Below, in pieces: positions 1-44,589 of a DNA stretch of 44,589 nt. This DNA comes from Akkermansiaceae bacterium (GTDB lineage: Bacteria > Verrucomicrobiota > Verrucomicrobiia > Verrucomicrobiales > Akkermansiaceae), in assembly GCA_013041925.1 (NCBI GenBank), contig JABDRB010000032.1, forward strand, positions 1-44,589. The letters are read 5' to 3'. A program made the translations under genes and the position numbers. The notes beneath the pieces are model-generated. The model saw only the letters and a program-made list of their open reading frames with translations. It ran no database searches and was not told the origin of the DNA. Each line of letters begins with the position of its first letter. Within the stretch, counting starts at the first letter, position 1.

Positions 1-126
1 AAGGAAGCGAAGGAAGCGAAGGAAGCGAAGGAAGCGAAGGAAGCGAAGGAAGCGAAGGAAGCGAAGGAAGCGAAGGAAGCGAAGGAAGCGAAGGAAGCCA
101 AGGAAGCCAAGGAAGCCAAGGAAGCC
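1..126 (+). repeat. 9-bp tandem repeat encoding (Lys-Glu-Ala)n
   Basis: Fourteen consecutive 9-base units run from the window edge. The first ten read aaggaagcg without a mismatch and the last four read aaggaagcc. In the open frame they encode Lys-Glu-Ala repeated 14 times, a highly charged segment that should form a single long helix. The array continues beyond the left edge, so its full copy number is unknown. The near-perfect DNA identity, with one third-base switch shared by a block of units, points to recent expansion by slippage. Confidence 0.95.
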
Positions 127-591
127 AAGGACGTCGAAGAACCCGAGTCGGCGCCCCTCAAGCCGCCTACACGCTGGAGGAGATCCCTTTTACCTCTGAG
201 CGGTTTGATCGTGATCTTGGCACTCGTATTCCTCATTTTCAGTCCCCTAGACATCTTTCATCGCCAAGATAAACTGAACGTCGACACCTCACACAGCAGC
301 GAGGAGAGCAACACCGGCGAATCACAGGACACGGGCAACACGCTCGCTAACACGAAGCCCCCCGCTCCCGATACAGTCACCCCCGATACAGTCACCCCCG
401 ATACTGACCCACCTGTTCCTGACCCACCTGTTCCTGACCCACCTGTTCCTGATGAGGACACCACACCTCCGCCATCACCAGAAACGAAACCAGATCTTCC
501 CTTCACCAAGGACAACGTGGAACCCGAAGGGGCATTTCCCGAGCTCAAGCTACCGGACTTGGTTTTTTCTAAAGGTTGTGACAATGCATGA
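1..591 (+). CDS. Membrane-anchored repeat protein, C-terminal part (5' end outside window)
   Basis: Frame 1 is open from the first base to the TGA at 589-591, so this is the 3' part of a longer gene. A start at TTG 205 would be only an internal codon. In order it encodes (KEA)14, a short acidic/proline linker, a basic stretch, one hydrophobic segment of about 20 residues encoded around 190-245 (core LIVILALVFLIF), then a Ser/Thr/Pro-rich tail. The tail holds three PDTVT-like and three PVPDP pentapeptides. The basic residues before the membrane segment suggest the KEA helix is cytoplasmic and the proline-rich tail is outside. I recognise no catalytic domain and cannot assign a function. One Cys lies four residues from the end. 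It is convergent with the esterase gene at 695. Confidence 0.7.
   Translation, partial: KEAKEAKEAKEAKEAKEAKEAKEAKEAKEAKEAKEAKEAKEAKDVEEPESAPLKPPTRWRRSLLPLSGLIVILALVFLIFSPLDIFHRQDKLNVDTSHSSEESNTGESQDTGNTLANTKPPAPDTVTPDTVTPDTDPPVPDPPVPDPPVPDEDTTPPPSPETKPDLPFTKDNVEPEGAFPELKLPDLVFSKGCDNA
364..453 (+). repeat. 15-bp tandem repeats encoding proline-rich pentapeptides
   Basis: Two adjacent sets of three 15-base units lie in the tail of the preceding gene. The first encodes PDTVT, PDTVT, PDTDP and the second PVPDP, PVPDP, PVPDE. Units within each set are identical or nearly so at the DNA level. Such repeats usually form an extended stalk outside the membrane, which is an inference here. Confidence 0.8.
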
Positions 592-637
592 ATCTTGAGC
601 TGTCCACGCTTAACGAGGTGTGTCGAATCGGGTAATG

Positions 638-674
638 ATCGCGCAGATCATTTTTAGTGTGTTGTCTGCGCGAT
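638..674. repeat. Perfect 10-bp inverted repeat between convergent genes
   Basis: ATCGCGCAGA at 638-647 is exactly complementary to TCTGCGCGAT at 665-674, with a 17-base spacer. It lies between the stop of the left-edge gene (591) and the stop of the convergent esterase gene (695), where a bidirectional terminator would be expected. No T-run follows either arm, so the role is uncertain. Confidence 0.55.
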
Positions 675-694
675 ACTGCCGCCCTTGAATCTTC

Positions 695-3238
695 TCACTT
701 TTCGGTTGCTGTCGTCATGTCGGTGACGACAGGTGGCAGTTTCGCCTCCTGTATCCAAACACTGATATGACCACGTGGTGATGCTAACTTCCCCCGGTGA
801 CCTGTGCGGCGGAGGAAGGCTTTGACGGCGAAGGTGGCCTTTCCTTTTTTAAACTCTGGCATCAAGTCTTCAAAGACATAAGCGCCTCGAGCTGCTCCGC
901 CTCCCTTGTAGTAACCACCTTTGGCTTCGCTGATGAGTTTGCCATTGAGATACAGGGCATAACCTTCTCCAGACCAACCGTGCCCTGCACCACCAACGAT
1001 GATTCGGTATCGATGACCCAGTTTAAAATCGGGAACTTCAAAACTCTGGCGCATCAGTAAAACCTCCTTCTCCCAAAGTGTGCTCGGTGTCAAATGGCAC
1101 CCGCAATGCGCAACTTGACAGCCAGCGATCAGAGCCGCCTGCTTGCCATCATTCATGCCAAAGGGGGCTGCGCCCTGCTTCCAGCCCGCTTGGGTAGGAT
1201 CAAAATCAGCGGAGTGCCAATTCTCCATACCCGTGGGCAGGGTGACGTCACGATACATATCGCCCACTTTACCCTTGGCATTACGGGTCATTTTTTCTTT
1301 CGGGTCAAAACTATGATAGTGCCATTGAGCTTTCTGCATATCGGGCCCGAATGGTTTCCAGTTGTAATCATCGATTCCTGCCACATTGTAATAGCCAATC
1401 ACTTGATCGAGCTGACTCGCCAGCCCCTTTCGGGGAGTCTCTTCGGGTGCCTTGTTAGCTATAATCGCCTTGAGTTCCATACCGCCGCGGCGATATGTGG
1501 GTATACTGTCAGCCGTAGCGATGTAGGCTGGAATAAGTTGATCCAGCATGATCGGTTTGAGGGCTGAGGCCAACCTAGCAAGCTCCTCGCCAGAGGGTGG
1601 TTTCATAAACGGTGCACCCGCATTTTTGTTGCTCGCCACGGCGGACGGGTAATCCGCTTTGCCCCCCAGCAGCTCAACCATGGCGCGGCCAAGGGCATCA
1701 CCGGTGAGCATGTAGGTCTCAGCATTATGATTGTAGTGGTAGTTCTGGTTTTTTGGTGAAACCTCAGGCCCACGCCAGAAAGGACGCGTATCGATGGTCT
1801 TGACGGTGCCTGCGAACTCTGGGTGGAGTTGAGGATCGGCAACGTTCATCTGAGCCTGGGCAATCTTGACGTAATGCTCAGGCATGTTCTCCCCGTCGAA
1901 CCCAACAGTCGCAATCGTCCACTTCGCATTCGGGGCGTTAAACTCCTTGCGCCAAGCCTTAATCAAGTTGGCTAAGTTTTGTTCGTAGCGGCTGTTGTGG
2001 GCAGCGTTAGGACCGTCTTTGTGACCCTGCCACCAGAAGAAACCCGCCACCTCAAACCCCTGATCGGCATACTGCGGGTAGTGCTTGTCAAAGTTGTCCA
2101 ACACGTTGTGAATCGCCGCCGTGTAGTCATCATATTGTTTACCGGCATACCAGTCTTTCGGACCAGGTTTTTTAACCTTACCATCTGACCCTAATGTCTC
2201 ACCATACCCTGGATAGGTTTTCCCCTCGTGGGTGTAGCTCACGCTGCCGGGAGGAAGGATATCCCATCCGAGACTTCGGTTACCAATGTCGGCTTTCATA
2301 ACGATGACGGGTTCGTCAAGGTAAGTGCCGAGCACATATCCGAAACCCAGCTCAGGACCGAAAGTAGGGCCGCAAGCTGGAGCACTGAGTGGGGCACTTT
2401 TCCCCTTACCCATGTAGGCGTCGTTGAGCATCACATCATTACGCACCGACCACTTGCCCTTAGCATCCTGCATGTAGGGGAAGCGACCCAATTTTTCAAC
2501 GACCCACTTCAGGTCACCTTTACCTTCAAGTCCGACCTGTTCCATCCAGAAAGTGGCGGAACCGCCGGTGCCAACGTAACGCACGGTGAGTGGGTAGCGG
2601 ACGCCCGCTTTTAATGCGATTTGGGTAATGACGGCATCCTCTTTATCGGAAAGTTTTTGATACACTTTTTGATGGTTGATCCACGCGATGCATTGCGAAC
2701 TGGCTCCCATGCCGGAGTGGGTTTCGTAGGTGCCGTCATAGGGGACTTCGAGATAGGCAGAAACAGAAAGGGTGTGCGGTTGATCCGTCGTAGGAAGTGT
2801 TGCTGTGACCTGTCCGAGAGCAAACTTCTCAACGTGGCTCGCTTTGATATCGGTGGGTTCAACCGCCTCCTTGGAAAGCTTGACGTGACCATCAACCAGA
2901 TGGGCCGTGCCTCCTTTTTCACTTCCCTGCTTGGAAACAAAGATGCCCAGCGGAAGCAGTGCCCCGTTATCGACAGGCATTTTGCATGCTTTCACCGATG
3001 GATCAGCGGAGAGAAAAATACTAGAATAAAGCGGCGAACTGCCGGCAACTTTACCAAAGCCGAGGGCATTCGATTGCCCCGAGAGAATGAACACCTTGAC
3101 GGGCTTTGTCTTATCGACAGGTTGATTGTCGGGCGCCGGCAAATTGACAGGAACGACCTGGGCAGCAAGTGGAGCCATGGCCGTGAATGATGTGATGACT
3201 ATTCTCGTGACACAGGCGAGCAATGGATTGAGCGACAT
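695..3238 (-). CDS. Secreted sialate O-acetylesterase-type carbohydrate esterase
   Basis: This 847-residue protein probably removes acetyl groups from polysaccharide in the periplasm or outside. The N-terminus is a plausible signal peptide (residues 1-26, ending PLAAQ). The SGNH block I motif SGQSN has its nucleophile at Ser56. A later motif reads WWQGHKDG where many SASA enzymes have WWQGESD, and HYNHNAETY supplies a candidate catalytic His. Between about residues 120 and 250 the catalytic domain is interrupted by a beta-rich insert resembling a PA14 or NPCBM carbohydrate-binding module. The last 250 residues form another probable accessory beta domain. At 847 residues it is far longer than a simple SASA enzyme because of these insertions. 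It is first from the left in a minus-strand run of three secreted proteins, 191 bases after the stop of the next one upstream. Substrate cannot be read from sequence. Confidence 0.8.
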   Translation of the reverse strand: MSLNPLLACVTRIVITSFTAMAPLAAQVVPVNLPAPDNQPVDKTKPVKVFILSGQSNALGFGKVAGSSPLYSSIFLSADPSVKACKMPVDNGALLPLGIFVSKQGSEKGGTAHLVDGHVKLSKEAVEPTDIKASHVEKFALGQVTATLPTTDQPHTLSVSAYLEVPYDGTYETHSGMGASSQCIAWINHQKVYQKLSDKEDAVITQIALKAGVRYPLTVRYVGTGGSATFWMEQVGLEGKGDLKWVVEKLGRFPYMQDAKGKWSVRNDVMLNDAYMGKGKSAPLSAPACGPTFGPELGFGYVLGTYLDEPVIVMKADIGNRSLGWDILPPGSVSYTHEGKTYPGYGETLGSDGKVKKPGPKDWYAGKQYDDYTAAIHNVLDNFDKHYPQYADQGFEVAGFFWWQGHKDGPNAAHNSRYEQNLANLIKAWRKEFNAPNAKWTIATVGFDGENMPEHYVKIAQAQMNVADPQLHPEFAGTVKTIDTRPFWRGPEVSPKNQNYHYNHNAETYMLTGDALGRAMVELLGGKADYPSAVASNKNAGAPFMKPPSGEELARLASALKPIMLDQLIPAYIATADSIPTYRRGGMELKAIIANKAPEETPRKGLASQLDQVIGYYNVAGIDDYNWKPFGPDMQKAQWHYHSFDPKEKMTRNAKGKVGDMYRDVTLPTGMENWHSADFDPTQAGWKQGAAPFGMNDGKQAALIAGCQVAHCGCHLTPSTLWEKEVLLMRQSFEVPDFKLGHRYRIIVGGAGHGWSGEGYALYLNGKLISEAKGGYYKGGGAARGAYVFEDLMPEFKKGKATFAVKAFLRRTGHRGKLASPRGHISVWIQEAKLPPVVTDMTTATEK

Positions 3239-3429
3239 GATGTTGCTTTATTATGAAACCCCCTGAGACAATGCAACTGAATAGACATTTCCATCAATAA
3301 CTAAAAAGATGCCGTGACCGCCTCATTGCCACCAATCTGACACATCACCAAAAAAAGGAGCACCGGAGTTCGTAGGCTACCAGATGTGATGCCCCCCTTT
3401 GAGATCCAAGTTGACGCCGAATGATCGGA

Positions 3430-5166
3430 TTACAGCTTGGGTTTTTGATAAGGGAAATCAAAGGGCACCTCCTTCAACAGCCCCAAGCGGCCGCCATTGA
3501 AGCGCTTGACCTGATTAGGCAAAATCTCACCCTGCCAGATCTGACCAGCATCCTTCACCTTCACCTTCTGCAATTTCGGGTCGATACCCACCACGGAAAG
3601 GCACCGGCCTTGAAGGTCGGTGACCACACGGCACCCCCATTGGCTGCGGAACTTCTCCTTGCCGTTGACCTTGGCGATCCATTCACCATCAGCCGCCATC
3701 ATTTCATAGCTCCGATCGCCCCACTTTTGGGTGTAGGTCAAACGGCCACCTTTTGGTTTCAAGCCAGACCACCAGATCTGGTTTTTTTCCACATCGATGT
3801 GCACACCATGCATCCGCGCGATGTATCCCTGCATCGCAAGGATCATGGGGCCATAACCATCTGAGTTCGACAGGGAGGGTTTACCTGTATCCTCATGAAG
3901 CTGTTGGGAAAACTGGCCGTTGCGGATCAAAACCGGCAACAGCTTGCGCCCGAGCAAGGTGATTTCTGCAACGTGGCCGTAGCGTTCGAGGGCATGAAGC
4001 GCCCGTTGGTAAGTCAAGCCCTGCGGCTGACCGCTCCAGTTGTTTCGCGGCTTACTCAGGAAAAGCGACTCGTTACGGGCAATCGACGCCAATGGCACAG
4101 GCGTCCAGAACGCATCCGGATTGAGCAAGTGATACCGGATAAAGGCATCTGCCATTTCTTGGGTAAACAGCCCATACCACATGCAGCGCAGGTTGTTATG
4201 GATCAACTCGGGCAAGACCTTCCCGTCACGATCTTGATCAAAGCAGGCGTGACGTTTCGGGTCCCACATTTGATGGATGACGCGCTGACGCACTTCCTCA
4301 GCAGCAGCCTGCCACTTCGCCTTTTCACCGTTGCCGAGCTCTTCAGAGACCTGCGCTAACACCGCACGTCCACTGTAGCTGTAGCTCATCACATCCATCG
4401 ACTGCAGCGGCATACGTGAATGCGCGGGCATCTTGGGCAAGGATGGGTCATCGCTGCCGGGAGCCTTTTCAAACGGCCAATTCTCGCGGGCACCGCGCTG
4501 ATGTAGGCGGGTGCTGCCATCTTCACCGGTATCCCAGACACACCAAGTCTCGAGCAAGCCATCACCATTGGAATCACGCGTCCGCCAGAGGTAGGCATCG
4601 TGTCCTTTCAACACCTCGTAGAGGTTCTGGAGATACCCCTTGTTGCGGCCCGACCAAAAATACATCCGCCACGCGGGCTCAGGAAAACAATACCCTTGGA
4701 ACATCTCGTAGTCCGCCACGAGATCGTGATCGGGTTTCCAAACATATCCGTCCGGAAAACCCTGCTGCTGCCATCCCTTTTCAGCCACCTTAGTGCCCGT
4801 GATGACCATGCCGGGCAGGCGCCCGTCCTTTCGCTGCGTCCGCATGAAGAGCACCTGATTGTTGAGCGCCACCTGCAGGTCATGCTTGGCATACATCTCC
4901 CCGCCCATCGGCTGGGTCTCCAGCCAGGCGTTGTCGTATCCTCCACCTTCAACCAAGATGGTCATGCCAGGCGCAAACTCGCTCAGGTTTCGCTTCATCT
5001 GCTGCATGCCACGGTTGTGCAGCGCTTGCAGTTCTGGATCATCCACGGTGAATGACATCCCAGACTTGATCATAACCGGAATCATGGATGGATGAAGCTG
5101 CTGTGCGGGCAATGTTGAGGCGAGCGCAAGCCACGCCATCGTTAATCTTGATAAGGGGATCGTCAT
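3430..5166 (-). CDS. Secreted six-hairpin ((alpha/alpha)6-barrel) glycoside hydrolase, MGH1/GH63-like
   Basis: The 578-residue product begins with a signal peptide (cleavage likely after LPAQ, about residue 21). The body has features of the (alpha/alpha)6 toroid glycosidases related to GH63 and the mannosylglycerate-hydrolase-like family: an aromatic, acidic stretch with DTGEDGSTR; DVMSYSYSGRAVLAQ in a central helix; FWTPVPLASIARNE followed by NNWSGQPQGLTYQRALHALERYG, cut here as two separate motifs; and a late SNSDGYGPMILAMQGYI segment. A small beta domain follows from about residue 480. I infer hydrolysis of an alpha-linked glycan. Exact specificity and the acid/base pair are not certain. 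It lies 57 bases downstream of the transglutaminase-like gene on the same strand, so the two are probably co-transcribed. Confidence 0.7.
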   Translation of the reverse strand: MTIPLSRLTMAWLALASTLPAQQLHPSMIPVMIKSGMSFTVDDPELQALHNRGMQQMKRNLSEFAPGMTILVEGGGYDNAWLETQPMGGEMYAKHDLQVALNNQVLFMRTQRKDGRLPGMVITGTKVAEKGWQQQGFPDGYVWKPDHDLVADYEMFQGYCFPEPAWRMYFWSGRNKGYLQNLYEVLKGHDAYLWRTRDSNGDGLLETWCVWDTGEDGSTRLHQRGARENWPFEKAPGSDDPSLPKMPAHSRMPLQSMDVMSYSYSGRAVLAQVSEELGNGEKAKWQAAAEEVRQRVIHQMWDPKRHACFDQDRDGKVLPELIHNNLRCMWYGLFTQEMADAFIRYHLLNPDAFWTPVPLASIARNESLFLSKPRNNWSGQPQGLTYQRALHALERYGHVAEITLLGRKLLPVLIRNGQFSQQLHEDTGKPSLSNSDGYGPMILAMQGYIARMHGVHIDVEKNQIWWSGLKPKGGRLTYTQKWGDRSYEMMAADGEWIAKVNGKEKFRSQWGCRVVTDLQGRCLSVVGIDPKLQKVKVKDAGQIWQGEILPNQVKRFNGGRLGLLKEVPFDFPYQKPKL

Positions 5167-5223
5167 GAGATGTTGGTGTGAAGTGATCAGAAGGATGGAG
5201 GAGATCGAGCGCTTGACCTCGCA

Positions 5224-7362
5224 TTACTTCACCGGAGTCAGCGTAAAGGTCTTGATGGAAAAACCCTTGGCATACCCGTCGGTTTCGTGGGAGAAATTCA
5301 GCACGTTTTCACCTTGAGACAAGGTGATTTCAACTGGCTGGGTAACTTCCCACATACCTACCGTATGAGGCAACTCCATATTTGCCACCCCCTCATTACC
5401 GTTGACGGAGACGACGAGGTGCTGTTTCCAGCTGGGTGTCACCACCTTGGCGGTGAGCGCATACTTGCCTGCGGCTGGTGCCTCGATGGTGTATTCAAAG
5501 GTTTGCTTCCCACCGTTGCGGCCGAAGTGGAGTTGCTTCCCACCGAGATAGCTATCCATGAGGATGACTTTGCCATTGCTCTTGGTCGGCTTGGTCGTCG
5601 CTGCGGCTGGGATGATGATGGTGCCCTTGTCATCGACAGAAACCTGACGGTCCTTCGCGGTCATGGTCACCTTGGTGATTTCCACCTTTTCCTTGGTCAC
5701 GTTGGCCTCACCGATATCTTCACCGACCGCAGCCAAGGTCTTGGCATTGATGGCTTCGATCATACTTTTTTGGGTGTAGAGAGAGACTGCATACCAGAAA
5801 CCGGGTGGGGTCTTGGACTGGAAACCGAAGACACGTGGCTCGCCCGCAACATCACCGATCCATTGGGCGCGTTTGACCTGCATGAATGACTTGCCGGCTG
5901 TGCGAGCTTGCGTGTTGGCCAAGAAATCAAGGTCATCCTTATATTGCGTCTTGGTGTAGCCAGCTCCCCAGCCACCACCGAGACAGACGACCCAACCCTT
6001 GGGCGTCCAGTGGGCCAAGGCGGCGTGACCAGGTTGTGGACGCGCTGTGACTGGGATGCCGAAGGCACGGAGAATGAAACGCCCGATAAACGCACGGCGA
6101 CCGCAGATCCCGCCATTCATCAGAATGTTTTGGAAAAACTGCAGCTCTGGTTTGTCGTGTTTGTTGTCTTGTGACCCGTATCGGATATCACTTCTTACCA
6201 GTGCGACATAACGCCAGCGGTAATCCTTGGTGGAGATGTGATCAGGTCGGTAGTTGCGTAACATCTCACGCCCCCAAGCAAGGATCTCATCGGGCTCCTC
6301 GCCATCGACGACCATGCGGTAATCCCATGCGCTGAGCTTGGCAAATGCGGGATCAAGCTCACCATCAAGGAAGGCTTTTTCAAAATGAAGATAGCGTTGC
6401 ACTGGATCGACCGTCGCCGGTGCCTGGGTGTCGGCCACCGCATTGCGCTGCTTCCTCGGAGACGCATGCTCAAGCGCCACCGCCAAGGCCAGCTTAGGCA
6501 GCGGTCCCTCGGCGACCTTGTCGCTCGCCTTCCAAATATCCATGTAAATCTGCATGGCTCGACCGTATTGGCCGTTTTTGGCGCCATCCGCTACAGCCAT
6601 TTGCACCAGCAAATCGTCAGTTGATAACATCTTGTCGATGAGCTTCCGGTGCGCGTCACCATGCTGGGCAAAACCAGCCAGACCGTGCGGCGTGGCCTCT
6701 TTCATCACCACATACTTGGCCAGCTTGGCATCCAGCTTGTCGCTGGTTAGCGTGGACTGAAGACCCAGATCTTTCACCGATTGAAGTGTCGAGGCTTTGG
6801 CCTTGGCGAGTGCGTCCTTTGCCTGCTGGATTGCCTTTTCATACTTGGTCTTATTTTTTAGCGCCTTGTCGAGGATCGCCTGACGTTCTTTCAGTGCCGC
6901 TTCTCCGGCTTTTTTATTTTTCTCCCATTGGGCGAGTTCCGCCTGAGCGGCCTCGCGCTCGGCGGCCGATTGAGCACTCTTAAGCTTTGCCTGGGTCGCC
7001 TGAATGCCTTTGTTGGCGCCACCGATCCATTTCCCCTTGGCGTGTTTGACCAGCCCCTTGCCTCGGGCAATCTCGCCCATATTTTTCTGGGCTTGCTTCA
7101 GCGCCTTGGTCGCGGCTACCTCAATTTCCCGTGCCTTGATGACGGCCGCTTTCTTCCTTGGGTTGACATGAGGCAGGCTGCTTTTGATATTTTTTTCCAG
7201 TGTCCTCAGCGTGGCCGCATACTGATTAGCGAGTTGCTGACCCGCCTGCGTGAGCTCAATCTTGGGGGCGCTTTTCTTTTTCTTCCTTGCCCATGCGTCG
7301 GGGGTGGTGATCACCATGGCAATCATCAATACACCGATCCTTGTTATCGTTTGTCGTTTCAT
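5224..7362 (-). CDS. Secreted coiled-coil protein with transglutaminase-like domain and C-terminal CBM-like domain
   Basis: The 712 residues contain a signal peptide (1-25, ending DAWA), a very Lys/Ala/Glu/Gln-rich helical region to about residue 205 that should form a coiled coil, a mixed helical region, then a transglutaminase/cysteine-protease-like core. Cys420 sits in GGICGRRAFIGR and His446 in PGHAALAHW, the order and surroundings expected for the first two triad residues. The third (Asp or Asn) is not clear. The last roughly 110 residues form a beta domain typical of CBM6/CBM35-like sugar-binding modules. It may cross-link or cleave peptide or amide bonds at the cell surface. That function is inferred from the Cys/His motifs only. 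It is the first gene of the minus-strand trio. Confidence 0.6.
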   Translation of the reverse strand: MKRQTITRIGVLMIAMVITTPDAWARKKKKSAPKIELTQAGQQLANQYAATLRTLEKNIKSSLPHVNPRKKAAVIKAREIEVAATKALKQAQKNMGEIARGKGLVKHAKGKWIGGANKGIQATQAKLKSAQSAAEREAAQAELAQWEKNKKAGEAALKERQAILDKALKNKTKYEKAIQQAKDALAKAKASTLQSVKDLGLQSTLTSDKLDAKLAKYVVMKEATPHGLAGFAQHGDAHRKLIDKMLSTDDLLVQMAVADGAKNGQYGRAMQIYMDIWKASDKVAEGPLPKLALAVALEHASPRKQRNAVADTQAPATVDPVQRYLHFEKAFLDGELDPAFAKLSAWDYRMVVDGEEPDEILAWGREMLRNYRPDHISTKDYRWRYVALVRSDIRYGSQDNKHDKPELQFFQNILMNGGICGRRAFIGRFILRAFGIPVTARPQPGHAALAHWTPKGWVVCLGGGWGAGYTKTQYKDDLDFLANTQARTAGKSFMQVKRAQWIGDVAGEPRVFGFQSKTPPGFWYAVSLYTQKSMIEAINAKTLAAVGEDIGEANVTKEKVEITKVTMTAKDRQVSVDDKGTIIIPAAATTKPTKSNGKVILMDSYLGGKQLHFGRNGGKQTFEYTIEAPAAGKYALTAKVVTPSWKQHLVVSVNGNEGVANMELPHTVGMWEVTQPVEITLSQGENVLNFSHETDGYAKGFSIKTFTLTPVK

Positions 7363-7675
7363 CAGTTGGTTTCGCGTTGAATTATCGTGACTTGCTTGTC
7401 ACCTGAGCACAAATGGCGCAGGCCATGAATCATACTGGCGTTGGTGCGTTCATCTTTCGCCCAAGGTCGTATTTCTGCTTCGCTGGGCCGATGGTTTCAC
7501 CCAGCTCACGACGTGCCGCACCACGCCCATCCCATGTGAGCGACGGTCGGCTGACGGATTTTTTAATTTAAAGGATGCGCCCCCCCCTGATCGGGCGTGC
7601 CTAAGGCTCCTCCAGCGTCTGCGATGCCTCCCCCGAAAGGGTGGTCGTGTTATTGACGACGGCAAGTGATACCAG
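7363..7675. other. Intergenic region downstream of alaS with a GC-rich segment
   Basis: No convincing gene is seen in these 313 bases. An open frame across 7450-7773 overlaps the alaS end, is rich in Arg/Pro/Ser and has no recognisable motif, so I do not call it. About 7555-7650 is strongly GC-rich and includes a run of eight C and short self-complementary blocks (gcgccc with gggcgt, acccttt with gggg). It could be a structured transcript end or a dispersed repeat, but I cannot fold or search it. Confidence 0.5.
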
Positions 7676-10489
7676 CTAGAACTTTGCCTTGGCGGCGGCT
7701 TGCAATGCCTCTGCCATGTCGCGGTCAGGGGCTGCGCCACGTGCTTGGTCAGGTTTGCCACCTCCCTTGCCACCGGCGATCGGGCCGAGCTCTTGGATGA
7801 GCTTGCCTGCCATCAAGCCGGTTGCCTGCGCGTCAACACCGCAGTAGGCGCCGAGGTGGAGGCGTTCGCCGTCATCAACAATCAAAAAGGCCGCCCCGCT
7901 GAATTGTTTTTTCTTTAACCCGTTCATCAGCTCTTGCAACAGGTTCGCAGGCCCTTGGAACACCTCGGCGAGGTTACCGCCAGTTTCAAGCAACCCCACA
8001 AGTGCCTCGTCCGCCATGGCCGCTGCAGCTCCGGCTTGGGCTTTTTTAAGTTTTTTCTCGGCACGCACACCGGCATCACGCAGTGAGTCGATATGGGTGT
8101 GGTATCGTTGATAGGTACGATTGATTTGCTGAAAATCCCCCCCCTCGACGAGTAAGGCACCCATGATGTGTGGAAACTGCGGGTGGTCCACTGGAGCCTC
8201 TCCGATGGCTTGCAACCCAGCATTGGCTTTCTCGAGTTTACTGCGAAGCTCCTTACCGGCCGCATCGCTTTTTTCGATCTCCCCCTGCATCCAATTCCAT
8301 GCCGAACTACCACAAACGGCTTCGATACGGCGAATGCCCGAGGCAATCGCCCCTTCTGATTTAATTTTGAAAATACCAATATCCTTGGTGTTGCGCACAT
8401 GGGCGCCCCCGCAGAGTTCCATGGAGTAGCCATCCAGCTGGCCAGCTTCGCCACCAACCTGCACAACGCGCACCACTTCACCGTATTTATCACCAAAAAA
8501 TTGCTGGATGTCCTTACGCCCTTGGATGTCGATATGATTCACCTCCGACCAAGAAACTGGATCAGCAGCACTGATCCATTGGTTTACCTTTTGCTCAATG
8601 GCCTCGAGCTTCTCTGCGGATACAGCTCCTGAGTTGAAGTCGAAACGCAGTCGGTTCCGGCTCACCATCGACCCCTGCTGGGAGACGTCTGGGGAAATGA
8701 CTTCATGCAACGCGAGGTGGAGCAGGTGCGTGGCCGTGTGGTGCGCCTCAATCGGACGACGCCGCTCGGTTTCCAAACTCAGCGTCACAGTGTCACCCAC
8801 AATGATGTTGGCGGTCAGATCAATGGCATGCGCCCGAGCATGGCCGAGCTGCTGGGCGGAGGAGACGTGATAACTTTCTCCATCGTGGCTCAGTGTGCCC
8901 TGATCACCGAGCTGCCCCCCCATTTCGACATAAAAGGGCGATTTGTCGGTAATAACTAACAGATGCCCTGGCTGCTGGTGAATCTCCAGCACTTTCGCCT
9001 CAGTCACATCCTGCTCAAAGCCGGTAAACTCAGTGCTGGCATGGGTGGCAATATCCGCCGCACGGATCAGCTCACGCGTCTGATGTTTACGCCCTTCTTC
9101 GCGTTGTTTCTCCATCAGCTCTTCAAATTTCGCCATATCCACCTGTAAGCCACGCTCTTCACAAAGAAGCTCAGTCAGGTCAATGGGGAAGCCAAAGGTG
9201 TCGTAGAGCTGGAAGGCAAAGGCTCCGTCGAGTTCATTACCACCCTGAGCCACTTTTTCCTCAAACTTCACGAGGCCTCGGTCGAGGGTTTCATTAAAGC
9301 TCGTTTCCTCACGTTGAAGGTTTTCTTTAATAGCATGTTGCCTCTCCTTAAGTTCAGGGAAAACGCCTGACATCTGATCAACAAGGGTATCGACAAGCTC
9401 CGCCATAAAGGGAGTTTGACCTGTAAAACCTAGGGTCCGTCCATAACGGACAGCACGACGCAGAATCCGACGCAACACGTAGTTGCGCCCAGTGTTTCCC
9501 AGCAAAATCCCATCGGCCAGCGAAAAGGACAGCGTCCGGATGTGGTCGGCAATCACCCGGAAGGCGATGGCTTCTTTCACCTCGGCCGAGAGCGCCGACT
9601 TATCCGACTCAACCGATTCGGGGTAGATATCGACGTATGTTTTCCCACTGAGCTCTTCGAGTTTTCGGAAAATCGGCTGGAAGACATCCGTCGCGTAATT
9701 GGTGGGTTTTTTTGAGAAATCTTGAAACCCATCGGTCCCCTGGTAGATCGAAACCGCACGCTCAAAACCCATGCCGGTATCCACGTGCTTGGCAGGTAAA
9801 TCACGGAATGATCCATCCGCCTCGGCATTGTATTGGATGAATACGAGGTTCCAGATCTCGATACAAAGGTCGGAGTCCATGTTGACGAGCTTCCCGTCGG
9901 TATCGCCGTCCGGGGTGAGATCGACGTGTAACTCAGAGCAGGGACCACATGGGCCGGTTTCACCCATCATCCAGAAGTTGTCTTTGACGTTGCCATTGAC
10001 AATCTGCCGATTCGGGTCGAGCCCTTTTTTCTCAAACAAGGCCGCCCAGAAATCATAGGCTTCTTGGTCAAACTGCCCAGGATCTCCCTCACCAGGCATG
10101 TAAACCGTGGCGTAGAGCCGGTCGGCGGGAAACCCCCACCGCTCGACAACCAACTCCCAGGCCCACTCGATGGCGTCCTTCTTAAAATAGTCGCCAAACG
10201 ACCAGTTACCCAGCATCTCAAACATGGTGTGGTGGTAGGTGTCGTATCCCACATCCTCGAGGTCGTTGTGCTTACCACCGGCGCGGATACACTTCTGCGT
10301 ATCCGTCGCGCGTGGAGGTGTGTAGCTCGGTTTTTCCGTGCCCAAAAAATACGGCACAAACTGGTTCATCCCCGCATTGGTAAAAAGCAAGCCGGGGCTC
10401 TGCGGCATCAGCGAGGCCGAGGACACGGCGGTGTGTTGCTTTTCTTGAAAGAAATCGAGGAAGCTTTGGCGGATTTCAGCAGCTGTCAT
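7676..10489 (-). CDS. alaS: Alanyl-tRNA synthetase
   Basis: It attaches alanine to tRNA-Ala in the cytoplasm. The catalytic N-terminus contains FFQEKQHTAVSSASLMPQ, then TNAGMNQF, and GGKHNDLEDVG, all standard for class II AlaS. The editing domain carries HHTATHLLH and the second metal-site motif CGGAHVRNT. The C-Ala region ends with a GGKGGGKPDQARG motif, the conserved tail. I place the start at ATG 10489, giving MTAAEIRQSFLDFF and 937 residues, because that is where family proteins begin. The frame extends upstream to 10615 but those 42 extra residues look like translated leader. A possible promoter upstream on this strand is TTTACT, 17 bases, TATCAG around 10560-10590. It is also close to a 6-bp inverted repeat (GTGACC / GGTCAC). 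Confidence 0.97.
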   Translation of the reverse strand: MTAAEIRQSFLDFFQEKQHTAVSSASLMPQSPGLLFTNAGMNQFVPYFLGTEKPSYTPPRATDTQKCIRAGGKHNDLEDVGYDTYHHTMFEMLGNWSFGDYFKKDAIEWAWELVVERWGFPADRLYATVYMPGEGDPGQFDQEAYDFWAALFEKKGLDPNRQIVNGNVKDNFWMMGETGPCGPCSELHVDLTPDGDTDGKLVNMDSDLCIEIWNLVFIQYNAEADGSFRDLPAKHVDTGMGFERAVSIYQGTDGFQDFSKKPTNYATDVFQPIFRKLEELSGKTYVDIYPESVESDKSALSAEVKEAIAFRVIADHIRTLSFSLADGILLGNTGRNYVLRRILRRAVRYGRTLGFTGQTPFMAELVDTLVDQMSGVFPELKERQHAIKENLQREETSFNETLDRGLVKFEEKVAQGGNELDGAFAFQLYDTFGFPIDLTELLCEERGLQVDMAKFEELMEKQREEGRKHQTRELIRAADIATHASTEFTGFEQDVTEAKVLEIHQQPGHLLVITDKSPFYVEMGGQLGDQGTLSHDGESYHVSSAQQLGHARAHAIDLTANIIVGDTVTLSLETERRRPIEAHHTATHLLHLALHEVISPDVSQQGSMVSRNRLRFDFNSGAVSAEKLEAIEQKVNQWISAADPVSWSEVNHIDIQGRKDIQQFFGDKYGEVVRVVQVGGEAGQLDGYSMELCGGAHVRNTKDIGIFKIKSEGAIASGIRRIEAVCGSSAWNWMQGEIEKSDAAGKELRSKLEKANAGLQAIGEAPVDHPQFPHIMGALLVEGGDFQQINRTYQRYHTHIDSLRDAGVRAEKKLKKAQAGAAAAMADEALVGLLETGGNLAEVFQGPANLLQELMNGLKKKQFSGAAFLIVDDGERLHLGAYCGVDAQATGLMAGKLIQELGPIAGGKGGGKPDQARGAAPDRDMAEALQAAAKAKF

Positions 10490-10638
10490 GGTAGTAAAAG
10501 TGAGATGTGATCCGTGTGCAGTGACCCGTGGTTGGTCACCACCACAATCTGAGATCACCGCGCTGATAAGGGATATTGGCCTGCAAGTAAAGCCTAGCCC
10601 GCATGGATCACCCACTTGGAGCCGAGGCGCACAGAATG

Positions 10639-11598
10639 TCAGCCATCACAAGGCGAAGGTGGAAAGGGGCGCGGCAGCTGGCTGCGAACCAAATCAACCC
10701 ACGCTCTGGCCTCGGTGGCGTAGGTAAATAATGGCGCCCGCGCGGCAACCTGCTTTTTCAGCTCTGCATAGAGCTCGGGATCTGAGGCGACCCCAGTAAG
10801 CAGGGTGACCAGCTCGGTGAGGTTGTTGGAAGGAAACAAACCAGCGTAACCCACGCCCAGCATCCCGATGTTTCCCGGTATAGCACTGGCAACGACGGGT
10901 AACCCCATACTGATCGCTTCACAAATAGCATTAGCACCTCCTTCTTGGATCGAAGTATTGAGTAGCAAATGGGCTTGCGCCATCGCTGCGAGCATCTCCT
11001 GATGAGAAACCATGCCGTGATTGATGATGCGACCCAGCGCAGCCTCGAAGTCATTCCCATAGAGATGCATGGTTAAATTTTCAGGCAACTTGAGCGATGC
11101 CGCCACCGCAAGTTCTGGATTTTTTTCCACACGCATGTTTCCAGCCATGACAATGGTAAAATCATCCCCCTGCGTCTGATGTTGCACGCTATCAGGCAGA
11201 GTTACACTGGGGAAGATTACCCTGCACTTCTCGCACAATCCGTCAGGGACAGATTGATGCTCAGCATCATGAAGAACCACCAGAGCATCCGCCCGATCCA
11301 TCGTCCGTCGTGTCGGCGACTTCGGATCCTCCATTTCCTCATGGTTGATGTCGGTTCCCGTAAGGAGCACGATCACTTTCTTCCCAGGACAGGCCCGATC
11401 AAAGTCCGCCACCGCCTCAGCACTCCGCCTCGCATTCAAGGCAATCAAACATTCGGCATCCACTCCCCCGTAGCTCTCTTCCTCCATCTCGACCCTCAAA
11501 CCACCGTCCATGAGCATGCGCTCCAACCGGTCCGCCGTCACCGAGTTCCCCTGACTCGATTGCCGGGCAAAGGGTGAATGAATAAGAACCTCAATCAT
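10639..11598 (-). CDS. senB: SenB-like (selenosugar synthase family) glycosyltransferase
   Basis: A GT4-fold glycosyltransferase of about 319 residues. The family pattern is clear: SQGNSVTADRLERML near the start, CLIALNARRSAEAV, then VLLTGTDINH, later MAGNMRVEKNPELA, and the donor-binding segment SIQEGGANAICEAIS followed by GLPVVASAIPGNIGML. These match the TIGR04348 glycosyltransferase family, which includes SenB, the enzyme joining selenophosphate to UDP-N-acetylhexosamine in selenoneine synthesis. I choose ATG 11598 (MIEVLIHSPFARQ), since family members start just before the Gly-Asn motif. The frame runs on to 11655. Neither the SenA-type EgtB-like enzyme nor the SenC/SelD partner is next to it, so the role may differ. 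It lies upstream of alaS on the same strand, 149 bases away. Confidence 0.7.
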   Translation of the reverse strand: MIEVLIHSPFARQSSQGNSVTADRLERMLMDGGLRVEMEEESYGGVDAECLIALNARRSAEAVADFDRACPGKKVIVLLTGTDINHEEMEDPKSPTRRTMDRADALVVLHDAEHQSVPDGLCEKCRVIFPSVTLPDSVQHQTQGDDFTIVMAGNMRVEKNPELAVAASLKLPENLTMHLYGNDFEAALGRIINHGMVSHQEMLAAMAQAHLLLNTSIQEGGANAICEAISMGLPVVASAIPGNIGMLGVGYAGLFPSNNLTELVTLLTGVASDPELYAELKKQVAARAPLFTYATEARAWVDLVRSQLPRPFPPSPCDG

Positions 11599-11667
11599 GG
11601 GCGACGACCACCACACTAGCCGATCAAGCCACTCTGTGAAGCCGTAAATCGTCACACGTTCGCCAAC

Positions 11668-11802
11668 GTGATATTATCCGATTTCTGGCCCCACGGAAAA
11701 GTCGCCCAACAACATGGCATCACCCGCTACATCGATGTCCACGATATCAACAAACGCCCACCGCTCGATGACCTTGCCAAGGCATTATCCAAGCTGAGGT
11801 GA
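11668..11802 (+). pseudogene. Remnant of a peroxiredoxin (AhpC/TSA) gene
   Basis: A 44-codon stretch ending in TGA at 11800-11802 reads LSDFWPHGKVAQQHGI and then TRYIDVHDINKRPPLDDL. Both pieces resemble peroxiredoxins: the first is the central SDFWPHGxVAxxYG segment and the second the C-terminal strand and helix. The roughly 25-35 residues that normally separate them are absent, and the upstream part with the catalytic Cys is missing. The frame is closed by a TAG at 11617-11619. It overlaps no other gene and lies just before the sulfatase. I infer a deletion-derived relic. A short functional peptide is unlikely. Confidence 0.5.
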
Positions 11803-11851
11803 TTTCTCTTATTTTCCTTTGATGTCATGCGCCGGTAAGTAAGCTACATCC

Positions 11852-13714
11852 ATGAAAATCTTCCTTCTCATCTGCGCTCTTATCTCCCCACTGTCGGCCA
11901 TCGCAGCGGACTCACCGAACATCCTCTGGATCACTTCCGAGGATAACGATTACGGCTGGCTCGGCTGCTACGGCAGTGCCGAGGCCCACACCCCCCGACT
12001 TGATAACCTAGCCACCCACGGCATCCTCTTCAAACACGCTTACTCAAACGCCCCAGTTTGCGCCGTCGCACGCTCCACGATTCTCAATGGCTCCTATGCC
12101 GTCACTCAGGGAACTCAACACATGCGCAGCAGGCACCCTATTTCAGCCGACTACCAACCCTACACAGCCTACCTGCGTCAGGCCGGATACTACTGCACCA
12201 ACAGGACCAAAACGGATTACAATTTCAAAGGCAACGATCTATCCATCTGGGACGAATGCTCAAGAAAGGCCCACTACAAAAAACGCCCCAAAGGTGCACC
12301 TTTTTTTGCAGTTTTCAACCTGACCGTGTCCCACGAAAGCTCGTTGTTTGAAGAAAAGATCAACAACAACCGCAAATGGGGCCTTATCCCCCGAAAGCCG
12401 CGGATCAGCCCAGACAAAGTCACCGTCCGCCCCTACCTCCCCGACCTCCCCGAAATCCGGTCCGACATCGCGACCTACCACGATACGATGACGGCACTCG
12501 ATTCCCAGATCGGAAAAATCCTCGATGAACTGAAAAAAGCCAACGTCGCCGACGATACGATCATCTTCTACTATGGCGACCACGGCGGCATCACTCCACG
12601 CGGTAAACGCTACCTCAAGGACAGCGGCACCCACATCCCGATGCTCGTCCACGTGCCTGAAAAATGGAAGGCACTCTCACCCTTCAAGCCGGGGCAAAAA
12701 ATCGACGAGCCCGTTGCCTTTGTCGACCTCGCTCCCACCCTACTTTCGCTCGTAGGCACACCCAAACCCAAGCAGATGCAAGGCCGAGCATTCCTCGGTG
12801 CCCATCGCGTTGAACCCACCAAGGACGACATGGTATTTCTCTACGCCGACCGATTCGATGAAATCTACGGTATGCGCCGGGGACTCACCGATGGCCGCTG
12901 GAAATACATTCGCCGATTCACCCCGCACCTCTCAGCCGCCCCCTACAGCTCCTACCAATTCAGCCAAGCAGGCTGGCGCGCCTGGCAGCAAGCATGGAAA
13001 GACGGCAAACTGAAAGGAAGGCATCACGACATCTGGGAAAACAACCAACCCATCGAGGAGCTTTTCGACACGCACGCCGACCCATGGGAAGTTCACAACC
13101 TCGCCACCAACCCGACCCACGCAAAACGCCTCGCCGACATGCGCACACGCCTGAAACAAAAAATGGTCGAGGTCAAAGATACCGGAATCATCCCCGAACC
13201 CATGTTTGCCGAACTCGCCCCAAAGCAGCCGATCTCCTCCTACTGGAATAAACGTGTCCAAGAAATCCCCACCCTCGTCGAACTCGCATTCACAGCCACG
13301 GAACGCAACACCCAGAACCTCCCCAGCCTGATCGATAAGCTCAACAGCCAAGACCCCGTCACCCGTTACTGGGCAGCCCAAGGTATCCTCATTCTCGGAA
13401 AATCGGCACTCCGCGCCAAACCCGCGATGACCCGACTGCTCACGGACAAACAATCGGCCATCCGCGTCGCCGCCGCGCAATTCCTGATCACCATCGACCT
13501 CAATGAGCAAGGCACCTCGGCTCTCATAGCCGAACTTCAACGTGACAACAACGAATACGCCGAGCTCAACACCATCAACGCGATCAAACAAAGCCATGCT
13601 CTCGCCGCGATCCCAGACAGCTGGATCAACGCGGTCATGAAAAATAAAAACGCTGGGAAATATATCAAACGGATCGCGAGTCAGAGCCGCTTGGCGAAGG
13701 GTAAGGGGAAATAA
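11852..13714 (+). CDS. Secreted sulfatase (S1 type) with C-terminal HEAT-like tail
   Basis: It should hydrolyse sulfate esters of polysaccharide after export. Signal peptide residues 1-19 (ending SAIAA). The alkaline-phosphatase-fold core starts PNILWITSEDNDYGWLGCYG with metal-binding acidic residues. The position normally converted to formylglycine is Cys70 in APVCAVARSTILNG. The motif there is C-A-V-A-R, with Val where C-x-P-x-R or C-x-A-x-R is expected. YYGDHGG near residue 247 gives further Asp/His ligands. After about residue 490 come short helical repeats (TRYWAAQGILILGKSA and IRVAAAQFLITI) that look like HEAT repeats. Length 620 is long for S1 because of this tail. A strong terminator follows. 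Neighbouring glycan enzymes support a role in sulfated algal polysaccharide use. Confidence 0.88.
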   Translation: MKIFLLICALISPLSAIAADSPNILWITSEDNDYGWLGCYGSAEAHTPRLDNLATHGILFKHAYSNAPVCAVARSTILNGSYAVTQGTQHMRSRHPISADYQPYTAYLRQAGYYCTNRTKTDYNFKGNDLSIWDECSRKAHYKKRPKGAPFFAVFNLTVSHESSLFEEKINNNRKWGLIPRKPRISPDKVTVRPYLPDLPEIRSDIATYHDTMTALDSQIGKILDELKKANVADDTIIFYYGDHGGITPRGKRYLKDSGTHIPMLVHVPEKWKALSPFKPGQKIDEPVAFVDLAPTLLSLVGTPKPKQMQGRAFLGAHRVEPTKDDMVFLYADRFDEIYGMRRGLTDGRWKYIRRFTPHLSAAPYSSYQFSQAGWRAWQQAWKDGKLKGRHHDIWENNQPIEELFDTHADPWEVHNLATNPTHAKRLADMRTRLKQKMVEVKDTGIIPEPMFAELAPKQPISSYWNKRVQEIPTLVELAFTATERNTQNLPSLIDKLNSQDPVTRYWAAQGILILGKSALRAKPAMTRLLTDKQSAIRVAAAQFLITIDLNEQGTSALIAELQRDNNEYAELNTINAIKQSHALAAIPDSWINAVMKNKNAGKYIKRIASQSRLAKGKGK

Positions 13715-13748
13715 CCCCCCAGCCCACCAAGCTCCCCCCCACCCCATC

Positions 13749-13779
13749 AGAGATGACCCACCGGTCGTCTCTTTTTTTT
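13749..13779 (+). terminator. Rho-independent terminator of the sulfatase gene
   Basis: AGAGATGACC (13749-13758) pairs over ten bases, with one T-G pair, with GGTCGTCTCT (13763-13772). The loop is CACC, and seven further T follow directly. It begins 35 bases after the sulfatase stop, which separates that gene from the macroglobulin gene. Confidence 0.9.
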
Positions 13780-13879
13780 GTCACAAATCACCTCATTCGA
13801 CGCAATAATACTCGAGCCCCCCCATCTCTTGTGCTAGATACGAAGCCAACTCATTGTTTGACCCTTCACCCCAATCATC

Positions 13880-16800
13880 ATGAAACGATCCCATTTAAAA
13901 ACCCTCGCAGCCGTGACCATCAGCCTGTTGATCACCGATACCATGGCTCAGGAATCTAAACACCCGACCGAAAAACGGCAGCATCAAGCAGAAAAATTGC
14001 AGAAGAAGGGCAACTTCAAGGAGGCATACGACATCTACCAACAACTGCTCACCAGCAATGACAGCCCCCACCCCGCACATATCCTCGATCGCGCCCAAGC
14101 ATGCCTGCGCAAGCTAAACCGCATCAGCGAAATCGATGCCCTGATCGAAAACACCGTCGAAAGCTACCCAGGCAACACCGCCCTTCTCGATCAAGCAGCC
14201 CAGCTCTACACCAGACTCCCGCACGACGGATACATCATTGCAGGTGAGTTCAAACGCGGCCACCACCGCGGCGGCGGCCAATACAGCGACAGCAAAAAAA
14301 GAGACCGCATCCGCGCCATCCAACTCTACCTCAAAGCCCTCGATCAATGGCCTGCCGATCGTGATCATCAGCACAAAGCCTCACTCTACATGCGCCTCGC
14401 CTCCGCCGTCGCTATGAATCAACAAGGCCATGACGCATGGCGACTTCAAATCCTGACAGACCTCACCACCCTGCCCGATTACGAACCGGGAAGCCGCTGG
14501 CATCGCGGCGGCAGAAACCCCCAAGGCGCACCCGTCAATGCCGATGGCACCCCACTCTTTTATTCCATCCCCAAATCTTGGGACACCGCCACAAACGATG
14601 GCGAACGCTGGCGCTCCGCACTCGATCAGGCCGCTCAACTCAACCCCCAACTCACCGACTCAAACCGCTCAAACTGGGCCCGCTTTCTCCACAGCCAGCT
14701 CGGCGTCACCACCATGGCCCGCTACGGATGGTTCCGCACCATCGATGTGGACGACCAAAAAGGCATCCTCCAGCTCCACACACTCAAAGACACCGAAACC
14801 GTTGCGCGCCTTGCCACCGGCGTCAAACGTTTCAACCTGCCCGTCGACCAAAATTTCATCACTCTGTATAAAGAACTCAGCCGTCGCGATGAACACGCCG
14901 CAGACCGACTCATCCAGATCTACCTCGACCGCCGTCAGCACGAAAAAGCGGTCACCCTGCTGCGCTCCACCATCAAGGAGTTCGCCAATACCAGCGCGAC
15001 CAAAAACCGCCAAAAACTCCTCCACCAAATCGTAGGCAACTGGGGGCGGATCGACCCCGCCCAAGGTGCCTCACCCGCCGGTAGCGAACCAACCATCGAT
15101 TACGTCTTCCGCAATGCCCAAAACGTCACCGTCGTCGCCAAGGAAGTAGACCTTAATAGCATCATCAACAACCTCTGGGAACATCTGGAAGGCAACCCCG
15201 TCAAACTCGACTGGAATCGTGTCCGCTGGGGAAGCCTCGGCGACTCGCTCGTCAATGGCGCACGTAAAAAATACGTCGGCAAGGAGGTCGGGCGTCGCAC
15301 CCACACTCTGAAACCACGTGACCACCACTGGGACACACGCGCGTCACTCAGCGTGCCCGTCAAAAAAGCAGGCGCCTACCTCGTTTCCGCCGAGCTTGAG
15401 GGCGGCGTAACCACCCACACCGTCGTCTGGTTAGACGCCACCGTCATCGTCCGCAAAAACCTCAAGGACGGCACTCTCTTCTACGTCGCCGATGCCATCA
15501 CAGGCACCGCTATCCCATCCACTCAACTCGAATTCTTCGGCTACGACCAAGTCCGCAGAAAAAAACCAGGGCTGCTCAGAAAATATGACGTCATCACCAA
15601 ACGCATCACCCAAACCACCGGAAAAGACGGCACCCTGATCATCAAAAATGGAGAGCTCCCCTCACGTTTCCAGTGGATGATCCGAGCCACCTCCGACCAA
15701 GGCACCGCCCTACTCGGGTTCAACAGAATCTCATCCAACTATTACCACAGTGGCGAATTCAATCAAACCAAGTCCTTTGGGATCACCGACCGACCCGTCT
15801 ATCAGCCAAACCAAAAAGTCTACGGGAAATTCTGGGTCAGGCAGGCACGTTACGACCTCACCGATGCCTCCTCGTTCGCAGGTAAAAAATTCACCATCAC
15901 CATCCGCGATGCCGCCGGTAACGACGTGGTTAAAAATCGTTCCGTCCGCGCCGACTCCTACGGTGGTGTCGAATACAACTACGACCTCCCCGAGGACGCC
16001 AAGCTCGGCAGCTACAGCGTCTTCCTCCGCGCAGGAAACAACCACCACGGGCACCATACATTCCGCGTCGAGGAATATAAAAAACCCGAATACGAGGTCG
16101 TCATCGACGCCCCCAAGGACCCCGTCATGCTCGGTGAAACATTGAACGCCACCGTCAAGGCCAACTACTACCACGGCGCACCCGTCACTCAGGCCAAGGT
16201 GAAAGTCAAAGTCCTCCGCCGACGCCACAACGACCTCTGGTTTCCCGTCGGCCGGTGGGATTGGCTCTATGGCGGCGGCTATGGATGGCTCGATGTCGAG
16301 CGCCCATGGTATCCCGGATGGAAACGCTGGGGTTGCATCTGCCCGCCCCCATTCTGGTGGAACCGCGGTGGCGAACAACCCGAGATCGTGCTCGAACAAG
16401 AACTCGACATCAACCCAGACGGCACCGTCAAAGTCGAAATCGATACCTCCCTCGCCAAAGCCGTCCACAGCGACACCGACCACCGCTACGAGGTCACCGC
16501 CGAAGTGGTCGACGCCTCACGCCGCACCATCGTCGGCAAGGGCAGCATCATTGCCGCCCGCCAAGCCTATCAAGTAAGCGTCTGGCTCGATCGCGGCTAT
16601 GCCCACGTGGGCGACCCGATCCATGCCAGCATCGCCGCCCGCACCGCCGATGGCAAAAAAATAAGCACCCAAGGCAAGGCAACCCTTTACCGTGTCACCA
16701 GCAACGACGGCAAGGTTGCAGAAAAAGAAATCAAGTCCTGGGACATCAACACCACCGATGAAACCCATAGCCAGCTCAAGCTCCAAGCCGGCCAGGCTGG

Positions 16801-19800
16801 CCAATACCGCCTCGCCGCAAAAATGACCGATTCAAAAGGTCGCCGTATCGAGGGTGCCATCCTCTTTACCGTCCGTGGCGACGGTCAAGCCGAAGGAGGG
16901 TTCCAGTTTTCTGACATCGAGCTCATCGCCGATCAACGCACCTACCGCAATGGCTCGACCGTTAAACTCCTCATCAACACCCGCCGCCCCGATAGCACCG
17001 TGATGCTCTCCCTGCGCGGTGGACTCCAACACCAACTCATCCACATCAATGGACAAAGCACCGTTGTCGAGATTCCCGTCACATTAAAAGATATGCCCAA
17101 CTTCTTTGTCGAGGCCGCTACTGTGTCCAACGCCCGCGTCCACACCGCAGTGCGCGAGATCATCGTGCCACCAGAAAAACGGATTCTCAACGTCGAGGTG
17201 CTACCCAACGACACCCGCTTCAAACCCCGCGCTAAGGGGAAGGTTAAAGTCCGTATCACCGACCAACACGGCGAACCCGTCCAGGGATCACTCGCACTCA
17301 CAATCTATGATAAATCGCTCGAATACATCTCCGGCGGCAGCAACGTCACCGATATCAAAGCCCATTTCTGGAAATGGCGGCGCCACTTCCGCGGTGGGTT
17401 CATCCACTCGCTAAACCACCACGAACGCAACGTGCTCAAACGTAGGACCGAAGCCATGCGCATCCTCGGAGCCTTCGGCCACTCGATCGCGGATAACATG
17501 GACGTCGAGACGGAAGGCGCTTTCTACCGGGGAGATGGCAGGGCCGGGGCAGCCCGCCCCCGAAGCTCGATGAAGAGCCAGGCACGCGCAATGCCCATGA
17601 TGGAAGCCGATAACTTTGCTGAAAAAATATCTGATGCCAGCGGCGACGCTTCTGCCGACACCTCCGCTGTCATGATTCGCAAGGACTTTGCCGACCTCGT
17701 CAAGTGGATCGGCTCAGTCGAAACCGATGCCGACGGCAACGCCGAGGTCCCCGTCACCTTCCCCGATAACCTGACCACTTGGAAAATTAAAACCTGGGCG
17801 ATGGCTCACGGCACCCGCGTCGGCGAAGGCACCGCCGAGGTCATCACCAGCAAGAACCTCATCATCCGCCTCCAGGCACCCCGGTTTTTTGTCGAGAAAG
17901 ACGAGGTCGTGCTCAGCGCCGTCGTCCACAACTACCTCCAATCCACACAAGACGCCAAGGTCATCCTCGAACTCGAAGGATGCACACTAAAATCATCCTC
18001 ACCACTTGCCCAACAACGAATCATCGATGCCGGTGGTGAATCCCGCATCGATTGGCACACCAAAGTGACCGGCGATGGCCAAGCCATCGTTCGGATGAAG
18101 GTCATCACCGCCGACGACTCCGATGCCATGGAAATGACCTACCCCGTCTACGTCCACGGCATCCTCAAACAAGAAGCATGGAGCCGCGTCATCGACCCCA
18201 AAAAGAAAAAAACCGTGATCAACTTCAAGGTTCCCGCCGAACGGCGACCCGATCAATCACGCCTCGAAGTCCGCTACTCGCCAACCATCGCCGGCAGCAT
18301 CATCGACGCGATCCCCTACCTCGTCGAATACCCCCACGGGTGCACCGAGCAGACGCTCAACCGATTCGTCCCTACCGTCATCGCTCAGAAACTTATCCGC
18401 GAAATGGACGTCGATCTTGAGGACGTGAGAAACAAACGCGCCAATCTGAACCCACAGGAAATAGGTGACGATAAGGTGCGTATGGCTCAGTGGAAACGTT
18501 GGCAACGCAACCCCGTCTTTAACAAAAATGAGGTCAACAAGATGACCCGCGCAGGTGTCAAACGCCTCCGCCAAATGCAACTTAGCGACGGCGGCTGGGG
18601 GTGGTTCTCCGGCTACGGCGAGCGATCCTACCCACACACCACCGCCGTGGTCGTGCACGGACTGATCATCGCCCAAGCCAATGGCGCCATGGTCGATGCC
18701 GGCATGCTCGACCGCGGAGTCACTTGGCTCAAAAACTACGAAGTCCGAGAAACCGAACGCATCCGCATGTGGAATAATCGGAAGAAAAACACCAAACGAT
18801 ACGCATCCGCCATGGACGCCTTCGTCCGCCTCGTCCTCGCCGAAGCCAAGCACCCGAACCAAGAAATGCTCGGGTATCTCTTCCGCGATAAAAACCAACT
18901 CTCGGTCTATGGAAAATCCCTCACCGGCATGGCCCTCCACCTCGCCGAGGATACAGAGAAACGGGACGCCATCATCCGCAACATCGAGCAGTTCCTCGTC
19001 TATGACAACGAAAACCAAAACGCTTACCTCAACCTCGGTAACAGCAGCTACTGGTGGTATTGGTATGGCAGCGAAATGGAAGCCCACGCATGGTTCCTTA
19101 AACTCCTCGCCGCCACCAAGCCGCAATCCAAACAAGCGCGCGGGCTCGTCAAATACCTCGTCAATAACCGCAAACACGCGACCTACTGGAACTCAACACG
19201 CGACACCGCCTACTGCATCGAAGCCATTGCCGACTACATGCGCGCCAGCGGCGAAAACAACCCCGATGCCGAGGTCACCGTGTTTGTCGATGGCAAGAAA
19301 ATCAAATCCGTCAACATCAACAAAAACAACCTGTTCTCCTACGATAACAAGGTGGTCATCGCAGGTGATGCCCTCGGCACCGGAGACCACAAGGTTGAGA
19401 TAAAACGAAAAGGTGACGGCCCACTCTACACCAATGCCTACCTCACCGTCTTTACCAAGGAGGACTTGATCAAAAATGCCGGTCTCGAGGTCAAGGTCGA
19501 TCGTGCCTACTACAAACTCGAACGTATCCCAGCCACCGAAAAAACCGCCGGAACCCAAGGACAGGTCATCAGTCACAAGGTGGAAAAATACAAACGCATC
19601 CCACTCAAATCCGGCGACTCGTTAACCAGCGGCGACCTCGTCGAGGTCGAACTCCACATCCATAGCAAAAACGACTACGAATACCTCATGTTCAACGACT
19701 GGAAACCCGCTGGTCTCGAGGCCGTCGATGTGCGCAGCGGATACACCGGTAATGCGCTCGGCGCCTACATGGAGATGCACCACGAAAAAACTTCCTTCTT

Positions 19801-19960
19801 CGTTCGTAAGCTTGCCCGCGGCTCCCACAGCCTAAGCTACCGCCTCCGCGCTGAGATCCCCGGCAGCTTCAGCGCCCTCCCGACCCAGGCCGAAGCTATG
19901 TATGCTCCCGAACTCAAAGCCAACTCCGACGAAATTAAAATCAAAGTCCAGGATCAATAA
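13880..19960 (+). CDS. Bacterial alpha-2-macroglobulin with N-terminal TPR region and thioester
   Basis: A 2026-residue exported protein that should trap proteases in the periplasm, or protect the envelope, through a reactive thioester. Signal peptide residues 1-23 (ending DTMA). Residues about 30-360 contain TPR-like helices (KKGNFKEAYDIYQQLL). MG domains follow; VYQPNQKVYGKFWVRQ marks the MG2-type domain. The bait/junction region lies near residues 1170-1270. The thioester motif is GCTEQTLNRF with Cys1488, and the following alpha-alpha toroid begins with LSDGGWGWFSGYG. The receptor-like C-terminal domain ends the protein. Bacterial family members are usually about 1500-1650 residues, so the TPR region accounts for the extra length. 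Near residues 785-830 there is an unusual Trp/Gly/Pro-rich insertion with nine Trp and a Cys-x-Cys. No pbpC (PBP1C) gene is adjacent, unlike in enterobacteria. Confidence 0.9.
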   Translation: MKRSHLKTLAAVTISLLITDTMAQESKHPTEKRQHQAEKLQKKGNFKEAYDIYQQLLTSNDSPHPAHILDRAQACLRKLNRISEIDALIENTVESYPGNTALLDQAAQLYTRLPHDGYIIAGEFKRGHHRGGGQYSDSKKRDRIRAIQLYLKALDQWPADRDHQHKASLYMRLASAVAMNQQGHDAWRLQILTDLTTLPDYEPGSRWHRGGRNPQGAPVNADGTPLFYSIPKSWDTATNDGERWRSALDQAAQLNPQLTDSNRSNWARFLHSQLGVTTMARYGWFRTIDVDDQKGILQLHTLKDTETVARLATGVKRFNLPVDQNFITLYKELSRRDEHAADRLIQIYLDRRQHEKAVTLLRSTIKEFANTSATKNRQKLLHQIVGNWGRIDPAQGASPAGSEPTIDYVFRNAQNVTVVAKEVDLNSIINNLWEHLEGNPVKLDWNRVRWGSLGDSLVNGARKKYVGKEVGRRTHTLKPRDHHWDTRASLSVPVKKAGAYLVSAELEGGVTTHTVVWLDATVIVRKNLKDGTLFYVADAITGTAIPSTQLEFFGYDQVRRKKPGLLRKYDVITKRITQTTGKDGTLIIKNGELPSRFQWMIRATSDQGTALLGFNRISSNYYHSGEFNQTKSFGITDRPVYQPNQKVYGKFWVRQARYDLTDASSFAGKKFTITIRDAAGNDVVKNRSVRADSYGGVEYNYDLPEDAKLGSYSVFLRAGNNHHGHHTFRVEEYKKPEYEVVIDAPKDPVMLGETLNATVKANYYHGAPVTQAKVKVKVLRRRHNDLWFPVGRWDWLYGGGYGWLDVERPWYPGWKRWGCICPPPFWWNRGGEQPEIVLEQELDINPDGTVKVEIDTSLAKAVHSDTDHRYEVTAEVVDASRRTIVGKGSIIAARQAYQVSVWLDRGYAHVGDPIHASIAARTADGKKISTQGKATLYRVTSNDGKVAEKEIKSWDINTTDETHSQLKLQAGQAGQYRLAAKMTDSKGRRIEGAILFTVRGDGQAEGGFQFSDIELIADQRTYRNGSTVKLLINTRRPDSTVMLSLRGGLQHQLIHINGQSTVVEIPVTLKDMPNFFVEAATVSNARVHTAVREIIVPPEKRILNVEVLPNDTRFKPRAKGKVKVRITDQHGEPVQGSLALTIYDKSLEYISGGSNVTDIKAHFWKWRRHFRGGFIHSLNHHERNVLKRRTEAMRILGAFGHSIADNMDVETEGAFYRGDGRAGAARPRSSMKSQARAMPMMEADNFAEKISDASGDASADTSAVMIRKDFADLVKWIGSVETDADGNAEVPVTFPDNLTTWKIKTWAMAHGTRVGEGTAEVITSKNLIIRLQAPRFFVEKDEVVLSAVVHNYLQSTQDAKVILELEGCTLKSSSPLAQQRIIDAGGESRIDWHTKVTGDGQAIVRMKVITADDSDAMEMTYPVYVHGILKQEAWSRVIDPKKKKTVINFKVPAERRPDQSRLEVRYSPTIAGSIIDAIPYLVEYPHGCTEQTLNRFVPTVIAQKLIREMDVDLEDVRNKRANLNPQEIGDDKVRMAQWKRWQRNPVFNKNEVNKMTRAGVKRLRQMQLSDGGWGWFSGYGERSYPHTTAVVVHGLIIAQANGAMVDAGMLDRGVTWLKNYEVRETERIRMWNNRKKNTKRYASAMDAFVRLVLAEAKHPNQEMLGYLFRDKNQLSVYGKSLTGMALHLAEDTEKRDAIIRNIEQFLVYDNENQNAYLNLGNSSYWWYWYGSEMEAHAWFLKLLAATKPQSKQARGLVKYLVNNRKHATYWNSTRDTAYCIEAIADYMRASGENNPDAEVTVFVDGKKIKSVNINKNNLFSYDNKVVIAGDALGTGDHKVEIKRKGDGPLYTNAYLTVFTKEDLIKNAGLEVKVDRAYYKLERIPATEKTAGTQGQVISHKVEKYKRIPLKSGDSLTSGDLVEVELHIHSKNDYEYLMFNDWKPAGLEAVDVRSGYTGNALGAYMEMHHEKTSFFVRKLARGSHSLSYRLRAEIPGSFSALPTQAEAMYAPELKANSDEIKIKVQDQ

Positions 19961-20301
19961 CCCACCCCCTCCGACTCGTCTCCCTGAGGTGTCAGGTGCG
20001 TCAAATAATTGATGACCAGTGGCGATTTCAGAGCCGTATTTGATGCCGCATTCGCTGTGTCGGGCCTAGTATTAACGTCTCCTTATCGCCAAAAAGACGA
20101 TAAATCAACTTTGATAGAGAGCCAAAGTCCGTGGCACACTCGAGGTTTTTGCCTCGCCATGAAGCGAGGGATTGACCCCCTTTTGAATCACTCCCTAATT
20201 TGCGCGTGGTCGAACCACGCAAAAACAGAATGGTGATACCAACCACCTCATAGTTAAGTTGATGAGAAGCTCACAATCATTAGTTTGAAACTTCAGAAAA
20301 G
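19961..20301. other. Intergenic region with a 7-bp hairpin
   Basis: No supported gene. A perfect inverted repeat GCGTGGT (20204-20210), loop cga, ACCACGC (20214-20220) lies between the macroglobulin stop and the tRNA. It is followed on the plus strand by A5 rather than T, so it is not a standard terminator on that strand, and on the minus strand it lacks a T-run downstream. A second weak pairing, gcctcg (about 20151) with cgaggg (about 20165), is nearby. A 75-codon frame here has no recognisable content. Confidence 0.45.
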
Positions 20302-20373
20302 CATCCCGACCGGGAATCGAACCCAGATCTAAGGTTTAGGAAACCCTTGTTCTATCCGTTGAACTATCGGGAC
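20302..20373 (-). tRNA. tRNA-Arg (anticodon CCU)
   Basis: The minus strand folds as a full cloverleaf of 72 bases. Acceptor GTCCCGA pairs with TCGGGAT (first pair G-T). The D arm is GTTC/GAAC and the anticodon stem AGGGT/ACCTT, with loop TTCCTAA giving anticodon CCT. The variable loop is AGAT, and the T arm CTGGG/CCCGG has loop TTCGATT. The 3' CCA is not encoded. It reads AGG codons. It is convergent with the upstream macroglobulin gene and divergent from the peptidase gene. I found no sign of an element integrated at its 3' end. Confidence 0.95.
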
Positions 20374-20552
20374 CTTGTGTGGTCAATTTCTCACTCCTGA
20401 TGGGAGCGGACGGCAATGTAGCGGGTGCGGTGCGTTATGCAAGATTTACCCCTTATTTCCGCGCTGAATCGCACATGGCATGAATGCGGTGATCACACCA
20501 AAATCCATCCGATTTCTCTTGAATCCTAGCTGGCTGTGCGTTTGATGCGTCT

Positions 20553-22352
20553 ATGCAAGTTGCCGAAAAACTGGAGAGCCTACGCGCTGCCATGCGCGCT
20601 GAAAACATCGACGCCCTCATCGTAGCCAATACCGATCCACACAACAACGAGTATGTAGCGCCACACTGGCGATGTCGGCAGTGGCTTAGCCACATGAACG
20701 GGTCGAATGGCACCGTCGTCTTAACGGCTGACTGGGCAGGCTTATGGACTGATAGTCGTTACTATGAAGCGGCTACAGAAGCGCTTGAGGGCACGGAAAT
20801 CGAGTTGATACGCATGAGTGATCTGGATGTGCCATCGATCGAGTTGTGGCTGAAAACAAATTTGGACGAAGGGCAAACGGTGGCCTTTAATGGTGCCGAT
20901 ACCCAACTTACCCAAGCGAGGAACTGGCTCAAGAGCTTCAAACCCGCCGGACTGAAGTCGCGGACCGACCTGGATCTGGTTGCCCCCCTCTGGGCAGATC
21001 GTCCTGCGGCGCCCAAAGGTGAGCTCTTTTTGGTAAGTGACGCGTATGCGGGGGAAAGCATCGAAACCAAGATTGCGGAAGTGCGCAAGCAAATGGTGGA
21101 GCAAAAATTGACGGCGTATTTACTCGGTCGCACGGATGAATCGTGCTGGTTGCTGAATTTCCGTGGCACTGACATCGAGAGCACCCCGACTCCCTACTGC
21201 TACACGCTGGTCACGCTCGACGAGGTGTTATTTTTTGTCGACCCAGATAAGCTCACGGCGGAGGCGCGTGAAAAGTTTGAAGCCGCCGGCGTCACCCTGA
21301 TGGGCTACGGCGAAATTGAAACTACTTTACGTGCGCTGGATGCATCCACGCGGCTGTTACACATCCCCAACTACACGAGCTATCGCCTCGCCCAAGCAAG
21401 CTCACATTGTGCGCAATTTGAAGACCGCGGCATCGCGACCGATCTTAAAGCCGTAAAAAATGTCACCGAGGTTGCCCACCTCAAGCAGGCGCTGATTGAT
21501 GACGGCGCGGCGCTGGTGAAATTTTTTGTTTGGCTCTACCGCAGCCTACATGCTGGTGAGGATGTCACCGAGCTTTCGGCCAGCCGGAAGTTGGAATCAT
21601 TTCGCGCTGAGGTCGATGGCTTCCGTCATCCGAGTTTTGAGTCGATCATGGGATACGGTCCTCACGGGTCGTTAAACCATTATTCCGTGGATGAGGAAAC
21701 CGACAGCCCGGTCAAGCTAGAGAATATCTTCCTGATCGACTCCGGTGGTAATTTCCTCCACGGCACCACCGACACCACCCGCACCATCCCGATGGGTGAA
21801 CCGACACAGAAACAAAAGGATGATTACACGCTGGTTCTCAGCGGCATGCTCGAGCTGTTGATGCTTGAATTTGCCGAGGGCGTTACAGGGGCGCAGCTCG
21901 ATGGCATTTGCCGTCAACCACTCTGGCGCCACGGTCGCAATTTCAAACACGGCACCGGTCATGGTGTCGGATTTGGACTTGAGATCCATGAAGGGCCCCA
22001 AGGCATATCAGGCCCCTGCATCGAAAAAATGAAGCTCGGCATGATCACCACCATCGAACCCGGCTGCTACCGCCCTGGTGAGTATGGAATCCGCATCGAA
22101 AACATGGTGCACACCGTGATGAGTCAGGAAAACGAGTTCGGCAGGTTCTTTAAATTTGAAAACCTGACATTCTGTCCAATCAATACCGACCTCGTCGAGC
22201 CGTCACTCCTGCCACCCGCTCAGATCGCATGGCTCAACACGTATCACGACGAGGTGCTTAAAAAGCTCTCTCCCTTGTTAAACGAGGAAGAACAGCAATG
22301 GCTGAAACACGAATGCCGTCCAGTAGTAGCTCCCGCAGCTGTGACCGCATAA
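20553..22352 (+). CDS. pepP: Xaa-Pro aminopeptidase (M24B family)
   Basis: It removes an N-terminal residue preceding proline, in the cytoplasm. The 599 residues match the three-domain, roughly 600-residue aminopeptidase P type: two creatinase-like N-terminal domains (LWTDSRYYEAA; then SCWLLNFRGTDIESTP) and a pita-bread catalytic domain. The five metal ligands can be placed in LIDSGGNF (Asp), TTDTTRTI (Asp), HGTGHGVG (His), TTIEPGCY (Glu) and GIRIENMV (Glu). No signal peptide. The ATG at 20553 fits family N-termini, and another ATG at 20544 is out of frame. It is convergent with the amidohydrolase gene, with 87 bases between the stops. The symbol pepP is used for the family; by architecture it is closer to the long (eukaryotic XPNPEP1-like) form than to E. 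coli PepP. Confidence 0.93.
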   Translation: MQVAEKLESLRAAMRAENIDALIVANTDPHNNEYVAPHWRCRQWLSHMNGSNGTVVLTADWAGLWTDSRYYEAATEALEGTEIELIRMSDLDVPSIELWLKTNLDEGQTVAFNGADTQLTQARNWLKSFKPAGLKSRTDLDLVAPLWADRPAAPKGELFLVSDAYAGESIETKIAEVRKQMVEQKLTAYLLGRTDESCWLLNFRGTDIESTPTPYCYTLVTLDEVLFFVDPDKLTAEAREKFEAAGVTLMGYGEIETTLRALDASTRLLHIPNYTSYRLAQASSHCAQFEDRGIATDLKAVKNVTEVAHLKQALIDDGAALVKFFVWLYRSLHAGEDVTELSASRKLESFRAEVDGFRHPSFESIMGYGPHGSLNHYSVDEETDSPVKLENIFLIDSGGNFLHGTTDTTRTIPMGEPTQKQKDDYTLVLSGMLELLMLEFAEGVTGAQLDGICRQPLWRHGRNFKHGTGHGVGFGLEIHEGPQGISGPCIEKMKLGMITTIEPGCYRPGEYGIRIENMVHTVMSQENEFGRFFKFENLTFCPINTDLVEPSLLPPAQIAWLNTYHDEVLKKLSPLLNEEEQQWLKHECRPVVAPAAVTA

Positions 22353-22439
22353 CCAGATCATAAGTCAGGGGCAAGCACACACCCAGCCCAAGCCCACTTC
22401 AACGACAACGCAGTCAGCGCGGACATAAACCAGCCGCAG

Positions 22440-23270
22440 CTAGAGCCCATAAATCTCTGCCGCATTGCCACCCCAGATGGCCGCTTGCTCGCTCGAGCTC
22501 AAGGCGGAGGACATCTCAGCCACCGACTCGGCCCACGCTTGGTAGCTACCGCGTAGCAGGCAAACCGGCCAATCGGAGCCAAACATGACACGCTGTGGCC
22601 CGAAGGCATCGATGATGGTTTCAAAATAGGGGCGGAGAAGATCAACGTCCCACTTGTCGCCACGCACCTCAGTGATCATACCAGAGACCTTACAGCTGAC
22701 GTTTTCACGCTGGGCGAGCTCGCGGATCCCCGCAGCCCACGCCAGGTCAAATTGACCATCCTGAATGCATGGTTTGGCGATGTGATCGACGACAAATACC
22801 TGCTCAGGATGACGGTCGACAAAGCGGATCGTTTGGCTCAGGTGTTTAGCAAAGATCAGGATATCATATACGAGTCCGTGCTGGGAGAGCTGTTTGATCC
22901 CAGCGTTAAAATCCTCACGGAGGATGAAGTTGTCATCGGGTTCATCGTGGACGACGTGACGGACACCGACGAGTTTCGGGTGTGAGGCAAACTCCTCAAG
23001 CGATGCCCCGACGGCACTCTCGAGCAGCGGCACCCAGCCGACCACCCCATGGATCAGGTCGTTTTGTTCCGCCAGACTGAGCAGCCATCGGGTCTCCTCC
23101 ATCATCTGTCGGGCCTGCACGGCGACACATCCATCGATACCTGACTCGACTAATAATGGGGCGAGATCGGAGGGTAGAAAATCGCGCCGAATGGTGCCAT
23201 GTTCCTCACCCATCCAACCATAATCCGTGTCGTTGATCGCCCAAAAGTGCTGGTGGCTGTCTATCTTCAT
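22440..23270 (-). CDS. Amidohydrolase 2 family protein, probable L-fucono/L-rhamnono-lactonase type
   Basis: The 276-residue TIM-barrel protein starts MKIDSHQHFWAIND, the H-x-H metal site of COG3618-type lactonases. It continues through VVGWVPLL, VGVRHVVHDEPDD, FVVDHIAKPC and RVMFGSDWPVC (the Asp ligand). These enzymes hydrolyse sugar 1,4- or 1,5-lactones such as L-fuconolactone, the second step of non-phosphorylating L-fucose oxidation. I use ATG 23270, not the frame start at 23294, because AGGAAA lies just upstream of 23270 and homologues begin MKIDSHQHFW. It follows the SASA gene by 114 bases. A damaged copy of this gene sits at 29045-29318, about 85% identical by my hand count over the shared 273 bases. 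This intact copy therefore probably supplies the activity. Confidence 0.85.
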   Translation of the reverse strand: MKIDSHQHFWAINDTDYGWMGEEHGTIRRDFLPSDLAPLLVESGIDGCVAVQARQMMEETRWLLSLAEQNDLIHGVVGWVPLLESAVGASLEEFASHPKLVGVRHVVHDEPDDNFILREDFNAGIKQLSQHGLVYDILIFAKHLSQTIRFVDRHPEQVFVVDHIAKPCIQDGQFDLAWAAGIRELAQRENVSCKVSGMITEVRGDKWDVDLLRPYFETIIDAFGPQRVMFGSDWPVCLLRGSYQAWAESVAEMSSALSSSEQAAIWGGNAAEIYGL

Positions 23271-23384
23271 GATGTGTTTCCTGTTGTTTAGCATATACGG
23301 TGACTTGTGCAGAAACTTTCCGCTAATTTTCGCTGGCAGGAACCTGTCGGAGATCGGGCCGCGAACGGCAGCATAGGCATTACT

Positions 23385-25757
23385 TCAGTTGTCTGGAACA
23401 CTCAAAAGCCGAAAGAAGCGTTTCAATTCCACGCCAGACGGTGAATAAGTGAAAAAGACAAGAGGCCCAGTCGCAGCCACCGATTCAACGTCCGTCCAAT
23501 TGTCAGAATCCAAGCCGGGGTTGGTTTGCAAGGTGTAGGCATATCCCGGGAAGGCGTGCTCAAGAACAATGACCAAATCCCCATCACCATCGTAGTCCAA
23601 CGTTGGGTTCGTGGTAACCGGGAGAAACGAAAGCAGCGCTCCGGCAGTTGCGGTGCCGAGCTGTTGCTGACCGGCTGCATCGAAATGAAGATTGTCGCCA
23701 GCGAGCCCGAAACCATCGGTATCCGTCCACACTGTTAAGGGATCCGCGTCGGCAACCGTGACCTGTGCCGCCCGTATGGTGGCGAGGTGGCCGCTGTTGA
23801 GGTTGGTCTGACCGTCCGAAAGACGAGTTACCACAAATGGCAGATCGGCTCCGTAGGTTAGACGCACATCGGCGATGAATGCAGCCAGATTAGCTTCGTA
23901 GTTGGCGGCGTGGGTGTCTGACGCATCCGATTCCCCCTGCACCCATACCATGCCCTCAAGTTCTAAAATCGCGTTCGGATACTCGGCTGCGAGTGCGGTA
24001 AGCCCGTTCGTGACAGTTTGCTGGAATGATGCATAGCGAGGCCCGTCACCTGTGGTCGTCGCATCTCCGCCGGCTTTCCAGTCCACCGCAAGGTTGGTGC
24101 CACCAAAGGCATATTTGAGAATCGCCACCCGGATTCCTTTCCGACCGCCGAGGCTGTCGGAAAGCCTTCGCCCGAGGGTGATTTCGGGGCCGAACTTGAT
24201 CTCTCCACCCGAGAATACGGTGGCTGGGCGGAGTGTCGTCAGATTGTCCCTAGGGTAAAAATCCACATCGTCCTGCGGCTGCTGAAGATTGACCGGGCTG
24301 GTGGGAAGACCCGACGCTACGGGACGCCCGTCGGCATTCGACTGACCGCCGAGCAAATAGACGTGGATGTGCGTGACTTCCGCAGCCAGGACGGGTGCCG
24401 CCTGCACCGCCACGAAGGTGTCATCGAAGATTGAGGAGCTGGTGACTATGGCGTTGCCGGAAGTATCGGCTAAGGATGCCCCGGCGCTGACCTGCATTCG
24501 GAGCGTTCCGGTGCCGGTCGGAGTGACTTCCACGGTGAAAATCCCTGGGGATGTCTCGACGATGGCTCCAATGGTGATCGGTGCGCTGCCGGCATTGTTG
24601 AAATCCGAGGCGTCCACCGTTGCCGCGTCCATGTCCTCGCTGAAGACGATTGTGTAAGTGATCACGGAATTCTCCTCAAGCGGACCGCCGTTGAGGTCGT
24701 CGGTAATATTGCTGCCCGCAAGAGTCGGAGGCGTCACATCAAACTCATCCACAGTGATGACGATGTCATCGGTGACTGGCGGACTGGTGACCAGGGAATT
24801 GCCAGCGGAGTCGTTGATGACGCCCTCGGACGCGACGGCGATCTGGAGGGTGCCGGAGGTCGTTGGGGTCACCGGGACGATAAATTCATTGGGCGCGACC
24901 TTGATAATCGTTCCCACGCTGATCGTCGCCGTGCCCGCGTTCACGAAATCCACCGCATTGAAAGTGGTTTCATCCATGGACTCATTGAAAACCAGCGTGT
25001 AGTTCACCAGCGAGTTTTTCACTATTGGGCCGCCCATGCGGTCATCCGAAACGGTGAGGACGACCGGAGGAGTGGTGTCTGGCAGGGAAACAAACGCGGC
25101 TGCCACCGTGACCGGGCGCGCGGTGCTTCCCGTGAAAGTGGGCGTCAGCAGGCCGGGCGTCGCGACGAACTGATAGCCTGCGCCACCCCCGGCGGAACCC
25201 ACCGGCCCGCCGAACAGCGGGGTTAGTGGCGATTGTGCCGCCGCAATGGTCCCATTGTTGGCATTGGACGCAACCACAAAAGAATTCGCAGCCGTCGTGG
25301 TCAGGTTGACCGACAGACCGTCGCTGCCGTTACTCACAGAGACTCCGGTAGCGACATTGGAAAGGGCGATCACGGAGACGCCGATTCCGTTCGTGTTTCC
25401 GCTGAAGCTTACCACGAGGTTCCCGACGCTGGTGGGGTTGTCCAGATAGTAAATCGCCGTGGTCTGGGAGCCTGTCGAATAATTTTGCTGGATCGCCTCG
25501 CTCAGACCGACGCCAGCGTAGGTGACAGACGACACTGTGCGGGTTCCTCCGCTACCTTCCGCAGACAAAGTCACGACTAGTTTGCCCGACCCGACTGGGT
25601 CAAATCCCGGCAAATCCGCCGGGGTGATCGTCCGAATGGCAGTCCCCGAGGCCTCGATCGTGTAGCTTGCCGTATCGTAAACGATCAGTTGTGCGGATGC
25701 GGATTCCCATGCGAGAACGGCCGTACAAGCGGCGAAGAGTATGGTGCTGATTTTCAT
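23385..25757 (-). CDS. Secreted SASA-type esterase with N-terminal shared domain and two Ig-like domains
   Basis: From ATG 25757 the protein has 790 residues: signal peptide (1-22, ending ASAQ), a beta-rich domain about 25-223, two homologous Ig-like repeats (about 228-340 and 341-452; each has DDxxGGP and a VF-E-MD segment), an SGNH/SASA catalytic domain (about 462-712) and a C-terminal beta domain ending FFRLL. Catalytic motifs are LLGGQSNADG (Ser473), WVQGESDASD (607-611) and DNLHFDAAG (Asp688, His691), so the triad looks complete. Residues 25-223 closely resemble the C-terminal domain of the FecR protein at 27471 (for example AIYYLDNP, and SPLTPLFGGPVGSAGGG against APLTPLFGAPVGSATGG). The frame opens further upstream to 25811 but MKISTILFAACTAVLAW is the natural signal peptide start. 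It probably deacetylates a surface-bound glycan, which is an inference. Confidence 0.82.
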   Translation of the reverse strand: MKISTILFAACTAVLAWESASAQLIVYDTASYTIEASGTAIRTITPADLPGFDPVGSGKLVVTLSAEGSGGTRTVSSVTYAGVGLSEAIQQNYSTGSQTTAIYYLDNPTSVGNLVVSFSGNTNGIGVSVIALSNVATGVSVSNGSDGLSVNLTTTAANSFVVASNANNGTIAAAQSPLTPLFGGPVGSAGGGAGYQFVATPGLLTPTFTGSTARPVTVAAAFVSLPDTTPPVVLTVSDDRMGGPIVKNSLVNYTLVFNESMDETTFNAVDFVNAGTATISVGTIIKVAPNEFIVPVTPTTSGTLQIAVASEGVINDSAGNSLVTSPPVTDDIVITVDEFDVTPPTLAGSNITDDLNGGPLEENSVITYTIVFSEDMDAATVDASDFNNAGSAPITIGAIVETSPGIFTVEVTPTGTGTLRMQVSAGASLADTSGNAIVTSSSIFDDTFVAVQAAPVLAAEVTHIHVYLLGGQSNADGRPVASGLPTSPVNLQQPQDDVDFYPRDNLTTLRPATVFSGGEIKFGPEITLGRRLSDSLGGRKGIRVAILKYAFGGTNLAVDWKAGGDATTTGDGPRYASFQQTVTNGLTALAAEYPNAILELEGMVWVQGESDASDTHAANYEANLAAFIADVRLTYGADLPFVVTRLSDGQTNLNSGHLATIRAAQVTVADADPLTVWTDTDGFGLAGDNLHFDAAGQQQLGTATAGALLSFLPVTTNPTLDYDGDGDLVIVLEHAFPGYAYTLQTNPGLDSDNWTDVESVAATGPLVFFTYSPSGVELKRFFRLLSVPDN

Positions 25758-25920
25758 GGTGTCTGGAGGCGCCGTGTGAATCGGCGTCGCCATCCTGCAA
25801 GGCGAGGCCACCGGAACCGGATGTTTCTCATTCTAGCGATGCCCGTTAATTATCTGTAGATTCTGGTTGATTGGTGAGGCTTTCACTCCTGCATCGCCGT
25901 TCGCCATACCTGAGCTGATT

Positions 25921-25959
25921 AAAAAAAAACCCCACTCCCCAGTGATGAGGAGAGGGGTT
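25921..25959 (-). terminator. Rho-independent terminator of the PEP-CTERM gene
   Basis: Read on the minus strand, AACCCCTCTCC pairs with GGGGAGTGGGGTT (one T-T mismatch) around a loop of about eight bases. A run of at least nine T follows. It lies 30 bases after the stop of the gene at 25989-26738 and upstream of the esterase gene, so the two minus-strand genes are separate transcription units. Confidence 0.9.
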
Positions 25960-25988
25960 GGAAGAATGATTAATTTCCCGAGGCCGGG

Positions 25989-26738
25989 TTACTTACGACG
26001 ACGGAGGATCAGGGCGAGTCCACCGAGGCCGAGAAGAGCGGTGGTGGATGGCTCGGGAACGACGGCTTCAAAGGCGACCAAGCTTCCCGCTTCGAGAGCC
26101 GTGCCTCCGCTAAGTGTTTCACTGAATGTGCCGGCTGTTGCGACATCGCCGTGAGCAAATATGGTCGATTGGTTGCCGTCAACAGCAGCTGAAAAAATCG
26201 TCAAATCCGCATTTGTGGCAGTTAACGTTGGCGCAGGACCATTGTAGTCGTTGTTTACACCAGCCACGAATACATAGCCCCCATCAGTGGGCGTCGTGTA
26301 ACCGAGGCTACCGTTGCTCGTGCGGGCATCTGAGTCCGCAACGGCTGCAACGTTGGCCAATGAGAAGACCGCGTAGGCGTTGGACAGTCTTGCTCCCATA
26401 TTTTCATTTGCATTGATAACGACATCGCCTGTGCTTGCAATCGGGTTAATCAGGTAGGCGTAAGAGGAGATGAATTTGTCGCCATCAAAGTTGTTGACAA
26501 CAGTCATCGACTGCCCGCCGAAAGTCGCAGAGGTGACGCCGTCGGAGTTTTCTGCGCCGAACAGGGCTACTACAGCGTTGCCGCCGTCAAGCCCCCAACC
26601 CGAAACGGTGATGGTCACATCATCTCCATTGTTGGTGCGAGCCGATGCAGCAGCCATCGAATCGGTCAGTGTGATAGCCGCATTTGCGGATCCCAATGCG
26701 AGACCAGTGACGGCGAGGGGTAATAGGATGTTTTTCAT
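25989..26738 (-). CDS. PEP-CTERM surface protein
   Basis: The 249 residues begin with a signal peptide (MKNILLPLAVTGLALGSANA) and end with a textbook PEP-CTERM signal: VPEPST, a hydrophobic stretch (ALLGLGGLALIL) and RRRK. An exosortase elsewhere in the genome should cut the signal and hand the protein to the surface or extracellular matrix. The body (about 22-220) is beta-rich. It matches, weakly but in the same order, the domain shared by the esterase at 23385 and the FecR protein at 27471 (SATFGGQSM, YLINPIASTGDVV, AVFSLANVA). The protein is acidic with almost no Cys. It is transcribed away from the sigma factor gene, with 190 bases between the starts. The function of the domain is unknown. 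Confidence 0.88.
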   Translation of the reverse strand: MKNILLPLAVTGLALGSANAAITLTDSMAAASARTNNGDDVTITVSGWGLDGGNAVVALFGAENSDGVTSATFGGQSMTVVNNFDGDKFISSYAYLINPIASTGDVVINANENMGARLSNAYAVFSLANVAAVADSDARTSNGSLGYTTPTDGGYVFVAGVNNDYNGPAPTLTATNADLTIFSAAVDGNQSTIFAHGDVATAGTFSETLSGGTALEAGSLVAFEAVVPEPSTTALLGLGGLALILRRRK

Positions 26739-26928
26739 TATTTTAGAGGTGTAATATGTTCGTAGATTTCAAGAGTTCTCAACCTACTCACCTAAGTAAT
26801 CCCCGATTTGGCGTCTCCGTTAACAAATTTCTGAAAAAAAATGGATTTAAGTTATCGGTAATCAGTGGGACTATATTTGGTTTTCAGGAAAAAAAGCGTT
26901 AACGCTGGGGGGAATTCAGCATACCTTA
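26739..26928. promoter_or_regulatory. Divergent promoter region of PEP-CTERM and sigma factor genes
   Basis: These 190 bases hold the starts of both transcription units. A perfect 10-base palindrome GCGTTAACGC lies at 26896-26905, 23 bases before the sigma GTG start. On the other side, TTAACGG (minus strand, core 26818-26823) lies about 80 bases before the PEP-CTERM ATG. The same TTAACGG (core 25844-25849) lies about 87 bases before the esterase ATG. The AAC core would suit the -35 element of an ECF promoter. I could not derive a convincing -10 element, so this is only a candidate site. Confidence 0.35.
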
Positions 26929-27474
26929 GTGACAGCAATGCAGAACAACGCCATTCAAGACGCCGAATTCGTCGGCCAAATCACCAGCCACCAGGCCGAG
27001 CTACATGCGTTCATTATTTCGCTGATGCCAGGAACGGAAGGGGCGGAGGATGTCTTGCAGGAGACTAATCTGGTGCTTTGGGAGAAACGCAAGACATTTA
27101 AGTCTGGGACAAACTTCCGCGCCTGGGCCCTCCAGATCGCCCGTTACAAGGTCTTGGGGCACCGCCGCAAGCTGGCGAACCTTGGCTACCTTATTTTCGA
27201 CGACGAGCTGGCGGAACTGATCACCGAAGAATGTGAGGCCGAGCCTGACGAACTCACCACTAGGATGAAAGCCCTGAAAAAATGCCTTGCCCGGCTGAAT
27301 GAACCCGAACGCCAGTTGATTGAGCACCGCTATCTTACCGAATCCAATCTCGTCGAATTTGCGGAAAAATCTGGGCGTAGCGCAGATTCGCTGAGGGTGA
27401 CCCTGTTCCGAATCAGAGCAGGTCTCAAAAAATGCATCCTCGGAGAACTTAATATCAAGGACATACTCTCATGA
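26929..27474 (+). CDS. ECF-type RNA polymerase sigma factor (Rhodopirellula/Verrucomicrobium family)
   Basis: The 181 residues have sigma region 2 (ISLMPGTEGAEDVLQETNLV followed by LWEKRKTF and FRAWALQIARYKVLGHRR) and region 4 (LKKCLARLNEPERQLIEHRY, then a helix-turn-helix FAEKSGRSADSLRVTLFRIR). This pattern fits the small sigma-70 factors numerous in planctomycetes and Verrucomicrobia. The start is GTG 26929 or ATG 26938. A GGGGGGAA block at about 26907-26914 is better spaced for the GTG. The stop overlaps the FecR gene start in an ATGA, indicating translational coupling. I infer that it drives the divergent PEP-CTERM gene and perhaps the esterase. Confidence 0.9.
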   Translation: MTAMQNNAIQDAEFVGQITSHQAELHAFIISLMPGTEGAEDVLQETNLVLWEKRKTFKSGTNFRAWALQIARYKVLGHRRKLANLGYLIFDDELAELITEECEAEPDELTTRMKALKKCLARLNEPERQLIEHRYLTESNLVEFAEKSGRSADSLRVTLFRIRAGLKKCILGELNIKDILS

Positions 27475-28931
27475 AGCGCCGGGAACTCGAAACTCACCTG
27501 CAAGACCTCTTCGATGGATGCATCGACCCTGAGGCTTTCTACATGCTGCAAGAAGAGCTGCGCGACAATCCGGAGGCGCGGGTGACCTACCGCGAATACC
27601 TCCACCTCCATCATGCATTGCGGTTCCACGCAAAAGGGGGGAACCTACTCCCCGTGGTACCCATGGATCTCGTGGTCGAGCGGCGCCAGCGGCGCTCGAT
27701 GAAACAGGCCGGGCTGGCGGCGGTGGCGTTGCTTGTCCTCGGTGCCCTGATCATGGGCCTCATCCTCTCTAGCCCAAAGGAAGCGACACTCACCTTCACC
27801 ACCAGCCCAGGAACCGATCTGGTGGTGAGCCACGAAATCAACGGTGATAATCTACCAGAGGGACAAGCTCTTGAGCCGGGTTCCCAGCTTATCCTTGGCC
27901 ACGGTGCCGTGGAACTTGAATTCGCCTCCGGGGTGCGCGCCATCCTGCGTGGCCCTGCCGAGCTGATCCTGCTCCGTGAAGATTTACTCGACCTTGCCTA
28001 CGGCACCGCATGGTTCCATGTACCGCAAAAAGCAGTCGGCTTCCAGGTGCGCACCCCTGACCTAGTCCTGACCGACCTTGGCACCGAGTTTGGCATACTT
28101 TCCCAGCCGGACTCCCTGGCCGAAGTGCATGTTTTCACAGGTAGTGTCGAGGTGCTGAATCGTCACGGGCTGAAACACAAACAGGTCATCGAGGCTGACC
28201 ATGCCCGGGTGGCCGGACCGGCGGGCCGCTGGCAGGGCACCGCACCGCGCAGCGATCATTTCCTCACCAAGCTGCCAGACAGGGTGCCAGTAAACATCGA
28301 GGCGGATGATTCGGTTGCATTCACAACCTCCCCAGAAAATAAGATGATCAATAAGGGCCGTTACACCTTTAAATCCTCCGACGAGCTGTCCGGATTCGAT
28401 GCAAGTGGATCCGACAAGTTGGTGGCTACATTGTCTCATGAAAAATCAACGATTACCGAAGTGACCTACGGCGGGGTCAGGATGTCACTTGGTGTCTGCT
28501 CCAACACATCGGCCATGCGCCAAACCGCCATTTACTACCTCGACTCCCCGGGCACCACTGGAGATCTGGTTGTGGTTTTCAAAGGTCGTCAGCGCGCACC
28601 TAACGGAGTTGGCGGATCCCTTCTTGCACTCTCGAACACCGCGAACGGTGGACCTGCGGTTATTGCCCAATCGGGGGAAAGATCGGTAAGATTGACCACC
28701 AAGGTGGATAACTCGTTCGTGGTGGCCGCCCACATCTCAAATGACCAACAGCCGAACGCGTTTCTCACGGCACGAGCACCGTTGACTCCGCTCTTTGGCG
28801 CACCAGTAGGCTCCGCGACAGGAGGGTCTGGCTACATGCATGTAAAATCTCACAGCTCAGTGATGCCTGCCTTTTCCGGAAACGGGACAGCAGCCATTAC
28901 CGTAGCGGCAGCATTCGACCCGCACCCCTGA
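27471..28931 (+). CDS. FecR-domain transmembrane regulator with C-terminal esterase-like shared domain
   Basis: The 486-residue product is the probable anti-sigma factor or sensor partner of the preceding sigma factor. Residues 1-60 are an anti-sigma-like cytoplasmic helix region (HLQDLFDGCIDPEAFYMLQE). Residues 80-99 are a single membrane helix (GLAAVALLVLGALIMGLIL). About 110-245 is a FecR domain (VELEFASGVRAILRGPAEL, GTAWFHVP, TDLGTEFGIL, VHVFTGSVEVLN). About 295-482 is a beta domain with VTYGGVRMS, AIYYLDSPGTTGDLVVVF and APLTPLFGAPVGSATGGSGY. The latter is plainly related to residues 25-223 of the esterase at 23385. In this phylum FecR proteins often carry a LamG-like C-terminal domain. 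Here a different domain takes that place. The ATG overlaps the sigma stop by four bases. Confidence 0.85.
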   Translation: MKRRELETHLQDLFDGCIDPEAFYMLQEELRDNPEARVTYREYLHLHHALRFHAKGGNLLPVVPMDLVVERRQRRSMKQAGLAAVALLVLGALIMGLILSSPKEATLTFTTSPGTDLVVSHEINGDNLPEGQALEPGSQLILGHGAVELEFASGVRAILRGPAELILLREDLLDLAYGTAWFHVPQKAVGFQVRTPDLVLTDLGTEFGILSQPDSLAEVHVFTGSVEVLNRHGLKHKQVIEADHARVAGPAGRWQGTAPRSDHFLTKLPDRVPVNIEADDSVAFTTSPENKMINKGRYTFKSSDELSGFDASGSDKLVATLSHEKSTITEVTYGGVRMSLGVCSNTSAMRQTAIYYLDSPGTTGDLVVVFKGRQRAPNGVGGSLLALSNTANGGPAVIAQSGERSVRLTTKVDNSFVVAAHISNDQQPNAFLTARAPLTPLFGAPVGSATGGSGYMHVKSHSSVMPAFSGNGTAAITVAAAFDPHP

Positions 28932-29044
28932 GAGTTGATCGGTCATAATCGAGCTGAGAAAGAGATAAGGTGTATTTCTAGCCTGCACGCAGTCGTCAAT
29001 GCACTATTTTCATTCTCGATCCGACGGAGGAGGGATGCCAGCTA

Positions 29045-29318
29045 GCATGGCTTGGCGATGTGATCGACGACAAATACCTGCCGAGGATGACGCTCGACAA
29101 TGCGGATCGTTTGGCTCTGCCAGACTGAGCAGCCATCGAGTCTCCTCCATCATCTGTCGGGCCTGGACGGCAACGCATCCGTCGATACCGCTTGCGGCTA
29201 ACTAGGGTTTAAGGTCGTTTGGCAAGAAATCGCGCCGAATGGTGCCATGCTCGTCGCCCATTCATACATAATCCGTGTCGTTGATCGCCCAAAAGTGCGG
29301 ATGGCTGTCAATTTTCAT
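29045..29318 (-). pseudogene. Decayed copy of the amidohydrolase (lactonase) gene
   Basis: Read from ATG 29318 it begins MKIDSHPHFWAINDTDY, like the intact gene at 22440-23270, but a TGA follows two codons later and a TAG after LPNDLKP. The first 200 bases align without gaps to 23071-23270, and the last 73 bases (29045-29117) align without gaps to 22767-22839. The 231 bases between are replaced by a single T, a net loss of 230 that also shifts the frame. The 3' third of the gene is missing. It lies 32 bases after the aldo/keto reductase stop, exactly where an operon gene for the lactonase would be. It cannot encode a working enzyme. Confidence 0.93.
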
Positions 29319-29350
29319 TGATGTGATTAGCTGAAATTGCATCCCGTGAA

Positions 29351-30316
29351 TCAGTCCTTAAGCCGATCGATCCCCGCGTCGTAGTCCCACTGCTTGTCGA
29401 TGACTGGCTTGAGAATCTTGAGCACCTCGGCGAGTAATGCTTGGTCGAGCGGTTCCTCGCGCCATGCCAGGTTTCGCTCAACGGAGCTCGTCCGCGAGCT
29501 ACTGAACATCGTCGTTTGAAACGGAGCATCTTGGCAGGAAAATTGGAACGCCAACTTTGCCAGTGACGCCCCCTGCTTTTCACAGTAATCAGCCGCTTGC
29601 CCAAAAAGGCTCCGCTCAGCCTCACCCGCAGGATGCCAGTCGGCAATCGGGCCGCCGGTCAGTAATCCGCTGGCAAAGGGGGAAGCATTAATCATCCCGA
29701 TGTTGCGCGCCTTGCAGCCATCCACCAACTCCAGCCCACGGGTGTCGCTCAGGCAGTAATGGTTGTGCAGAAGAATGGCATCAACGGGTGCTTCAGCAAC
29801 CACGCGCTGCCACAGATCCATCGGGTAAATCCCCGCGCTGACCGCACCAATCACACCTTCCTCCTTGAGCTTCACCAGCGTCGGAAACCCTTCCTCAAAG
29901 GCACTCTCGGTCAGAGAGAAATGCTGATATTCAAAATCGTGCAGGTGGACGATATCAAGGTAATCCACACCGAGACGATCCATGCTTTCCTCGAGCCCCG
30001 CGCGGATTCGGGCTTCCGAGTAATCGAGCTCGTCGGTCCCGTAGCCACCCGGTGCCGTGTATTTCCCCGCTTTGGTTGATAGAAAATACCGGTCGCGTGG
30101 GACGTCCCGCAGTGCCTTGCCGAGCACCGATTCCGCCACCGTGCCACCGTAGGCCGGGGCGACGTCAATATAGTTGATGCCGGCATCAAGCGCGGCATGC
30201 ACCGCACGGATCCCCTCACCCTCGTCAATGGTTCGAAAAACGCTGCCCAAGGCCGAAGCCCCATAACTGAGTCGGGACACATTCAGTCCCGTGTTGCCCA
30301 ATACTTGATAGTCCAT
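29351..30316 (-). CDS. Aldo/keto reductase, probable L-fucose (L-galactose) dehydrogenase
   Basis: A 321-residue NAD(P)-dependent TIM-barrel oxidoreductase. The AKR tetrad is present: Asp51 and Tyr56 in YIDVAPAYGG, Lys82 in LSTKAGKY and His126 in IVHLHDFEY. The HDFEY neighbourhood resembles plant L-galactose dehydrogenases and bacterial L-fucose dehydrogenases, which oxidise the sugar at C1 to the lactone. The cofactor-binding end has MFSSSRTSSVERNL. It is 17 bases from the zinc dehydrogenase and is followed by the ruined lactonase gene, which supports a lactone product. Substrate choice between L-fucose and L-galactose cannot be fixed by sequence, but the GH95 gene in the same run supports L-fucose. 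Confidence 0.85.
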   Translation of the reverse strand: MDYQVLGNTGLNVSRLSYGASALGSVFRTIDEGEGIRAVHAALDAGINYIDVAPAYGGTVAESVLGKALRDVPRDRYFLSTKAGKYTAPGGYGTDELDYSEARIRAGLEESMDRLGVDYLDIVHLHDFEYQHFSLTESAFEEGFPTLVKLKEEGVIGAVSAGIYPMDLWQRVVAEAPVDAILLHNHYCLSDTRGLELVDGCKARNIGMINASPFASGLLTGGPIADWHPAGEAERSLFGQAADYCEKQGASLAKLAFQFSCQDAPFQTTMFSSSRTSSVERNLAWREEPLDQALLAEVLKILKPVIDKQWDYDAGIDRLKD

Positions 30317-30333
30317 GATCGATTGCCGGCCTA

Positions 30334-31395
30334 TTATGTGTTTTCAATTTGCACCTTGATCACATCCGCTCCAGTCGCCTCACCAATCGCATCCTGCAAC
30401 TGCGTAAAGGGAAAACTGCGCGTGATCAGCGGACGCACATCGATCCTGCCGGATACGACCAGCTCGATGACACGCTCAAACACATTGGCAAATCGCCACG
30501 ACCCGATGTAATCCAACTCACGGGTAAGCAACGCATTGGCTGGGATCTCGGTGCCATCCGGTAAGGTGCCGACTTGCACGACCGTCGCCCCACGGGCACT
30601 CAGGCCAAACGCTTGAGTCAACGCAGCGCCAACACCTGCGGCTTCAAACACGACTTCAAAACCATCAGGAGCAAGCTCGGCGGCCTGCGCTGCGCAGTCG
30701 GGGTCGGTGGGGTCCAGCGTTGCCGTCGCCCCCTGCTCTTCAGCAAAGCTGCGGGCAAAGGGTTTGACATCGGAAACCACCACCTTGCTCGCGCCAAAGG
30801 CGGTGGCGAGTAAAAGTATCATCTGACCGATGGTGCCGCCGCCGGTGATCAGCACCGACTTACCGGACACTCCACCAGAACGCTGCACGGCATGGGCCGC
30901 CACACTCATCGGCTCAAGCAGGGCACCCCAGGCAAATTCAAATCCATCGGGTAATGGCGCGCAGTTCCTCGCAGGAGCCACCACATATTCCGCAAAACAT
31001 CCATCGCTCGGTGGAACCACACTGGCAGAGCCAAAATAAACCATGTCTGGGCAAAGGTTATAACGACCTTGCCGGCAAAGTTTACACCGACCACACGGGC
31101 GTGACGGATCGACCGCAACCCGTGTGCCGACGAGTCCTTCATTCGACTCATCACCGGAGGCAACGATTTCACCCGCGAATTCGTGTCCGAGAATAAACGG
31201 ACGAGTCGGGATGAAATTCCCACAGCGCCCGTGCGCGTGATAGTGGAGATCACTGCCGCAGATGCCGGCAGCGCGCACCTTGACGAGGACTTCCTCAGGT
31301 CCTGGGACGGGACGGGGTGCTTGTTCGAGGCGGATATCCTCCGCGCCGTGGAGCACGTAGGCTTGCATAGTTTGGGTATCAGACGAAGCGATCAT
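30334..31395 (-). CDS. Zinc-dependent medium-chain dehydrogenase, L-idonate/threonine dehydrogenase-like
   Basis: The 353 residues have the GroES-like and Rossmann domains of zinc alcohol dehydrogenases. Catalytic zinc ligands are Cys46 (GICGSDLHYH) and His71-Glu72 (GHEF). Structural zinc ligands are Cys101, 104, 107 and 115 (CGRCKLCRQGRYNLC). The nucleotide-binding loop is ITGGGTIGQM. The HYHxxGRCG segment is like sugar-acid dehydrogenases such as L-idonate 5-dehydrogenase. In this operon it may oxidise a fuconate-derived intermediate, which is an inference. The ATG overlaps the symporter stop by one base (TAATG), indicating coupled translation. An alternative start at 31368 (MQAYVLHG) is possible. 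Confidence 0.85.
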   Translation of the reverse strand: MIASSDTQTMQAYVLHGAEDIRLEQAPRPVPGPEEVLVKVRAAGICGSDLHYHAHGRCGNFIPTRPFILGHEFAGEIVASGDESNEGLVGTRVAVDPSRPCGRCKLCRQGRYNLCPDMVYFGSASVVPPSDGCFAEYVVAPARNCAPLPDGFEFAWGALLEPMSVAAHAVQRSGGVSGKSVLITGGGTIGQMILLLATAFGASKVVVSDVKPFARSFAEEQGATATLDPTDPDCAAQAAELAPDGFEVVFEAAGVGAALTQAFGLSARGATVVQVGTLPDGTEIPANALLTRELDYIGSWRFANVFERVIELVVSGRIDVRPLITRSFPFTQLQDAIGEATGADVIKVQIENT

Positions 31396-33053
31396 TACAT
31401 GATGGAGTAGAGAATGGCCATGAGGATCAAGAGAATCAGAGCCATGATCCGTGGATCAGTGATACCTTGAATTTTACCTTCCTTGAGGAAGGCCAGAGGT
31501 GTATCCCAGACCAAGCCTTTGATGTTGGCTTCTGCGGGAGCTGGCGTGGCCAGACTGGTGATGATGTAGGTGGCCAGGCACAGCGCGAAGAAGATTCCTC
31601 CTACCAGCATGAAGGGGATGGCCACAAATCCTGCCACCCATGAGGTTTCGGTGAAGATCGGGTGATCCACCAACACAGCGGTCATGTAAAGCACACCGAC
31701 CACGATGTTGAAGATCATGGTGGCGATGGCCGCCTGCTTGGTCCCGCGCTTCCAGAACACACCGCCGAGGAAAATGGTGGTGATCGCCGGCGCAAACATC
31801 ATCGGGATCTGGTTGATAGCATCGAAGATGCTGGGGAACTTACCACCCTGGGTGGACCAGGCCATAGCCAGCAACACCACCACGATGGCGGAAATACGGC
31901 CGAACCAGACAAGCGTCTTGTCTGGGGTGTCCGGCTTCAAGCGCTTGAGGACATCGGTGGATGCCAGCGTTGCGATGCTGTTGAGCGCCGCAGCGACCGT
32001 ACTCATCAGTGCGGCCAACAGTCCGGCAGCGAATAGCCCTAGGAAGCCCGGCTGGAGTAACTTCTCCATCAGCACCATCAGGGTGTCGTTTTTCTCGGAA
32101 CCAATCTCGTCCCGGTAAAGCACGTAGGCCATCATGCCGGGAAGCACCATGCAGAAGACCGGAAGGATTTTGAGAAAACCACCAAAGATCGCTCCGTCGC
32201 GGCCGTCTTTCTCGGTCTTGGCGGCCAGCACGTTCTGGACGATGGTTTGATCGGTACACCAGTACCAGATCCCGAGGATCGGATACCCCACCAACACACA
32301 CAGCCAGGAATACTTGTTGAGTTCGCCGTCCTCATTCCAAATCCCCTGCAACACCGTGGGCGAAATGTTGTCACCATTCGTAGCAGAAAGACTGGATGCC
32401 GCCGCCTTGAGCTCGGCGTAGGTCGTAATGCCTTTCTGCTCACCCAGCGCCTGCCAGGCGAGGTAGGTCAGGGTGATGGCGCCGGCCAGCAGGATGACGA
32501 CCTGAACCAGATTGGTGATCATCACCGCCCGCAAACCACCAAGAACCGTATACACTGCCGACAGCCCAGCCATCAGAATGATGGCGGTGATCACATCAAT
32601 TCCAAAGAACTTCTCCATCAATACAGCACCCGCATAGAGGCTGATCCCGATGTGCACCAGCAGCGCGGAGAGAATGAAAATAATACCCAGAATCGTTCGT
32701 GTGGTCGGGCTATAGCGCCTCTCAACGTATTCAGGCAGGGTGCTGAGCTTGCTGCGGAAGTAGAACGGAGCAAAGACCAGACCGAGGATGATGAGGCAGA
32801 AGGAGGCACCCCATTCGAAGTTACCCACCGGCATCCCGTCGCCGAAACCACCGGCAGCCAGTCCGACCAGATGAATGGAGGAGATATTGGCGCAGAAAAG
32901 CGAGATACCGATGACCGGCCAGGTCATTGATCGGCCACTCAAAAACAGCTGACTGGTGGTGGTGTTCTTGCGAAAGCCGACAAAGATGCCGAGCGCGATG
33001 ATGGCGATCAGGTAGCCGACAATGATGCCGATATCAAGGTTAGAGACGTTCAT
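31395..33053 (-). CDS. Sodium/solute symporter (SSS family), probable fucose importer
   Basis: A 552-residue inner-membrane protein with about 13-14 hydrophobic helices. It starts DIGIIVGYLIAIIALGIFVG and contains SSS-family marks: FLSGRSMTWPVIG, LPEYVERRYSP, GGLRAVMITNLVQ, GILYWCTDQ-like wording (here IWYWCTDQTIVQNVLAAK) and AALMSTVAAALNSIATLAS, which carries sodium-site Ser/Thr residues. These are SglT-like sugar transporters. The gene lies between the GH95 gene (49 bases upstream) and the zinc dehydrogenase (one-base overlap), so it probably imports the released monosaccharide with Na+, which suits a marine cell. Confidence 0.9.
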   Translation of the reverse strand: MNVSNLDIGIIVGYLIAIIALGIFVGFRKNTTTSQLFLSGRSMTWPVIGISLFCANISSIHLVGLAAGGFGDGMPVGNFEWGASFCLIILGLVFAPFYFRSKLSTLPEYVERRYSPTTRTILGIIFILSALLVHIGISLYAGAVLMEKFFGIDVITAIILMAGLSAVYTVLGGLRAVMITNLVQVVILLAGAITLTYLAWQALGEQKGITTYAELKAAASSLSATNGDNISPTVLQGIWNEDGELNKYSWLCVLVGYPILGIWYWCTDQTIVQNVLAAKTEKDGRDGAIFGGFLKILPVFCMVLPGMMAYVLYRDEIGSEKNDTLMVLMEKLLQPGFLGLFAAGLLAALMSTVAAALNSIATLASTDVLKRLKPDTPDKTLVWFGRISAIVVVLLAMAWSTQGGKFPSIFDAINQIPMMFAPAITTIFLGGVFWKRGTKQAAIATMIFNIVVGVLYMTAVLVDHPIFTETSWVAGFVAIPFMLVGGIFFALCLATYIITSLATPAPAEANIKGLVWDTPLAFLKEGKIQGITDPRIMALILLILMAILYSIM

Positions 33054-33102
33054 GGTTTTTTGTCTATTGGGTTAGAATGGGACGGTGGAGAAATCGATAC
33101 GA

Positions 33103-35562
33103 TTAGCGCTTGAGACTGATGTGCATGGTCACCTCCTCTGCGGCAGGCAGCGTGACTTGTTGCTGGTTGGCAGCGCTCGCCTTGGCGGCCTTGGCATTCC
33201 CCTTGACCACCTTGAGCTGGGAAATCTCAGCAGGTAATTCGAGGTTAATCGTCTGGGCCTTGCCCGATTGCAGGGTGACCTCGACGCCATCGGCAGTCCA
33301 TGCCAGACGCTTGATTTCAATCTGGCCACGGCAAAGGACACCCTCGATGGTTCCTGTCGCCCATGCTTTGGGCAGGGCGGGGAGGAGTTTAATTTCGCCA
33401 AGCTCGGAGGCGACCAGCATCTTGATGACTACGGACGGCTGACCACCGCTGATGTCCATGTTGAACAGCGTGCGGCGGTTGTGCATCGAGGCGAGGTTAT
33501 TGAGCCAGAATCCGTAAACAAGGTGCTTGAGGCAGTGGTGGGCAATCTCGCCGTGGCCGAGGCTGGCGGCGACCTGTCCGAGCTGGACGATACCAAAGGA
33601 CATAAACCCACGCTCGTTGTCTTTCCAGTAGCGTTCGAGTTTGTCTTCGACACTCTTGATGAATGCGCTGCGCAGTTTGGGGCTGTTCGCGATTTCTGCA
33701 GGCAGGCCGTCGTAGAGCGGGTAGAGCTGGGAGGAATGGCGGTGGGCGTCATTGTTGCCCAGTTTTGGTGTCAACCACTCCTTGATGATCCCATTTTCAG
33801 CCACCATGTATTCCGGCATTTTGGTCAGCATTTTTTCCCAAACGGCGATCTTGTCGGCATTTTTGCCGAGCTTACGGGAAGCGGCAATCAGGTTGGTGAG
33901 CAGTTCTTTCGACGAGGCCACGTCCATCGTTGCGTTGAACGTCGCCTGTGATTTCGACCCTTCAGGCCAGTTTTCAGGCGACTGAGTGGGAGAGAAGATA
34001 AATTTTCCGTCGGGACCTTCTTGGAGGTAGTCTTCAAAGAAGATCGCGGCTTGCTCCATAAACGGCAGCGCACGCTCGCGCAGGAACTTCTCGTCACCAG
34101 TGTAGAGATAGTAATCGTAGAAAAAATGGGACGCCCATGCCGCGCCGGTGACCCACATGCCGCCGGCAAAGTTTTTACCGAAGGCATTGTTGTAGCCGTG
34201 GGTGGAGGTGCGCGATGGCAGCACGATACCGCGGGCGCCGTAGAAGTGCTTCGCGTTGAGCTGCATATCGGGGACCAACGACTCAAGGTAGCTGACGTAG
34301 GCGAGCATGAGTTCGGGGGTGTTGCCCATCAGCATGCTGGCGATGGCGGAGGGAACGTTGCCATTGTGCGTGTAATCGCTGGCCCAGCCGGGGACGTAAG
34401 TTCCACCCCAGACTCCCTGCAGGTTCGGTGGCAGCTCGCCGGTGGCACAGATGATGTTGTATCGGCCGGCGTCGAACTGTTTCTCGAACCAAGCGAGGTT
34501 CATGTTCTCAAAGGTCGACTCCTTCATCAGTTGCTCGGTCGGCTTCTGGTGATCCGCGCCGCCACCGAGGTCGAGCTTCATGCGGTTAAAGAGCTTTGCA
34601 TGCAATGGGACGTGCCTAGCAAGCAGCTTGCCATAATCCGCTGGCAGTGCGTCGAGGGTTGATTTTGCGGTGTTCTCTTTCACCGTGAGGAGGTTGATTT
34701 CAACAAGCAGGAGAACGCGGTCTGCACCCTTGATGGCAAGCGTTCCGTCTTTTTGGGGCTCGCTGGTGCCGCCGGTGACGATCACGCGCGCCTTCCCTTC
34801 GACCGACTGGATACTGCCGGGATACGAGCGGAGGAAGCGGGCGCTGAAGCCGAGCGAGCTTTCCGTGGCCGTGCTCCGGATATCGCCGAAGTGCTCTTTA
34901 AACATTTCGTCGGAGCGTTTGTTGATGTCGCCGTCATTGTTCAGTTCTTGGCTCGGCTCTCGTGGTTCGAGCTTCAGTCGACAGTCGAGCGATCCCGATT
35001 TCGGGCCGGTGAGCAAGATTGCCGCCACGCCGTCTTTACGGGAGACGAAAGTCCGGCGTTCAAAGACACCGCGGTCGTCGGCCCACTGGACAACGGCTTC
35101 GGCTTTTTGAAAATCCACTGAGCGTCCGTAGTCGCGGACTTCGCCCTTCGCCTCACCACGGATGGAAAGATCAAAGGCAGGAACAAAGAAGTCGGGATAC
35201 ATGAACCCCTTCTGTTTCGAGTGCTTGAACTGAAGTTCCTCCGCCTCCTTGTAATTTCCTTCAGCGATGAGCCTGCGGAGCTCTGGCAGGTGAGCCGACT
35301 GATCAGGCGGCACATGGGGTTTGCCCATCGGCATGAACAGACGCTCGTGAGTGAAGATGATCCGCTCGTCAAGTGGTTTACTCTGGATATTAACACCCAT
35401 CGTTCCATTGCCGGAAATCAGACCTTCTTCCCAAGTCTTTCCAGGTTGGGAGCTGATGAAACCACGTTCGGGGACGGGGAGCGACTCAGAGGCTAGGGTC
35501 GTCGTGGATGTGATCATACTAAGAAGGCCCGTGAGGCCGAGGGTGAAAATTTGCTGTTTCAT
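33103..35562 (-). CDS. Secreted GH95 alpha-L-fucosidase
   Basis: The 819-residue protein has a signal peptide (1-24, ending TLAS) and GH95 features in order: an N-terminal beta-sandwich starting with TWEEGLISGNGTMGVNI; NLQGVWGGTYVPGW followed by SDYTHNGNVPSAI (the Asn pair that activates water in this family); GMWVTGAAWASHFFYDYYLY in the (alpha/alpha)6 barrel; SPTQSPENW with the likely acid Glu; and AHRHSSQLYPLYDG. A C-terminal beta domain (from about 720) closes the protein. GH95 enzymes cleave terminal alpha-1,2-L-fucose, and some cleave alpha-L-galactose, by inversion. It opens the minus-strand run symporter, dehydrogenase, reductase, so its product is probably what they use. Confidence 0.92.
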   Translation of the reverse strand: MKQQIFTLGLTGLLSMITSTTTLASESLPVPERGFISSQPGKTWEEGLISGNGTMGVNIQSKPLDERIIFTHERLFMPMGKPHVPPDQSAHLPELRRLIAEGNYKEAEELQFKHSKQKGFMYPDFFVPAFDLSIRGEAKGEVRDYGRSVDFQKAEAVVQWADDRGVFERRTFVSRKDGVAAILLTGPKSGSLDCRLKLEPREPSQELNNDGDINKRSDEMFKEHFGDIRSTATESSLGFSARFLRSYPGSIQSVEGKARVIVTGGTSEPQKDGTLAIKGADRVLLLVEINLLTVKENTAKSTLDALPADYGKLLARHVPLHAKLFNRMKLDLGGGADHQKPTEQLMKESTFENMNLAWFEKQFDAGRYNIICATGELPPNLQGVWGGTYVPGWASDYTHNGNVPSAIASMLMGNTPELMLAYVSYLESLVPDMQLNAKHFYGARGIVLPSRTSTHGYNNAFGKNFAGGMWVTGAAWASHFFYDYYLYTGDEKFLRERALPFMEQAAIFFEDYLQEGPDGKFIFSPTQSPENWPEGSKSQATFNATMDVASSKELLTNLIAASRKLGKNADKIAVWEKMLTKMPEYMVAENGIIKEWLTPKLGNNDAHRHSSQLYPLYDGLPAEIANSPKLRSAFIKSVEDKLERYWKDNERGFMSFGIVQLGQVAASLGHGEIAHHCLKHLVYGFWLNNLASMHNRRTLFNMDISGGQPSVVIKMLVASELGEIKLLPALPKAWATGTIEGVLCRGQIEIKRLAWTADGVEVTLQSGKAQTINLELPAEISQLKVVKGNAKAAKASAANQQQVTLPAAEEVTMHISLKR

Positions 35563-35825
35563 GGTGACTGTCGTTAATTATTTCTAATACCCCTGAATCC
35601 TAACACGGCGTGAAAAGATTCTAAAAACCTTGCCGCCATGGAGCTCAAATAGACAAGGGTTACGGATTGCGGAATAGGGATAAGAGATCGCTGCTGATGG
35701 GTCAAGGTTGTATTTGGTAGCCCCATCCCGACAGAAATCGCCCCCGATCAACGCAGGAAACCTCCGCAACCACGATGGCAACGGCCTGAAAGGCAACGAT
35801 ATCGAGCAAATCAGCCCGATCCTGA
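35563..35825. other. Intergenic region upstream of the fucose operon
   Basis: This 263-base gap carries the presumed promoter of the GH95 operon, on the minus strand next to 35562, and the downstream end of tex. The stretch 35700-35825 shows coding-like codon use in one plus-strand frame (NLRNHDGNGLKGNDIEQI) but has no recognisable motif. It may be a gene relic. No clear terminator for tex was found. Confidence 0.35.
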
Positions 35826-38177
35826 CTATCGCCCCTTTTTCAACGCCTGATCAAACCAGTTTCCACCGAGCTGTTCGTTCTTACCCCCGCCACCGCGCTG
35901 GCGTTGCTGGCCACCACCGTTGTGATTGCTGCGTGCATTGCTGTTTCTCGGCCCGCCGCCACGGTTCGACTCACGCCGCGCGCCTTGGCCACCGACATCT
36001 GGGTTGGCGCGCATCGAGAGCGCGATCCGGTTCCGGTTGAGATCAACTTCCGTGACGGTAACCTGCACCTTCTGACCCACCTTAACGACCTCCGACGGGT
36101 CGGAGACGTATTGATCCGCCAGTTGAGAAATATGGACAAGCCCGTCTTGATGCACACCGACATCCACAAAGGCACCAAAGTTGGTGACGTTGGTCACGAT
36201 GCCAGGCAGCTTGATTCCAGCGGTAAGATCAGAGGGTTTGTTGACACCCTCAGCAAAGGTAAAGAGCTCAAACTGCGCACGGGGGTCGCGTCCCGGCTTG
36301 GCGAGCTCAGCAATGATGTCTTTCAAGGTCGGCAGGCCCACTTCATCACAGACGTATTTTTTGAGATCAATCTTTTTACGGGCACCCGCATCACGGATAA
36401 GCGTCGGCACATCACATCCGAGGTCGGCGGCCATTTGCTCAACCAAGGCATATCGCTCAGGGTGGACAGCCGAGGCATCCAACGGGTGCGCACCACCGAG
36501 GATACGGAGGAAACCAGCAGCCTGCTCATAGGCGACGTCACCGAGACGAGGGACTTTTTTCAGTTCATCCCGCGTTTTGAAGGGCCCGTTTTCATTCCGA
36601 TACGCGATGATGTTAGTGGCAATACCAGCATTCAGGCCAGCCACGTATCCGAGCAACTGGCGCGAGGCCGTATTCACCTCGACGCCCACGCCATTAACGC
36701 AACTGACCACGGTATCATCGAGCCCCGTTTTTAAGAGATTTTGATCAACGTCATGTTGATACTGGCCGACGCCGATGCTTTTGGGATCGAGCTTCACCAA
36801 CTCGGCAAGCGGGTCCATCAACCGACGACCAATCGAGACCGCGCCGCGCACAGTGATGTCTTTATCAGGAAATTCTTCACGTGCGACTTCGCTGGCGGAG
36901 TAAATCGAGGCGCCCGACTCATTGACGATGACAATGGCGACCGACTTTGGCAGACCGCAGGCGCGAACGACGGCTTCGGCTTCACGCGAGGCGGTTCCAT
37001 TCCCGATGGCAACTGCCTCGATGTTGAATTTTTCCACCATTTTTTGAAGAATTGAAGCCGCCTCCATCGCTTGGGCGTGGCTGGTGGTGAGGTGCAGCAC
37101 GGTGTCGAAAATCAAGTTCCCCTGCGCATCGAGCACCACGGTTTTACAGCCCGTCCGGAAGGCGGGGTCGATAGCAATCATCGACCGCTGACCGAGCGGC
37201 GACGCCAACAGAAGCTCACGAAGGTTTTCCGCAAACACACGCACAGCCTCGACATCGGCATCTTTTTTTGCCTTCATCCGGCATTCCGTTTCTAACGAAA
37301 GACCAAGCAGGCGTTTGTAGCTATCGGTGATGGTAAGATCCACTTGTTCCGCGCACGGGCCGCTGTTTGTCACCCCAAAACGACCACGCATCATCGCCAG
37401 TGCGCGTTCTTCATCGGCCTGAATCCGCATAAACAAAAAACCCTCCTTCTCACCACGACGCATAGCAAGCATCCGGTGCGATGGCACCGTGGCAAAGGGT
37501 TCACTCCACTCAAAGTAATCTTTAAACTTCTGAGCATCCGTCTCGGTGTCCTTGCCATACATCACCTTCGAGGTCACGGTGCCGTCGTTGACAATCAACT
37601 CGCGCAACTCGGCACGGGCGTCGGCATCATCGCTGAAGCGCTCGGCAATGATATCGCGAGCACCAGCGAGGGCATCAACTCCAAGCGGCACGGATTGATC
37701 TTTATCCTCACTCTTGATGATGAATTTTTCTGCCTCGGCGGCGGGATCAGCGGTGGTGCTCTCACGGTTCTCCCAGATGAAATTGGCCAAGGGTTCGAGG
37801 CCACGGTCCTTCGCCATGGTAGCGCGGGTGCGGCGCTTCGGCCGATACGGCGCAAAGATGTCTTCAAGACGCGTCATGGTCTCGGCTCCTGCGATCTTTT
37901 TCTTCAACGCATCAGTGAGTAACTTGCGCTCGTCGAGGCTCTTGACAATGACGTCGCGACGCTTTTCCAAGTCGGCCAACTGAACGAGTCGGTCACGCAC
38001 ATGCGTAATCTGCACCTCGTCCATCCCGCCAGTGACTTCCTTCCGGTATCGGGCGATAAAGGGGACCGTGGCCCCCTCGGAAAACATCTTGGCGGTGGCG
38101 GCCACATGCTGCGTGTTTAAAGAAAGCTCCGTGGAGATGCGGGCGACAAAGACGTGGGAAAGATCAGGATGGCTCAT
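35826..38177 (-). CDS. tex: Tex-family S1 RNA-binding protein
   Basis: A 783-residue cytoplasmic nucleic-acid-binding protein with the standard Tex order: helical N-terminus (EGATVPFIARYRKEVTGGMD), YqgF/RNase H-like domain (SMIAIDPAFRTGCKTVVLDA, AIGNGTASREAEAVVRACG), helix-hairpin-helix region (GVGVEVNTASRQLLGYVAGL, RLGDVAYEQAAGFLRI) and an S1 domain (KLPGIVTNVTNFGAFVDVGV, QDGLVHISQLAD). A Gly/Asn/Arg/Gln-rich tail of about 45 residues follows the S1 domain and is longer than in E. coli-type Tex (usually about 770 overall). Tex affects transcription and RNA turnover, but its precise role is not settled. Single gene, 139 bases from the ClC gene stop. Confidence 0.95.
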   Translation of the reverse strand: MSHPDLSHVFVARISTELSLNTQHVAATAKMFSEGATVPFIARYRKEVTGGMDEVQITHVRDRLVQLADLEKRRDVIVKSLDERKLLTDALKKKIAGAETMTRLEDIFAPYRPKRRTRATMAKDRGLEPLANFIWENRESTTADPAAEAEKFIIKSEDKDQSVPLGVDALAGARDIIAERFSDDADARAELRELIVNDGTVTSKVMYGKDTETDAQKFKDYFEWSEPFATVPSHRMLAMRRGEKEGFLFMRIQADEERALAMMRGRFGVTNSGPCAEQVDLTITDSYKRLLGLSLETECRMKAKKDADVEAVRVFAENLRELLLASPLGQRSMIAIDPAFRTGCKTVVLDAQGNLIFDTVLHLTTSHAQAMEAASILQKMVEKFNIEAVAIGNGTASREAEAVVRACGLPKSVAIVIVNESGASIYSASEVAREEFPDKDITVRGAVSIGRRLMDPLAELVKLDPKSIGVGQYQHDVDQNLLKTGLDDTVVSCVNGVGVEVNTASRQLLGYVAGLNAGIATNIIAYRNENGPFKTRDELKKVPRLGDVAYEQAAGFLRILGGAHPLDASAVHPERYALVEQMAADLGCDVPTLIRDAGARKKIDLKKYVCDEVGLPTLKDIIAELAKPGRDPRAQFELFTFAEGVNKPSDLTAGIKLPGIVTNVTNFGAFVDVGVHQDGLVHISQLADQYVSDPSEVVKVGQKVQVTVTEVDLNRNRIALSMRANPDVGGQGARRESNRGGGPRNSNARSNHNGGGQQRQRGGGGKNEQLGGNWFDQALKKGR

Positions 38178-38316
38178 AGGTGGTAATGGCGGCGGCGGGA
38201 GTCTGCCTATTTACCCCACGAGGAAAAGATAAAAGGACGCAAATTTTCCACACATGGATGGGCGCGAAATTCACCCAAAACCACCACCTGATTTTCTCCC
38301 GTCAAATCTGAACCGA

Positions 38317-40119
38317 CTAGATCTCGGAGGCATTCTGCTGCCGAGCGATATCATTCAGCGTCAGAATTCCGAGCAAGCGATGCGGGTCCGAACGACTCAC
38401 CACCGGGAGCTGTTGAATATCGTGTTTGATCATCAGTCGTGACGCATCTCGGATCGAGACCTCAGGATGCACATGGATGACATCCTGCTCCGCGACGATA
38501 CTCGCGACCAAGGTGTCGGGGTCGCAGCCTTTGATCTCATGCAGCGTCACCACACCAACAAATCGGTCATCCTCGTCCACCACCGTAAAGGCATGGTGAT
38601 AAGATCTCGACCGACCAAACCGCTGCAGGTTGTCCTCGGCACTCTCCCATGCAAGAGCCGACACCACATCGTGGGTCATAATCGATCGCACAGGAAGGTT
38701 GCGGTAATCCTGGGCACCTCGGTAGGAGGGCATGCGCTTGAGCGAAACACCATCGTCGAGCAATAACGCATCGTAAATCGGGATCGGCCTGAGCTTCCGT
38801 GCAATCGCCCATGAGAGCATATTCCCCCCCATGAGCGGCAGGATCAGCGAGTAGTTGCCGGTCATTTCAAAGATAATAATCAGCGAGGTAAACGGACAGC
38901 GAATCACCGAGCCAAACATGGCACCCATACCCAGCAGCACACAGCCGCCAATGATCTGAGACTCGTCCGCTATTTCCAAAATTTCCACCCAATGGTTGAA
39001 CTCAACCAAGCCGATCCCGACGATCCCGCCGAGCATGCCACCGAGAAAAAGTGTCGGCGAAAACAATCCACCACTCCCGCCAGTGCTGTAGTTAACCACC
39101 ACGGCAATTAATTTAAAAACCAATAAGGCCGCCAATACCCCCATGATTAACTGATTTTCAAAGGCCGCCTCAAGCGATTCATATCCAATACTAAACACAC
39201 CGTGTTGCGCATTCCCCGCCAACCCCGTCGACCACCATGCAACCAGGCCGATCACGCCGCACAGCAAGCCACCGATGGCTGGCGCATACCACGATCGTAG
39301 CCAGATTTTTGACCTCACCCAGCGACGACCGCCAATCACCGCACCCACAAAAAAATGCCCAAACCCACCCGCAAGCAACCCGAGGGGAAGCGCCACCAAC
39401 ATCCACGCCGCCGTCTCGTAATCGAGCGACAGATGGGTCGAGATGACGGGATCCTCACCGAGAATCGACCGAGAAACGGCGGCCGCAATCACCACCGCCA
39501 CCACCATTCCCCCAATGGCCTTGGTTGAAAAATTATCGAGCAACTCTTCAAACACAAACGTGATCGCAGAGAGCGGCGCATTAAAAGCCGCACCAATACC
39601 CGCCGCCATCCCGACCGGGATCATCGCCCTCACCCGCTCTGGGTCCTTGAAAATAAACCGACCAATCCGTGACGCAATCGCCGACGAGGCATGCACCATC
39701 GGCCCCTCACGTCCCAAGGCATTTCCCAATCCCACATACAAGGTGCCCAGGATCACCCGCCAAAAACCAGTCAACGTCCGGATGCGCCCACCCTTGTTAT
39801 AATACGCCTCCTTCGTCTGCGGAATACCACTCCCGACCGCACCAGGGACCCAGAAACGGATCGCAAGACCACAAATCAAACCACCCACCGTGGGTGCCGT
39901 CAGCATCACCGCAATCAACTTCCATGTCTCGGTCTCCCCCCCATTTTGGGTGGTCGCAAACTCCCAGAGATGATGGAACGTGTGGTGAATCGAAAGATGA
40001 AAAACCACCGCCAGCAGACCACACAACAGACCACAAACCACACACGCCAACAGAAAGCGTTCTCGATCATTAAATCGGCTACGCATCCAATCGGCCCATT
40101 TACGGCGTGGTTCAGACAT
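38317..40119 (-). CDS. ClC-family chloride/proton antiporter with CBS pair
   Basis: The 600 residues contain a ClC membrane core (about 20-440) and two CBS domains (about 460-595; SIMTHDVVSALAWESAE and IVAEQDVIHVHPEVSI start the two). Ion-path motifs are GSGIP (96-100), GREGP (136-140, gating Glu138) and GGLFSPTLFLGG. Glu191/Glu192 in FVFEELLDNF occupy the place of the inner proton-transfer Glu of E. coli ClC (Glu203). Both glutamates are therefore present and an exchanger, rather than a channel, is likely. The CBS pair may bind an adenine nucleotide and regulate transport. It is divergent from trpE with about 135 bases between. Confidence 0.93.
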   Translation of the reverse strand: MSEPRRKWADWMRSRFNDRERFLLACVVCGLLCGLLAVVFHLSIHHTFHHLWEFATTQNGGETETWKLIAVMLTAPTVGGLICGLAIRFWVPGAVGSGIPQTKEAYYNKGGRIRTLTGFWRVILGTLYVGLGNALGREGPMVHASSAIASRIGRFIFKDPERVRAMIPVGMAAGIGAAFNAPLSAITFVFEELLDNFSTKAIGGMVVAVVIAAAVSRSILGEDPVISTHLSLDYETAAWMLVALPLGLLAGGFGHFFVGAVIGGRRWVRSKIWLRSWYAPAIGGLLCGVIGLVAWWSTGLAGNAQHGVFSIGYESLEAAFENQLIMGVLAALLVFKLIAVVVNYSTGGSGGLFSPTLFLGGMLGGIVGIGLVEFNHWVEILEIADESQIIGGCVLLGMGAMFGSVIRCPFTSLIIIFEMTGNYSLILPLMGGNMLSWAIARKLRPIPIYDALLLDDGVSLKRMPSYRGAQDYRNLPVRSIMTHDVVSALAWESAEDNLQRFGRSRSYHHAFTVVDEDDRFVGVVTLHEIKGCDPDTLVASIVAEQDVIHVHPEVSIRDASRLMIKHDIQQLPVVSRSDPHRLLGILTLNDIARQQNASEI

Positions 40120-40255
40120 CGATACGCGCGTTCATAGTCGTTCCTGACAAAACGTCGAGCGAGCATTTGCTTTTCTCATCCGATATTGCCACTTTGCGTC
40201 ATTCTGCCACGATTTTCCATTGCGCCGCCGCGATTTGTCGCCATGCTTTGCCCCG

Positions 40256-41761
40256 TTGAGCACACCACCTGTCAGTCCGTCCATTGATGAGTTCCGCAAT
40301 CTTGCGGAAAAAGGCAACGTCGTACCTGTCTATGCACAGCTCGCCGCCGATTTCGAAACCCCACTATCCGCCTACATCAAGATAAGTGGCGAGGGTGAGG
40401 CCTTTCTTTTTGAGAGTGCCGAAACCAGTGGCGAAAACGGACGGTTCTCGATCCTCGGCAGCAACCCACGCGCGATCATCAAGGCCGTGGGCCACGAAAT
40501 CACCTACTCGGAAAAGGGCGAAACCCGTCAGTGGACCGCGCAAAAAGACGTGCTCGCCGAGCTCGAGGAATTGATGGAAAAATACCAACCTGTCAGCCAC
40601 GGCAATGCGCCCCCATTCTACGGCGGCGCCGTCGGATATCTTTCCTACGATGCTGTGCGTCAGTTTGAGCCCAGCATCGACACCGCCCCCAAAGACGAGC
40701 TCGGCCTACCCGATGCGCTTTTCATCATCGCAGACACCCTGTTGATTTTCGACCAACGCCTGCGGCGACTCATCGTCGTGGCCAATGCCCTGATTGACGA
40801 ACACGACACCCCAGATGACGCCTACCGAGATGCCGTCGCACGCATTACCCGGATGATCGAGAAACTCGACGCCCCGTTGCACATCCCAGCACTCAACGGC
40901 CTCGCCCACTACGAAACACCCGACGCCCAAAGCAATACCACCCAGGAAGAATATGAATCCATGGTGGTCAAGGCCAAGGAATACATCGCCGCCGGTGACG
41001 CCTTCCAGATCGTGCCAAGCCAACGCTTCGAAACCGACTTCACCGGCAGCCCAGTCGACCTCTACCGCGCCCTGCGCCACATCAATCCATCTCCTTACAT
41101 GTTCATCCTCCAGCTCGACGGATTTGCGCTGGTCGGCAGTTCCCCCGAGGTCCATGTCCGCGCCATCAATGGCCGCATCGACATCCGACCCATCGCCGGC
41201 ACCCGATGGAGGGGAAAAACCCCCGAGGAGGATGACAAGCTCGCCGCCGAGCTGTTGGCCGACGAAAAAGAATGCGCCGAGCACCTCATGCTCGTCGACC
41301 TCGCGCGCAACGACGTCGGCCGCATCTCGAAACATGGCAGCGTGACCGTCGATGATTTTATGATCGTCGAGCGCTACAGCCACGTCATGCACATTGTCTC
41401 CAACGTCCACGGCGACCTCGATGACGCCCACAGCGCTTACGATGTCCTGCGGGCTACCTTCCCAGCAGGAACCGTCAGCGGTGCCCCCAAAATCCGCGCG
41501 ATGCAGATCATCAACGAGCTGGAAAAAAGCAAACGCTGCAGCTACGCCGGTGCCGTCGGATACTTCGGCTGGGATGGCGGCCACGACTCCTGCATCACCC
41601 TGCGCACCTGCCTCCTCAAGGACGGAAAAGCCTACGTCCAAGCTGGCGCCGGTGTCGTCGCCGATAGCAACCCCACCTACGAATACGAAGAAACGGTCAA
41701 CAAATCCATGGCCCTGCGCCGCGCCATCGGACTCGCCAAAACGATTGGCCAAACCGATTAA
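40256..41761 (+). CDS. trpE: Anthranilate synthase component I
   Basis: It converts chorismate to anthranilate with ammonia from TrpG, the first step of tryptophan synthesis. The N-terminal regulatory domain has [16 protein letters not shown], where FES corresponds to the tryptophan-sensing LLES motif, so feedback inhibition is likely. The chorismate-binding domain has [57 protein letters not shown] and [17 protein letters not shown]. No ATG lies in frame near the start. I prefer TTG 40256 (then [15 protein letters not shown]), which matches family N-termini, over the TTG at 40220. Length is about 501 residues. trpG follows by 26 bases; other trp genes are not adjacent. Confidence 0.94.
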
Positions 41762-41787
41762 TTCACTCAGCTACACTCACCATTCCC

Positions 41788-42351
41788 ATGCTTCTTGTCA
41801 TCGATAACTACGATTCCTTCACCTACAACCTCGTCCAGTACTTCGGCGAGCTTGGCGCAGACATGAAGGTGGTGCGCAACGATGCCATGAGCATCGATGA
41901 AATCCGCGAGCTTGCCCCAGACCGTATCTGTATTTCCCCCGGCCCCTGCACACCGAATGAAGCTGGCATCAGTTGTGATGTCATCCGTGAGTTTGGAAAA
42001 ACCACCCCCATCTTCGGCGTCTGTCTTGGTCACCAATCCATCGGTCAGGTCTTTGGCGGGGATGTCATCCGAGCAGAAAAACTGATGCACGGTAAAACAT
42101 CACCCGTTTCTCACACAGGCAAAAGCGTCTTCGCCGGCCTCAATAGCCCGATCACCGCGACCCGTTACCACTCACTCATCGTCAAGCGCGACACCCTGCC
42201 CGACTGTCTAGAAATCACCGCTGAGACCGAGGACGGCACGATCATGGGACTCATGCACAAGGAATACCCGATCCACGGCGTCCAGTTCCACCCCGAATCG
42301 ATCCTCACCGAAGACGGCATGAAGATGCTGGAGAATTTCCTGTCTATCTAG
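41788..42351 (+). CDS. trpG: Anthranilate synthase component II (glutamine amidotransferase)
   Basis: The 187-residue class I amidotransferase supplies ammonia to TrpE. It begins [20 protein letters not shown]. The catalytic triad is Cys79 (GVCLGHQ), His168 and Glu170 (QFHPES). [11 protein letters not shown] and [13 protein letters not shown] are typical of TrpG/PabA. In many bacteria the same protein also serves aminodeoxychorismate synthase. Here the adjacent partner is trpE and the length fits stand-alone TrpG. No separate promoter is evident in the 26-base gap, so the two genes should be one operon. Confidence 0.95.
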
Positions 42352-42366
42352 ACAGGGGAACCTGTC
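42339..42366 (+). repeat. Overlapping hairpins at the trpG end
   Basis: CCTGTC (42339-42344), GACAGG (42351-42356) and a second CCTGTC (42361-42366) lie in a row. The middle arm can pair with either neighbour, giving two mutually exclusive 6-bp hairpins. The first overlaps the trpG stop codon. No T-run follows, so it is not a standard terminator. It may slow ribosomes or protect the mRNA end. Confidence 0.5.
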
Positions 42367-42490
42367 CAAGGAGTCTGACCACCTCACAACTGGCTGCGGT
42401 GATGTTTGACGACCTGCGGGACATCCTCATTCAACCTAACGGCATTCCGCCGCAGCTCAATTCAACCATGCGCAACATGAGAGTAATCAT

Positions 42491-43939
42491 ATGAATAAAT
42501 TAAAGTACCTTTGCATGACCATGCTATTTGTGACAAGTATTTCTGTGCTCGCGGGAGAGCCTGCTACGATCTTGCCCCTAGGAGACTCAATCACGGCAGG
42601 CGCAAAGAGCTATGCCTGTTATCGTGAGGTTTTGGTTCCCGAATTAAGAAGAAAAAACATCGCGTATAAATTCATTGGGCCCAGAAGAGATGCTGTCTCA
42701 GCCCATGCTGGATACGGAGGCAAAAATACTGGCTACCTGCTGAGTATCTCAAAAAAAACTTACAGCAAGTATCCTGCCGATATCGTCATGATTCATTCTG
42801 GGCACAATAACTTCAGCAAGGATAAGCCTGTGCCCGGAATCATCCGCGACACAGAGGCCATAATTAACAACATCAGAAAGATTAATCCTAAGGTGCAGAT
42901 TCTATTGGCACAGGTGATTCCTTCTGGAAAGCTACCCAAGTATTCATACATTCCTAACTTGAACAAACAATTGGAATCCCTTGTGGCGCGGCTAGCTCGT
43001 AAGGTAAACATTACACTTGTCAACCAAGCAGATGGTTTCGACTGGAAAACAGATACAGTCAAAGACAAAGTGCATCCCAATGCCTCCGGAGCGAAAAAAA
43101 TGTCCGACAAATGGCTAGCGGCACTCTTGCCGGCTTTAGGCCACACAAAAGTATTGGCATATGAGCAGTTACGGCTTTGGGATGGCCCACCTCCGGGCGG
43201 TTCGGCTCATCTTACATCGGAAAAGGACGAACCTCGAGGACGTGTGTCTCACGTTAGTGTTCCAACGCTTGATATATACCGTCCCCATCAACCCAATGGA
43301 GTAGCCCTGATTATCTGCTCAGGAGGTGGGTATTCAAAGCTGGCATCCGGGCCACTTGGCATTGGAGCCGTTGACGAGTTTTTAAAGGACGGATACACAG
43401 TGTGTTCTCTCAAGTACCGTCTATCCCCACCATCGACCAATGTCGTCAAGGACGCTTGTATGGATGGAGCGCGAGCCTTGCGCTTAGTCAGGAGTCGCGC
43501 CAAAGAGTGGAAGATTGATCCGGAGCGTGTTGGAATGATTGGCTTTTCCGCTGGATCCCATATGATTTTAAATTTGGCATGCAAAAACGACACAGGGGAC
43601 TCGAAGAGCCAGAGTCTTCTTGAAAGGCTCAGCGCTCGCCCCGATTTTATGGTTCTCGCTGCACTCTGGCATCATAAAAAGAACAACGTATCAGACTGGG
43701 GCATCCACTCAAAACTACCTCCAGCATTCATCCTCAGCACCCGAGATGACCGATTGGCTCCGACCCAAAAAGCAAAAGAAATAGCTCAAGCGTTTCGCGC
43801 AGTTAAGGTTCCGGTACAAATTGAGGTTTATGATCGTGGCGGTCACACGGCTTTCAATTTCCCCTCCCCGACTGCTGCCGACTGGCCACAGCGTTTTAGG
43901 AAGTGGATCAAACAATTAAACGCTAGTTCCCCGAAGTAG
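42491..43939 (+). CDS. Secreted two-domain esterase: SGNH hydrolase fused to alpha/beta hydrolase
   Basis: This 482-residue protein joins two complete hydrolases after a signal peptide (1-21). The SGNH domain (about 24-218) has LPLGDSITAG (Ser33), HSGHNNFS (block III, Asn106) and DKVHPN (Asp192, His195). The alpha/beta-hydrolase domain (about 245-478) has CSGGGYSKLA as oxyanion loop, GFSAGSH with Ser353, Asp419 or 420 in STRDDRLAP and His452 in GGHTAF, as in acetyl-xylan-type esterases. Both triads look intact, so it may remove two kinds of acyl group from a glycan. Base composition is clearly lower in GC than in the neighbouring trp genes, and codons ending in A/T are common, which suggests gene transfer. 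A short unrecognised frame (42402-42494) overlaps its start by ATGA. Confidence 0.85.
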   Translation: MNKLKYLCMTMLFVTSISVLAGEPATILPLGDSITAGAKSYACYREVLVPELRRKNIAYKFIGPRRDAVSAHAGYGGKNTGYLLSISKKTYSKYPADIVMIHSGHNNFSKDKPVPGIIRDTEAIINNIRKINPKVQILLAQVIPSGKLPKYSYIPNLNKQLESLVARLARKVNITLVNQADGFDWKTDTVKDKVHPNASGAKKMSDKWLAALLPALGHTKVLAYEQLRLWDGPPPGGSAHLTSEKDEPRGRVSHVSVPTLDIYRPHQPNGVALIICSGGGYSKLASGPLGIGAVDEFLKDGYTVCSLKYRLSPPSTNVVKDACMDGARALRLVRSRAKEWKIDPERVGMIGFSAGSHMILNLACKNDTGDSKSQSLLERLSARPDFMVLAALWHHKKNNVSDWGIHSKLPPAFILSTRDDRLAPTQKAKEIAQAFRAVKVPVQIEVYDRGGHTAFNFPSPTAADWPQRFRKWIKQLNASSPK

Positions 43940-44137
43940 CATAATTCGATTAATAGATAAGCGTATTGCCACAAACAACGTTGCCAGAAGATGGGCTTGA
44001 AAAAATATACCTAGCCCCGGCGTGGACAGCTCTGTGCGACCACCCACGAAGCCGCCTCGTAGAGGTGACTTCGGGGATCTACCACAGACTTTTCGACCAC
44101 CCCGTTTCCTTGAAAAACGGCTTAAGCGCGTAACCTC

Positions 44138-44589
44138 TTACGGGTCGACTGATACGTTGAGGCGACTGAAGAACCTATCGCCAGTCACGAGGGTGCGCTT
44201 CACCTTCACCTCCACCTTGTCCACACCCGTTTCGTAGAAGTCATCGGCTGGGGTGATGATGATATCCGTGCCGTCGTGCACGGCATTGCTCCAAGTTCCC
44301 AAGTCGCTGCCGTATTGCGGGGTGATGGTGGTATTGGTGTCAACATTAGCGGCATCGCTGCGGCGGAAGTTGAAGATGTAATACTCAGCGTCCGTGTTGC
44401 TGTCCAATGTGGGCAACAGCGCTGCGGCATCGGCTGAGATGCCGCTTGCCCCCAATACCCATGCCAAACCATTATCGATACCGTCGTTGTTACCATCGAC
44501 CTCCGATTGAACTCCGCCTGCCCAAATACTATAGGGAGTAGGGTCGCTCACCGTAATCACCACCTCTTCGTAGACTGGGCCATGACCAT
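44138..44589 (-). CDS. C-terminal end of a large surface protein (5' end outside window)
   Basis: The minus-strand frame is open from the right edge (reading GHGPVYEEVVITVSD) to the stop at 44138, so only the last 150 residues or so are visible. They are rich in Asp, Asn, Thr and Ser and contain VDGNNDGIDNGLAWVLG, a calcium-binding-like Asp/Asn loop. The YYIFNFRRSD and DRFFSRLNVSV segments are of the kind that end many secreted Verrucomicrobia proteins. Catalytic parts, if any, lie outside the window. The protein is probably exported. The end resembles the C-terminus of the esterase at 23385 (FFRLL), which also ends in this kind of domain. Confidence 0.65.
   Translation of the reverse strand, partial: GHGPVYEEVVITVSDPTPYSIWAGGVQSEVDGNNDGIDNGLAWVLGASGISADAAALLPTLDSNTDAEYYIFNFRRSDAANVDTNTTITPQYGSDLGTWSNAVHDGTDIIITPADDFYETGVDKVEVKVKRTLVTGDRFFSRLNVSVDP

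Follow-up and report, generated by a model that had tools for sequence, protein, structure and literature searches.

Gene content and surroundings of the module

The window (the whole stretch analysed, 44,589 nucleotides from an Akkermansiaceae bacterium) contains a compact group of four genes, arranged as a preliminary description of this DNA had placed them: a gene for an ECF sigma factor, a FecR gene that overlaps it and, divergent from these, a PEP-CTERM gene followed by one for an esterase. The sigma factor (26938..27474, plus strand) belongs to the TIGR02989 (Rhodopirellula/Verrucomicrobium) family, scoring 158.4 bits against a cut-off of 124.55. Its ORF (26929-27474) opens at a GTG at 26929, and the position of the candidate promoter described below makes the ATG at 26938 the likelier start. 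The FecR-type regulator gene (27471..28931, plus strand) overlaps the sigma gene by 4 bases, and its FecR domain (PF04773, cut-off 24 bits) was recognised at 28.1 bits, and at 30.9 bits in a six-frame search. An N-terminal part of about 75 residues is followed by one predicted membrane helix (the single hydrophobic stretch, residues 81-99, with a hydropathy peak of 2.73 at residue 81), the FecR domain and a C-terminal domain that we call X (28311..28919, plus strand), the presumed sensor.

The other two genes lie on the minus strand. The PEP-CTERM surface protein (25989..26738) was identified by PF07589 (30.1 bits, cut-off 20.7) and TIGR02595 (29.5 bits). For the esterase, the first in-frame GTG opens an 808-aa ORF (23385-25811), and a signal peptide suggests initiation at the ATG at 25757, giving a gene at 23385..25757. 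Its secreted product combines a copy of X (25092..25691), linker repeats and a SASA catalytic domain of the carbohydrate acetylesterase family (PF03629; 23631..24365, residues 483-727 of the 808-aa ORF; 94.6 bits against 24.8).

The module probably sits within an L-fucose cluster, judging from the predicted functions of genes on both sides. The next gene beyond the esterase on the minus strand (22440..23294; PF04909, 167 bits) encodes an amidohydrolase resembling L-fucono-1,5-lactonase, with 288 bits to NF052480, below the cut-off of 400. Beyond the regulator, Pfam and NCBIfam models recognised genes for an aldo/keto reductase, a zinc alcohol dehydrogenase, an SSF symporter and a GH95 (alpha-L-fucosidase family) protein (29351..35562, minus strand). 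The genome as a whole has 25 matches to PEP-CTERM and two to exosortase (exosortase at 146 bits), and PEP-CTERM genes adjoin five of the six over-cut-off sigma genes.

Sigma factor and FecR are of the general kind that takes part in classical FecI/FecR/FecA-type signalling from an outer-membrane TonB receptor. However, a search for the STN domain found none in this genome (98% complete), while the control gave hits in 4 of 14 genomes, including E. coli, and the three TonB barrels of the genome are all on other contigs. Since the lack of an STN receptor domain speaks against FecA-type signalling, we disfavour that explanation and regard it as very improbable.

Comparison of the copies of domain X

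The likeness reported earlier between the FecR C-terminus and the esterase N-terminus was borne out at 49% identity over 183 aa (E 6e-38), with esterase residues 66-240 (808-aa ORF) aligned to FecR residues 305-482. The Smith-Waterman score was 357, against a mean of 44 and a maximum of 72 in 300 shuffles. Taking the window by itself, these two copies are certain.

The third copy, a diverged X in the PEP-CTERM body (26064..26675, minus strand), is weak by itself. In single-pair searches it scored 9.4 standard deviations above shuffles against FecR (E 1e-6) and 7.4 against the esterase (E 0.002); a profile of five other X copies reached E 7.9e-6, although the bias term for composition was large (18.8 bits), and in a larger database neither the FecR nor the esterase copy passed E 1e-4 with this body. 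Our main reason for accepting it lies in two sister loci (G026 and G260), where the counterparts are unmistakable and all three X copies, in regulator, PEP-CTERM protein and esterase, are clear. The sister copies of the PEP-CTERM version are those in L077 and L160. The preliminary description's claim of a diverged PEP-CTERM version is thus upheld by the sister loci more than by the window. The window's PEP-CTERM copy has an end branch of 4.78 in the tree, a divergence strong enough that it may bind something else.

The predicted models of the regulator and PEP-CTERM copies agree with the expected correspondence: both are all beta with corresponding strand order (FecR-X, pLDDT 85.5 and pTM 0.86; PEP-X, pLDDT 79.2), although the PEP-X model came from an input alignment that included other X copies. 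A confident fold match for X did not emerge. VIA lists topped at Z 5.4 for FecR-X and 5.2 for PEP-X, and the top Foldseek match combined E 7e-4 with a TM of 0.19, a fold identity that we rejected. On these values we claim no fold for X, and carbohydrate binding by the domain is accordingly putative.

Domain sharing between FecR proteins and their neighbours

X itself is common. It was matched 59 times, in 25 genomes out of 288 from the order, with 35 matches in open frames over 800 aa. Among 127 sampled FecR C-termini it occurred in three. A scan using the single FecR gave no match. An exclusive tie between X and FecR can be set aside on these counts, some of the 59 matches having been inspected one by one. 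All three loci with FecR-X, however, also hold an X-bearing PEP-CTERM protein and an X-bearing esterase. The preliminary description's refuting case, a widespread domain with no tie to FecR/sigma pairs, is half true on these numbers. The arrangement of regulator, PEP-CTERM protein and esterase around one common domain recurs.

We then compared FecR C-termini in general with the proteins encoded around them. Seven of 121 sigma ORFs lacked a FecR and were left out, as were seven of 114 FecR C-termini shorter than 120 aa; locus L029 was not used; six pairs of regions in this first sample overlap and were retained in the shuffles. Of the 107 C-termini (105 regions), 12 matched some protein of their own locus at E 1e-5, against a mean of 1.54 and a maximum of 6 in 5000 shuffles. 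By class, own-locus matches linked the FecR C-terminus to the PEP-CTERM body in 5/107 cases (0.13 expected) and to other ORFs in 9/107 (0.89 expected), and the PEP-CTERM body to other ORFs in 15/101 (0.53 expected); none of 10,000 shuffles was as high in any of the three. The excess recurred in a fresh sample, comprising the first 20 of 40 planned regions, with corresponding counts of 2/19 (0.10 expected; 26 of 10,000 shuffles as high), 4/19 (0.51 expected; 13 of 10,000) and 8/18 (0.50 expected; 0 of 10,000). Because 95 of the 107 C-termini were unmatched at E 1e-5, a shared domain is no general rule outside some clades, and we rejected a universal rule that FecR and its neighbours share one.

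Laminin_G_3 was matched in Pfam by 58 of 124 FecR C-termini (three of the 127, from L099, L127 and L025, had been dropped beforehand). Outside the window, 34 neighbour ORFs carry a matching domain; of the 20 scanned with Pfam, 15 are hydrolases of esters, sulfates or phosphates. Separately, enzyme C-termini with a common end were observed.

Exchange of the domain within one FecR clade

In the FecR clade to which the window's regulator belongs, the C-terminal domain is of five kinds that do not resemble one another. FecR and a neighbour have the same kind in 9 of the 11 clade loci where this could be tested, against 2.1 expected, which argues that sensor and partners swap the domain together; four mutually dissimilar domains are each common to a FecR and its neighbour here. 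In this table L081 was left out because its contig has no divergent side, L089 (E about 1e-5) was scored as a non-match, and L197/L198 were added once their match was known. One clade locus, L084, has a PEP-CTERM neighbour that is unmatched. Exchange of the domain as a set suggests a way in which a sensor could be kept matched to its targets.

Two other explanations bear on these data. The first is local duplication, in which a mobile extracellular domain is exchanged between close genes and FecR-X is a mere spacer or inherited ornament. X does turn up often in long open frames that are not FecR, and PEP-CTERM bodies have a domain in common with a neighbour both near sigma pairs (19/74) and away from them (5/45); in L161 and L162 they do so with no sigma gene found in the 20-kb region. 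Local duplication is nevertheless hard to reconcile with the tree, in which FecR-X copies from three loci and three genera form one lineage and not repeated fresh copies, or with four dissimilar domains each being neighbour-shared in one FecR clade, or with the sigma-type promoters that mark the matching genes (see below). We consider local duplication unlikely.

The second holds that FecR-X gauges X proteins that cross the periplasm towards the exosortase, either pairing with these proteins or vying with them for a common partner, with sigma activity following the amount of X protein made or stuck; the preliminary description had leaned towards such competition or assembly. Regulator and products share a predicted fold, PEP-CTERM genes do stand beside most over-cut-off sigma genes of the genome, co-swapping fits, and FecR-X copies form their own lineage adjoining the product copies (100/98), as expected of an interaction partner. 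Yet the homotypic contact is purely hypothetical, the clade locus with an unmatched PEP-CTERM neighbour is awkward for it, and ligand sensing better fits the FecR C-termini, which are often lectin-type and mostly lack a matching neighbour. Export sensing seems to us rather unlikely. Glycan sensing is better founded than competition or assembly, given the Laminin_G_3 C-termini, the hydrolase partners and the RsgI6 analogue discussed below.

Candidate promoters

An upstream motif search found two candidate sigma promoters in the divergent intergenic region: GTTAACG-N16-ATACCTTAG towards the sigma gene (26898..26929, plus strand) and GTTAACG-N17-ATTACTTAG towards the PEP-CTERM gene (26792..26824, minus strand). 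We propose a -35 element GTTAACG with a locus-specific -10 element before sigma and PEP-CTERM genes as the candidate promoter. Across loci, TGTTAACGT with at most one mismatch occurred in 17/140 sigma and 12/119 PEP-CTERM upstreams, against 8/771 other upstreams. GTTAAC also stood among A and T runs in the upstream 6-mer list, while gapped 4-mer pairs were mostly A/T-rich. The -10 parts were more similar within loci than between them, at 8.1 of 13 against 5.55 (nine loci; 1 of 20,000 shuffles). In two of these nine loci, L025 and L077, the -10 parts disagree; for L077 the -35 rule used in the comparison missed a better sigma site, which was spotted by eye. In L160 each of the three genes, sigma, PEP-CTERM and esterase, is preceded by a site. 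A genome-wide search with the pattern GTTAACN{16,19}ATNNNTTAG found no further site in 3.28 Mb (0.65 expected by base composition; reversed control 1); since the pattern derives from the window's own two sites, these match by construction and only the absence elsewhere is informative.

Directly before the window's esterase no GTTAAC site was found. Between the PEP-CTERM and esterase genes, a hairpin followed by a T run (25935..25952, minus strand) is a possible but weak partial terminator, the region holding 6 such sites against 5.7 in shuffles. From the predicted promoters, the PEP-CTERM and esterase neighbours appear to be targets of the sigma factor.

A proposed sensing circuit

We favour, at a probability of roughly 0.55, a reading in which the four genes make up a compact sensing circuit, complete in itself. 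It would be the ECF/FecR counterpart of clostridial SigI/RsgI, sensing a glycan with the targets' own module. FecR would hold the sigma factor at the inner membrane, with its outer domain X as the sensor. As ligand we consider an acetylated glycan rich in fucose, or a piece of one, the most probable; on meeting it X would bring about release of the sigma factor. The freed sigma factor is predicted to transcribe the operon it belongs to as well as the PEP-CTERM gene on the other strand; read-through would extend to the esterase gene and perhaps to the one resembling fuconolactonase. The PEP-CTERM protein would act as a surface binder with the same X module as the esterase; because all three carry that module, sensor, surface protein and enzyme would be aimed at one ligand. 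Related loci would use other modules likewise.

Sharing within the locus, recurrence, co-swapping, the candidate promoters and the lack of a detected STN domain support this circuit, and the lectin-type C-termini, the hydrolase partners, the probable L-fucose genes and the RsgI6/Xyn10D precedent add to it. Against it count the many FecR C-termini with unmatched neighbours, the lack of a confident fold match for X, the strong divergence of the window's PEP-CTERM copy, the esterase gene without its own GTTAAC, the terminator-like hairpin, the -10 disagreement in two loci and the unmatched neighbour in L084. FecR-X should also lie in the periplasm, so a polymer would need cutting first.

A broader formulation, which we find distinctly doubtful, treats the outer domain as an address tag equal to that of the exported products and exchanged with it as a set. 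In Verrucomicrobiota circuits of this clade, the regulator would read the products' export or surface state through recognition of like by like, and each circuit would have its one promoter code, made up of the -35 GTTAACG and a private -10.

Sigma factors of this kind, without a known stimulus, can number in the dozens in a verrucomicrobial genome: one genome of the same genus has 44 TIGR02989 matches at E 0.001 or better, and a second one from the order has 42. Should FecR's outer domain reveal what the target proteins bind, and should a common -35 be joined to a private -10, then for many orphan sigma factors both the stimulus and the regulon could be proposed from sequence and tested by simple binding and reporter assays. 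PEP-CTERM surface proteins would gain a regulator, in bacteria linked to algal polysaccharide breakdown (PMC8857213), and the RsgI principle would extend to a second, unrelated regulator family.

Relation to known systems

The earlier statement that no such system is described holds for the ECF/FecR arrangement, of which we found no description in the open-access titles and abstract openings covered, though it may be described elsewhere; the principle itself is known from SigI/RsgI. A search of the same literature found no publication naming the TIGR02989 model, to whose family this sigma factor belongs; the domain matching and the candidate promoter are what is added here. GH95 is reported in Akkermansiaceae MAGs in a paper whose main text does not mention sigma factors, FecR or PEP-CTERM (PMC8857213), and the accessible text of PMC7406223 mentions FecR once, concerning that of E. 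coli.

As in PEP-CTERM/exosortase sorting, a PEP-CTERM gene is present here and an exosortase in the genome. Control of PEP-CTERM genes is by RpoN in the one case we met (accessible text of PMC9850573), whereas the candidate control here is ECF/FecR. As in FecI/FecR/FecA, an ECF sigma gene overlaps a FecR gene; unlike that system, this genome has no detected STN receptor domain and this FecR carries an extra C-terminal domain.

The closest parallel is Clostridium thermocellum SigI/RsgI, described in the accessible text of PMC4711584 and PMC12203970 as a membrane anti-sigma factor with a variable C-terminal module (CBM3, CBM42, PA14 or GH10) and a sigma factor that drives its own gene together with enzymes. 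Our system differs in both its sigma and anti-sigma families: the sigma factor is TIGR02989 over cut-off, and the Pfam matches of this FecR, taken up to E 1, include no RsgI_N domain. Its predicted targets are an adjoining PEP-CTERM surface protein and an ester hydrolase rather than a cellulosome. What the two have in common is the matching itself: the GH10 module of RsgI6 is 57% identical to its target Xyn10D (accessible text of PMC4711584), and the outer module of this FecR is related to a module of its predicted target enzyme.

The window module and its shared domain

All four genes named in the preliminary description, encoding an ECF sigma factor, a FecR protein, a PEP-CTERM protein and an esterase, were found in the window as stated and matched their families, with a 4-base overlap between sigma and FecR. 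In the FecR protein a single hydrophobic stretch (residues 81-99) is followed by the FecR domain and a C-terminal domain, here called X, which had no Pfam match. Alignment bore out the claim that FecR and the esterase have X in common (49% over 183 residues). The PEP-CTERM body, described as a diverged copy, gave a weak match: paired singly, it scored E 1e-6 against FecR and 0.002 against the esterase, and a profile of five other X copies matched it at E 7.9e-6, a score that carried a large bias correction. AlphaFold2 models of FecR-X (pLDDT 85.5, pTM 0.86) and the PEP-CTERM protein (pLDDT 79.2, pTM 0.76) were both all-beta. Their strand order corresponds, but the agreement is not independent, as the PEP-CTERM alignment contained other X copies. 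Searching solved structures with the X models returned no confident match.

The X profile matched in 25 of 288 genomes of the order, with 35 of its 59 matches in open frames longer than 800 aa. Among 127 sampled FecR C-termini, X was present in three: the window and loci L077 (genome G026) and L160 (genome G260). The proposed tie of X to FecR, sigma and PEP-CTERM genes holds at each of these, where a sigma gene is followed by FecR and accompanied by PEP-CTERM-X and SASA-esterase-X genes; for the domain at large it does not appear to be exclusive, with 59 matches across the order against 3/127 sampled FecR C-termini. In a tree of X, the three FecR copies formed one clade (100/98) while PEP-CTERM and esterase copies were intermixed, the window PEP-CTERM copy lying on a very long branch. 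On this topology, FecR-X is a separately inherited copy rather than a fresh duplicate.

Joint exchange of domain and partners

A FastTree phylogeny of FecR N-terminal parts (124 rows) grouped the window FecR with 11 others in a clade supported at 100. Members of this clade carry five C-terminal domains whose mutual BLAST similarity is limited to a short linker: X (window, L077, L160), a second domain (L191, L049, L058), an HpiC1-like domain (L078, L081), an F5/8-like domain scoring below the Pfam cut-off (L197, L198) and a fifth domain (L089, L084). A neighbour with the same domain (E 1e-5) was found at 9 of the 11 testable loci, which exclude L081, truncated by a contig end; L089 was borderline, and the PEP-CTERM neighbour at L084 lacked the domain. 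Random pairing predicts 2.1, and 2 of 200000 shuffles reached 9; with close pairs collapsed to one locus, the result was 7/9 against 1.7 expected (17/200000 shuffles). The excess of 9/11 over 2.1 therefore argues that the domain and its partners change jointly while the sigma/FecR core stays constant. The L197 record is labelled Deltaproteobacteria (UBA12015), yet at the FecR C-terminus it shares 95% identity with Akkermansiaceae L198; the record is probably a mislabelled or mixed assembly.

Domain sharing across sigma/FecR loci

We sampled 105 regions at matches to the ECF sigma model TIGR02989, comprising the window, four stretches of its own genome and 100 from relatives. A FecR-like ORF lay directly 3' of the sigma ORF in 114 of 121 cases. 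With 107 FecR C-termini of at least 120 residues and a threshold of E 1e-5, 12 matched an ORF of their own region (5000 shuffled pairings: mean 1.54, maximum 6). Within the same locus, FecR C-termini matched PEP-CTERM bodies in 5/107 (expected 0.13) and other ORFs in 9/107 (expected 0.89), and PEP-CTERM bodies matched other ORFs in 15/101 (expected 0.53); none of 10000 shuffles was as high in any comparison. We repeated this in 20 further regions from four other genomes, picked blind to domains, although X was already known somewhere in two of the genomes. The corresponding results were 2/19 (expected 0.10; 26/10000 shuffles as high), 4/19 (expected 0.51; 13/10000) and 8/18 (expected 0.50; 0/10000). 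The majority of sampled FecR C-termini had no matching neighbour ORF.

Full sets also occur with domains other than X: at L072 with Laminin_G and a metallophosphoesterase, at L177 with a SASA esterase, and at L049 and L191 with the second domain, common to both, and GDSL-type esterases at or just below Pfam cut-offs. A PEP-CTERM body shared a neighbour's domain in 19/74 cases near a sigma pair versus 5/45 farther off, so sharing between PEP-CTERM proteins and enzymes is not confined to sigma/FecR loci. The sharing pattern likewise extends beyond PEP-CTERM loci (L067, L075). At L067 (10225-15522) and L075 (4985-9755) a neighbour ORF shares the FecR C-terminal domain; by eye, these neighbours look similar to planctomycete-type cytochrome/DUF1549-DUF1553 proteins.

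In genome G012, of the window's genus, eleven TIGR02989 matches fall within about 104 kb of contig C2 (~162-266 kb; L052, L065, L068, L069, L090), and a PEP-CTERM gene lies within 1500 bases of 22 of the 24 sampled sigma/FecR pairs. Large partner enzymes, among them those of the window (the esterase), L049, L072 and L056, end in a recurrent W plus R.F.R-like motif, seen by eye; this end could serve as a distinct module for sorting or anchoring.

Candidate promoters

GTTAAC was enriched upstream of sigma genes (20/140, about 2 expected) and PEP-CTERM genes (16/119, 1.7 expected), with expectations taken from 771 other upstreams. Allowing one mismatch, TGTTAACGT occurred before 17/140 sigma genes, 12/119 PEP-CTERM genes and 8/771 others, and 17 of 24 pre-sigma sites of TGTTAACG (at most one mismatch) begin 36-50 bases before the gene. 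For sites chosen by the -35 alone, candidate -10 regions of sigma and PEP-CTERM genes agreed at 8.1 of 13 positions within a locus against 5.55 between loci (9 loci; 1/20000 shuffles), with disagreement at L025 and L077. In the window, the candidate site on the plus strand lies at 26898-26929 (-10 part ATACCTTAG) and that on the minus strand at 26792-26824 (-10 part ATTACTTAG); a genome-wide scan with the joint -35/-10 pattern, built from these two, found no further site. At L160 a candidate site precedes each of the sigma, esterase and PEP-CTERM genes.

In many loci the candidate -35 lies about 40 bases before the sigma start codon (window, 26898-26938); with a promoter so near, the sigma mRNA would be nearly leaderless. 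TCAGAAAT is conserved immediately 5' of the PEP-CTERM GTTAACG box in L077, L049, L058 and the window, and was not seen ahead of the sigma genes there. Read-through from the PEP-CTERM gene into its partner is plausible, since in 20 of 29 PEP-CTERM body/other-ORF matches the PEP-CTERM gene comes first, on the same strand and within 400 bases. The window's PEP-CTERM/esterase gap holds a terminator-like hairpin, but shuffled sequence yields such sites equally often, making it weak evidence.

Proposed sensing and ligand

FecA-type receptors need an STN domain for signalling to FecR. The genome (98% complete) gave no STN match and the window's contig no TonB barrel, so FecR should sense by itself. 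Pfam families among 124 FecR C-termini, which overlap, were Laminin_G_3 (58), HpiC1-like (9), Laminin_G_2 (8), CBM96 (7) and F5/8 type C (3). Outside the window, 34 neighbour ORFs matched; a scan of 20 of them yielded five SASA esterases, two GDSL-type enzymes, three metallophosphoesterases, four sulfatases and one glycerophosphodiesterase, while five had no catalytic family and none hit a glycoside hydrolase.

An L-fucono-1,5-lactonase-like gene, below its family cut-off, directly follows the esterase (22440-23294), and aldo/keto reductase, zinc dehydrogenase, SSF symporter and GH95 genes occupy 29351-35562; the module is probably embedded in an L-fucose utilisation cluster. We infer a fucose-rich glycan, acetylated or sulfated, as ligand. 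A sulfatase gene (11852-13714) is adjoined by one for a secreted protein of 2026 residues (13880-19960) that by eye looks similar to alpha-2-macroglobulin-type proteins.

Comparison with known systems

That the FecR outer domain competes with the secreted proteins, as the preliminary description read it, is possible. Passages of PMC4711584 describe how, in the SigI/RsgI systems of Clostridium thermocellum, the outer module of the anti-sigma factor binds polysaccharide and can resemble the target enzyme, as for the RsgI6 GH10 module and Xyn10D (57%). SigI/RsgI is the nearest known principle. The window's ECF/FecR module works similarly in its anatomy, but its sigma and anti-sigma families are both different, so it is not a member.
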